Of a DNA stretch of 64,000 nucleotides, positions 1 to 64,000 are shown in pieces. The stretch's first letter is position 1. The number at the start of each line of letters is the position of its first letter. The notes under the pieces are model-generated. The model was not told the origin of the DNA. It saw only the letters and a program-made list of their open reading frames with translations, and did no database searches. Location: contig JAGUCH010000006.1 of NCBI GenBank assembly GCA_019096065.1, positions 950,001 to 1,014,000 of the forward strand, read 5' to 3'. The DNA comes from Paracyclopina nana (Eukaryota > Arthropoda > Copepoda > Cyclopoida > Cyclopettidae). The position numbers and the translations under genes were made by a program.

Positions 1-96
1 AAGGTCCCAAAGTCTTGAGAAAAATGCACGGAAAAATCATAAATGCATGGCTGCTATTTCTACTAAAGTCACGTACACCATTTAAAAAGCTCATAG

Positions 97-139
97 CATA
101 AAATGTATTTAAATAGCTGTTATTTAAGTACATTTTATG
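97..139. repeat. Short perfect-looking hairpin
   Basis: Two 19-base arms (97-115 and 121-139) pair with one mismatch around the 5-base loop GCTGT. The arms are AT-rich. It lies just outside the foldback element to its right. It is too short for a typical animal microRNA precursor, so I only record the structure. Confidence 0.5.
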
Positions 140-157
140 TTATGATATGTAATTATT

Positions 158-1053
158 AGCCAAAATCCTCGCCACGGAGAGGGCTTTTGCTTTTTTGCCA
201 AAATTCTCGCCTACGCGAGGACTTTTGGGTATATCTGCCATACCGCAAATCCACCTAAACGCTGTCCACCTAAACGCAGTCCACCTAAACGCAGTCCATC
301 TAACCGCAGTCCGCCTAAACGCAGTCAAGAGCTATACACAGACATAATTATTTCACAATATTTGTGAACAAAACAAATAAGTGATATTAATTAAAATTAA
401 TAAAATTGAGATATCAAAGTTATTTGAAGAAATTGGTTTCTTTTAGTAAGTTCATTGCTCAGTCAAATAGAGTTTGAGCGTGAATATTTCTGGTTCTGAG
501 CATTTGAAAGACTTGCAGATTAGTTTTTAGGCAACAAACTCTTTCAATTGGTTATAACTAACCAAATATGAGCTCATCTGAAAAAGCCTGCTATGTTTTC
601 TACCTACTCAGTACAAGTATCTAAGTTTGAGCAATTAAAGATTTTTCTGCATATACTTATACTCTGTACTCATATTAAAAAGCTTGGAATGTTTAATAAC
701 TATGCAGCGTTTAAGTGGACTGCTTTTAGGTGGACTGCGTAAAAGCAGATTTGCGTAAAATTGGATTGCGTTTATGTGGATTTGCGGTTAGGTAGTACAT
801 TCGACTTTTGCTATTTTTGATGATATTCAACTTTTTTCTGACTTTCTACCCGTGTTCGACAATTTTAGCTAAAAATGCCTAAAAAACCTCAAAAATAGCA
901 AAAGTTCTCGCCTTGGCGAGGATTTTGGCAGAAAACGTCAAATTCGGGTAGAAAAATCCTCGCCTAGGCGAAGAATTTTGGCAAGAATACGTCAAAAAGC
1001 ATCATTAATAGCAAAAGTCCTCACCTTGACGAAGGTTTTGGCTATGAACGTCA
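158..1053. mobile_element. Foldback-type element with nested inverted repeats
   Basis: The left end (about 158-330) and right end (about 700-1053) are reverse complements in blocks. Outer blocks are built around small palindromes of the form CTCGCC-NN-GGCGAG followed by TTTTGGC. Inner blocks are 16-bp repeats of the type CCACCTAAACGCAGT on the left (250-330) and their complement GTGGACTGCGTTTA on the right (704-795). About 370 bp of unrelated AT-rich DNA lies between the inner blocks. No long ORF is present and no convincing target duplication was found at the outer edge, so the borders are approximate. The arrangement fits a non-autonomous foldback DNA transposon; the superfamily is unknown. 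Confidence 0.6.
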
Positions 1054-1059
1054 AAAACA

Positions 1060-4000
1060 GGTAGACATTGCGAGGTTGCGGACTTTTCAGAGTATTCCCA
1101 AAATCTGCTTATTTTTCTTAAGGCTGAGGCAAGAAAAGGGCCTATAAATGCTTCTAATGCTAGCACAACAAACTAAGTAAATATTGATTTTATCTGCATT
1201 TATCTTGAGTCAACAAAGTCCTTCCTCCTTAGACTTTTGTTGAAGAAAAACCTATAAAAAAGCAGCATTTTTAGAAAAGTGCGCCATCTAAAAACGAGTT
1301 ATTTCCTAAAAAAAATTTGGATAAAGTGGTTTTCCCTCACTCAATTTATGGAGCACTTGAGGTCTGACCAAGAAACTGGTCCCATGGGATCCAAGTCCCA
1401 ATGAAAGTTAAAGCCAGCTAGCCCGGTGTGTGCTCATTTTGTTCCACTATCCACTTCTGCCACAACTTGATGATGATGCTCGAGAGAAAGTAGTTATCAT
1501 AATTCTTGTAGCAGCATCAGCCTGCGGCCCAATTTCTGCGCATGTAAGTCAACACCCCAAAAACCGTCGTAGTCAAGCTTTCACAAATTCCAAATAAACT
1601 CTCTGCTGCAATTTTCGAGCAGTTTTATGTGCACCCACTCGTAATTTCATTTATGCCAACAACGTTCTACGCAAGTAGTCGAGCCCCAAGGGATCTCTGG
1701 AGAAATATTTGAAACGTTCCACAAGCCCACATACACACAAAATTCACAGTATTTTTAAGATGGACCGAAGAAGAGAAGCTGCAATATTGTGATTTTCGGT
1801 CTTCTTTTTGCAGAAAATACAAGAGGTGTTTTTGCGCCTTTTAAGAAAAACAAGGCTTTCTTTTTTTGCCTCTAAAACGAAGATCGATCCATCACTACTA
1901 AGAAATGTATGCTGTGTATTTGGCTAAGTTTTCTCCACAACCTTTTTTTTCAAGTAGCTCTTTTGTATTTGGTACACGCGCGCGTGCGTTGCTTTAACAT
2001 CCTTCCGATGTTGCAGAGATGGCAACAAAATTGAATTTTTCATGCAATCCACAACAAAAGAGGAGAGGCAGGGATTAGTTCAAGGATGGAGGAACAGCCG
2101 GTCTTGCCCCCAGAATGGGACTATTTTTCATGTGCTGACAGAATTTTAAAATGCACACTTGACACATTTTCCCCACTGAAAATCCACCCGATTAAGCATT
2201 CAGCCTTCTAATCTAAAAGCAGCCACTCCACCACATACTATGATACAATTTTTTAATTTTTCTCAGCTTTCCCCCGCTGTGGGCCATAATGTATGGACGA
2301 TGACTTGCTCGAAAGCCGAGAATAAATGTTCATTATTTGAGGAAATATGGAGGGCTGGGCCAGCTTCTTCTTCTTCTGTGAACTATACAGGAGGAAAAAA
2401 GATGAAAGAGGTACGGGTCGTTGGAGATATATGCTTACCTTCCACATTATACTAACTTTCCTCAAATAATATCAGAGACGAGATTCAACTTTTTGAACAA
2501 CTTTTTCCGCCATACTGCAGCGTCACCTAAACCCAATACAGAAGTGTGTGCGGTTACTGGTGCTGCTGTCAGAGAAAAAAAGGCCATTTTCGTGTAGTAG
2601 CAGCAGCAGACGATGAAGGCCATTTGGCAATCGTAATGGCCTCTTATCTTCCCCTGCTCAGCAATGGCATCTAAGGTGTAGTGGTAGTACAGTGCTAAGA
2701 TTGGCCGTTCCTTCTCACGTGTCTAGCAGCATAAAGTGTATATCATCTTCTTTTATTACTTGCGAAAGGCTTCAATCAAACGTGGAAGTTCCCATGGGAG
2801 CCAGTGATACAGCCTAAACACAAAGAGCTGACAACGCTCTTTGAAATTAGCCTTTAAATCAACGGTTCTGATAAAAGCTGTTTCCCATTTATTAGCTGAA
2901 GGCTAGGAAAAAAATTTTGAAAAAAAAGAGCACCTCAATGTATCTAAAAAGAAAAATCAGCATGGCTCAGTTCTTTGATTGTAGGAACTGGAGCTCACAT
3001 GCAATTAAAGTGGATCAGAGACTTTTTGCTCCTTTTTGGGAGAGCAGTGAATAAAACAATGTGGATCACAGCTTCCTCCTTTGACTGGAGCTCCTTTTAG
3101 CTGTCTCCTGATGTAATCCTCTCAGAAATCCTCCTTTCTAGTAGTAAAAGAGCTGGTAGCTATACAGAAGAGCTGGCTTGACGAGCAGGAAATCTGTGGT
3201 GGCATCAAATCTTCTCCATAAAAAGGACAAGGCTCCTAAAGGCTCACTACAGCATCAGTGGCTTAATGAAAAGGAATTCACTTATGTACAAAGCCTACTA
3301 GCTTCATTATTTGGCCTTTTGGCAAGTACAAAAATGCGATACTATTTTCGCCCACCAACCACACTGCAAAAAGTGTCGTGAGCACGTGGTTAGTTTTTAA
3401 GACGAGAAGACCTTCTTCTTCCACGAAAAGTCGAGCTAGTCATAAAGTCATTTCAGGACTAGAGTCACAAATTGGATTGTGATGGAGCAAAAAAAGGCTC
3501 TTTCACGAAAATTGCCTTACTACCTAGCCTTTATGCTAAACTTTCCTGACAAAGGAACGCGCAAGAAGCTGCTGACTGCTCGAGTCTCTCTCACCTTAAA
3601 CTGCATCTTTTCATTGCTTCAGCTCCTACGCAGCCTTTCTATTCACTGACTTTGAAAGTTTCTTTTCCAAAAGGGAGCAGAAGAAAAAGAAGGTTCCCTG
3701 GTGTCAACTTTAATGGCCCATCTTATGTCACTGTCAGCCACAGCCGGAGAGGAAGAACGCTTAACCAGTGCAGCAATAAAGGGTCGAAAAATTCAAAGCC
3801 CATGGCCAAGGTCGTGAGAGTCGGGAAACGAGGCCATGGATGCCCAAAAGCGGCGGCCCTTTAATTAAAGAAAACGAGCATCTGCTTTGAAAATGGAGAG
3901 CCCTTCTCTACTACTCTATTGGATTCCAATATGCGTTTATGCTTCCAGAATGGGTTGAGGATGTGGATAACCGAAAAGAATCAACCAATAATTGAAATTC

Positions 4001-7000
4001 CATAATTAACTTCTCACATCGTCTCTTTAAAATTGCTAAATCCAAGACAAGCTATATGCATAAGTGAATTAATGGAGAGTAGTTCCTCTTTTGTCCGCTT
4101 GGCGCGCTTCAGCTCTCAGCAGAGATGAGTGCGCTGACTGGCGCGCCACCAAGCGGGCCAAAAGAGAAGTAGGATTAGTTGATGGTGCCTCTGACATGTC
4201 AGGGATGATTGAAAGGCTGCTCGGCATGACAACCTGACTAAACATGGATCAGAAGACTCGCTAATGTCACTGCAGCCACCGGCATCTGGATCTTGAGCTC
4301 TCTCCGAATTTGCGCAGCTGCCCTTTGAGCACGTGCTACGTAGCACCCTACATTAACGCCGCGGGGTAATCCAACCCCTTTTCATGAAATTCGGCTAACC
4401 TTCAAGAAGACGCGGCAGTTTTGCGGGGACAGATGCAACATAAATGCATCTGCTTTTGGCAAAGTTAAATCTAAAAATGTGCTCATATCACACTGCAGCT
4501 ACGCCCTCTTCTTTGCTTTTTGTCTCCAATTTGTCAAGTTGAACGACGTACGCACCCTGCACACCCACGGCATTATACAGCAAAGTTAAAGGGAAGGTGA
4601 CGGTCGGTCCACATCGTTTTCCCTGGGCATTCGTCGGCTAATGGGCCATGACGATGCGCTATTTACTTCTGAGCTGGCTGTCATCGCCCTGCAACATAGG
4701 TGAAAACTGGAAAAAATGTCTTGTCTTCCATAGCAACGCCCCCACTCGGCATTCGGTGGAAAATAATGGGACGAACTTGAACTTTTGCTCAGCACCTCCT
4801 AGCAGGCAAAATCTCATTAAGAAGAAACGATCCATTTTCTCGAGATTTCTCTTTGTCATTTTTTTATGTAGCTTTGAATGTGCGACATGGGAAGTGCACT
4901 GATTTGACATCGGCAAAAACATGCCGACGGTGCAATCATAAAAGCGGAGCTTACGCTGCAAGTTGCAACTGCAGTCAAACTGCTGAATAATCCCTTTAGC
5001 CCCCGTCGAATCACCTTATTGTGTATTCTGTACAACTGTCAGTTGCTCATAAAACTTGACAAAAGACCGCGCGCTATAAAAACACTTTTATCCACTAAAC
5101 TCTCCCCAGCCACCTTTAGGCCTTTATCTAAGGAAATCACTTGTGCCTCAAAAAGCATGCACTTTTAAAAATACTTTTAATTCAATAGAATACGCGAAAA
5201 AACCAATGCTAATGAAAAATCCGAGGAACGCTGAAATTCGAAAAATTTCTTATGTAAATGAGGATTTGGATGGGTATTAAGAAGGCCAGGCAAAGAAACA
5301 AAACGGAATGTTGATTGCTAATCGGATTTACTCGTGGTGCGTTTTGCAGTGCGCTACGCACGTTATGGGCTATGGAGTGAGCGCTCACTTTTCCGTCGCG
5401 AGTCTCAATCGCTTCGCTGCAGCGTTGTTGAGGTCAGCAAATCCTCAGTGCGGCTCAGGAGCGCAGTGAGGCAGGAACGTGTACAAAAAAGTGATCCCAG
5501 CTTTACCTCCGCTCAGCATAATAAATAACGCGAGAGTCATGTTGATAAAATATACCTCTTCTTCTTCCACTTCGTCGTGAGGTGAGTGAAGATTGCTTCT
5601 AACAAAATCAATTTTGGTAGTCCGGGTACAAAAGCTAATAACCATACGTGCCCAAATTCGGCTTTATGCAGCCAGGGGCTGATAATGAGCTCGGGTCATT
5701 CACTCTCCTCGGCGAGATCGGTTTTATGAACAATCTGTCATTGTCCAGGAGTGTTTGCTCGCCGCTGAAAAAGTCGAATGCAAATGTCAAGTCTTCAAGG
5801 TGATTTTTAAGCCCCATTGCTCAAATATTTGAGTTTTTATCGCGCTTGGCATTTATTAAGTAGTTTTTATTATCGTAGGACATCGATATACTATATGGGT
5901 GTAGGTAAAACGAGAAGTAGTAAGTTTTCTTCTTCCAAAGTGTCGTTTTTAAATGATGGAAATCGTCATTGAGGTTTGGCTAATGGCCAAAAATAGAATG
6001 ATAAATAGCTTTGATCAAAAAATGACGATTACAATTTTTCCGAGAGTTTCTAATTTCACACCGCCACAAAAGTTATTATTAGCCAAGTGGAAACTTGAGT
6101 GTTTAATTAGGCATTGCTGGTCATAATCGTGTCAAACCGGGTAAAAAATGCTGACAAATCAAGTCTGCAGTTGCTTAAGCTTTTGTTCACACATAAATGT
6201 AGCTAAAAGCAATATGTTCGCTTTTATGGCTTCACAGTCTGCTCTTGGACATTTGGGTTAAAAGAGCTCGTTTTTACTTCAGTCTGAACGTGTCGAATGT
6301 GGTGCACACAATGGGAAATGCAGCTGCATTTTGTGCCACACAGTTTTGCTGAAATTTCTTCTCCTCACTTCATGGACTGGCAATAATTCACACCAGGATA
6401 CTTTTCTACGTTTAAAGCCTTTTCAGTTGCTTTGTTGCTCAAAAATTATTCAGTCCTTGTGGTGCATATTATTATTACAGTTACTGCTGACTCAGCTGAG
6501 ATAAGAAGAAATGGGGTATTTATTGGCAGAAAAATACAAGCTTGGCTCACATATCCATGTCGACTTGAAGCTTGTATTGTTTTTGAGCTCTCTCACAGAG
6601 AAGTCGTAAAGTTTCCAATTGGGAGAAAAAGAGGAAACATTCGTTAGCAACTGAAAATTAAGCAGCAGATTTGCTAATTTACCCCATAGCTCTTGCATGG
6701 TGATTTGTATGCTTGCGGGGCTCAAATCATCGTCGTTGATTAAATACAAACAAAAGCAGCTTGATGCCAATAAATTGCTCAAACATTTTGCATACCTGCC
6801 AAACAGATAAGAGCCAGCAGGTTGATATACAGTGAGGAGTAGTGCACTTCGAAAAAATGCTCTTGCATTTAATTACCATGTCGAATAGAATATCTCTGTT
6901 TTCAATCAGAGAAAATTCTAGCGGAAAATCATGGCTTCAATTTCACTTCTTGCCCAAAAGCTGCAGTTAAAGTTCATAGGAGACGAATTTTGCGGTTCAG

Positions 7001-7330
7001 ATTTCAGTCTTGTTCTCTCGCATAGAGCTGGCAATGACCATGGCTTCCAATCCCTTGAAATGAATTCAGATCACAACCCAACACCAACCACTAACCAGAC
7101 ACCTTAACTTGTTTTGGTCTGGGAGAGATAAATCAAAGCGGCAGGCTCGCGTATGATGGAATGCAAAAGAATCCGGTATTTTTGTTGCCATCAACATATT
7201 GCTAAAATATCTCAAGCGTAGAACAGAGAACATTTTTCATAAAGCTTTTTAAAAAAAACACTACAGGACTTTGCATTTTAAAGCTGACACAATTATCTAA
7301 TAGTCACTCCAAGACACTGATGAGTAGCTG
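1060..7330. other. Intergenic DNA, no gene recognised
   Basis: Open frames here are at most about 100 codons, overlap on both strands and resemble no family I know. The largest, on the minus strand at 4659-4961, has no domain, no plausible splice context and a low-complexity opposite-strand partner. I see no RNA gene. A 12-bp palindrome GTGAGCGCTCAC lies near 5379. The stretch may hold 5' exons or regulatory DNA of the EF-hand gene, but nothing in the bases proves it. Confidence 0.5.
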
Positions 7331-7334
7331 AGTT

Positions 7335-7950
7335 TGAAATGGGCTGAGCTAAGTGTCTCATGAGCTGAGTGTCTCATGAGCTGAGTGTCTCATGAGCTGA
7401 GTGTCTCATGAGCTGAGTGTCTCATGAGCTGAGTGTCTCATGAGCTGAGTGTCTCATGAGCTGAGAGTCTCATGAGCTGAGTGTCTCATGAGCTGAGTGT
7501 CTCATGAGCTGAGTGTCTCATGAGCTGAGTGTCTCATGAGCTGAGAGTCTCATGAGCCTAGTGTCTCATGAGCTGAGAGTATGATGAGCTGAGTGTCTCA
7601 TGAGCCTAGTGTTTCATGAGCTGAGAGTCTCATGAGCCTAGTGTCTCAAGAGCTGAGCGTATGATTAGCTGAGTGTCTCATGAGCTGAGTGTCTCATGAG
7701 CTGAGTGTCTCATGAGCTGAGTGTCTCATGAGCTGAGTCTCTCATGAGCTGAGTGTCTCATGAGCTGAGTGTCTCATGAGCTGAGTGTCTCATGAACTGA
7801 GTGTCTCATGAGCTGAGTGTCTCATGGTTGTGTCATGAACTGAGAGTCTCATGGTTGTGTCATGAACTGAGAGTCTCATGAGCTGATTCTTGAACTGAGT
7901 GTCTTATAAGCTGAGTGTCTCATGAATTGAGTGTTTCATTAGCAGAGTTT
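7335..7950 (+). repeat. 16-bp minisatellite (GAGCTGAGTGTCTCAT)n
   Basis: Roughly 38 tandem copies of GAGCTGAGTGTCTCAT. The centre is nearly exact. Variants such as GAGCCTAGTGTCTCAT and AGCTGAGAGTCTCATG are interspersed, and the right edge decays into TCATGGTTGTG and CATGAACTGAG forms. The unit contains the near palindromes ATGAGCTGAGTGTCTCAT and TCATGA. It ends about 650 bp before the first recognised coding exon of the EF-hand gene. Confidence 0.95.
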
Positions 7951-8595
7951 CTCAGAGTTTAGGCAAGAAAGAACAAGAGAATGTTAGTAGATGGAAAGAG
8001 ATTCTGTTTATTTAAGGCTGCTTTTTTCCCATAGTTGGTGCTTAGTAACGTGTGCACAAAACTGCGGGATAAAAATCTCAATGTTTATATTTCCATATGT
8101 GTGTGTTAAGTGAACAATGGCGTACTTTTAAACAGCTTTGTCAAACCGTGCTGCTCACTCTTGCATGCAAAATTGACACCAGGCTCAAAAATATGGTGCT
8201 AGATCTTTTTTAACATGACTGGCTTCCAAAAAGGACGTCAACACGCAACCATATAGTATATTGTAGACTGGCTAGGTCAGGTCCATCATAATTAATGTAC
8301 CAGTAAGGTTTAATTACCCATATAAGTAAGGAGGCATACTACCACATGACGTTGATTGGAAAAACAAATAGGAGAGAAAGAGCAAGTCATGATTTGCATC
8401 ATCATTGCATTGGCTGAAGCAATAACAGTTCATGCTGGCTAACAGGCCTTTTTCAAGGAATGCTGTTTAATGGAGGCCAGTATTGTTGTAGCACAATAAT
8501 TTCTGATGTTCAGTGGTCAAAAATTAGATCGGTCATCTTGATAAAATGATGGATTTTTGCAGGAGCAGTGTTTAAGGGCACAATCTGTATTTTTC

Positions 8596-8611
8596 AGGTC
8601 ATAATGGAATG
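8596..8611 (+). promoter_or_regulatory. Possible splice acceptor before the first visible ATG
   Basis: A pyrimidine-rich TTTTTCAG precedes GTCATAATGGA and then the ATG ATG of the large exon. The frame of the large ORF stays open back through this AG (codons GGT CAT AAT GGA). The first ATG may therefore be internal, with the real start in an upstream exon. An alternative is transcription starting within this exon. Confidence 0.4.
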
Positions 8612-11600
8612 ATGTCCCATAATCCAGGAGGACACCAGATGTCCTTCCTCAAAAAGAGGCCGAGGGACCCTGGGGTCATGTTCCAGGCCTCGGAGCCTTT
8701 GGAGGTCAATGTTGTGGACACCAGCATTGGCACTGGGGGAGGCAGCTGTGGAGAAGGAGCGGATAAAACCTCTCCCTCGGCCACCAGTGGAACGACTGGT
8801 GTGGGAGGCACCACAGCAACTGCCAGTCCGAGGTCGTTAGCGGCCACGACAGCCTCCATGACCACGCCCAATCATAGCCCTGGATTTATGGATCCCGACG
8901 CAATCATGACCAGCAATGAGGAGCACTCCAGTTCAGTCTCGCCAGCCTCGAGGCTGGAGGACGAGCCTCAACGAAAAAGCACCTACGAAGAGGCCATGGA
9001 GGCCGACCAGAATGTCGTGCTGCGAAAACGGATGAACGGGTCAGCCTACAGAAAAGTGATTCTGAAGCGAAACAGCTACTCGACCACCGAGGCTGGGAGG
9101 CTGCTCAAGCTCTGCCTGGAAAAGCACTTCGAAGGCAACCAGGACGAAAATGCAGCTCTGGATAATTATGTGCATGAGGTGTTCAACCAGTTGGACTACC
9201 ACAGATGTGGCACTGTCTCTCGTGAAGATTTTGAGACCCTCTGTGAGGTTCTGGATTTGCACGTGGCCACCAGTCGACCTCAGTCGACCAACAACAACAA
9301 CAATCATGCGACCTCGCATTATCGACTCAGTGGACTGGAATGGCTATCTTCCTATCGGCCTCGTTCCCCTTTGTCGCCACTGAGGATGGATAAGCTCAAC
9401 GAGGTGAAGTATCGGGGCCCCAAAAAGGTCTCCATTGACCCTCAGCCTCCAAATTTCCTGTTCACAATTGGGCCGAGGCCGTTTTGGGAAATGTGGCCTC
9501 AGAAGAAGAGGAGAAAAAGGAGGCTGAATATGGATGAGTTTAAGCGGGCATTGCTTGAGCAATGGGCTCGCTGCCAAGGCATCCCAGCTAACCGAGTGAG
9601 CATCCTCTTCACGCCTACGACCATGAGAATGGCCTCGCCGACCTCGGTGGCCTCCAATGGCGGCATCTATCATCGGAATCATCGACATATCCGCTCAGTG
9701 AGAATCCAGCCCATTCCCATTGTGTCAAACGATGCAGTCGATCATGTTCATCATCAACGGAATGGAGGTGCCAAAAACGGCCTCCTTGCCTCCACGGCCT
9801 CCAATTCTAATGGAGGCCCACGAGTGCATTATGAAACGCGAACCAAGCGATTTTTTCGCAGATTGGCTCGGGTCAGCCGACGAGTCCATTTTATAAGGAG
9901 GCTTTCACGAAGAATCCGCAGGGAGAATATAGGACCTCCGTTGCAGCCTCGAATCGCCATCAATCCCGCGTTGAGGCCGCAAAGCATAAAAACCTCCGCG
10001 GAAGAAGAAGAAACTACAGTCGTAAATGGAGGAGCTTCTTTTTCCGTGGAAAAACAACGCGAACGAGTGCACTTACTTGAACAGCAAGTGGAGCATCAGC
10101 AAACTGAAATCAGTGGCCTCAGAGATGTCGTCGAGGATTTGAGGTCATCGCTCCAGTTGTCTGATGCGCAAAATTTGGCCTTGCAAGTTTTGCTCAAAAA
10201 AATGGCCAAGGCCGAAGTCCAGCTGCCTGTCATTGGCCACGACTCTTTCCGCTCTCAAATGGACGAGAGCGAAAAGCATCTTGAGAATCTGGTCAAAGAG
10301 CTGAAAGAAATGAGTCAAACAAAGTATCCCACATATTTACCAACCAGCAACCTCCATGGAGGTTCTTCTTCGACTGCAACCTCCATCAATGGAGGCAACA
10401 TGACCTTGCCTGATTTCGTGCTGGAAGACGAAGTCTTGGAGACTACGAAGGTCTTAGGAGAGGCTTCGGATGAATTAAAGGCTGCAACGAGCGAGCTTCA
10501 AACCACAGTGACGAGACTGCAGCAAGAGGCTACTGAGGACATCCAAGCTGCCAGCCTCAGAGAGGCTTACAGAGCCTTGGAACGTGCACAACAAGAGCTT
10601 AACAAAATGAGGTAATTGGAATTACGCCCAAATATTGCCAATATAATTTGCGCTGTCAAGTCAAAACTTGGTTTTTTGCATTTTTAATTTAGCCTGAATT
10701 TATGTAATTCAGCTAAACATTGAATATTGAAAATTCGACTTGACTTGTTCGTATACAAAATGGCATAGTAGTATTAAATACAAACTACTTACAGTATCTC
10801 AAAATCAGCCTAATTAGCGATTAATTTTCATCTTGAGTGTGTGACGAAGTGCAGAAGCATGTAAATTCTTTTTGAAACCAGTTTTTTCGGCCAGTCCTGG
10901 CAATTTTATGGCATCAGTCAAAAAGATTATCTTATTTGGGCCACAGCTAGGAATATTGCTAACGTAACATTAGAAGCAACGAGTCTGTTAAAGTGATTAG
11001 CCTACATCTCCCATCATATGGCTAATGATTAGGCCAGCTTGAAATCAATTAGTATCCGCATATGAAATAATGCATTATACGTATAATGACTTTTTTGCCG
11101 CAACAAAAGGGCGATCCCATATTCGAATTTTTAGTCAAGTTACGTTGCTAAAACAGCAACCTTACTTGATTAGCTAAGTTCAGCTAGTTCTAGGCAAGTT
11201 CGGTTCGTTTTAGCAATGTTCAGTTGACCGCTGAGTTGACACGCCAACACGTTGTACATCAGCAGCTGATGAGCAAAGTAAGCTCCTCTCAAATAAGCGA
11301 GCTTTTGTTACTATGCATATGAGAATACTTTTTGTAGCTAAGTTCAGTTTGGCAACTGAACTTAGTTGGGCAAGCAAGCTAAGACTACATAAAATCAAGT
11401 TAAGTTAAGTTCTACCTGCATAAATATCTGGGAACGGAACTGAACTAAACTTTACTTTCTACCTAACTTAACTTGACTAACAGGCCAATACGGGAACGCC
11501 CTAAAGAGTGTATAATCATAATTGTAGAATCCAATTGGAAGAGGCCCAATCAGCATTGGAAGCGACCAAAAGTGAGCTGAATGAGACGCGAGACGAGCTA

Positions 11601-14600
11601 ATTGTGACCCAAAGCTCGCTTCGAAATTCGGACATGCAATTACGTGATACAGAGAGACGATTATCTCTGCTCAATCAAAATCGGTAAGTCTTTTTTATTC
11701 TCAAGATAAATGGCCAAGATTTCCATAACAGTTGAGAGTTTGGAGTATATCACTCAACGAGACTTGCTCGTTGCGTTGCTGGCAGATGATTATCTATATT
11801 TTAGACTCGTTCTGGGAACTATTGGGGGAAACGTTTTTAATATTAACATTATTATGAGACATGACTGTGACTAAATCGGCACATTAAATTGTTGATTTAA
11901 AATTCATGGGCAACGCCGCATTATTGACGACGCGCTCAAAATCGGCATTTTTTGAGCTGCGGCAATAATTCGGGATTAGCATTGTATAAAACACAAAAAA
12001 TGGACTTGAATTGTGTTTTCACTTGGACCACTACCAAATAAGTATACCAACTAATTCCAAAGCATGAATGGAAAATAATTCCAAAAAAAGGAGTACATAA
12101 AGTGACTCTTTGCATTTTTACGAGAATCCGTGTGCTTTATGTAGCTAGGCAAACAAAAAATGAGCACACTCTAAAAATACGCTCTGTGTGCGTAAGTAAG
12201 CTCTTATCTTCATAGCGCGAGCAGACAAATGGGGAATATGAGAGCTTTTGCCACGGTAGTCAAGAAATCGTGAAAGATATGCACGAGTGTGTAGTATAGT
12301 ATAATCAGAAATGCAAATGCAGGAAATACGACGCATGTACACTGTACACACATAGGGGAAGTTTAGCTCGAGGGCTTAGCTTTCCAGGCGCGCATCCTCA
12401 TTTTGCACTTTGCCAATTAATCTTCGAATAATAAACTTCACGCTGGCTCTGGTGATTTGATGAAAAATTTGAAAATTCATCACTCCAACACAAACATTCT
12501 CCTGGCTAATTTCAAATGAAGCAATAAAATCGTGCTGTGGAGTAATTACGTAATTAGTGCTGCTCTTGCTTTTTAGCAGTGTAGACAAGATTTTTTTTTG
12601 TGCCAAACGCAATAAAAAATGAGCCTCACGACATTTGTGATATGATGACCTCGACCTAATCTATATGGGATATTGGCAATACGATGAGATCTCCTGTATA
12701 AAAGATGACAAAGCGTTATAGGAATTGTCTCCTCCTTTGCGGATTCGCTCGTGACGACGCAGAAAAATGATACTGTATTATAGGGCAAAATATACTTATG
12801 GGCCTAAACAAATCATGCTCTCTTGGGCTTTATGCACTCAAAGTCAAAGCCAAACATGGCTTTGAGGTCGGGGCATGTGATATGGCAATTCTTTATGGGT
12901 ACTTTATTCGCACGAGGTGTATATATAGTTTATTGATACGGCAAGTTGGGTGCCATTACTAAACACTACTGTTTTTACCTCTACGCATTAGTCACTACTG
13001 TTTTTGAACATATATAATAAGCACTACGCTACTGACACACTAAGAACTACTGTCCATATACTGATGTAGTAACCAATACAGAATTAAATATACTCATTTT
13101 GTACTGACATACTAAGCACTACACTACCACTGACACTTTAGTCACTACTCCTGTCACATTAGGAGTACTCAGATTACACATTGGTATATTATTGGTATAT
13201 ATTATTTTAAGGCCAGGCTTTCAAGGTTTGGCTTTTACAGTAAAACTTTTAAGGTAAGACATGTTAAAAGTTAGGTAGTTAAGGTTAGGCATTTAAGGTT
13301 TGGCTTGTGAGTTTATGTTTTTAAAGTTAGGCTTTTCCACTAGAGCTTTTGAAGTATGACATATTTAAGGTTAGGTAATTCAGGCTAGGCTTTCAATGCT
13401 TGGCTTTTGAAAATATGATTTGCAAGTTAGGCTTATAAAGGAAGGCTTTATAGGTTAGGCTTTTCAGGTAATACTTAAGAATTGGGAGTGTCCTTTTTTT
13501 ATTTTGCTTTTTGATTTATTGTACAATGTTAATGTCTGACTAGTAGTTACTAATCTACATGTTCAAAAAGTGTAGTGGCTAGTGAGTATGTCAAAATGCT
13601 ACTTGTTCAAAGAGTGTAGCGGTAAGTGTGTCAGTTCAGTAGTTCTTAGTAAGACTGTTCATAAAGTGTAGCTGTTGGTATGTCAGTACAGTAGTGATAA
13701 AAATTCGGGATTAGTGTGTCAGTACAATAGTGATTAGTAAGTTTCCCCGGCAAGTTGATTCTATAAAGTGCCGTCGTTTTACGACGCGCGCAGATCATCT
13801 TCCGTCCTCGTCGTCAGGTTAAGGGTTGACTCTAATGGGGTCGACTAGATTTCTATCTAGAGTCACAATATGGGGAAACAAAGAGACCCAACCCCAAACT
13901 TACTAATACAATTGCTGCCCATTGTATTCGGTTCCCAAGCATACGTACGCTATTGATGAATGAATAGCAGAGCAAATTGAACAGCTGCTGTCACACGCCC
14001 AGCAGCAGCAGCTAGCAAAAGAGGACATTTGTGTTAAACAATCGGAAAAAAGGCTATGTTTGTGTAAATATCGCAATAAGGCTTGTTTTTCCAATATATG
14101 CACTTCAGCTCTCCTCAGGCTCTGATAGAGATATTGAGTAAAAGTGAAAATCTCATTGAATTGTTGTTGTTTGGACACTTTGACGGATTGCCTTTACGAG
14201 CGTCAGACACGTGTTCATATTGTCCAAAAATGAGGATATATCACTTCTCACTGCAGCCCTAGCCAATTAGTGATTGCATAGCTGCTTTTTATACTATATT
14301 ATGAAGCCATCAAGTAGGAGCTTCTGTACTTCATTGTGTGTGGCCTCAGTTGCTAAAGAAGGGAAGATTTCATCTTGAACACTTTTTATGAATAGCAGTA
14401 GCTTTGCGAGTTGGAAAAAACATCATCTATAACGTGGGCTAAAAAGTGGCTAAGTTGCGGCTGTCATAACTCATATGCAAGTATATTTCCACCCCATGAA
14501 GCCCAAGTTGACAATTCACCTAGCTGCAAGAGTGGAAACCCCAAATTGAGGTCATATGCTGCGCGCCCCATAAATTTTCTCCGCAAGTGAAAACTTGAGA

Positions 14601-17600
14601 GGATAAAAAAGCTTGAATATTCAATTTTCCAGTCTGGAAAATCTATCGAGCTTACTCGAGTGTAAGCTAACAACGATTATTCAATGCTCATATATCCAGG
14701 GCTTAAAAAAGATACTGCTGCTCGCACGTGAAGAAGATCAAAGATGGGGTGAAAATTCTCAATATTTTCACTGTAAACAGCATGGCTGAAAAAGTCAAGT
14801 TTACGAGCTGGCTTGATGATCGGTCTCCTTTTTTACATTAGATTAGTCTGAAACAATGAGGTGTTCAAATATGGCACCTATGGCAAAAAGCAATGGATCT
14901 GTAATTGATATGGTCACACAGGGGCTATATAAAGTATGGCAAATTGGTCAAAATCCAGTGGGAAATCAACCAGACATACACACAGCAAATTGTCTAAACT
15001 GCATTTTTGGTGAATCAGTGAGTGCAATATGAGTGAAACTTTTGTCTGCTACGACCAGAGTGCGAAGCATTCAGACAATGGACAACAATTTGGATGCTTG
15101 TTTATCTTGTCATCTGAGAGAAGTTGGAGTCCAAAGCAAGCACCACCCTACTATTTGCTCTTTAAAGCTAGCAGCAGCTGCCCTAAGGGACAAATTTTAC
15201 CTTAAAAATCTCCAGTGAAACGTTACACTTTTAATTCTCTCAGGAGACCTTTCGAAGCAAATGAAGGTTAAGAAAAAACAAAAGTAGAAAGTGCTTTATG
15301 AGGTGATGAAGATTAGTCAAAGCTCATCGTCATGCAGCAGCATGCAATGACACGTGGGATATGGCACTCTATTCATAGAGTAGTACAACCCAAGATAAAA
15401 GAAGCTGTGAAATGCTTTTTTGGCTTATCTCTCTCTCAACTTTTTTTGTTTGCTGTTAGTTGAAGTAAGTTGTAACAAGACCTTGTGGTAAAAAAGAAGA
15501 GATCTCTCCTAAATAATTTAGATGCTAAAAGCTTTTTACTGCTTTTTGCTCACTTTAAAAGGAGAAGACTCTAATCTGGGTACTGCTCAAAAGAAGCAAG
15601 GGGTGAAAAGTAATTTGTCATTAGCTGGATAGCAAATAATGCATGAGGAATTTCGAGAGAACTCGTGGCAAATGAGACTGCCGTGATAATTCATATCATA
15701 TAGCAACAGATAAATATAAGAAGGAATCTGAGAAAAACACGTTAAGATATGGTAGTACTTGCCAGACTGTGTATCTTGTGATGTCCATGGAAACGTGATT
15801 CGAATACCAAACCAGCATTTGTACGAAGTAGCATATTCATGGAAAAATGGCTGATTGCATACACTTCGATGCTATCAGCTGCAAAATGTCTTCCCTGAGC
15901 TCTGGCCTTCTTTTCGGAATCTCACCGAATTTCAGCAATTACAGCCAAAAGACTGCTTGGAATTTCAGCCAAGCTTACGTACTCTAAATATATTCATGAG
16001 ATGGACTTTTTGGCAAGGTTGACACACAGCAGAGATCCACATAAAGATCCACAAAAGTCAGACCAAAAACGGTCGACTTTGCACATTGTTTGCATGCCTC
16101 CATCCCATTTTATGAGGGACAATCTGGAAATGAAGTCAGGGTTAAATAGTTTAAACACTACGCTTTGTGGGCCTCGTTCACGCCATCCAATGCACAGTGG
16201 GGAGAATGGCACCTTAAACTTTCTTATGGCACCAGCTCCAAGGAGGAAAATCTTAATATAGCGTTTGGCACTATTTTTAATGCTCCTCTCTGTATTTGGC
16301 ATTATATTGCATAGCTGGCCCGAGAAAAACCACTTTCACTACTCCACTAAGGAAACACTCAAGCCACGGCCACTGAACTCCAGGCCACATAGAAAATATA
16401 TATAGTATACAGCAAATATTTTTTACTCTCTTGCCCACAATCAAAGCTGCTATTCATTTAGCAGCTCACTTAATCATAGCCTGCATGTTGATGTAGAGTG
16501 TATTAGAAATTCCAGCTTGTTTCCTTTCAATATATTGATAGCCCAGTGATTGGAGAAGCTCACGATTCTGGCCGAGATCGAATAAATGCCAAGTTTGATG
16601 AGGATCAGCCACGCTGTGATTGTTGTGAACAGGCTTCACTTGAGAGATGCCAAAAAAATACCTTCTATTAATCCATGCCATGGCATTATGGAGTGTAACG
16701 AAAAATATTCACCTGATCCGCAAGCAGGTTGACACTGTGGTGAAATAGGAATTTTGAAAAATGCTCCATATTGTTGTGGAGCAATCCAATCGCAGTGGGG
16801 CGTCGTCCGTCCTTTTTTTACGAGGAATTGTGATTTACTCTCGATTCTGTGCTGTCCATTAGTTTGTGTCAACGTCGGAGTAAGAAACCATTTTCACCCC
16901 AGGAAGGAATAGAGTCAAGATTTTTATCTCTACAACAGCATCTGGAAATTCAATTTGGTCCTCCTCCGGACATTCCAAGGTGGATCTACAAAGCCTCAGA
17001 AAAGAGATATATTGGCCTTTATATAGTGTATCCAAAAATACTGCGAGCCTTTTTTAAAAAGGGCAATCCCGTATTCGAATTTTTAGTCAAGTTACCTTGC
17101 TTAAATAGCAACCTTACTTGATCAGTTAAGTCCAGCTTGTTCTAGCCAAGTTCGGTTCTTTTTAGCCATGTCCAGTTGACCGCTTAGCTGACGCGCCAAG
17201 GTGTTGTACATCAGCAGCTGATGAGCAAAGTTAGCTTATCTCAATTCCTCAAGGTTCAGTTACTACGCATATGAAAACACTTTTAGTAGCTAAGTTCAGT
17301 TTGGCAACTGAACTTAGCTGGGCAAGCAAACTACTACAACATAAAAATTAAGCCAAGTTCAGTTCTACCTACATAAATATCTGGGAGCGGAACTGAATTA
17401 AACTTAACTTTCCACCTAACTTAACTTGACTAACAGATCAATACGGGAACGCCCTTTAGATTATGCTTTTTGTGCGAAGAAGCAAAAAAATATTAAACGG
17501 GCTTGATCGTCGTCAGCTGATTATCATCCCTGAATAAATCTCGCTGGTCGCGTTGTTGCCATATTTAGCCAACACGGGTCGTTAGTGGCTCATACTACTT

Positions 17601-20600
17601 CTAATGGCCGCCATTCAAAGCGATAAGGAACTCGAGGAGCGCTTTTTAGAGAAGAACTCTTTTGTCTGCCATGTCAGCAACATTCAGGTTTGACAGTTAG
17701 GCATGCTCATCCCTAAAAAGCCTCAAATCCTCCCGAAAAGCGCCCAAATCACTCAGCTGCGCAAAAACAGCTGTCAGAGTACCTAAAGCTGACATTTTTG
17801 TTTTCATTGAGCTCTGCTGAGAGGCGCGAAATTGAAACCGTGACAATCGACGCATTGATTCAGCACATGGCAAATCTGCAACAGCCCATCCAAATTATGC
17901 TGCAGCTCGCGGTGTTAACGATAGTTAGCAATGAGTCATACTACATATAGTTATGGCCAGTGCACAATCGACTTCATTTGTTTGTGTCCAAGTAAGGGGG
18001 GACGTGTCTAACAGGCAAGGTCATATCATCATAGCAAGGGTTTGGATCATCAGGGATACTATTCCTTCCTCTTGCTCTTCCTATTACCAAACAGCCTAAT
18101 ATCCCGTTCATGTGCAAAGTTGCTTTTCGGAAAGTAAAAAATTGTCATAAGGCGACGGAGTTTTGCTATCAAACTACTTAAGAAGGGCTTTTCAACTCGT
18201 TGAACCAGGAATCGAGTTAACAAATTTAGGGCAAAATTCCGAATTTTTTTATTATTTCAGCTGTATTTTATGTGTAATGACTCTGCATTTTTTAGCTGGT
18301 TCCAATGAATTTGTGTGAAACAATTTGATTCAGAAGTAACCAGTTTGGCACTGAAATCGAAATAATGTTTACTTCTCAATAGTCTTAAAATTGACCCGTT
18401 TTTTTCCTAAGTGTTAGCATCAGCAGAAGTTTACTTTTGTGTTTGTCACAAGACAATTTTTCTCCTTTCCGTAAGGCGTGCATTATCGAAAGGAATTTGG
18501 GGGCACAAGAACGGGATATAACAATGATAAGTTTTAAAAGTAGAACAAACATAAATAGGGCTGCTGTTGCCACGTCAGGCAATTTATGGCGATTTATGGC
18601 AGCCTATAGGTAGTAGCTCGGGCTTCATTTGCATTTTATGACAAGCCTCGTTGTAATTCTGTAAAGGTCGGGAATCCCGAATTTTCAAAGACTAGTAGTG
18701 TACTCTGCTGCCGTCCGCGGAGCAGCATACAAATCGCCACTTTTTCCCCATAGCTCTGAGCTGGAAGATGAGCCGCCATAATTCCAGCTGGTTAATGATC
18801 TGCTGAGTGCTTGAGCGCAAGTGGATATTATGACTTTTGCAGCTTTTAGCATCCTAGCTCAGTCTCCTAACAACTGGCAGGGAAATTCGTTTGTTTATTT
18901 TGGCTCTGATTCTAATCACCATCATCAGGAGAAGCACAGAGCTCTATGGGCGTTGATTGTAGATTAAATTCGCCATTTTTCTTCGCCACGTGGACACCCA
19001 CGCTAATTCTGAGTTATCCACTATTAAATAATGGCTCTGCTGCATGGCTATGGTGGCCATAAATAGCATTAGCGAATCATTAAGATCACATGTTGGTCTG
19101 CCTTTGGATCTTCTTGCCTTGCCACGGGGGGCAAAAGGGTTGATTTGCATTTATGCTACAGTACCTTTTGCCATATGAAGGCATCAAGACGTTTTTGGCC
19201 TCATCAGGCTGGGCAGCAGCAGCAAAAAAGCGAGAGCTAGGGCTGTAAATATTAAAAGGCAGGCGTGGTCATTAGCTGTGATGCCTTCTCTGCCAGATAA
19301 ATTCTCCACTTTTGCATTCACGCACAGATCGAGCCAAAAAATATTAATGGCACGGAGTGCTCGGAGCATATGGCTATTTATACACTCGTGACGCCGGTCA
19401 TATCTCTCAATGAAGCAAAAAAAGGTCGGCTCGTTTGACCAGCATCACAGCCAAAAGTTGTTGTTTGAAAAATGCGAAAGTGATCAATATTTGGGGGAAA
19501 TGAATTAACTCTTTCATTTCCTGTCAAAGTCGATCGATGGCAGCGCTGTAATAACTGTTTTCGTTGCATGCTCGCGAGCATAATACGCCCTATTGTTAGG
19601 GTATTAGTTACTTCTTGTTCGCTCCTATTCATCTGCCAATTTCCTAGCTGCAGATGCATTCCTCAAAAAAGGGCTTTATTGCTTGATTACACCCATATAC
19701 GACTCCACAGTGCAATTCCCAGAGCTGCAATTTTTCCTGATAGAGCCGCATATAATTATGACAATTAAGCTACTATGAGAAAAAAATAATTCTCGTATAT
19801 ATACTGCGTTTTTTATGCGGCTTGCATAAAATAGGCTATCTACATTTGCCGTCCATTCGTAGCTTTAGAAAACGTTTCAAGTGCGGAAATTGCCGTGAAA
19901 TTACTCTTTTAGCATTTAGCAAATGTACATATCCACTACCAGTGTAGTTGAACATTTTTTCCCTGCCAATTTGTTTTTCAAAGAATACGCGCGTTTGAAA
20001 TTACCATTTTTCTAGCCTTTGTAATGCATATGCAGGCCAGGAAAGAAATGAGGCAGCAGATGGTTTTCCGCCTAATTCCAAACTAGCTAATTAGTTTTGA
20101 CTTTCCTCAAGTTCGAGGCGTTTGTTGTGATCAATTTTTGCTGCATTCGCAATATTGGAAGTTCCTTTTGGAACGAATTTGTCTGCGTATCTAATCCCTG
20201 CATGGGCCTCCATAAAAGGTCAGATGGTTAACAAAGGTCTGATGATGGCCCAAGGAATGTCAGCTGTTCAACCTGCATCATCTTCATCACACACATACAC
20301 ACAAAGTTTTTTCCTGTCCTCATAGATGACAGTTGCTTTTTGCTCCCTCCACTCAATTAAGCAGGGCTTGAGTATTCAAAAAATAGTGAGATAATTATGC
20401 AGAGAAATTCCGAATTCTGCTTGAGGATGGGAGATGTTGTGTTTAAAAATATTAGCATTGCACTCTTGGAGCCAGCTTGCAAAGCTGTTGGCAGAAATGT
20501 GGAGGAAGTGTCAAGTTGTCAAGCTGTTTCTTGACCTTTCTTTGACACATATTTTTGCCAGCCCAATTTCCCAACGACTGGAACACGCCATTTCACTTAT

Positions 20601-23600
20601 ATGCTATACATATGTAGCAGAGATATTGCTCATGTGAAGCATTTTTGAGACTTGAGGGAGTTGGAAAGGGCCAATTTATTTTTAGTGCCTTCAAAACCTA
20701 AGATCGAGAGATTTAGGAAGTTTCACTGCAAATACAGCTTAGGCAGGTGTGTTTCATGCTCGCAAGCCTCGATGATATGATCCAGAGCTCTACAAACACC
20801 TGACCAGTTATACCAATTTTCGGCAAAATCATCATAGAAGGCTATCACGTTTTGGCCATTTTCCTAATTAAACATATGCTCAAGATACACTATGCTACGT
20901 CAGGTCTGGTTAGCATTTTCCTTTCTCATATATGTGCCAAAGTGCGAGCACGGATTTCTGCACCATGAGCAAAAATGCTCAATTGAGCGTGAGCTCGCGC
21001 GAAGAATAAGCCCCCCTTTTTTATTGCACACTTTTGCAACGTAATTCTATACGAAAAGTCCTTTGTTATATATGGCCTTACAAAGATCTTAATTATGATC
21101 TTTTCGCAAGATTTCCTTTCAAAGCTGCATTTTGCACCACGCAAATCTTTTATTTCTGTTTACACCTCAATTGAATTTGCATTCCATGATGAAGTCTCAG
21201 CTGCTGCTGCCGAAAATTGGCTCTGACCAGGAACAAGGCTTGGAGAATTGAAAAACATGAATTATTCTAATTCATTTGAAAAGGGCCTGCGGTACAATAC
21301 ATAGTAGCCAAGGTAGCTGAGTTAGTGACCATTAATTATCGTAACGAGCTGCAGAAAGTGACTTCCGCAAGATGATGATGACGAGGGAACCAAAGGCTTA
21401 TCATCCTCGTTCATCGCAAACACCTCAATCTTGTGCCAAAACGAGTGGTACCAAGAGATGGATAGCAGAAGCCGAAAGAGATCATCAAAAATCATAACTC
21501 GAGAGCCAGTCAAGATCCACATCAGGAAACATTCATTTCAAACCTGATTGGATTGCCAATTCTAACATGCCTCACGTACGACCTATAAGCTGCTAAGGCG
21601 TTAAAAATGACCTTGATTGAGCCCACAAAAAGGCCAACAACAGCATTTCGGGGCTTTTATGGCTTTTCGGGACCCGCTTCCATCAATTAGTAGCGTTTTT
21701 ACTACTTTTTTTACTATCATCTACAACAACGCGAGTGTCATTTAATCCAATTTTTGAGCACGTACAGTTATAATCCCTGTACGTATCCATCTTTGTCACT
21801 ACTTCAAAAGAAGGCCTACCTGATGCTGTTGTTGCACTTTACCATCATAACCTTTTGAGCCTGAAGGGCGTTCCCGTATTAGCTTGTTAGTCAAGTTAAG
21901 TTAGGTAGAAAGTTAAGTTTAGTTCAGTTCCGTTCCTTGACATACATGTAGGTAGAACTTAACTTAGCTTGATTTTATGTACTACTAGCTTGCTTGCCCA
22001 GCTAAGTTCAGTCGCCAAACTGAACTTAGCTACAAAAAGTATTCTGATATGCGTAGTAACTGAAGCTCGCTTAATTGAGAAAAGCTAACTTTGCTCATCA
22101 GCTGCTGATGTACTGGCGTGTCAACTCAGCGGTCAACTGAACATTGCTAAAACGAACCGAACTAGGCTAGAACAAGCTGAACTTAGCTAACTTTGCTCAT
22201 CAGCTGCTGAGGTTCAACGCGTTGGCGTGTCAGCTCAGCGGTCAACTGAATATGGCTAAAGCGAACCGAACTTGCCTAGAACTAGCTGAATTTAGCTAAT
22301 CAAGTAAGGTTGCTGTTTTAGCAACGTAACTTGACTAAAAATTCGAATATGGGATCGCCCTTGATGCTAGCTATAGCTACAAAGGTAAAAAACGTGCTCA
22401 GCCAGGCTTCAGACGACTGGCTGGATACTTTATCAGCTAGCCGTCTGCAAAATGGTTTTGCAAACATTCCAGTCACACAGAGAGATGGCTCAGACCACCA
22501 GGATATCAGTAACAAGCCATTTATTTCCATGAAATGAAGGTACACTATGTGCCTGTATGCAAAATCAGCTTTAAAAGCTCCTGCATTCTTGACGCCCACA
22601 TTTAATGTTGACCTTACCAAATTGAGGCATTTCCTACGTTCATCTATAATCATCATCCAGTGGAATGAGTGTTGTGTTGCAGAATTGCATTCTTTAACCA
22701 AAAAGACACCCACATAATTAGGTGTTTGGAAGTGCCTTGAAAAGCTACTACCATCAGCAAAATCCCTAATGCTCTTTTGTGGTAGTAGTGCAACAGGTTT
22801 AAAATTGCGCCAGATCCTCTTAATGCTCACGGTCGTCCTCCCATTTACATATGAAGAAGGGCCTAAATGGAATTCTATGCAGAAGTTCTGTTGTGAAAAA
22901 GTATTAGAGCGAGATGAGGAGTTCCTTCAAGAGTCGCGGTTGCCGCCCATTATTGGCCATAAAGTCGGGGCTTGTCCTCCTTGAGAGGACAATGGTGCAG
23001 AATCATGTGAATGTGATTATATGCATAATCCGGTAATTAATGACGGACTTTTGCTCAAGGATCCGTTCGTGACGATTTTGGGGGCCGCATTGCTTTTGCT
23101 GCCTGCGTCGGTGGGGTGCCAATTTGCCCGCAAATTTATCCGATTACCCTGATGATGATCTAGCTGCAAACTTGCCACACTCAATATTCCATGAATACAA
23201 AAGGAGGAAATAAATGGATGCCAGTCCTAACTTGTATACAACACCCATGTTCTTTGCAATATTTGAATGTCACTCTCGAGCTTATTTATGCCCTCTTGCG
23301 CTATTTGTCACAGGCCTGACAAGATTCATAAGCCTTATCCTCTTCCTTGAATAAGGCTGTGCCTCTAAGAAATTGCGGAGCTAATTAGCATTTCCCTCAG
23401 CCAGCAGCAGCTAAAGTGGAAAAAGGGGAACTAGGTGGGAACTGACAGAAAAAAGCTACTACTTGGTGACTTATTACCAACAGGTAGAGTCTGGTAAACT
23501 GGTATCAGAGTATCAGGGCTAGAAATCTTAATCTAAGTGGGTGGAGCTTTTTGAAATTGGTCAAAAGATGAAGCTATTTTCCTCACATTTGACATGACAT

Positions 23601-26600
23601 CTTGTCTTTTTTTTTTATTGCAGACGAAGCTTGGTACTTGAGCTCCAGACGACGCGAGAGCTGCTAGCCTCCAGCCTCAAAAAAGTGCAAGATTTGGAGC
23701 TGGAATCGCGCAAAGTGCCATCCTTGGAAAATCGAATTCATGAGCTTGAGAGGAGTCTCAATAAAAGGTGAGAAAGAAACTCGTTGTGAAATGTGAGTAA
23801 GTTACCAAATGTATAATATGATCAGGCGAGAGCCTCTCAGTAGGCGGCAACAAATTCAACCCCACACTTTGCAAGCTTTGACCCCCCTGTCGAGTTTTCA
23901 AAATACCTCACAACTTCTTCTTTTGAAATGCTGATTGGAAAACCGTCAAACTTCAATGAGAACCTTGCGTGATATTACTTTAAAAACATTAGGCTGGAAA
24001 GTCGCGAAATGAACAACAGCTGACTCTTGGCGACTTTGTTGTTGTTTGGCGTAAGCGGTCAAATCATGCAGGAAAATGCCAATTCGAGCACTATTTTGAT
24101 TCTGAAAATCCACTAGGGTTTCATTGGGATCATTTGGTAAGTTCTGAAATCAGTAATAGCAGTGCGCGCAGCAAGCCTTGACCCCCGACACCCCAATAAT
24201 CGATTTTAATTGAAAAGATGCTAAAAGTTGTGGTGCAGGTCATCATTTGTCGAGCTGAAGCTATGTGGCAGAACACGAAAAACATTATTATGGTATCATT
24301 GACAGCACTATCATTTCCCATTAACTGAAAGGATCCATCATACTTCATCTTGGACACATACCCAGCCACTAATTTCAGGCACTGTAGTACAAGAAATGGA
24401 TTGTTGTTGTTTAGCCCCAAGTAATAAAAGTCCACATACATTATGGTTGCAAACTTTTTAAAGTGCTCCTTTTAACTGCTGGGTCATTTCTTCATCTCAA
24501 AGCAATCTCTTTTATGGTCTGGACAAAAGCTAGGTACTGGCAAATTGCACTGCTGACAATTATTTTCACTTTCTCATGAGCACTGCTGCTTTTTAAGGCA
24601 GCATCTGCTTAACATCCCATCAAGCCTGAAAAGAACATCATGAAAAAAGGGGTCTCAGCCATATTAAGTGCAATAAATATGCATCAGCTGACTGTAGAGG
24701 ATCCCTCAGTATCTCAGTCTCATGATGATGGGATAGTGTACACATATTCAGCTTATAATTCTTGTGTGGTCTTCAATGGAGTGCAAAAAGCTTTCAAGCC
24801 TCCCACAGAGTAAAGGGAGTGGAATTATACTATTGTGACAGTCAACTAGAATTGCAAATGCAAACAGTGCTTTTCATGATCTGCAGTTGGCTTTTCGTGA
24901 CGCTGCAGCAGCAGCAGCAAAGAATTGGCCTCTAAACTCTAATGAAGAGGAAAAGTTTTAAATTATGGGCGAGGCGTTAAAATCCCCGGACACAATTTTA
25001 ACGAGTTCATCACATACAATATGTACGAGAATGTAGTAGTACATCGTATGCTGCGACGAGGGGCAAGATTTTTATCTGTTCTCTATGATGAATGACCATC
25101 AGCCAAACGCCAGGTCATCGCATCATTGTTGCAATGCAATGACACAAATCATGACAATTGAGGAGAGAGAGAGGAAAAACGCTGACTTGCACTTTAAATG
25201 ACTATTGTATGCTTGCAATGCATGCAGCTTGATTCAAGGTTTGACACTATTTTTTTTTGTTCAAAACACAAGTATTTTGAGAGACATGTTGGCAAAACAT
25301 TCCGATGGATCAAGTGTCCGTGAAATCCACAACTATATATATATGCCTTAGCTCTCGTAGATGAGATAAAAGACAAGTTTGACCACATAAGAGGATTATT
25401 ACAAGCAAGAAATGGTCAGCTCGGAAATGAAAACACTCGAATGTCCAGTATAGTATTTGCAGTAGTAGCATTGAGTGTTCAGAGCTCACAAAAATGGCAT
25501 ACTTTTGCCGTGTCACTGAGCAGTTTACGATCGGCATTTCTTTATGCACATAAAAGGCTTGATGGGCAACTACTTTCCCCTCTTAAAAATAGAGCAGCTA
25601 AATTGCTTTTGGGGCTAGATTTCGCACATATGTTTATTGCGAAGCCAGCCTTTATAGCGCAAAAGTAGGTGTGCAATTTTGCGTTTGTGGCTGCTGCAAA
25701 ATCTTTTATTTTACGATTATCGAATTTGGCACACAGATGTAAATCGCGTGGGCGCTAGAGAAGAGCTTCTATACTGGCTGCAACAACAACAATTCCCAAT
25801 TTTCCACTTTGGGTGAAATTCAGTTCCGCACTTCAAAAGTCAGCGAACATTTCACCTGGGCAACTCCCATCAATGGGCAATTTTTCTGTAAATGTGGAGC
25901 AACCAACACCGCCAAAAGCCACTTCATTTCTCATTTGCACGAGAGAAAACTCTACATAGGCCCTAGGGCATACATAACATAATTTCCGCCACAGGGCATC
26001 AAAAATGGGATTATAATAATAAACGTAGTGTAACACAAGAAGGCATTTTTTAAAATTCTGTTAGGCGTAGTAGGTTATTATTCAGTATATTTATGTGTGG
26101 GTGGAGGCCGTGAATATTGCATTACAAGAAGGCAAAATCTATCAATCTTCATTTTTGAGGAAGTTCCATTATTCATTAAAAGTATGGGAGCTACTGCGAG
26201 GGCAAAGCCTCATTTGCTCTCAGTGGGGGTTGAAAAAAGAATCGTAGCATTTGAAATGCATAATAAGTAGGATGCTCCCGTATATGGCAACCACCATACC
26301 TTATTATTATTATTATTACATTGTGTTCCGCTAAATTGAATATTTGCTGACCTGAAAACTGGGCGTGTGAGCCCTGCCACCAATCATACATAAATCACTA
26401 CAGCCTGGACATAACATATATAGGGGAAAAAAAGACCATTTGACAGTTGACCGAGAAAAAACGAAAACTGCATCATTTCCTTACTTCTGCCTTTTTTCTA
26501 ATTTTAGGATGACTACTGTGACTAATTCTGATGTTGTCAGTCATCAGGCGAAACAGGTTCATAATCATCATCATCACCATTTGGCACATCATTTACCTCA

Positions 26601-27959
26601 TCATTTGAGGCCACTATCAACCGTTGATAGTGGGCTCTATTCGACTTCTGATAGCGACCACGAGGACAATTGTCCGAATAAGCCACACGACAACTCACTT
26701 GAAGGTTAACTTTTTCACTCTATGCATCCTTTATGAAAAGCTACTACTCTGACATTTCTTCTTGGAGGCCTTTGATAAAATGCCGTCCAGGTCATCAAAA
26801 TTGTCACTGCCTTCCATAAAATTAGTCGAGTTATTATGCCTGTCTCGTACTCTATTCTATGGATTCACATTAAACTTGTTGTGATCTTTATGGGCCTTCC
26901 ACGACGACGCCTTGCGTAACGAGCTTTGACAAAAAGCCTCATTAAAAAAATGCCTCCTCCTTTCATATCTCGCATCAAAGGAGTCACGAATATTGAATAT
27001 GGAACAGACTTGAATTTTTTTCTTGTCTTTTCCAGGGGTCAGCGACGACGATGCCGCTTTTGCAGAAGGCATTTCGGGAAGCCCACGTGATTCCGGAAGA
27101 AGCTCCAGTGGAGCAAAGTTCAGCTCAAGACCTCACATGAGACCACCCAAGTCTCCAAGGCCCTTCACACCCATCCTGGAGCAAAGCTTGTTGGTCTCAA
27201 AATCGCCCTCAACCTCTGGTAATCACAGTGGAGGCTCGAAATTCTCCGTATCCTCACCTTCGGCCTCTCCATCCTCAGTTGGAGGCACCAAGTCTCCGAT
27301 TGCCAACATGGAATACCAGATGCAAAACTTCAGTATTTCTTCACCAACTGCCAAAGGCGGAGAAGAGGCCATTTCAAAGCTTCGCAAAGAAATAACCTCT
27401 CTTCGCGAAAGATTTGCAAACAGACAAAAGGATTGGGCTGAGGTATGACTCTGAAATATAATCCGGATTTATGCGAAAAAATCTGCATATGGAGGCCTTG
27501 TATTATTGCAGGAACGGAATCTTTTGTTGGAGGAGCTATTCAAAAGAAGGGAAGATCCAGATAGCTCCAAAATTGCACAGCAAAATCACCAAATGGAGCT
27601 GACACTCTTGGAAGAAAAAATCCGGGAGGTCTTGAACATGTTGAGATCCTTGAACTCAATGGTACTGAAAATTATTCATTTATGCTAGTACTAGTTTGAT
27701 AATGTGCTTATCATAGGAGATTTCTCCCAAAACTCTGGGTAAACTGGTCTTGGACTCTGTGGAACGAAGTGTCGATCCTCTTTCCGGAGAAATTGTAGTG
27801 TTCAAATTCCTCAACCATTTATACCACTCGGCTCGCGATTACGAGCGCATGTCTGCAGAATCCATGATTCACAAAGCCTTACAAGCTGTGGAGGCCCATT
27901 CGCAAACCTTGGCCCAAATGGAGGCCGAATCATCTACCACGGCCACAACTCGAAATTAA
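8609..27959 (+). CDS. EF-hand and coiled-coil protein (EFCC1- or MCC-like), seven exons
   Basis: Exons are 8609-10611, 11528-11683, 23624-23767, 26508-26704, 27036-27442, 27512-27661 and 27717-27959. All borders are GT-AG and the frame is kept throughout, giving 1,099 residues. Residues 1-130 are Ser/Thr/Gly-rich. Residues about 185-220 form one EF-hand whose loop (D196-Y-H-R-C-G-T-V-S-R-E-D207) lacks acidic residues at positions 3 and 5, so calcium binding is doubtful. Residues about 300-470 are Arg-rich and basic. From about 490 heptad coiled coil runs on through exons 2 and 3. Exon 4 carries His runs and exon 5 a Ser/Pro-rich linker, followed by more coiled coil. This suggests a cytoplasmic scaffold or adaptor. 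EFCC1 and the MCC/USHBP1 family are candidates by architecture only. An AG acceptor at 8596-8597 followed by open frame suggests an unlocated upstream exon, so the true start may lie further left. Confidence 0.85.
11108..11502 (+). mobile_element. MITE family 1, copy 1 (intron 1)
   Basis: The element starts AGGGCGATCCCATATTCG and ends with the complement of AGGGCGTTCCCGTATT. The inverted termini continue imperfectly as TAGTCAAGTTA. It is 395 bp, has no ORF and is flanked by AAA on both sides (weak evidence for a 3-bp duplication in A-rich DNA). Internally it has a near-perfect 30-bp palindrome built from GCTAAGTTCAGTT and AACTGAACTTAGC. It ends 25 bp before exon 2 of the host gene. Related copies lie at 17060-17455 and 21865-22361. 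Confidence 0.85.
12949..13747. mobile_element. Non-autonomous DNA transposon with 10-bp target duplication
   Basis: The direct repeat CGGCAAGTTG flanks the element at 12939-12948 and 13748-13757. Its left end reads GGTGCCATTACTAAACACTA and the complement of its right end reads GGGAAACTTACTAATCACTA, a good inverted pair. Subterminal zones on both sides carry tandem words such as CACTACTG and ACTGACACACTAA in opposite orientation. The centre (13200-13480) is a degenerate array of AAGGTTAGGCTTTT. There is no transposase ORF. A 9-10-bp duplication is typical of the Mutator (MULE) superfamily, which is my best guess. Confidence 0.8.
17060..17455 (+). mobile_element. MITE family 1, copy 2 (intron 2)
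   Basis: It is 396 bp and runs from AGGGCAATCCCGTATTCG to the complement of AGGGCGTTCCCGTATT. It is co-linear with the copy at 11108-11502 apart from scattered substitutions. The flanks (AAA left, TTA right) do not match, so the duplication has decayed or an end has shifted. No coding capacity. Confidence 0.85.
17604..17940 (+). other. Possible small exon pair inside the intron (weak)
   Basis: An ATG at 17604 begins a 29-codon frame of protein-like composition (starts MAAIQSDKELEERF) that ends in CAG and then GTTTGA. About 130 bp on, after a pyrimidine stretch and an AG, another frame of about 37 codons (starts RREIETVTIDALIQHM) runs to a TAG near 17950. Joined, they would give roughly 70 helical residues. 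The donor is poor and I recognise no family, so this could be chance or the remnant of a nested gene. Confidence 0.18.
21865..22361 (-). mobile_element. MITE family 1, copy 3, inverted, with internal duplication
   Basis: It has the same termini as the copies at 11108 and 17060 but in reverse orientation, and the trinucleotide TGA flanks both ends (21862-21864, 22362-22364). It is 497 bp because a segment of about 100 bp (around 22084-22186, containing TTTGCTCATCAGCTGCTGA and the Cys-poor AT spacer) is repeated in tandem at about 22188-22283. A 3-bp duplication with GGGC-type ends would suit the PIF/Harbinger or CACTA groups; the assignment is open. Confidence 0.85.
22318..22830 (-). other. 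Unexplained 170-codon open frame in intron
   Basis: This minus-strand frame starts with ATG at 22830 and its 3' end runs into the right terminus of the MITE at 22361. I see no signal peptide or membrane segment and recognise no domain. Composition is mixed, with several Cys, Trp and His. The length is unusual for AT-rich intron DNA, but antisense frames overlap it and no splice context or promoter is evident. It may be a decayed coding fragment or chance. Confidence 0.15.
23768..26507 (+). other. Intron 3 of the EF-hand gene, no feature recognised
   Basis: The donor is GTGAGA at 23768 and the acceptor is CTAATTTTAG at 26498-26507. The stretch is AT-rich with a short CAG run near 24905 and a TTA run near 26303. 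Open frames are all under about 105 codons and no domain is recognisable. Confidence 0.6.
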
Positions 27960-28019
27960 AAGTCAGATCTAATTCCGGATCTAGTCAGCAAATATATATA
28001 CTAAAAAGCATCAATGGCT

Positions 28020-28025
28020 TTTATT
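28020..28025 (-). terminator. Polyadenylation signal of the monooxygenase gene
   Basis: AATAAA read on the minus strand, 83 bases beyond the stop codon at 28108. It lies in the 148-bp gap separating this stop from the convergent EF-hand gene's stop at 27959. The EF-hand gene has no perfect AATAAA in the same gap. Confidence 0.65.
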
Positions 28026-28107
28026 GATCGAAACATTTCACATTTGCTCACTCGCAACCTTTACACATTTGCCTGCAGATCTTTGGTTTCTTTTTCTCGG
28101 GTGACTT

Positions 28108-30436
28108 TTAGTACATGAACACTTGATAAATTAGCATCATACTACAACACGTTGACAGTAGAAGAAGACTGATTGGAACGTTGTGTGACAGTTGTGTGGC
28201 AGCTCTATTAGAGAACAAAGGTTGGTTCAGCCTTGTGTTGAAGTCATAAATGTCATTCCCACTGAAGCATCCTTCGGTGATTTCATAGATGGGATTATGT
28301 ATCCTTGGGGTGGAGAACTCGATTCCGTCCTAAAATGACATAGCATTTTTTTTTTGCTTTATACAAATATATAGTGAAAGTTAGAGCTCACAGCATAGAT
28401 TCTCCTTCGGCCATAGTCGTAGCAGTCAGCCTTGTGAGAATGATGAAGGCTGGCCTCTTGCAGCTTCAAGTTCACAGCCGTGTCCACAGAAGCAGCCACT
28501 TTGAGATAGTCAGAAAAGGTGAGATTCTGAAACTGCCAAGGATCACGGACGCGAAGACCTAAGGCGCGAGACGCAGGAGTCAAAGGCCACACATTGATGC
28601 CCAAGGCCAGGAGCACGTGTTGAAATGACAGTCTTGATGCGCAGTGGGCCAGAGGGGCAGCAGGGTAATAGTGGACAAAAACCAGACACATTTCGTCCTT
28701 GGCTGAAAATCCGCCCCTCGTGAAACTGGTCTTGGCACTCGTGTTATAAGTACACTCAACCATCAAATGGTCATTCTGAAAGCACATTAGATACATTCCA
28801 TAATATGTTTTTTGTTTAATTATATATATAAAGAAATTACGGGTAGGAGATCAAATTCGATGTTTCTCATCGTTTGGTAGTGAGGATCAAAAAATCGATC
28901 CTCAAATGGCACTGGTCTCTCCACTCCACTTCGTATGTGCCTCACTCGCACTGAGGTCCCCAAATCGTGAGTGTGTGGCATTCCAGCAAACACTTTGACA
29001 CCCCTTTCTGGAAGGCTCTGAAAAGGAGGTTAATCGTGGCATATAACAATTGGCCTTGTTTTGTCGGTGGGTCCAAGTAATTTACCGAAGTGCAGAAATC
29101 CGGACAATGTCCCACTGTGGTATAATGATCCAGTCCCGGAGGAATAAGGTGTAATGAAGAAACATCATGACCAATCGACATGAGTCCAGAATCGTATTTG
29201 CGAAGCTTCGGAGTGAGCATGATTTCCAATCCGGACGAGTCCACGATTCCGGAATGATAGCCCGGATTGTCATAGTGGACTTCGAACATGAAATAGGTGG
29301 CTCCTCCATGCTCCTCACCGACTGGATAGCCAGCCTCAGAGGGAAATGAAAAGGCTTCTCCACCCAAGCCCCAAGCTGCCACCACTCCTTTGCAGCTTCT
29401 GAAGTCATCTGGCATATTTGGAGACCTGCATTCATATCCAGAGTTCACGTGCTTGTGGAACCTCTCGTTGGAGTTGCCATCCTGGAAAAGTGGTTTCTTT
29501 TGATTTCGCGCTCATAAATGCTAAAATATCGATTTCTTACTTGGTCGTGGCACTCGTAGAGCATCATGTGATGGATGTACCGTTTATTGGCCTCCTGAAT
29601 GACCGGCCTGTAACCGATCATGTGATGCTTTCCTGGCATTTCTGGCAATTTGAGCATGGTGCACCAATATAACGTGTGCCTGGCTGGCAACTTGACACTG
29701 TTCGACTGCACCATCCACTGCAAGGCATCTGCTGTCTTGGCATTGAACGTGTGGTGAGACTCGTATAAATGCAAGCTCCTCGATCCGGATCTGGTGGCCA
29801 CTGGAATTTGTGACAAATCCGCTGGCTCTTTGAGTGGATCTTGGTCACTGTACGCCCACTTGATGTGAAAGGTGTCATTCTGGAAAAACACGCGGAAAAA
29901 GTTAAAAAACCTAATTTTGACAGTTGTTTCATGGCCAAAAATTAAATAAGACTCACGGTGATGGCCAAATCGTCACCGTCACACGTGTTGAGCTTCCTTT
30001 TGAATCGAATGACAGTATTGTCTTGATATTGGTAACCAACGATGAGCTTGTAATCTTGAGACTGGTCCTTCACCAATTGACCAAATTGATTGCCATGTGC
30101 GTCCTGAAATTGTGATAATTGCAATATTTCATGGGTTTTTTGCCCCCCGTCATCCCCTTAAGCCGATTTCATTTCTTTTGAATATTTAATTGCATGCTTC
30201 GAAACATGATGGATGGAATCAGGAAATTTTCACACACACAAATCTACAAAAGTTGTGTGATTTCACAATTTAGTAAATATCTTCGATCTTCGTTTTTGCG
30301 GCCGAAAGAGTAATTGTCTTACAATCAGTGAAGCTGCTCCTGTCGGGGAAATCCACGCGAGAACAATATCCGAGCTGATGAGACTTCCACGAAAAGTGAA
30401 TGCCAGACTGACCCATCCAGTGGCCACCACCGTGAT
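28108..30436 (-). CDS. Moxd1: DBH-like copper monooxygenase (MOXD1 family), 5' end missing
   Basis: Seven exons read leftwards: 30436-30323, 30103-29957, 29879-29541, 29481-29086, 29017-28841, 28775-28392 and 28329-28108. Every junction is phase 0, giving 592 residues. Residues 1-87 are most of a DOMON domain (GWVSLAFTF). The rest is the two-lobed copper type II ascorbate-dependent monooxygenase fold. The expected copper ligands are present: His190/His191 in YIHHMMLYEC and His269 in EVHYDNP for one site; His347 and His349 (HTH) with Met420 (DEMC) for the other. The enzyme should hydroxylate an amine- or phenethyl-type substrate in the secretory pathway. The hydrophobic C-terminal tail (about residues 570-592) points to a membrane or GPI anchor, as in MOXD1 rather than soluble DBH or tyramine beta-hydroxylase. 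The exon(s) for the signal peptide and start of DOMON were not found; a Leu-rich start at 31151 is a weak candidate with unsuitable phase. Confidence 0.9.
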
Positions 30437-32130
30437 CTGGAACAAAGAACACGAATTCAGCATTTTCGCCCAATTTCCCAGATAAATACATGCATATTTT
30501 AGTAGTAGCCAGAGCAATGCGCAAGCGCATGTGTGCTACTACCAAAAAATGTGTCCAATTGACAAGAGCACGTGTCCACATCAATTACCAGCTGGCCGAG
30601 AGCATTCCTGAATAGTTGCTATACACATATACCTTTAATAGCTGCTATGTAACACTGGGAGGTCCAAATTACTGAACGTACGGGCAAAAAGGAAAAGCAT
30701 CCCATAAAAAGCCTATAAAAGTCAAGAATTCAAAGGGTGGAAGAACTTTTAAAGCTATTCTTTTGTGGTCGCTGTGCCTTTGATTCTCTCACTCTAATTA
30801 AAAGTAGCGTGGAATACGAGACACCCTGTAGTAAAAATTCATTGCTTCTGCTAGGGTGCGACGACTGCGAGAAATTGGCTGCTAATACCTCGCGGGGCAA
30901 TTTATTGAAATGACGGCCAAAAAGCTAGAAGCTTTTCCTAAATGGGATTTTATGCATGATGTGATATCTTTCCTCGTTGCAAAAAAGCTTAATGTAATGG
31001 CAAAAGGGTGGAGGTAAAGCTTACAGTACGTTTTTGACAGGTGCTGCAACGAGCTCACAGATGATGCCAAGTTATATGCTATTGAGCTTGGAGCAAAACA
31101 AGAGACCATAGAGAGTATCAAGATGAACCAAATCAGCACCAGCAAAAACAAAACTCAGAGGATTAGGGACACAAAAAGCATGTTTTAGCCACATGGCTCA
31201 GCAAGTCAATCAAGGGACCCTAATGCTAATCTTGCAACCCTTGATTATAGCATTGCTAATAGATATAATAATATTTTTGTACTACGCACAGGAAATGAAA
31301 GCGTAATCACTTGTGCTCAACTCTAACACAACAGAATATACTACCATTATAGGGTTAGAGGCAATTAGTGGCAGCCCACAAATGTGTGGATTTATTGATT
31401 GTTATTGAGTGGCCGGGCACAAAAATTGCACATGTTCGTCGAATATCTTTTGTTCCCTTTGTGACCATGACAAACCATCCATACATATCGAAAAGTAACC
31501 CGAGAAAGCGTTTTTGTTTCCTTCTTTTTGCCTCTGAGTGGAACATCTGCTCCGCGCTAGAATTGTTGCTATTATTATGCAATTTCTCACTAATGAGGCG
31601 TCGAAAATGGCTCATTCACATATGCTGATTTCCCTACATTGCCACACTTTCATTTTTCATTTTTTTCCATTCGGCTCGCTGTGTGCGCGTATCAAATTGC
31701 CTGCAATAACAACCCTTTTATATGAGACTCGTCATCTGCAAGAAACATACCAAGCAATATAATAGGCCAACTCTGTGTGCCAAATTGGTTTTCCCCTTTA
31801 TACTATGTAGCCTATTGTGCGTAGTAGCACGCCACAAATTGACACCGCCAGGTAAACAAGTGTGACAGGTCTATTTTACCTTATCATCACCTTAATCTCT
31901 AGGCAAGGTGGTGGAAAAATGGCTTTCAATTAAACGTGGGATGATGCAAAATCAGCTTATGAAGAGATAATCTTAATCTGCGGTGCATGAATCGAATTTG
32001 AATGAAATCGAGGCGTGGTGGCGCATGACAAATGCCAGATTATATACGAGGAATATTTTTCCTCATTTTAAGCTCACACGTACTATATACCAATTACCAC
32101 AGTAGATTAGCAAGGCACCCCTACCAGACA
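30437..32130. other. Region upstream of the monooxygenase, no gene proven
   Basis: The 5' exon(s) of the monooxygenase may lie here. A minus-strand frame starting at 31151 begins with a signal-like hydrophobic stretch (MFLLVLIWFILILSM) and could end at ACT followed by GTAAGC near 31023. Its phase (1) does not match the next known exon (0), and no DOMON start was seen between them. Overlapping frames of up to 86 codons at 31355-31628 exist on both strands and look like chance. Confidence 0.4.
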
Positions 32131-33204
32131 ACTTTCACGCATTCCACCCCTCAAACCACACATCAACTTTTTGGACTTGGTTTTTCACTCGCTTATGTAG
32201 TAACGCTCCTCCATTCCACTAGTCCAAAAAATGGTCAAAAAAGTGCTCACATCAGATTTGAGTGATTCCTTGATGCAACTAGTGGAATGGGGGTGAAAAC
32301 GGGTTTTGAAGGGTGAATGGGGGGTGGATGGCTTGTGAAATGGATTTTTTTAAGATTAACTAGTGAAATGAGTGGTGTTTCTTAAATATGAACTAGTGGA
32401 TGAGGTGAGTCCCTTTTTTCAGGCTCATTTTTTGAAAAATCATCTCATCCACTAGTGCAATTTCTTTTAAATCATGCATTCCACTTGTAGATAAGCGTAT
32501 TTTTTTATAAAAAAACATTTAACATGCTTCACAAGTGTGGTTTTGTTAGGCATGAGATGATTGAAAAAGACATGGATAATCAAATGTCTATATGATTCAC
32601 AATACTCCTTTCATCTACCCTTGAGAGATAAAAAATCTAAAGTATATTTTGAATATTTTTAATCTAAAAGTCATGGGTATTATAAAAATACATATTATAA
32701 AGATGAGTATGCACTAGTGTTACACATGTGGCCAGTTAAATATATTTCATTAAATGAAAAGTATTTCACAAGGCTACCTTGATTGATTTGATATTTTTAA
32801 ATAATTGATAAAGAATAAAAAAATCTAATCTTTTCTTTATTTCTACATTTTGTTTGTGATTACACTTTATAAGCAATTGACATATCTGTTAAATTCATTG
32901 ATAATTTATTCAATAGGAAGAGAATATACATTAAAAAGTTATTAAAAAGCATTGAGGTCCACATGTATTTTGTATAACAATCCAAGGACATCTTAGACCA
33001 TCACCATTTTGAAAGCAAGCCTTGGTATGGGAATTGGAGGTAAGTCTAGGCATCCATGTGATTCCAAGTACAGGTTCAGAACTTAAAAGATGGTCTTCAC
33101 TAGACAGCCATTGAAGATAAGTAAGCGGAAGAAGTATCCTGAAAGTTGAGTAACATGAATTAGTATTTTATTAGCAACCATATGTACTGATTGAATCATC
33201 AAAA

Positions 33205-35010
33205 CCAGGTAAGTGCTCCTAATAATCACTCGTGAATCACATGAGAATAATTACTGGTGATTCATGTGTGAATCACTTCCAAATCACTTGTGAATAATTA
33301 CTTGTGAATCACATGTGAATCACTTGTGAAAAATCACTCAGAAAAATCAGTTGTGAAAAATCACGTGTGAAAAATCATCTGTGAAAAATCATGAGTAAAA
33401 ATTCACTATTATTTAATTGCTTGTGAATCACTTGTGAAAAATCACATGTGAAAAATCACTTGTGAAAAATCACTGGAATCATGTTTGAATCACATGTGAA
33501 TCACATGTGAAAAATACTTGTGAATAATCACTTGTTAATAATCACTTATGAATAATTACTTGTGAGTCATGTGTGAATCACTTGCAAATCACTTGTGAAT
33601 AATTACTTGACAATCACATGTGAATCACTTGTAAACAATTACTTGTGAATCACTTGTGAGAAATCATGTGTGAAAAATCATTTTTGAATAATCACTAGTG
33701 AATCACATGTGAATCACATGTGAATCATTTGTGGACAATCACATGTGAAAAATCAAATGTGAAAAATCACTAGTAAAAATTAAATTGTGAAAAAAGCACT
33801 TGTGAAAAATCATGATTTAAAAATCGCTTGTGAATAATTATTTGTGATACATGTGTGAATCACTTGCAAATCACTTGAAAATAATTACTCATGAATCACT
33901 TGTGAATAATTATTCGTGAATCACTTGTGAGAAATCATGAGTGAAAAATCATTTTTGAATAATCACTGGTGATTCACATGTGAATCACTTGTGAACAATC
34001 ACTTGTAAAAAATCAATTGTGAAAAATCACTTGTGAAAAATCATGTGTTAAAAATCACTTGTGAATAATTACTTGTGATTCATGTGTGAATCACTTACAA
34101 ATCATTTGTAAATAATTACTCGTGAATCACATGTGTACACTTGTGAATAATTACATGTGAACCACTTGTGAAAAATCATGTGTGAAAAATTATTTGTGAA
34201 TGATCAGTAGTGAATCACGTGTGAATCACATATGATGAGTCATGTGTGAATCACTAACAAATCACCTGTAAATAATTACTCGTGAATCACATGTGAACAC
34301 TTGTGAATAATTATTTGTGAATCACTTGTGAAAAAACATGTTTGAAAAATCATTTGTGAATGATCACTAGTGAATCACATGTGAACAATCACTTGCAAAT
34401 AATTACTTGTGATTCATGAGTGAATCACTTGCAAATCACTTGTGAAGAATTAATTGTGAATCACATAATTATTCATGAATCACTTTTGAAAAATCATGTT
34501 TGAAAAATTATTTGTGAATGATCACTAGTGAATCACATGTAAAAAAATCACTTGCAAATAATTACTTGTGATTCATGTGTGAATCACTTGCAAATCACTT
34601 GTGAATAATTCATTGTGAATCACATGTGAAAAATCACTTGCAAATAATTACTTGTGAGTCATGTGTGAATCACTTGCAAATCAATTGTGAATAATTACCT
34701 GAAAATCATGTGTGAATCACTTGTGAATAATTATTCGTGAATCACTTGTGAAAAATCATGCGTGAAAAATCATTTGTAAATAATCACTAGTGAATCACAT
34801 ATGAATCACATGTGAATAATCACTAGTGTATAATTACTTGTGAGTCATGTGTAAATCACTTGCAAAAGACTTGTGAATAATTACTTGTGAATCACATGTG
34901 AATCACTTGTTAATAATTATACGTGAATCACTTGTGAAAAATCATGTTTGAAAAATTATTTGTGACTGATCACTAGTGAATCACATGTGAATAATTTCTT
35001 GTGAACCCTT
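33205..35010. repeat. Left-arm satellite of TTGTGAATCAC / TTGTGAAAAATCA words
   Basis: A degenerate array of 9-15-base words: TGTGAATCAC, TGTGAAAAATCA and TGTGAATAATTACT. Higher-order blocks of about 100-250 bp recur, with AATAATTACTTGTGAATCAC a frequent core. The words are near-palindromic (TCACATGTGA, TCACTTGTGA), so single strands could fold locally. No coding frame. Confidence 0.95.
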
Positions 35011-35389
35011 ACTGCAAAGGTGATAAACTTTGATATGGAAAAATGGCTTACCTCTGTTAGAAGTGATCCACTTGTTCCACACATGTTCCACTAGTGCAAT
35101 TTATCAGACTGTTGGGGTGAACCACTGCAATTATCAAAAATGGTCATCACTAGTTAAATTCTCTTATTTTGGTTTTAATAAATGAAGCACTCACCTCAAG
35201 CTTATAGAGCTGCAATCAGGCAATTTTTCTTGGAATGGAAGACAGAATCCAAAAATATCCTGGCCATCCTTGGTACTGAGAAGAAGACACATGGCTTCAG
35301 ACCTTCCTCTTTGGCTGCCAAGAGCCAACTGAACAGATTTAGCTGAGAAGCTTGTCTCAGTTTTCAGTTTTGAGTTTCATTTTCTCTTA

Positions 35390-35461
35390 CAGGGTGGCTC
35401 TAAAGTTTCATTAATTCTATGCATTAGATTAGTGAATTGGCAGACTTTTAGAGTCACCCTG
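35390..35461. mobile_element. 72-bp mariner-like mini-element at the palindrome centre
   Basis: CAGGGTGGCTCTAAAGT and the complementary end ACTTTTAGAGTCACCCTG form inverted termini of about 18 bp, and TA flanks both sides (35388-35389, 35462-35463). CAGGGTG ends and TA target sites are typical of Tc1/mariner elements. Only about 36 bp separate the ends. It occupies the exact dyad of the 6.8-kb palindrome, so it may instead simply be the palindrome's core. Confidence 0.6.
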
Positions 35462-35879
35462 TAGAGAAGGTGGATTGAAAACTGAGAGCTGAGACGAAAT
35501 CTCAGCAGCTTCTATTCAGTTGCCTGAAGGCAGTCAAAAGGCTAGGACGGCTGATGAAGGCTCAGAAAAAAGCCATGTGGTTCCTTCTCAGCTTGGAGAG
35601 CTTGTTCTCTGGCTTCTCTTCAATGCCAAAAAGACTCAATGGAGCAAAGAAAACTTCAGGTAAGCAGTTTTTTGAACTATAATTTTGAAAGATCCATACA
35701 AACAGCCCTTGCATCAATCTAGAGCTTCGTTGGCGCCAAGAAAGTAGCAGAAGATCAAGCTGAGAACCAAGGATGGCTTGGATATTCATGGATTCTGTTG
35801 GACAAAATCTGCACTTGTGGATGAGGTGATTTGTCAAAAGAAGCCCTAAGGTAAGAACTTTTAATTATTTCTTGTGGTT

Positions 35880-37960
35880 ATTTACACTTGATTTTTTATA
35901 AGTGATTTTTTACTAGTGATTTTTCACAAGTAATTATTCACAAGGGATTCACATGTGATTCACAACTAATTTATTACAAGTAATTTTTTCACATGATTTT
36001 TCACAAGTGATTTTTTAAAGTGATTCTTTACAAGTGATTTTTCACACATGATTTTTCTCAAGTGATTTTTCACAAGTGATTTTTCACAAGTGATTTTTCA
36101 CAAGTGATTTTTCACAAGTGATTTTTCACAAGTGATTTTTCACAAGTGATTTTTCACAAGTGATTTTTCACAAGTAATTATTCACAAGTGATTCACATGT
36201 GATTCACAAGTAATTTATTACAAGTAATTTTTTGACATGATTTTTCACGCATGATTTTTCACAAGTGATATTTTAAAAGTGATTCTTTACAAGTGATTTT
36301 TCACACATGATTTTTCTCAAGTGATTTTTTACAAGTGATTTTTCAAAAGTAATTATTCACAAGTGATTCACATGAGACTCACAAGTAATTAATTACAAGT
36401 TCTTTTACACATGATTTTTTTACAATTGAATTTTTAAAGGTGATTTAAAAAATTTTTTTTTACAAGTGATTTTTTTTTCAAAAGTAATTATTCACAAGTG
36501 ATTCACATGTGACTCACAAGTAATTAATTACAAGGTTTTTTCACACATGATTATTTACTATTGAATTTTTAAAGGTGATTTTTAAAAGTTTTTTATACTT
36601 ATGATTTTTTCCATATGATTTTTTACACATGATTTTTCAAAAGTATTTATTCACAAGTCATTCACATGTGACTCACAAGTTATTTTTTTCACATGATTTT
36701 TCGCAAGTGATTTTTGACACTTGATTTTTCATAAGATTGATCACAAGAGATTCACATGTGATTCACAAGTAATTAATTACAAGTGATTTTTGTATGCATG
36801 ATTTTTCACACATGATTTTTCTCAAATGATTTTTCAAAAAAGTTTTTTTTACATGTGATTCACATGTGGTTCACAATCAAATAATTACAAGTGATTTTTT
36901 ACACATGATTTTTCACAAGTTATTTTTCTCAAATGAATTTTCATAAAAGATTGTTTACAAGTGATTCACATGTGATTGACAAGTAATTAATTACAAGTGA
37001 TTATTCACTAGTGAATCACATGAGATTCACAAGTAATTAAGTTCAAGTTATTTTGCACGCATGATTTTTCGCAAATGATTTTTCACAAGTGATTTTTCGC
37101 TATAGATTTTTCACACATGAATCACAATTAATTATTAACAAGTGATTATTCACATATGATTCACACATGAATATTCACTAGTGATTATTAATACTTGACT
37201 TTTCATAAGTGATTATTCACATGTGATTCACATGAGATTTTTCACATCTTATTCACAATTATTCATATGTGATTCAGAAGTGATTATTTACAAGCTATTC
37301 ACAAAAGATAATGTGATTCACACATGATTTTTCACACATGATTTTTGCATATGATTTTCACAAGCGATTTTTCACAAGTGAATTTTCAAACATGATTTCT
37401 TCAAGTGATTTTATTTTTCACACATGATTTTTCACAAGTAATTATTCACATGTGATTCACTCACACATGATTTTTTACAAGTAATTATTCGCATGTGATT
37501 CACACATGATTTTTCAAGCATGATTTTTACAAGTGATTTTTTTATTCACACATGATTTTTTACAAGTAATTATTCACATGTGATTCACACATGATTTTTT
37601 ACACTTGATTTTTCACACATGATTTTTCACAAATTACTTTTTACATGTGATTTTTCACACATGATTTTTCTCATGTGATTTTTCACTGGTGATTTTCCAG
37701 AGGTGATTTTTCACAGGGGATTTTTTAAAGGTGATTTTTCACTTTTGATTTTTCACATGTGATTTTCAATGGTGATTTTTCACAAGTGATTTACGAGTAA
37801 TTATTCACAAGTGATTCACGAGTAATTATTCACAAGTGGTTCACTTGTGATTCACAAGTGATTCACAATTTATTCGCAATTGATTGACAAGTGATACACA
37901 AGTAGTTAATCACAATTGAGTTCATAAGTAAATGACTTGTGAGTTCACAACCAGTGAATG
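35880..37960. repeat. Right-arm satellite of GTGATTTTTCACAA / GTGATTCACAAG words
   Basis: This is the reverse-complement counterpart of the 33205-35010 array: GTGATTTTTCACAA, AAGTAATTATTCACAAGTG and GTGATTCACATGTG words. Around 36060-36170 the 14-base unit CACAAGTGATTTTT is repeated almost exactly about eight times, suggesting recent local expansion in this arm only. Confidence 0.95.
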
Positions 37961-38969
37961 GCCTTTGAATTCACATTTTGTAATGGCTTGTGAGCTCACA
38001 ACTTGAGAATGGCTTACTTACCTGATAATATGAGACTGATTTTTCTTGTTTTTTCAGGTGCACTTGAATTATTGTTGAGATCATCAGCTTTAATTTGGAC
38101 CAATGCATGCGGTTGGATTCTTGTTTGCGCATTGATTAGAGCAAAACATATCTTGTGGAATACATGTTCTGCCCATGAAGTTAAGCAATGTGCTCTATTC
38201 AAGACCAACTGTGGATTTGAAGCCATGGACTCCTCTTATTAACTTCTTTGTTTTGCTATGCATTCACATATATCATTTAAATTTACGTGTAGTAGATGAT
38301 AATAAACATTTTGGCCATAATGGACTTTTTAATTCATTGATCCCAAATTATTCCATACATAATCCTGTGAATTACATTTTAATGTTAGCCAATTAAAGTG
38401 CAATGTGGAAGTCTTTATCTTGACTTGTATTTCAATGAATTATTCATGCATGTAAACCACTTTATTTTTGAACTTAAAGACTTTACACTAAAAAATCTCA
38501 AATGAGCAAATTTTTAATTTTAGTAAGTTTTTATAAGAGTGTTTCAAAAGTTGCTTCTATTATTGTATTTCTTCCACATGTGTGAAGTAGCTGACCAAGC
38601 TGTATCAATTATTTCACAATCTACTACAAGAGTAACACACTTTCATATTTTTTTTCTTTTTTACTTAAAAGATGGTATGACTGACTATTAAATAAAAACG
38701 CTCATCTGAATTATGAAATTAAAATTTTTAGTTTGTTGGAAAATGAGTGTATCACAAGTTGTTGGATTTTTTCAAATTTCTTCAACATGTGGAATAGGTG
38801 AATAGTGCAAAATATGGAATCATGTATTTCACTAGTTCTAGACTTGTGGAATGGGTGTGGAATGCTTGATTAAAAAATGAATTTTGCCCAAAAAATTCAA
38901 TGAGTGGATGATAGGAAGGGTCTAATAGGGTGATGCGTTGAAATGGGTGTGGAATAGGTGATGTTTGAA

Positions 38970-41860
38970 ATCACGCCAAACAGTATACGGTTTACCCCCA
39001 GTTTTGTCTGGTGGGGACACAATTAAGCAAGGAGGTCTCCATCAGCTGGCATGTTCCTCAAGATCTGCATGCATCAGTAATAGGTCGTACAGGGGATTTT
39101 TAGCTATTTCGCAGCCCCAATGTCCTTGGAAGTGTGAGCAACAATCAATCAGCTTGCATGGAGGCATTCACAGCTAGAAAATTGGGTCTTCTTGCAGAAC
39201 AATGCTCGAAGGCTGCTCATTGATTGGAGAAACCTACTTCTGGCTTATCTGCACACGCGATTGCAACCCAGCAATGTATTTATTCTAGAAGAGCATGAAT
39301 TTTTAACGCAGTCTACGTATATATACTACAATACTTTTGCTCGTTGCGTGCAGAGGAAGAAGGAAGATTACTTAAACAAATTGCATGCTTGTACTAAATG
39401 CAGCCTTTATGCTATACAGTGTACAATATATACGAGTAGGACAAATCAGTCTTGATGCTCATACGTCTTTATACTCCAGGGGGTATATCAATTCAGATCC
39501 ATTATTGCAAGCGTAATATACTACGTAAAATCACATATTCTCGTAGCATTTGATGCCTTTTGCATTTATCAAATCCGCTACAGAAGACCTTTGACTCTCC
39601 ATAAAATCAAGTATACCACAAAGTCATGCTCTATTCTTGTAGCATGAGCTACAGCAGATCATCGTCGATTCTAGCATGCAAAACTAGGCCAATCTATACC
39701 CAATATAGCATACAAGTTTGTGAGGGCTCATCTTAATAGCAAAAGCCCGAGGGCATAAACATATTGATTTTTTTTCGCGCCCCACTTTTTTTTACTTGCC
39801 AGGCCACCTTTGGTTTTTGTTGTGATTGATCGAGTAAAGCCATTTATTACACAGAATTACTCTTATGTAGTTAGTTTTGCAGCTGGCTAGTTTATCATAC
39901 AAAAGAAAATAAGGCATCATTAACCAATCCTTCCACAACAATGCAACGATCGTGTTTGTGACCGCGCACCAATGTGCCAATATAGATTAAACCAACATTT
40001 GTGAAAGCCATTCCATTCAAACTGAGGAAGTAATTGGCAATCGTCATAATTTATTGCTATGTGTATCATGTGATCGAGCAGCAGCCATCTGTGAACTCTT
40101 TAAAGTCCACATCTGCTCGCACGCGCGTCCAAGACAAATAGCATAGACTATGTGACCAATTTCAAGGTATCTGCCATAAAAACGATTCAATTTCCCTTTC
40201 AAATTTTATCTTTCACGCCCACTAATAGTATTTTAGGAATTTGACTACGTACGTTGTGTATGGGCGTGGTTACTGCTTTTTGACGCCATAAAACGAGTTT
40301 ACAAGCTCCTGGCCTTAAAAAAAATTTGTTGGAAAAAAAATCTGTCACAGCAAAGGAAGTTTTAGCCCCCAGCCAACCAATATAATGGTGGTAGAAGTTT
40401 GCCATGAAAGAAAACATATCGAGAAAAAGAGCTGTCAAATTCGAAGGTTTTTGTTCTTCAAAAGCACGAAGAACGGGGGGTAAAATCCACTTCTATATTA
40501 CTTTATTCTGGGTGAGCAAATAGGACTCTTTTTGTGTGTGCAACGTTTCAGAAAATTCGATCTTCCACATTTGGGGGCAAGTAAGCTGCTGCCTTTATCT
40601 CCGTGAAGAAGGGTGGCTAAGTTTCGAGTTGTCTAAAGAGCCTAACTTTCCTCAATATGCATAGATTAATGTGGATTTTATACTCGCGCGCGTGGATGTG
40701 TGAGCTATATGGAAGAATCATTAGTTTTGTTTGCTCGCGCGGATCTGCTACAGACTGCAACAAACACATCCATAAATACATCGTATATACATATGACAAA
40801 TAGATGATGCGCAGGAGAAATTAATGCGTTTGCATCCTGGCCGCCAAATATGATGATTTATCAGAGGTTGCTAGGTGACTCTCAATAGAGATCATTAGAG
40901 GCTTCGATGCTTGTCTTTCCCCGTATGTCAGTATCTTTAGCATAATTGAATGAGACAAAGTTTCTAGCTGCCTGTATACAACAGCATATATTCTGTATCG
41001 GAATAATGGTGGTGGAACTTGTATTCCTGTTCAGCCAGAAGCCTCATTTGCTTACATATCACATAGATATTGAAGTGGCTTTCCTATTAGTGCTTATGGA
41101 ATATTATTACTAAATAGTATTTGATATGATTTTTGCCTCCAACTTTTTTCTTTCCAGAAATCACTTACGGTTTGTGTCACAGCCACTTTTTGTTAGCCTG
41201 TCAAATCATAGTATCTTTTTGTAAATATTGGCCAATAATGTAGTGATATATCCTGATATGTATTCCAAGCTGTTGGTCACGATACCACCATATTTTACGA
41301 GTGCACGCAATGACCGTTTTTGTATTATAAGTACATTATGCTCCATTTATTGAGTTGCCCTGCATAAAAGGGAAAAGCATGCGTCATTTTTAGTCACATC
41401 ACGAAAATGACCTCTTTTCTATTAGACCATGCAAGGTCTTTCTCGATACTATGAGAAATTCTGACAAAAAAGCCTAATTAAGCCAGATAATTAGGCTCTA
41501 TTATTGCTGTCAATGGAGGAGTAGCCTTCTGCCAAATGAGGCCACTTTTGAAAGCATATCAACTATCTTTTTTTGACATGAAAGCTGCACACTCAATCTT
41601 GCGCAGATATGCTCTATTTCCGCAAGGTCGCACGTTTTTAAGCACATTACATCTCAGGATCTAAGAATTAATAAAAAAGACAGTAAAAATTAAAAAAGTT
41701 TGTTGATAAAACCCTATCGCGACTTTCTTATGAGAAATGCGCATAAACTGCTTAATCAAAGCTTGGCTGGTCTTTTGTGGCTTCCAATGATATAATAACA
41801 TCGTATATTAAGAAAAGAAGTTTTTTCAAGAGGAATGACACAATCCGATTAGGAGAAGCA
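38970..41860. other. Intergenic DNA, no gene recognised
   Basis: AT-rich sequence with frames below 90 codons on both strands, none resembling a known family. Possible regulatory DNA or decayed repeats cannot be excluded. I see no RNA gene. Confidence 0.45.
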
Positions 41861-41934
41861 TTCGAGTGCATCCTGCTCCCAGATTTATCACAAGTTTCCT
41901 CAGTAAGAATCACACACAACTTTTCGAACAGAAG

Positions 41935-42247
41935 ATGAGTCCCAATAATAATCGCCGTCGTGTAAATCTGGACTCTATGATTTCATCAGAGTTGAGCTGG
42001 AATCCTCGGGCCAATTTCACGTCATCGTCGAAACATTCCGAAAATGGTGCTCGGCCTACTTGCATGGGCATTTGGAAATACGTCCAGCAATCAAAAGTGA
42101 TCGTTTTCTGCTTCAAATGCCTAGTAGTGATTGGGGTCTTTGCAGCTGGATTTTGCTTGGGAAGTTTGTTTGAAGCCACCTATCATCAAAATTGCAGCGA
42201 TAGCAATGGCACACTTACACCGAAGCAACTGTTTGGCTCAACAGCAG
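41935..42247 (+). CDS. Possible first exon of a single-pass membrane protein
   Basis: An ATG at 41935 (a further in-frame start codon lies upstream at 41866) opens about 105 codons that end in GCAG followed by GTGAAC, a fair donor at 42248. The N-terminal part is polar and basic (starts MSPNNNRRRV). Residues about 54-78 are a strong membrane segment (core VIVFCFKCLVVIGVFAAGF), followed by potential N-glycosylation sites NCS and NGT, as in a type II membrane protein. Read-through ends at a TAA near 42306. No following exon could be joined in frame, although short protein-like frames lie downstream (42310-42400). The family is not recognised. It could be an orphan exon, a pseudogene fragment or chance. 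Confidence 0.35.
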
Positions 42248-42582
42248 GTGAACGCGATTCTCATGCACACCAAAGGCAAGATCGACCATTTCCTTCGATC
42301 CTCTAAGAATGAAACTATCGCGATTCTAGCAGTGAAGTGATTACTTTGTGCGGAGATAATGAGGCTGAAAACAATTGCTTCCGACTCACGAGAACCATAT
42401 GGGTTAGACATTAATCATTATAAGCCTATATAGTAGTAATAATAATTTGGGGCCCAGCACAAAGTTAGAAACTTTCTACGAAGATTTATACATTTTTAAA
42501 TAGCTAGCTGACCCGCGGCCATTATTCACTCGCTGCAATTTAGAGCGACGCCATTTTTCATAAAAGTAATGCTGCGTTCATG

Positions 42583-43384
42583 GGGAATACTGTAAAAAGT
42601 CCGCAATGTCAAAAGTCCTTATATATAAAATCCTCATGTAAAAAGTCCTAATATATGAAGTCCTAATGTAAAAAGTCCTGATGTAAAAAGTACACTCTAC
42701 AAAGACTATTTTTGTACAGATATCAATAATTCTTTGATAAAACATTAATGCATGCATTTAATTTGTGAAACAAAGTTACCGATGCTGCTTTGATTGAATA
42801 ATGTTTGGCTTATCAATGAAAGAGTCTTCTGTATTTATTCGCTTTTTCTGACTTTGTTCAATTGGAAATTGGCTACTTTGTAAAACAGGGCTGAAGTCCA
42901 ATGTATCTTCAGTTCCCTGTTCAAGTTCATTGGCCTTATGGACTGGTAATGGCTTTATGGACTGGTAATGGGAATTAATAAACTAAAAATTAGTAAAAAA
43001 AATTTTTTGGGTCAGCCTTTCCACAAATTCAAGTCTTAAGGCTTCATAGATCTTCATTAAAGATTTAATAGGATCCTTTAGAATCTCATCCCTCAAATGA
43101 TTGCATCAGTACCATTTGATATTCCCTTGAGCAGAACACAATCCAAGAGTTAAAATTAGAATCACAAAAAGATATTGATAAACATTTTAATCTACTTGTA
43201 TTAAGGTTCATATTATTGTATTTATGGTCTTTTATAAAAATTGGGACTTTAGACATCCAGTCTTCACATAAAAGGACTTTTGATATCTGGTCTTTATTTG
43301 AGCGGACTTTTAGTATCTGGACTTTTTGCAACCGGACTTTTTTTATCTGGACATTTCACATCGCGGACTTTTTACAGTACATCC
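42583..43384. mobile_element. 802-bp non-autonomous DNA transposon with 8-bp target duplication
   Basis: CGTTCATG flanks the element at 42575-42582 and 43385-43392. The ends GGGAATACTGTAAAAAGTCC (left) and, on the other strand, GGATGTACTGTAAAAAGTCC (right) form inverted termini of about 22 bp. Both subterminal zones carry tandem AAAAAGTCC/GGACTTTT units in opposite orientation (42605-42700, 43235-43375). No transposase. The duplication can also be read as 7 bp because of a C ambiguity. hAT, Merlin and P groups make duplications of this size; the ends do not settle which. Confidence 0.85.
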
Positions 43385-43439
43385 CGTTCATGTACTACGT
43401 ACAAAGCGAAGGAAAAAATCTAGATTATTGAGAGTTATT

Positions 43440-44380
43440 TGTTTACATACATAATGATGAGAAAATGGCGATAATTTTTTTCTTTGTGGGGAAAAAGTTG
43501 TAACAATGCAAGGTCGTGTTTCAACATCAGCAGATATTGATTGAGCATTTTTTCATGCAAAATCAGCGCGTGGGTTTCCATGTGGGAAATACTGGAATTT
43601 GTCGTTCATGCATTTTTCTGAGTTGGTGCCGGCCTCGGGGCCATGTTTACAGCCGAAATTTGGCTATGAATGGGAAATAGGTGTCAATTTCATATGCCAT
43701 AATTTTTAGGCCTCACGCAACAGCAATCTGTAGTTGGCAACGGAAGCAACCTAGTCTACCCCACTAACCAAAATATTCGTAGTTAATCCCCGCTAACTCC
43801 AGTTGGAAATTCAATCGTGTCCAAATTGGTTAATTTTGACATACATCAATTCGTCTATGTCCATAGAGTACTCACATGTTATTTTTTTTGCTCTATCATA
43901 ATTAGTCTTTAAGATATTGAAATTTAAAATATTCAAATTGGCGACAAATTGGCGTACTCGAAGTCTTAAAAAAATTTTACTTAATCTTTAATTTTTTAAT
44001 TGTTATGAACTTTTCAGCTAATAATTCTGTCATTCATCATAATTTTTTTTTTAAAAACCTAAAAATCAATGTTACTATTTTTGGTATATTTAGTCGCAAT
44101 AAATGCAATTAAATTGCGATAAAATTGGCATTATTTTTTGTCACTATCAATATGCATCCATTTTACTTGAAATTGTTTAAAAGAAATGTATATTAACGCC
44201 AATTAGTTTACATTTTTAATTGTGAATTTTTTATCATTTCAATAACTTATTATTTTTACGTTTTTGTCAATTTTATCCCCACTAAATCCCTATTCTTTGG
44301 ATTTCATAGACTCCTATTTTTTTAGGACTGTCCTATTTGTCTGACTAAAAAAATATTCCGGTTTATTTCACAATTCTCCC
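43440..44380. other. AT-rich intergenic DNA before the 171-bp array
   Basis: No coding frame, RNA gene or clear repeat unit. The last 110 bp carry words like CACTAAATCCCTATT and TTTTTTTAGG that may be a decayed margin of the tandem array or of the transposon block to its right. Confidence 0.4.
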
Positions 44381-45690
44381 AATTTCGTAGGCACCTATTT
44401 TATCTGGACTTTGCCGCTTTTGCCAATAGCAAATCTGTCCCAACTCAATCGCCGCCATTTACTATTAGTGCCATTGCCCAATAGTCAATTGGCCAGATTG
44501 TCAAGTATAAAAAAACTGTACACTTTTTCCCAGCTAACTCCCCGTACTCCCAATTTCGTAGGCACCTATTTTATCTGGACTTTGCCACTTTTGCCAATAG
44601 CAAATCTGTCCCAACTCAATCGCCACCATTTACTATTAGTGCCATTGCCCAACAGTCAATTGGCCAGATTGTCAAGTATAAAAAAACTGTACACTTTTTC
44701 CCAGCTAACTCCCCGTACTCCCAATTTCGTAGGCACCTATTTTATCTGGACTTTGCCACTTTTGCCAATAGCAAATCTGTCCCAACTCAATCGCCACCAT
44801 TTACTATTAGTGCCATTGCCCAACAGTCAATTGGCCAGATTGTCAAGTATAAAAAAACTGTACACTTTTTCCCAGCTAACTCCCCGTACTCCCAATTTCG
44901 TAGGCACCTATTTTATCTGGACTTTGCCGCTTTTGCCAATAGCAAATCTGTCCCAACTCAATCGCCACCATTTACTATTAGTGCCATTGCCCAACAGTCA
45001 ATTGGCCAGATTGTCAAGTATAAAAAAACTGTACACTTTTTCCCAGCTAACTCCCCGTACTCCCAATTTCGTAGGCACCTATTTTATCTGGACTTTGCCG
45101 CTTTTGCCAATAGCAAATCTGTCCCAACTCAATCGCCACCATTTACTATTAGTGCCATTGCCCAACAGTCAATTGGCCAGATTGTCAAGTATAAAAAAAC
45201 TGTACACTTTTTCCCAGCTAACTCCCCGTTCTCCCAATTTCGTAGGCACCTATTTTATCTGGACTTTGCCACTTTTGCCAATAGCAAATCTGTCCCAACT
45301 CAATCGCCACCATTTACTATTAGTGCCATTGCCCAACAGTCAATTGGCCAGATTGTCAAGTATAAAAAAACTGTACACTTTTTCCCAGCTAACTCCCCGT
45401 TCTCCCAATTTCGTAGGCACCTATTTTATCTGGACTTTGCCACTTTTGCCAATAGCAAATCTGTCCCAACTCAATCGCCACCATTTACTATTAGTGCCAT
45501 TGCCCAACAGTCAATTGGCCAGATTGTCAAGTATAAAAAAACTGTACACTTTTTCCCAGCTAACTCCCCGTACTCCCAATTTCGTAGGCACCTATTTTAT
45601 CTGGACTTTGCCACTTTTGCCAATAGCAAATCTGTCCCAATTCAATCGCCACCATTTACTATTAGTGCCATTGCCCAATAGCCAATTGGC
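44381..45690 (+). repeat. 171-bp tandem array, about 7.7 copies, with one continuous open frame
   Basis: The unit starts AATTTCGTAGGCACCTATTT at 44381, 44552, 44723, 44894, 45065, 45236, 45407 and 45578, an exact 171-bp period. Copies are almost identical. I noted only five variable sites (such as GCCGCT/GCCACT, CAATAG/CAACAG, CCGTAC/CCGTTC). As 171 is divisible by 3 and one frame lacks stops, a 432-codon frame (44411-45709) crosses the array with a 57-residue peptide period. The peptide has no recognisable domain, no good start context and no intron/exon support, so I treat it as satellite-like. Confidence 0.95.
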
Positions 45691-45887
45691 CAGAATGAAA
45701 TTAGTGTAGCAGTTTCTTTTTGCTTACGCGTCAAGATTTGAACTTGTTTCCAATATTTGTTGAAATGCTTACGTTTCAAAATTGAAACTTGTTTCCAATA
45801 TTTGTGTATAACTTGTTATAGACAATACCTAACCTCAATTGGCCCATTCTTATGTGAACACAGTAAGAGTGTGGTCATTTGAACAAA

Positions 45888-46135
45888 ATGGATCCAAATG
45901 ATCGTAATAACGCATTTATGCTTTTTGCCGAAAATGTGCAGTTACGAATTGCGCAGCATTTAGCTAACCGACGTTTAAGGTATGTAAATTGTCAAAATTT
46001 GAATTCAAATTGATTTTAAATACTTTTTTTAATTATAGGGCTGCACAATTAAAGAATGAAGAAGTCAAAAGAAATATTCAATCTGTCAATTCTGAAATTG
46101 AAGCTTTGAATAACAGAGGAGACAATGTTGATTGA
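45888..46135 (+). CDS. Small two-exon gene, 62-residue helical protein
   Basis: Exon 1 is 45888-45979, ending before GTATGT. Exon 2 is 46039-46135 after TTATAG. The AG|G junction keeps the frame and gives 62 residues. The protein is charged and predicted helical (starts MDPNDRNNAFMLF; later EEVKRNIQSVNSEIEALNN, a short coiled coil), with no membrane segment. AATAAA follows 38 bases after the stop (46173-46178). It lies between the 171-bp array and the inverted repeats beside the transposase, pointing towards it. I infer it may be an accessory gene of the same transposon. No known homologue is recognised, and a short gene like this could be spurious. Confidence 0.5.
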
Positions 46136-46199
46136 GTTTAATTGAATTGATTTTCATTTCAATTTACGATTCAATAAACAATTTCGTAGCATTATGAAA

Positions 46200-47155
46200 A
46201 GTTACATGCTGGCATCAGCCGCGGTCAATGCTGAAAATCTCCTTCAGCCGTGGGCTTCTTTGCTGCAGCATCTCATATGCAGTCAACAGGAGGTCTGATG
46301 GCAGCAGTCATTAGTGGCATCAGCCGCGGTCAATGCTGAAAATTTCCTTCAACCGTGGGCTTCTTTGCTGCAGCGATCATCAGCGGCTTCAACCGGTCAA
46401 TGCTGAAAATTTCCTTCAACCGTCTGATGGAGGTCTGATGGCAGCAGTCATTAGTGGCATCAGCCGCGGTCAATGCTGAAAATTTCCTTCAACCGTTGGC
46501 TTCTTTGTGGCAGCGATCATCAGCGGCTTCAACCGGTCAATGCTGAATATCAGCAGCACATCATTTGTTGCCATCTAAATTAAAATTTAATTACAATCAA
46601 TTTTAAAAAATTGTAACATTTCTGTAACATACCATGCAGGTCAATGCTGAATATCTCCTCTTCAACAGGTGACATTGCCTCTGGTCAGGTTAGTTGGCAG
46701 CGTTCAACATTGCCATCAGCCACGGTCAATGCTGAAAATCTCCTTCAGCCGTGGGCTTCTTTGCTGCAGCGATCATCAGCGGCTTCAACCGGTCAATGCT
46801 GAATATCAGCAGCACATCATTTGTTGCCATCTAAATTAAAATTTAATTACAATCAATTTTAAAAAATTGTAACATTTCTGTGACATACCATGCAGGTCAA
46901 TGCTGAATATCTCCTCTTCAACAGGTGACATTGCCTCTGGTCAGGTTAGTTGGCAGCGTTCAACATTGCCATCAGCCGCGGTCAATGCTGAAAATCTCCT
47001 TCAGCCGTGGGCTTCTTTGCTGCAGCGATCATCAGCGGCTTCAACCGGTCAATGCTGAATATCAGCAGCACATCATTTGTTGCCATCTAAATTAAAATTT
47101 AATTACAATCAATTTTAAAAAATTGTAACATTTCTGTGACATACCATGCAGGTCA
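46200..47155 (+). repeat. 256-bp tandem repeats rich in GGTCAATGCTGAA
   Basis: The marker TCATTTGTTGCCATC occurs at 46561, 46817 and 47073, an exact 256-bp spacing. Each unit holds GGTCAATGCTGAA two to three times, CAGCGATCATCAGCGGCTTC, and an AT-rich hairpin around TTAAAATTTAATTAC. The left margin (46200-46550) has extra partial units. The motif recurs in reverse orientation at 47350-47551, so the block resembles the subterminal repeats that CACTA-type transposases bind. Confidence 0.9.
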
Positions 47156-47349
47156 ATTTCGTCGAATGTTAAGCCAAAATTTCCACAAGTGTTCGTACTC
47201 CAGTCCATGATGTAATTCATTCTTCGATCGTTGATTCAAAGTAAAAAGCAATTCAACCAATATTAATTGATTAGAAGTCCGTTGTGATCCGTTGGCTTGT
47301 AATGAAATTGTCATCGTCGAATTGCATCCGCAAAAGCTTCTTGTTCGTG

Positions 47350-47551
47350 TTGTTGGATTTGACGAAAAGGAGATATTCAGCATTGACCGGCAAGGTTGTT
47401 GGATTTGACGAAAAAGAGATATTCAGCATTGACCGGCAAGGTTGTAGGTTATGACGAAAAGGAAATTTTCAGCATTGACCGGCAATGTTGTTGGATTCGA
47501 CGAAAAGGAGATATTCAGCATTGACCGGCTGAAGCCGCTGATGATCGCTGT
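47350..47551 (-). repeat. 46-bp tandem repeats carrying TTCAGCATTGACCGG (inverse of the 256-bp block)
   Basis: Four 46-bp units begin TTGTTGGATTTGACGAAAAG at 47350, 47396, 47442 and 47488. Each has TTCAGCATTGACCGG, the reverse complement of CCGGTCAATGCTGAA in the 256-bp units. The last one continues into CTGAAGCCGCTGATGATCGC, the complement of the block at about 46371-46405. The region is therefore half of an inverted repeat about 1.2 kb across. Confidence 0.9.
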
Positions 47552-47887
47552 TGACTGCATAGGAGATGCAGCGGCGTGGTGAATCTTCAAGGCCACGAAT
47601 CACAGGCTTCTTTTTAATTGCCAGATCGATGTTCTTACAACAACCAGATGATACGCCAACAGATTTCTCATTTATGTTAGTCCTTGTATTGTGCCACGCG
47701 TAGTTGTTTACTTTGCTGGTTCGGCAAATAACCTCGATCTGTATTCTTTCTGGCTAATAACAACAATTATAAGGCAATTTTATTATTTTCTTTGTTTCAA
47801 TCAATTACTAAAATGAAAAGTACCACTGCATTAACAGTTGATAATAAATTTTATTCGAATTCATTTTCAGGAATTGCAATAACATAT

Positions 47888-48163
47888 TTATTTCTCTTCA
47901 TCACTATCCGTGACATAAACGATGGCTTTCTTCTTTGTTTCATACTTACTACGAACGCTGTTCTGCATTCGATAATAGTTTGTTATTGGCTCATCGTCCC
48001 ACTGTCTTTGAGGAGTTTCATCCATCGTTGTCGTTGTTGTTGGAGGAATAAACTTCTTTGCCGGAATGACATATCCAATTTTTGATTCAGCATTGCCAGC
48101 TAGTTTATTTAACTTGTATGTCAGTAACTTTCGCTTTTGTTCTTTATCTTCAACGTGATCCAT
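47888..48163 (-). CDS. 91-residue charged ORF beside the transposase
   Basis: An ATG at 48163 opens 91 codons ending at 47888. The protein is rich in Lys and Glu, has a PTTTTT stretch and ends in the acidic TDSDEEK; no membrane segment or known domain. The frame is open upstream to an acceptor TTTTTTCAG at 48222-48230, so it may be the last exon of a longer or alternatively spliced transposase transcript, or a downstream cistron of it. It is the second small frame in the block besides the gene at 45888. Function unknown. Confidence 0.4.
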   Translation of the reverse strand: MDHVEDKEQKRKLLTYKLNKLAGNAESKIGYVIPAKKFIPPTTTTTMDETPQRQWDDEPITNYYRMQNSVRSKYETKKKAIVYVTDSDEEK

Positions 48164-48286
48164 TTTATGTAAACAAATATGCGTACTGATTGGACGAATA
48201 CAGTTCAATTTTAGGTACAATCTGAAAAAACAAGTTAATTTTTGGTGAAACAAATAATCCATTTTAAGGCTTAATAGCATTTTTAT

Positions 48287-51007
48287 TTATACAAACAAGC
48301 TCGAGAAGGATATAGAGTACAGTAAATCATTCACCAAAACTCCTTTACATTTAACGGTGTTCTTTTTGACAGACACAAGAGGATCACAAACAATAATTTT
48401 CACAAACTTTCTTAGCATTATTGCGTCATAATTGAGTTCAGGTGTCTCATCATCAATGAATTTTTCCGTCTTAATTTTGTGACACATAAAGCTTTCTCCA
48501 TCATCTTCAATAACTTGATAGAATATTAAGTCAGACGCCAAAATAATGGTATCATTTGCATTCTTCTTGGATGATTTACTTGTGACGCGTATTATTCTTG
48601 AACAGTAATGTTTTTGCATAGTTAGAATGTTTGCTTTGTTTATAACTTGCTTACCATATGACTAAAAAAAAAGTTTCAATAAATGTGTGAAAATTGTGAC
48701 ATAATTGATACCTGGGTATTATTTTTCAGAAATCTTTTTAAGTAACCATAATTGTTTTCGAATCTCTCTGCGGATATGTCGTCGAATTGATGATCCTCAC
48801 GAACAAGGAATACATGGCTGAACGCATGAAGATTGTAGCTGCACTTTCTTTCTCCAAATAGATCTGACCACATCTTATAGAATATGTCCATAATATCCTC
48901 GAGAGGTAGATACGTTTTCTCACGGCAAAAATCTAACATCTGGTTGTCAAGAAGCACAGCTTTACAAAGAAATCCAAAAAATTTGAATATTCTTCTTATG
49001 GGTTTTTGAGATATTGAGCCATTATTTGTAGCAACGTCAACAAATGACTCTGCAAAATGGAAGAAGGCGCAACAGGTAATTGTAACAAATTCTTCTGACT
49101 TCAAGTGTGCAAATGAACGAATAAGATCTCTGGGCTTCCTTGAATATTCCGATGGCAATTGAATTTTAATCCAAATTTTGTCGAATCTAAAATATTGACT
49201 CTTAGTTTAATAATAACAAATATGGTTAGATGTATACCTATTTAATATTGAAATTACTCTCTGTGGGAATGCCTTAGCTTTGCCAGATATTCCTAGCATC
49301 AATTTAATAAGACATTTTGCTTGGCCTAAAAATAAATTGTGCATTGGCTCAACTGGAAAATCTCTAACAATATCGAAATGTGGCAGTCTCAGAAATGGTG
49401 ACGATCCATGAATTCCTAATTTAGTATAATCCGTCAATTCTTGCTCTGAATTTTTGATTTTATCAACAATTTTGAGCCATCCAGTGTGAGTTCTTAATTG
49501 ATACTTCTTTCGAGTTGGAGGATATGCAATGCAACCTGGTCCCAAACTAACACCAACTGCATAGCAACGTTCGCATGAGCAGTATCCACCATGACCCTTG
49601 AAACATTTTCCTGATGAACGGCATGGTGCGTCAGCAATGGCACAATGGCAAATAAATCCATCCATTAAGCCATCATACAGTATGACATCCATCAGAGTAT
49701 TGAAGTTGACTTTTGAATTTGATCTATAAATTAAATTACAATTAATGTGTTGTTTTAATAATAAAGAGCATACTATACCTGTATTTGTGTAGTCCAATGT
49801 TGTACACCAACTTGCATCCATGAAATCTCACACAAAGTACTGTTGCTTTGTCGATACCTGATTCTGTGACTGGCACACCATCAAAGGACACATCATATCT
49901 CACATTGAAAATACTTCCAATGTCAATTGTGAGTCCATGATTCTTGGCATGGAACACATAAAGTTCAGACATTTTGAATTTTGTCCATTCAGACACGACT
50001 TCGTAGTCAATTGAAGGGTACTTTTTGCGAGAAAACTTTGTTTGATTTTCCAAATTAATGTAATCACCGTTTGATTTTTTGACTATTTGATAATCAATTT
50101 TAGGTTGCGGAATTGTTTCATAAAATTTTCGCTTTATAGTAGAAAATGACTTCATTCTTGGATATTTGTGTGATATAGCGGCACATAGGAGATTCCACAT
50201 AGCCTTTGCAGAAGTTTCGGACATCATCAATTCAGTATAGGTCATGATAAAGTTGTCAGCAATGTATTCACGTGCATTCTCATCGTGCATGTCATTTGCA
50301 GCTTCAAAAATATCCATAAACTTGTCAACTGAGTAATTTACTTTCAATTTATGCTTTGAGGTGTCTAGAAACATGTATCGACCATCAGCAGTGTAGTGAC
50401 CATCTTTCATGCCATATCCAGATTCATGTGAACAATTAATGATCTATGTAATCATAAATGGTTACTAATAATCAAGTTTATGAAATGTCTCTCTACCTCA
50501 CGATAATCATCACTGAATTCACTATCAATATTATTAGCATTCTCAAGATTTTGTTGTTCAATATCTTGAATGCAATTACTTCGTTCATCATTGTCGACTG
50601 ATTCCATATCAGAAGACTCCTGTTATGAATCAACAAAATATAAAATTGGTCAATAAAAACAAACAATTATATACCAATTCTTGATTGTTGTCATCTGTTG
50701 CATTTGCAATTGCTGGACGTTTTCGCTTTAAAAGATCTGAAAGCCTCAAGTTATCATTGCCTCTTTTTCGATTCACCGACGTAGATGGGAAGGTAGCAAT
50801 TTCTGCTGCCACAATTGGTTGTTGCTCACGTTCGCCATCAATACTTGTGTCCCTATTTTCACCTTCAACTTGTGTATCAGAATCACTTAATTCAATTTCC
50901 AATTGGCGATATATCAAGTCTCTCTTCCTTTGACGGTATCTTAAACTTCTTTCCGCTGCTACCAATGGGTTTCTTTTACTTTCCATGTTGTTGTTAAAAA
51001 TTCTCAT
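48287..51007 (-). CDS. CACTA/EnSpm-type (tnp2-like) transposase, six exons, uninterrupted
   Basis: Exons read leftwards: 51007-50675, 50619-50497, 50443-49779, 49723-49238, 49186-48712 and 48661-48287. All GT-AG, frame kept, 818 residues; M8 (50986) is an alternative start. Residues 1-150 are basic then acidic and presumably bind DNA. A Cys/His cluster (about 399-426, CHC...C...C...CSCERC) looks zinc-binding. The hallmark DFPVEPMHNLFLG is at about 495-507. LPSEYSRKPRDL and NLHAFSHVF follow in the order seen in tnp2-like animal transposases. It would cut and paste the surrounding element. I did not locate the catalytic acidic residues. An alternative last intron (donor TTT|GTATAA at 48290, acceptor 48222) would replace the last residue with a short tail ending YLFT. 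The element's terminal inverted repeats were not found. Confidence 0.85.
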
Positions 51008-51284
51008 AAAAAATTAATTGAGTTAACTGAGCATCATGAGATTATCGAACTCGCAAAGTTTCCGTATCAATAATCACTCAACCTTACACAAAATTGGTTT
51101 TTTGACAAAGATTAGCTGTACATTGTAAGACAATCTCAGTGTTATGTAATGAGAAGTTCATTTCGACAATTGCAATTTCTATCTCGTTTGAGCATTTACA
51201 TCAAACAAGAACATATACAAACGAAAGATTGTATGAATTCGTTACTGTAGATTTCATATATATGCAATTTTTTAATTAAGTCAT

Positions 51285-51323
51285 TAACCTAACCTAACCT
51301 AACCTAACCTAACCTAACCTAAA
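51285..51323 (-). repeat. Interstitial arthropod telomeric repeat (TTAGG)n
   Basis: About 7.5 perfect CCTAA units on the plus strand, equal to TTAGG on the minus strand. It lies about 280 bp upstream of the transposase start. TTAGG is the canonical telomere unit of most arthropods, and so is one of the best taxon markers in the window. It may mark a past telomere repair event or the margin of the CACTA block. Confidence 0.9.
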
Positions 51324-51589
51324 GCCGATTTAACGCGCACTAGAAAATCCGCCAAATCGCCCGAATTCTAATTTAACCATCAATTTACAACTTTTAATTG
51401 GGTTGACTTCTAGGCAATGAGTCAATCAGATCCCATATAATGATTATTCATCAAAATTGGCTTCGGAAATTTGCGGACTTGGGAGCCCGGAATGTTAGTT
51501 TTTAGCTTACGGCCCTATGACAATTGACTCCTACGATTTCGCGAGTTTTTTTCCTGTGCGCGTCCAGAAGGCATTTTGAGCCAATGTGC

Positions 51590-52070
51590 TAGTGATGGAA
51601 CGAGTTTCAGCTTGGCTTGAAAGCTTGAAGCTGAAACCCAGCTTGAGCTACATAAGCAAAAAGCTTGGGATCGCTCGAACCAAATTTTGAAAAGCTTGAA
51701 AAAGCTTGAAGCCCAAAAATGCAAAGCTTGAAAAAGCTTGAGACCGAAAAATTTCAAAACTTTATCTATTTTTAATCAAAACAAAAAAGGGCTGATTTTA
51801 AAATTAACAAATACTTGAAGGAGTGAAGTACTTAAGTCAAAGTTAAAGACATTTCTGTCATTTTTTGCGCTTTTTGGGTAATTTTGTCAAATCTGGTGAC
51901 TTTTATGATAAAATACTAAAAAAGTGAGAAGCTTGAAAAAAGCTTGAAATGTGAAATTTTGAGCTTGAAAAAGCTTGATAATAATTTTCAAAAGCTTGGG
52001 ATCGCTCGAACGCTTTTCAAAAAGCTTGAAGCTTGATCAAGCTGAAATTTTCCGGCTCGTTCCATCACTA
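51590..52070. mobile_element. hAT-type MITE with perfect 8-bp target duplication
   Basis: CAATGTGC flanks the element on both sides (51582-51589, 52071-52078). The ends TAGTGATGGAACGAG and CTCGTTCCATCACTA are perfect 15-bp inverted repeats. An 8-bp duplication and a YAGTGATGG start are standard for hAT elements. The 481-bp body has no real ORF and is dominated by AAGCTTGAA/TTCAAGCTT words. It sits between the transposase and gene A of the paralogue array, about 410 bp upstream of the gene A start. Confidence 0.92.
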
Positions 52071-52282
52071 CAATGTGCATTGACTACTTTGTGCACTGCA
52101 AATGTTATTTTTCATATTTTGCTATGTAACAAATTTAATACGTACCCAATATTTATATTTCCATAATACATGATTTTGTAATATTTTTAAAGCTTAACAT
52201 TTGTCCTTATTATTTTGTTTTTTAATTTAAAATAATTTAAAAAATTAATTTACAGTGTATAGAATTGGTTGGCGAAGTATGA

Positions 52283-52368
52283 CGTGCCAGTACTTCTTCC
52301 GTTTTTTGAGCGCGCCCTCGCTCCAAGCCAAAATGCAGACGCCAAAAATGCGTGCCGGTACTACTTCC
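52283..52368 (+). promoter_or_regulatory. Upstream motif pair of gene A
   Basis: CGTGCCAGTACTTCTTCC at 52283-52300 and CGTGCCGGTACTACTTCC at 52351-52368 differ at three of 18 positions. The second is 117 bases before the gene A start. A near-identical 18-mer precedes gene C (57876-57893). The surrounding DNA is GC-richer than elsewhere in the array. I infer a shared promoter or 5'-UTR element. Confidence 0.5.
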
Positions 52369-52484
52369 TTCTCAGCATTTGCGCTAGCGCTTGCCCATTT
52401 TTCCAACCTACTGCGACCAAATAATACTGAGTTGATTGTGAGTTTCTGCTGAGCGGGAAAATTAGGCGCAATTATCAACTGACG

Positions 52485-55361
52485 ATGAAGAAAACGGACG
52501 CTCAAAAGCTGTACGAAAAAAGAAAAAAGTTTCGTGCGGATTTCAATATGGATCCACCAACGCCGATCGGGTCACGAGAGGGAAGCCCTAACAAGGAGGA
52601 CCAAATCTTCCCAATCTCAATGGGCGTTGACATCCCGGATTCCGAAGATTGGAGACGATTCCGCAAGGAAGACGCCGTCGATAGGCCTGGCCGATCTGTC
52701 TATGATCGCGTTATCGTGGTGATGCCTGAGGATTTAGATGCTGTGTCTGTATATCCAGTCGGGACACAATGCGGATACACTGGCCGATCATTCTTGGAGA
52801 TCTTTAAGTTCGAGCCCAAGGGAAAACTCACCGAGAAGCACCGGCTGAAGGAGGGCTTGATCAACATCAGCCAACGGATCAAGCGAAAGGCTTTCATCTT
52901 TTGTCGAGTCGAAGAAAGTAAGTATCTAACTATAAACTATTGACTTACAATTGCTAATTAATCCTTTATAGGTGTTCCACGTTCACGCATTGATACAATG
53001 ATCCAATTCTTGAACGAACACCTCAAGAACCTAAGCCAGGACGGAAAGATGGACATGTACAAGTTGATGGTCCACAATTACTCCGATAAATTAATGGCCG
53101 GATACACTTTTCCGTGCCGTGATGCCGATGGGGAGTTTTACTTCCATCATTTGAGCGGTCATGAGGACGAACGCGTCCAAGATGCGTTGACAACGGTAAT
53201 TGTAACATAATTGTGTTTAAATTGTAATTAACCATTATAAACTATTTTCAGGAGGGTCAAGATGATCAACGGCCATCATCATCGACCCCGCAAAAAAGGA
53301 CGACGAGAACGACGAGATCGACAAAGGGAAGCCCTCTTAAGGTGAAATTGCCGTCGCTAAGGGGAAAATCTGTCCAACCAGAACCCACGGTTGGGCCCAT
53401 TGCGGATGAGGTTGAGACTCAAGATGACTTGGAGGAAGTTATTGAGCCACCAGCGATTGACGTCAACCCTCTGGAGACTGCCGGCTTGACTCAGGATCAA
53501 CTTGACATCCTTGCTCGATCGGTCAGTGAGCAAATGCTCCCACGATTGTTGGAACGGCTTGGTCAACGGGACCAAAGACTAGTCGAGATACTGCAATACT
53601 TGAAGGATGATCTCGACAAGCTCAAAGTTGACGTAGCAACGATCATGACGAACCAGGAACGCGTGATTGAGCTCTCAATCAACGCTAACGAAAAGTGCGA
53701 CAACTTATTGAAACTCAATGAGTTGTGTGAGGGCATCCAGAAAATGACCATCTCCACAAAAGAAGCGATGACGGTAATTTGCATTAAATTGTTACCTTAT
53801 TTACCTTACATTATGAAATTTATATTACAGAAGAAGGCCAACGAGCAACAGCAAGTCTTTGTTACTTGCAAGGCCATCCTGGATAAGGTGTCAAACATTG
53901 ACCATGCACTGAAAGACATTAAGTCGACAAAGGTGGAGAGAGTCTCTCTTGCTCGGAGGCTCGTGTGCAAGTACTTGCCCGTTGACCGTGTCACTGCTGC
54001 ACACGATCTCTTTTTCGGTTGTGCAGTCATTCGTGAGGTCATGCTATCCGCAATCGTGACAGTCGTTGACACCCTGAGGCTTGAGGTATTAAGCTCGAAG
54101 ATGCCTGGGAAAATTGCCAACTTTATGTTTACACATAATGCGTTGGCCCATTTCATCTTCGGACAAAAGACAGCGTAAGTAAATTTTAAATTTAAAATTG
54201 TGACATAATTGGCATAAAATTGTGTTTTTTAATTTTTGCAGCGGCAATGTACTGAAAGTCTGGTTTAAACGCAAGTTGCCAACAGGGTCGGTGAAATTCA
54301 TCTCCGAAGTTGTGTGTGACAACCATCAACGTCGCAACCTTACCGAGCAGCAGATTCTGCATATGTCGATCACTGAGGTGAATCGAAAAGTGTCCGAGTG
54401 CCTAAGTTCGGCACGACAGCGCCTCATTAAGGAGGTTTGCAAGGTTGCACCAGATTGGGATACTGCCATCGAGGTTCTTTACGACGAGGCAATTGCTTGT
54501 TGGTCTAACAATCAGGTAACTATTTAATTAAATTACTTAATAATGCCTTTTCAACAATACTATAAACATTACAGCATGTCAATCAAGATGTCAGCATGAC
54601 TTTAGACCAATTCAAGGAGACGTACGGCCATTTGGGGGACTTGCAAGAGAAGTTCGATAGCGATCCCCTTGACACAACAATCGAAAAGGGCGATATCTTG
54701 AAGAGATTCAAAGGTGCGCACGGTACACCCTTGGATTCGGTTGAGGACGCTTGCAAGGTCATCGCAGCTGTGTGCCAAGCATTGGGACGCGATCCTCGTG
54801 ATGTCCAGTTTGACGTGATTGACGGAATTAATGATGTAAGTTAATATAACACAATTGTAACTTGAGTATTGAATGGTAATTGCTACTTTTTTAAATTTCC
54901 AGCCTCAAAGGATTTACAACTCTGTCCTTGATGGTCTGGACATTGACACGGTACTGGATGACATTCAACATGAGATCAATGTTGCCGTACCAGCGGGTGA
55001 GTCCAGTGACAGCTCGGATTCGGAGGGAACGCCCGATGCTAGTCGTAAGCAGGCAAGAGGCAGGAACAAGAGGCAGTCCACCGAATCGAAGACGACTCCA
55101 CCTTCCTCAAAACGGCCTCGTAGACAGCAGTCGGCAGCAGCTGAGAAGAAGGCTTTGCTAGAGGCAAAGAAGGCCGAGGATGCAGCGAAGAAAAAGGAGG
55201 CCATCACTCAGGGTTTGGCTAAATTGTTAGCCGAAAGAAATAAGCCATTGTCGCCAACTCCTTCTACATCATCCCGAGCCGGTAGAAGGCCATCCACCCG
55301 TTCCCAAAACCCAAGACCGACTAGGGATTCGTCTTCTGAAGCGGGTGAATTTGACGATTGA
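52485..55361 (+). CDS. Array gene A: full-length member of an unrecognised family, seven exons
   Basis: Exons: 52485-52917, 52972-53195, 53252-53773, 53831-54174, 54242-54515, 54575-54835 and 54903-55361; 838 residues with the frame kept. Module 1 (about residues 40-144) holds GVDIPDSEDW, SVYDRV, FLEIFKFEP and FIFCRVEE. Module 2 (145-219) has FLNEHLK, MYKLMV, KLMAGYTFP and FYFHHL. Residues 220-393 have a basic patch and a helical segment with QMLPRLLERL. Exons 4-5 (394-599) encode a helical region, with RLVCKYLPVDR and KVWFKRKLPTG as anchors. Exon 7 ends in an acidic/Ser then very basic tail (KRPRRQQ, coiled Ala/Lys/Glu), typical of nuclear proteins. AATAAA signals follow at 55444 and 55466. 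I know no family with this arrangement. BEN-like folding of exons 4-5 is only a guess. Intron 3 (57 bp) is also open in frame, so its retention would not stop translation. Confidence 0.85.
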
Positions 55362-55507
55362 ACGACGATTGACACAAGAAGAAATGTTTTTTGAGTAACG
55401 TTTGGCCAAGAATGCTTTTTCAAAATTTATAGTGATATGACGTAATAAAATTAGCATGTGACAAGAATAAAGATAGAATATGTATAAAATTAACTTGTTT
55501 GTTATTA

Positions 55508-55680
55508 TTCTTCGCTATTTATAATTGTTTATAAAGAAAAATCATAAAAATTTTGTTATTTTTTAAAAAATCATTCTTCTAACAAATGTGTCAATTTACT
55601 CTCAATTAACTTACAATGTTTGTTTTTTCATTGATTGAAAATTTACATATCTTTTAAATTTTGTCATTTTTAAAAAACCT
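55508..55680 (+). repeat. Left copy of a ~170-bp direct repeat flanking a minisatellite
   Basis: It begins TTCTTCGCTATTTATAATTG and repeats at 56034-56205 with only scattered changes, an offset of 526 bp. It is AT-rich and non-coding, and lies just past the gene A polyadenylation signals. Confidence 0.9.
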
Positions 55681-56033
55681 CACAATCCTCACTCGCCACA
55701 TCAGCCTCACTCGCCACATCAGCCTCTCTCGCATCATCAACCTCACAATCCTCACTCGCCTCACTCGCCACATCAACCTCACAATCCTCACTCGCCACAT
55801 CAACCTCACTCGCCACATCAGCCTCTCTCGCATCATCAACCTCACAATCCTCACTCGCCTCACTCGCCACATCAACCTCACAATCCTCACTCGCCACATC
55901 AACCTCACAATCCTCACTCGCCACATCAGCCTCACAATCCTCACTCGCCACATCAGCCTCACTCGCCTCACTCGCCTCACAATCCTCACTCGCCTCACTC
56001 GCCTCACTCGCCACATCAGCCTCACTCGCCACA
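55680..56033. repeat. CCTCACTCGCCACATCA minisatellite
   Basis: Tandem and higher-order arrangement of CCTCACAATCCTCACTCGCC, CCTCACTCGCCACATCA and CCTCTCTCGCATCATCAA segments, with a longer period of about 110-120 bp. Frames on both strands stay open for 120-129 codons because the units are multiples of three and lack stop words; the peptides are pure repeat. A shorter relative occurs at 56226-56285. Confidence 0.9.
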
Positions 56034-56205
56034 TTCTTCGCTATTTATAATTGTTTATGAAGAAAAATCATAAAAATTTTGTTATTTTTTAAAAAATCAT
56101 TCCTCTATCATATGTGTCAATTTACTCTCAATTAACTTACAATGTTTGTTTTTTCATTGATTGAAAATTTACATATCTTCTAAATTTTGTTATTTTTTAA
56201 AAAAA
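56034..56205 (+). repeat. Right copy of the ~170-bp direct repeat
   Basis: Matches 55508-55680 almost base for base (TTCTTCGCTATTTATAATTG at the start, CATTGATTGAAAATTTACAT near the end). The pair and the minisatellite between them look like a tandem duplication of a non-coding block in the gap between genes A and B. Confidence 0.9.
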
Positions 56206-56493
56206 ATTGTCTAATATTGATTTCAACCTCACAGCCTCACTCACCTCATCAACCTCACAATCCTCATCAACCTCACTTACCTCACATTTTGAGTCATTGA
56301 TAGATTATATGTTTTATTAATTCAGGTTTTGTGATTTGTTATGATATTAAATTGCGTACAGTAGGCGGCTACTTGATGCCAAAATTAATCGACTGCCCAA
56401 ATCAGCCATATCTGCCAGAAAAGAAATTCATAAATACTCAGTAACCAACTCAAATATCAGCTCAGCAGTAGTCTAGCGCTCAAACAATTCATC

Positions 56494-57624
56494 ATGGCGT
56501 CCTCATCTCGGAGACTAAGATACTTGCCTGATAAATTGGGCGTGGTCATTCCAGCAACAGAAGAAACTCGTCATCTTCAGAAATGCGAATCTGTGGAACC
56601 AACTCACCGTGGAAAGTTTGATCGCATCATCATTTTCAACCCAAGTTTGACTGAAAATGTCCTGTTTATTCAGAAGTTCGATTATTATTGTTGGATTACT
56701 GATCGCACGCTTGATGACATTTTCGATTTCAATCCGCGTGAGCATTTAAGAAACGAAAATCGGAAGCTGGCACACAATGTCTTGCACACTGGAGTCGCAA
56801 ATGACTATTTTGTATTCGCAAGAATTGACAATGGTAAGTTTAAATAGCAATCCTTTTTGAACGTACGGCTGCTATTTTTTTTTTTTGCAGCCGTGTCAAA
56901 CAGGAGAATTAGGACAATTTTGACGTTCCTCAATGCTCACTTTGATGGATGCTTTTCGGAGGCTGATCGACGAGAGATTTATGATGTCATGGTTGAAAAT
57001 TACTCGGAATCCATCCTAGCTCACTACACGTATCCGCCTCGAGACCCGTTCACAAATGACTTTCATTTTCACTATTACGAGCGAGTTAAGGCTGTGGATG
57101 TAGTCATTGATCTGACTACTGATAGCAACGTAAGACATTTTTAATTATTTAATAAATACTGTTACAATAAATGTCTTATAATTTAGGAAGAACCAATTGC
57201 GGATGAAAATCCTATCCCAGCAAGAAGCCCAGCACCAGTGGTTGAAAGTGTCAATATAGACGTACAGAAATTGAGACAACTAATATTCGATACAGTCTCA
57301 AAGCAATTGCTGCCAATGATCGATGATGCAATGCAAGTACGAGAAAGACGTTTCGAAGAATTGGTCGGTGTCATTCGTGATGACATAAAGTTGGTCAAGG
57401 AAGACATTTCTTTTGTCAAATTTGATAACTTGGAAATTCTACAAGACCAAAAAGACGCAATTCTTAGAATCACCGAGGGAATAGGAAAGCTTCAAATCCA
57501 TGTTGAAGAGAATAACAATATTCCTTTGGAAAACAAAGCCAACGACATATTGAATTGTTTTTCAAAAATTGACAAGTCATTGGGGAAAATTCAAAGTCAA
57601 TTGATGGATATGCGTAAACCTTGA
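56494..57624 (+). CDS. Array gene B: short member, three exons
   Basis: Exons: 56494-56833, 56891-57129 and 57187-57624; 338 residues, frame kept. Module 1 (residues 1-113) is the most diverged in the array but keeps VVIPATEE, KFDRIIIF, LDDIFDFNP and FVFARID. Module 2 (114-193) has FLNAHFD, YDVMVENY and HYTYPPRD then FHFHYY. Exon 3 carries the helical segment with QLLPMIDDAM and a long charged coiled-coil-like stretch, then stops. No equivalent of gene A exons 4-7. Phases match gene A (phase 1 after exon 1, phase 0 after exon 2), so it is a true paralogue. AATAAA follows at 57655. The start ATG is the first in the exon. Confidence 0.85.
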
Positions 57625-57875
57625 TATGTTGTCGTCGACTTGTCAATCCTGCTTAATAAATCTATGCAATTAGAATTCTATAAAATAATTTACAGTGTGT
57701 TGCCACTTTACTGAAAACGTTAAAAAAATCTAGTTAATAATTAATAGTATCTGTATCAAAATATAGTAATTTTTTTTATTTGTATTGTAAGTTAAATTTA
57801 TAAATTAATACATTCAAATAAAAATTATTTACAGTGTTTCAACCGCCGCTAGTTCCCGAGCGCTCACAACAAAAG

Positions 57876-57893
57876 CGTGCCGGTACAACTTCC
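57876..57893 (+). promoter_or_regulatory. Upstream motif of gene C (matches gene A)
   Basis: CGTGCCGGTACAACTTCC differs at one position from the motif at 52351-52368 and lies 128 bases before the gene C start, a spacing similar to gene A (117). Flanking words such as TCTCAGCA, GCGC and AAATACTGAG also recur in the same order, suggesting that about 130 bp of upstream DNA was duplicated or kept with the gene. Confidence 0.5.
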
Positions 57894-58020
57894 GCTAAAA
57901 TCGTCTCAGCAATATTTGTCTCACTAGCCCAAGCGCCAATAGTTAGCACGCTTAGAAATACTGAGAAAAAACAGCGTGGATAAAAGAACAACAGCCGATT
58001 TGAAATCCAAACAACGAAAA

Positions 58021-59337
58021 ATGGACAATCTCGCGATTTCAACGTTTCAAGGCCCTAGTGTGGAAGACAAAGACATCTTCCCAATCTCAATTGGCATTGA
58101 CATCCCTGATTCCGAAGACTGGACGAAATTCTCTCTGAAAGAAGCTGTTCAACGTCGAAGAGGAGCTGGCTTTGACCAAGTATTCGTGATTACTCCGGAA
58201 GACAAGTTCAAATTTACTATATTTTTGAACAATTGGAAGTCCCCAGTCAATCAAAAAACGCTTAACGAGATTTTCAATTTTGATTTGTCGAAAAAATTGA
58301 CACGGGAGCAACGTTTGAAAGAGGGCATGTTGCACATCTCGGAGGATGTCCAGCTAAAAACATTCGTTTTCTGCAGAATTGAGGATCGTGAGTTAATTGC
58401 TAAAATATTGTAGTAATTAAATTACATGCATGAATTTTTTTCAGAGATTCCTATGCCTCGTTTATTTACATTGATGTCGTTCTTCAATGATCATTTTAAA
58501 CGTGTGGATCCTGGCTCAATCATGAGCATGTACGAAAGGATGGTCAATGAGTATCCGGAGAAGTTAATGCACGAGTACACCTTCCCAAGTCGCGGCCCAG
58601 ATGGCAACTTCCACTTCCATGAGATTGATTACGTTCCAGCCAAAAGATATTATTCGGTAAAGTTACTATTAGTTACTTAAAAATGTGTGTTAATTGATTT
58701 GCGTTAAATAGGACGATGATGATGATGCATTCTCTGTACCATCAGTTGCGTCATCAAAGAGCTGTGCATCTAATGATGCACCTATCAGCAGAATAGCCAA
58801 TTCCGTCTGTGACCAATTGATGCCAAGATTGATGAGCGCAATTGACGATCAAGAAGCAAAGCACTTGAAAGTACTATCGAGCCTAAAGGATGAAATAGCG
58901 CAAATGCATTCGGACATGGTCAAGGTGCAACAACTGAATGATCATCTCAGCATTGATTTGTCTGAAATGCGTGTGTCAGAGATGTGCGAGGGGATCTCCA
59001 AGATGAAATTGTCTGTCAAAAGAGATGCCATGGTATAAATACAACTGAAACAATAGTAATCAGTGTTTATCATAGCTATTTTCAGAATTACGACAACAAG
59101 CAAGAGCAAGTTGCTTCCACATGCAACGCCATTGTCGGCAAAGTGGCAGCAATCGATCAATCAGTTAATGGCTATGTTGATTGTGGACGAAGGAAGCAAA
59201 GTCGCCAAATCAATGTGACTGGGGATTCAGCTCGTATGAAGAAGGCCGTGATTTGTCTGAAGAAACTGGAATTGCCGAAGTCAGTTATCGGAGCTGCAAA
59301 GTCTAATGTCGATGCGAAGAAATATGATTTACACTAG
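58021..59337 (+). CDS. Array gene C: short member, four exons
   Basis: Exons: 58021-58387, 58445-58656, 58712-59032 and 59086-59337; 383 residues, frame kept. Module 1 (residues 1-122) is close to gene A and D (IFPISIGIDIPDSEDW, FDQVFVITP, LNEIFNFD, FVFCRIED). Module 2 (123-193) has FFNDHFK, YERMVNEYPEKLM and YTFPSR then FHFHE. Exon 3 has an acidic start (GAC GAT GAT GAT GAT) and the helical segment QLMPRLM. Exon 4 is a short charged tail ending in YDLH; it begins at the same phase-0 intron as gene A exon 4 (KQEQV aligns with EQQQV) but does not continue into the long C-terminal region. The start ATG at 58021 is chosen because the longer frame begins with GTG. Confidence 0.85.
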
Positions 59338-59708
59338 TTATCTAGTAATCTATCGATAATCACTATGTGAAATATAGAATTCACAAATATGACTACATAT
59401 CATTAAGCATTCAATTGTTGATTAATATCACAATTTCATTTGCGTCGCAATAATTATGTTTTTTTTTAAAAAAAAAAAAAAATTTTTATCTATCAATTTT
59501 CTCTCAATAATGTCCCAATTTTTTATGTCTATTTTCTTCTTAATTGTGTTCCTTCAACATTTTTCATTTTTTTAAAAAAAATGCAACATTCTTAATATCT
59601 CAGCAAAATTGCGAGTCCTAGCGGAAAAAACGAGCACAGAAATTAATGAGAATGTTTTGATTTCAACTCATTACTAAGAGATGCCACAGAATATTTTCTG
59701 ACTGAAGA

Positions 59709-60796
59709 ATGGCTCGTTCAACAGTATTTGGTTGTGAAACGAAGAAAAACGATATTTTCCCACTATCAATTTGGGTACCAATACCAGAAAGTGAAGATTG
59801 GACAAATTTACCAATTAGCCAAGCTGTACCACTACCGAGACGATCAGTATACGATCGCATTTTTGTAGTGACTCCAGATGAGGTTACTCCTGTGGCTGTA
59901 TATCCAATATCAACTATTTGTCATTATTCTGGGAAATCATTCAGAGACATTTTTAAATTCGATCCTAGTGGAAAGCTGACAAGCAAACATCGTATGCAGG
60001 AGGGATGGATGCATATCAGTGAAAGTATTGCAAGAAGATCATTTATATTTTGTCGCATTGAAGATCGTAAGTTTTAAAACAATAGTACACTATTATTTTA
60101 CTTAAACTGTCAAATTTTCAGAGGTTCCAAAAACTCGCATATGGACAATGCTTTCGTTTCTTAACGCCCACTTCAAGTATTTCGATATATATGGAAGAAT
60201 GGCTGTGTACAACCGAATGGTCAACGAGTATCCTGACAAACTGATGCACGGTTTCACTTTCCCAAGTCGATATTTTGATGGCGAATTTTACTTCCATCCA
60301 CATCTGAATGATAAGGCAAAAACTTCGGCATCGATCAATTTAATAGAGATGAATGATATTTCATGTACGATCAGTGAGCAGTTGATGCCAAGATTGCTTG
60401 AATCCATCATTGAGCGTGAGCAGAAGTTTGTTGATGTTGCCATGTACATCAAAGATGAACTCACCACTCTTCGAGGCAATGTCCATGAGGTAAAAAGAAA
60501 CACAGACTTTGCACTGGACATATGCAACGAAATTGATGGGAAGTTTGACCGTATTGAAGAATTGACTGAATTGTGTGAGAGGATGAAAATGATGAATATT
60601 TGCACCAAAAAAGCTGTTTATGTAAGAATGCATAGTCATAGTTATAATTGTATTCTAACTTATTTCAATATTTTTCCAGAAACAAGCCAACGAAAAAGAG
60701 AAATTAGCTGCCAACACGAGAGCAATTTTTGTTAAGGCAACAAGGATCGAGGATGGCCTAAAAGTTTTACAATGTCATCCGCAAAGCCAGTCGTAA
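59709..60796 (+). CDS. Array gene D: short member, three exons, one intron lost
   Basis: Exons: 59709-60066, 60122-60621 and 60680-60796; 324 residues, frame kept. Module 1 (residues 1-119): IFPLSIWVPIPESEDW, SVYDRIFVV, FRDIFKFDP and FIFCRIED. Module 2: FLNAHFK, YNRMVNEYPDKLM and FTFPSR then FYFHP. The intron that separates exons 2 and 3 in A, B, C and E is absent: module 2 runs directly into the helical segment (QLMPRLLESI) in one 500-nt exon. The last exon aligns with the start of gene A exon 4 (KQANEK against KKANEQ) and stops after 38 codons. AATAAA follows at 60882. Confidence 0.85.
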
Positions 60797-61080
60797 TGGA
60801 AAAATTCAAAAATTGACAGTACATCGCCATCATCCAGCATGAGATACGCCGTTAGACACTTACTAATTAAAAGATATTGCAAATAAAGTAAAATTGGACA
60901 AAAATCAAATTAATACTTCATATTGTATATAAAACATAAAATTTTAGTCAATTATCTTTAAATTAACAATAAGTAATGTACAAACATTTGTTAGACTACT
61001 CATCGAATACGTCAGCACATGACAGTAAAAATCTCAGTCATCAACTCTGTTGTGGGAACCATTTTTCTACACGTGGTAAA

Positions 61081-64000
61081 ATGAAACGAGCAAAACGGAA
61101 TCAATCAATACACGAAGAATCAAATGATTCTCAAGAACAAGAGAAATTGTTAGTAATTGGTAAGGAGTTGCAAATCAATGCTGGTGTGTCAATTCAAGAT
61201 ACTGAAAGCGCAAGTAATCTTGACCCGAACGATGCAATTGATGTTCCAACCTCTGGTGGATTGTACGACCGCATTTGCCTTTTCGAACCCAGCAGGAAGA
61301 AGGACAAGTTGTTCGTTCGATATGTCAATCACCGTTGTGATGTTACCGGAAAAACATTTGCTGAAATCTTTGGTTTCAAACCAAATAAGAATTTGAAGAA
61401 CGCATCAAGACTGAAGCCGAGCCTTGTCCATAATGGCAACGATTTTTCAGCAACATATGTCTACTTTCGAATTGAAGATAGTAAGTAAATTGAAACCTAA
61501 TTTACACAAACGCATTTTCTTATTATAAATATTCGTAGAAACTACTGAGGGTCGACTGGCTAATTTGCTTGATTTCCAAAATAGCCATTTTCGCAAATGC
61601 AAAACGGTTCTGCAAATTCAGGCTATGTATTCCCAAATGGTTGCGACGTATCCTGAGAAATTGATGATGGACTACACATTCCCACCAATTGATGTGAAAA
61701 CCAATCAACATATCTATCACAATTGGTGTGGTCAAAATCTTCGTAGCAGGCCCGTGACAATGCCCATCACATCTGATAGTGACGCATGTGGAAACGCAAG
61801 CAGACTGCCATCGGTAAATAAATTTACCAAACTAATATATAAATTGTAATTTAATTTACTTTAAGTTGATTCCCACTGTTGAGGATCCGGAAGACCTATC
61901 AAACTTGCTGTCATCGCAAAAAAAAGCCAAAAAAACCTCCAAGAAACAACATCTTTCTCAAGACGCAATTGTTGCTGATCATGACGATGATCTGGATGAT
62001 GCCATTCTTACCCAAAGGTCATCAAATGTTGAGACAATGACATCGTCAAACAGCAAAAAGTCCAAAAAAAGCCTCTCCAAGAAACAACATCTTTCTCAAG
62101 ACTCCATTGTTGCTGATCATGACGATGATCTGGATGATGCCATTCTTACTCAAAGGTCATCAAATGTTGAGACAATGACATCGTCATCCCAAAAAGGAGG
62201 ATCAAAAAGGAGCAGCTCAAAGAGACGAAGCATCACGCCTGAACTAATTGTTGGAGATCGTGACGAGCTGGACGATGAGAATTATGAAATAGCAACTATT
62301 GAAGCAATCTCCAGGAAACGAGCTGCGACAAAAGATTTGATTGTTGCTGACAGTTCTGACAAATCGGATGCATCTGATAACGAGTCGGGTATTAGTGACA
62401 TTGCTCCGCCAAGGATTCGTAAGGAAAACAAAGGCAATGTTGATAATAGGAAGACATTAGCTGTAAGAAAAAGCAATGCATCTCAAGATGGATCAGACGA
62501 AGGACTTGTCTCATTACTAGTTCAGGAATTGCTGCCTAGGCTTGAAGCAAGCATGTCCAAAAAGCTAGACGAAGTCAAAAATGAACTTCTGGAGCAAATT
62601 ACAATCGGAAACGAGAGCAACAGGGAAATGAAGGATTTGTGTTCGAAAATTCATGACATGTCAATCACTTCATCAAAATGGATTAAAGCAGCGTCTAAGA
62701 GCAAACCTGTAAGGATCAATAAATAATTGTGACTATATTTAGATATATTTAATTGTATATTATTTTCAGAGACAAAACGAAGATCAAAGTGAAATTCTGA
62801 AGACGAATAAGGCAATTTTGGAGCAGACTTCGGTCATGCAACAACAAATGTCATTGCTTCGCACAATTCCTGTGGAAAAGGAATCGGTGGCAAGACAAAT
62901 TGTGATGCGTCATTTGCCAGCAGACCGATTGAACATTGGTTACGACTATTTCTTTGCATGTGATGTGGTAATGCAAGTCTTGCAAACAGCTATTGTTCCG
63001 AGAATCGACAAGATTGAATATGTCAATATGAAAAGCAAGCTTGGTGGCGTACTGAATCGTGTAATGTTTACGAACAGTGCACGAGCGCATATGATCCTTG
63101 GAGAAAAACTTACGTAAGAACCAAAACAAGTAAATTTAAATTTACTTACAATTACATCACAATTTTTTATAGCGGAACTTTGCTGAAAATTTGGTTCAAA
63201 AGAGCAATGCCATATGGATGTGTGAAAATTGCGGAAGAGGTTGTCACATCATACCTGCAAAGGCGAAAAGTCGAAGAGCCTTTTTTGCGGAAAACGTCGA
63301 TCCAAGACATCAAGTACCGCATGGGTGATGCCCTGAGTGGTGATCGCCAACGATTTGTTGATGAAATTTGCAAGAAGGCGCCATCCGGAAAGTTAGCAAT
63401 GAAGGCACTGTATCAGGAAGCACTATGGTTTTGGAAAAACAACAGAGTAAGTAAGCTAATGAATAGTTTTAAGCAATCACAGCTAATTACATGTTTTAAA
63501 GCATGCAAACAAGGATGTTTCACTGTCATACGATCAGTTCTTCCATGCGACGCAGGACATAACTGCTGTGAGGAAGAAGTTGGCAGAAGACAAAGAGGGT
63601 GACGATGACGAGGATGACGACGACATACCTGATGTGTCGACCGTTGATGATGACAAATACCACCGTTACCTCGAAAACACTCGGAAAGGAGCGGGAGATC
63701 AAGTTCATGGATTGGAAGATGCAACAAAAATCATTGCTGCTGTCTGTTTAGCATTGGACAAAAACCCAGAATCAGTCTCATTCTCATCAATTGAGGGTAT
63801 CGTGAAGGTATATCTAAAAAATTGACACATAATTGCTAGATAATTGATACATTTCCACAAAATTAGCCCAAAAAAAAATATCTTGAACAACTCGCTCAAT
63901 GTGAAGATGTAACTGAGAGTATTCGAAAATGGCGCAGCCAAGATGCAATGCGGAGTGTTATGACACCAGCAAAAGAGTCTGGCTCGGAGGATGATTTCCG
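61081..64000 (+). CDS. Array gene E: full-length member, at least seven exons, cut by the window end
   Basis: Exons: 61081-61480, 61539-61813, 61866-62708, 62770-63113, 63173-63446, 63502-63807 and 63867 to the window end; about 858 residues so far, frame kept. Module 1 is diverged (LYDRICLF, FAEIFGFKP, VYFRIED). Module 2: LDFQNSHFR, YSQMVATYPEKLMMDYTFP. Exon 3 is enlarged to 281 codons by Ser/Lys/Asp-rich low-complexity sequence with a tandem 46-codon duplication, then the helical segment ELLPRLEASM. Exons 4 and 5 are 344 and 274 nt, exactly the sizes in gene A, with equivalent anchors (QIVMRHLPADR, KIWFKRAMPYG). Exon 6 has an acidic block (DDDEDDDD) then EDATKIIAAVCLALDK, matching EDACKVIAAVCQALGR in A. 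The upstream in-frame ATG at 60976 is a possible alternative start. Confidence 0.85.
61941..62190 (+). repeat. 46-codon tandem duplication inside gene E exon 3
   Basis: AAGAAACAACATCTTTCTCA occurs at 61941 and 62079, a shift of 138 bp. About 100 bp is nearly identical, encoding the repeated acidic peptide with ADHDDDLDDAILTQRSS. Part of the linker between copies differs. The phrase IVADHDDD is echoed more weakly later in the exon as LIVGDRDELDD and LIVADSSD, suggesting an older series of repeats. Confidence 0.9.

Follow-up and report, generated by a model that had tools for sequence, protein, structure and literature searches.

The window analysed here, a stretch of 64,000 nucleotides from the copepod Paracyclopina nana, ends with an array of five multi-exon genes (A to E), which an earlier note made from the sequence alone had described as side-by-side paralogues of an unrecognised family. 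The array raises the question of what these genes are and whether they form a host gene cluster, the setting that was implicit in the note. We investigated the array itself, the DNA around it and its relatives in the genome. The positions of all features are compiled in Table 1.

Table 1. Features of the transposon and its genes in the window
Feature	Position	Strand	Remarks
Whole transposon	43759..65283 (21,525 bp), in the window 43759..64000	.	rest at L006, to L006:1283
Left terminal inverted repeat	43759..43774	+	CCCCACTAACCAAAAT
Tandem array, 171-bp units	44374..45697	+	self-BLAST, motif scan
GTCAATGCTGAAWAT region	46224..47525	.	15 copies, 11 on + and 4 on -; motif scan
Small open frame	47891..48220	-	downstream of transposase; relatives in 9 of 14 close elements, including its own and the C3 copy
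Transposase gene	48287..50986	-	six modelled exons, 811 aa, intact, CACTA/TRC-like
Partner gene A	52485..55361	+	7 exons, 838 aa; full length: N module, middle part, C-terminal domain
Partner gene B	56494..57624	+	3 exons, 338 aa; without C-terminal domain
Partner gene C	58021..59337	+	4 exons, 383 aa; A-like, without C-terminal domain
Partner gene D	59709..60796	+	3 exons, 324 aa; A-like, without C-terminal domain
Partner gene E	61081..~64351 (last 351 bases past the window, L006)	+	8 exons, 955 aa; full length
Right terminal inverted repeat	65268-65283, beyond the window end	-	CCCCACTAAACAAAAT

Structure of the five genes

The five genes are arranged head to tail on one strand, and with the splices modelled from sequence alone none of them contains an internal stop. 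A BLASTP comparison of the proteins gave matches for all ten pairs; the best stretch of each pair had an E value of at most 1.35e-20 and the weakest stretch listed one of 3.85e-13, with a query in which the last exon of E was slightly wrong. Matches of this strength demonstrate that the array is not due to chance, and the description as five paralogous genes on one strand with uninterrupted frames was confirmed. The same is true for the conservation of the intron phases. All introns are 52-67 bp long and bounded by GT..AG. Intron 1 lies in phase 1 in all five genes, and intron 2 lies in phase 0 in A, B, C and E and is missing from D. The next common intron is in phase 0 in A, C, D and E, and the subsequent one in phase 2 in A and E. 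Most of the sequence motifs quoted in the earlier note are present as well, except that IPxxEDW is not a general feature of the family (E reads IQDTESA and B reads IPATEET at this position).

The proteins A and E are composed of an N module encoded by exons 1-2, a middle part with the motif L[ML]P[RM][LI] and a C-terminal domain, which in A corresponds to exons 4-6. Judged by eye, the middle part looks coil-like. In B, C and D the N module and the middle part are retained and the C-terminal domain is gone. In gene E a block of about 50 codons (KKQHLSQD..IVADHDDDLDDAILTQRSSNVETMTSS, window 61935-62190) is repeated almost exactly in tandem.

The array lies within a transposon

A DNA search of the genome (91.95 Mb in 10 contigs; the window corresponds to C6:950001-1014000) located another such array on C3. 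When 124 kb of DNA around the window were aligned with 120 kb from C3, a common block with sharp borders became apparent, which comprises the 21,525 bp given in Table 1 and 20,977 bp on C3 (C3:11180545-11201521). The flanking DNA is unrelated, and within the block the two copies are 99.0-99.7% identical, depending on the main stretch compared. Both ends of the element show the inverted-repeat pattern CCCCACTAAMCAAAAT, with a CCC core. A genome scan with this 16-base pattern, allowing for one mismatch at most, yielded 34 + 34 matches, compared with 6 for the reversed control.

The dinucleotides flanking the element are TA/TA on C6 and CT/CT on C3. To extend this comparison, both ends were read by eye in 11 elements, namely the C6 and C3 copies and nine smaller elements. 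A 2-bp target duplication of the TRC type was found in ten of them (eight of the nine smaller ones), the exception being C4:2067388. The end scan revealed also ten end pairs spaced only 1.9-3.3 kb apart. In four short pairs that were inspected, the right-type ends agree with the right end of the large element in 39 of 40 bases, and the left-type end at C1:964950 agrees with its left end in 33 of 40. These short pairs look like internally deleted, non-autonomous derivatives.

Removal of the element together with one TA joins a host frame with MORN-like repeats (window 43600-43758 and L006:1284-2260). The joined frame matches the Pfam MORN model with an E value of 0.00098 and 19.3 bits against a cut-off of 22.5, and a stop was encountered further along the frame. 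In the C3 copy small differences break the frames of A, B, E and the transposase; the copy in the window has no such breaks. We regard the element as a recently copied, apparently autonomous animal DNA transposon of the CACTA/TRC type. What had implicitly been taken for a host gene cluster is the gene set of this transposon. The earlier note had recognised the array, and missing from it were the transposase on the opposite strand, the inverted ends of the element, its repeat arrays (44.3-47.5 kb) and its other copy in the genome.

The transposase

A search of Pfam with the 811-aa transposase of the window gave no matches at E values up to 1, and no Pfam transposase match was obtained with the relative L073 either. 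In a set of 5.77 billion proteins three homologues were found (E values of 7.6e-9, 9.3e-8 and 5.9e-6). One of the three matches Transposase_21 (PF02992, E 0.0058) and DUF4218 (E 0.002), another only DUF4218 (E 0.013), all of them under the curated cut-offs, and the remaining one shows no domain. A five-row alignment of the transposases revealed several features that are constant in all rows: the Asp in VSFDG, the Asp in IADAP, CxxC, MHxxxLG and the Glu in SAERFE. With regard to the motifs of TRC transposases, DG and CxxC were found in the protein of the window, WP is missing, and box A reads VEPMHNLFLG with Glu replacing Asp. The classification as CACTA/TRC is based on the ends, the target duplication and the homologues taken together.

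Partner genes adjoin the transposase throughout the genome

Related loci were identified by genome searches using C, the C-terminal part of A, B, the N and C parts of E and two transposases as queries. Fourteen close elements were obtained, whose transposases are 58-99% identical, depending on the match. In all 14 the transposase adjoins the partner array in opposite orientation. According to the matches, 13 of these elements have an A-type gene, 13 a B-type gene and all 14 an E-type gene. Five genes are atypical, since 11 of the 14 have just the three genes A, B and E; the two elements with five are C6 and C3:11.19, and C2:5.80 has the E-type gene alone. The genes C and D were found only in the two elements with five genes. 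A tree of the exon-1 modules places A, C and D among the A-type genes (86/88); none of its branches reaches the mark of the tool for good support, and B, C, E and L074 form long branches. From these data C and D look like extra A-like copies, found in this lineage only.

A further 25 loci contain the C-terminal domain, 24 of them at 19-34% identity and one short piece (C9:854414) at 53%; many of these distant matches are weak singly, with E values up to ~7e-4. At least 23 of the 25 possess a divergent transposase at a distance of 2.3-4.5 kb. For C9:854414 and C5:1323727 no transposase was found among the matches listed. Altogether, a partner locus divergently adjoins a transposase in at least 37 of 39 cases, a count in which near-identical copies were included separately, so that not all loci are independent. 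In 2000 random placements, with any orientation accepted, on average 1.5 and at most 7 of the 39 loci adjoined a transposase. Matches of the N module at the distant loci C6:0.44, C1:16.85 and C8:3.98 correspond to one gene per locus. One of these distant relatives, L074, was inspected by eye; its single gene shows the same order of parts, with the N module followed by a middle part that contains RLMP and then by the C-terminal domain. The distant elements seem to carry one partner gene each.

Three elements of 7.7 kb with related inverted repeats (CCCCACAAACCAAAAT) are located at C1:295946-303629, C3:4354414-4362142 and C4:1990828-1998534. The genome searches gave a transposase match in all three and a partner match in none. 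At the predicted partner site of C1:295946-303629 we read 1.4 kb and found two frames on the minus strand, as predicted, that match the exon-4 profile with E values of 8e-8 and 9.8e-5, calculated for a small frame set with the filters off. These are followed by frames which by eye resemble exons 5 and 6. The exon-1 profile reached a best E value of 1.4 in this 1.4-kb stretch, which need not include exon 1. As a partner C-terminal domain was present in an element without any partner match, the searches can miss partners and the 39 loci are a lower bound. The pairing of the partner family with the transposase is well supported.

Selection and age of the lineages

The occurrence of divergent paralogues with uninterrupted frames side by side had been taken as a hint of selection for variety. 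To compare substitutions, the A-type gene was analysed in nine elements; near-identical copies and C2:5.80 were excluded. For exon 4 the values of pN ranged from 0.021 to 0.188 and those of pS from 0.593 to 0.984, with pN far below pS in all 36 pairs. Finite dS values were obtained for 6 of the 36 pairs of exon 4 (omega 0.018-0.093) and for 21 of the 36 pairs of exon 1 (omega 0.067-0.242); the synonymous sites are near saturation, which makes single omega values rough. Exons 1 and 4 of the A-type gene are under purifying selection, and for these exons the proposed selection for variety is not supported. The A-type lineages are old and their protein was kept. In combination with the element ends and the linkage to the transposase, these values led us to reject a host gene cluster under diversifying selection.

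B-type exon-1 matches beyond the C6 and C3 copies have 34-50% identity. With matches in 13 of the 14 close elements, the B-type gene appears to be kept across elements as well. C6/C3, on the other hand, is a recent pair according to the alignment. The pairs C1:13.65/C7:2.65 and C2:4.53/C7:4.38 have equal or near-equal match scores, and C9:1.57/C9:3.35 has such scores at most matches.

Repeats and small frames of the element

The motif CCCNGCTAACT occurs in eight copies, seven within the 171-bp array and one just inside the left inverted repeat. The sequence TATTTTMTCTGGAC of this array is similar to ATTTTCTCTGGAC of the right end. Three scanned motifs, among them CCCNGCTAACT and GTCAATGCTGAAWAT, were absent from the other 102 kb; they had been picked post hoc by eye from the element. 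At the right end no repeat array was found, and a comparison of the last 800 bp with the left 4 kb gave matches of 11-16 bases only; subterminal repeats were found on the left side only. Besides the 171-bp unit the element contains GTCAATGCTGAA repeats.

The small open frame downstream of the transposase has relatives at 45-52% outside the C3 copy, and in both C9 elements these are located between A and B. It is possibly a further accessory gene or an exon. A candidate two-exon small gene (about 62 aa; window 45889-46135, plus strand) was seen in the C6 and C3 copies only.

Searches for known relatives

The partner family has no significant match in Pfam, in the sequences of the PDB or in the set of 5.77 billion proteins. 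Full-length A and a ten-row exon-4 profile gave no match in this set at E values of 0.001 or below, the content of multi-exon eukaryotic genes in the set being uncertain. These searches support the earlier statement that no described family with this arrangement is known. A known DNA-binding domain was not detected in A-E by Pfam. DUF1985 and DUF287 were not among the Pfam matches of A-E at E values up to 10, a search in which the filters drop most very weak matches. Several weak matches were taken as chance: PF13203 (E 0.069) and PF12057 (E 0.11) in A-E, PF08283 in a single row out of 13 (E 0.024), a coiled-coil model and PF18270 (both E about 0.1), and the PDB entries 1ydx (E 0.036) and 4fs7 (E 0.053). 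A likeness of the C-terminal domain to BEN domains was considered; no BEN model was among the Pfam matches of A-E or in the Pfam search that gave PF18270. In the open-licence literature covered, including PMC1636069, PMC2613891, PMC5735166 and PMC6431247, a divergent partner gene is not described for animal CACTA/TRC elements. The element itself adds a new and large member to a known superfamily.

Comparison with known systems

The transposons related to CACTA (TRC) include SmTRC1 of Schistosoma mansoni and relatives in Tribolium and Aedes. According to the accessible part of the source, animal TRC elements have inverted repeats with a CCC core and duplicate 2 bp of the target, and their transposases contain CxxC and the motif [LVI]-D-x-[LM]-H-x3-L-G (PMC1636069). 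The element of P. nana has inverted repeats starting with CCC, the 2-bp target duplication and related transposase motifs in common with them. It differs in its size of 21.5 kb, compared with about 4.5, 5.2 and 9.2 kb for TRC elements, and in its transposase, which has a motif I without WP and a box A with Glu instead of Asp. In addition, the close elements, all but C2:5.80, contain three to five divergent partner genes, and no such family is described in the accessible part of PMC1636069.

For plant CACTA elements, the portion of PMC2613891 available to us describes TNPA of Spm/En as a protein that binds subterminal repeats; together with TNPD it is absolutely required. Little sequence is common to the TNPA-like proteins of different elements. 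Like Spm/En, Tam1 and the soybean element Tgmt*, the element of P. nana would combine a transposase with a second protein that is thought to bind subterminal repeats (PMC2613891), binding by the partners being assumed here by analogy. The large size is shared with Tgmt* (20.5 kb), which in contrast generates a 3-bp instead of a 2-bp duplication; in Spm/En and Tam1 the second product is spliced from the same transcription unit, whereas here a separate, divergent gene family is present (PMC2613891). A-E show no significant sequence match to any Pfam family.

The VANDAL elements of Arabidopsis are a different element type from CACTA/TRC. Their VANC proteins resemble the partners in being accessory proteins of a DNA transposon and in the association with non-coding tandem repeats and repeated peptide blocks, as far as the accessible text of PMC5735166 goes. 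Unlike in VANC, DUF1985 and DUF287 were not found in A-E.

Possible functions of the partner proteins

We consider it probable that A-E are new, tandemly duplicated TnpA-like partners of an animal CACTA/TRC transposase and serve as accessory proteins of the 21.5-kb transposon. This interpretation is based on the ends and target duplications, the homologues and motifs of the transposase, the divergent pairing, L074, the partner in the 7.7-kb element, the low pN relative to pS, the motif arrays at the left end and the precedent of plant TNPA. The position and constancy of the partner and the presence of repeats fit such a role. The element encodes its own transposase on one strand and the partner family divergently on the other. 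The full-length proteins A and E may act like TnpA of plant Spm/En and bind the repeated motifs near the element end, multimerise via their middle part and bring the ends and the transposase together. B, C and D, which have no C-terminal domain, could join the same multimers and tune or repress the activity. Evolution of the array presumably started from one partner gene per element, proceeded to the three genes A, B and E, and in this lineage added the A-like duplicates C and D. Several results were counted against a TnpA-like role: the lack of Pfam matches for the transposase of the window and for L073, the two loci without a listed transposase, the right end without a repeat array, the lack of a known DNA-binding domain in Pfam searches of A-E, and an AlphaFold model of the five exon-1 modules that was unusable with a mean pLDDT of 40.7.

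The main rival explanation is that the partners are anti-silencing factors like VANC, which would bind tandem repeats and shield the element from host silencing and would be dispensable for cut-and-paste. The tandem repeat arrays in the non-coding parts of the element and the duplicated block of about 50 residues in E would suit this function; in the accessible part of PMC5735166 the targets of VANC are often tandem repeats and its variable regions often contain repeated peptide motifs. The near-constant pairing with the transposase is compatible with either role, but the partners have no match to DUF1985 or DUF287, and we regard the anti-silencing function as unlikely. Somewhat less doubtful, and compatible with TnpA-like partners, is that B, C and D, as short forms derived from the partner, act as repressors or regulate copy number, whichever role A and E have. 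They have the N module and the middle part without the C-terminal domain, and the B-type gene is found in nearly all close elements (13 of 14); its exon-1 identity outside C6 and C3, however, indicates that the gene was kept and does not indicate in which role.

CACTA elements can be large, and the intron-containing genes A-E resemble host genes, which would be in line with an array of captured host genes carried as passenger cargo. This we consider very improbable: in at least 37 of the 39 cases partner and transposase lie together in the same fixed arrangement, the family has highly diverged members in other elements, and a partner was predicted and found in a 7.7-kb element. Leaving aside C9:854414 and C5:1323727, which have no listed transposase, a lone host copy was not seen. 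A Polinton/Maverick or viral origin was considered and not retained: among the open frames listed for 43.8-64 kb no polymerase or capsid gene was recognised, and the target duplication measures 2 bp.

If A-E are TnpA-like partners, an apparent host gene cluster is the second half of a transposon. The annotation of this genome would then need correction at 39 or more loci, and perhaps that of related species as well. Animals would gain a two-component CACTA-type system comparable with plant Spm/En. More tentatively, and with rather more doubt than confidence, we propose that animal CACTA/TRC transposons are generally two-component systems, whose second component, the family described here, may have escaped notice, since its genes are split into several exons, diverge rapidly from element to element and resemble host genes. 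One lineage would have multiplied it to three and then five genes and would thereby carry a set of co-factors, regulators or anti-silencing proteins that match the repeat arrays of the element itself. With several recently copied lineages co-existing in one genome, the matching of partners to repeat arrays is directly testable.

Further observations

An insert of 481 bp at window 51590-52070 has the ends TAGTGATGGA and TCCATCACTA, is bordered on both sides by the 8-bp direct repeat CAATGTGC and is missing from the C3 copy. It looks like a non-autonomous element of the hAT type nested inside the transposon. At window 51285-51322 about seven TAACC units are located, and the C3 copy is longer by 25 bases here; the run resembles an interstitial telomere repeat of the arthropod type, which is only a hint of an arthropod host. 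Between A and B a minisatellite with CCTCACTCGCCACATCAACCTCACAATCC-like units extends over window 55670-56040. Outside the element, degenerate CACTTGTGAA-like repeats, both tandem and inverted, occupy about 4.7 kb (window 33221-37922).
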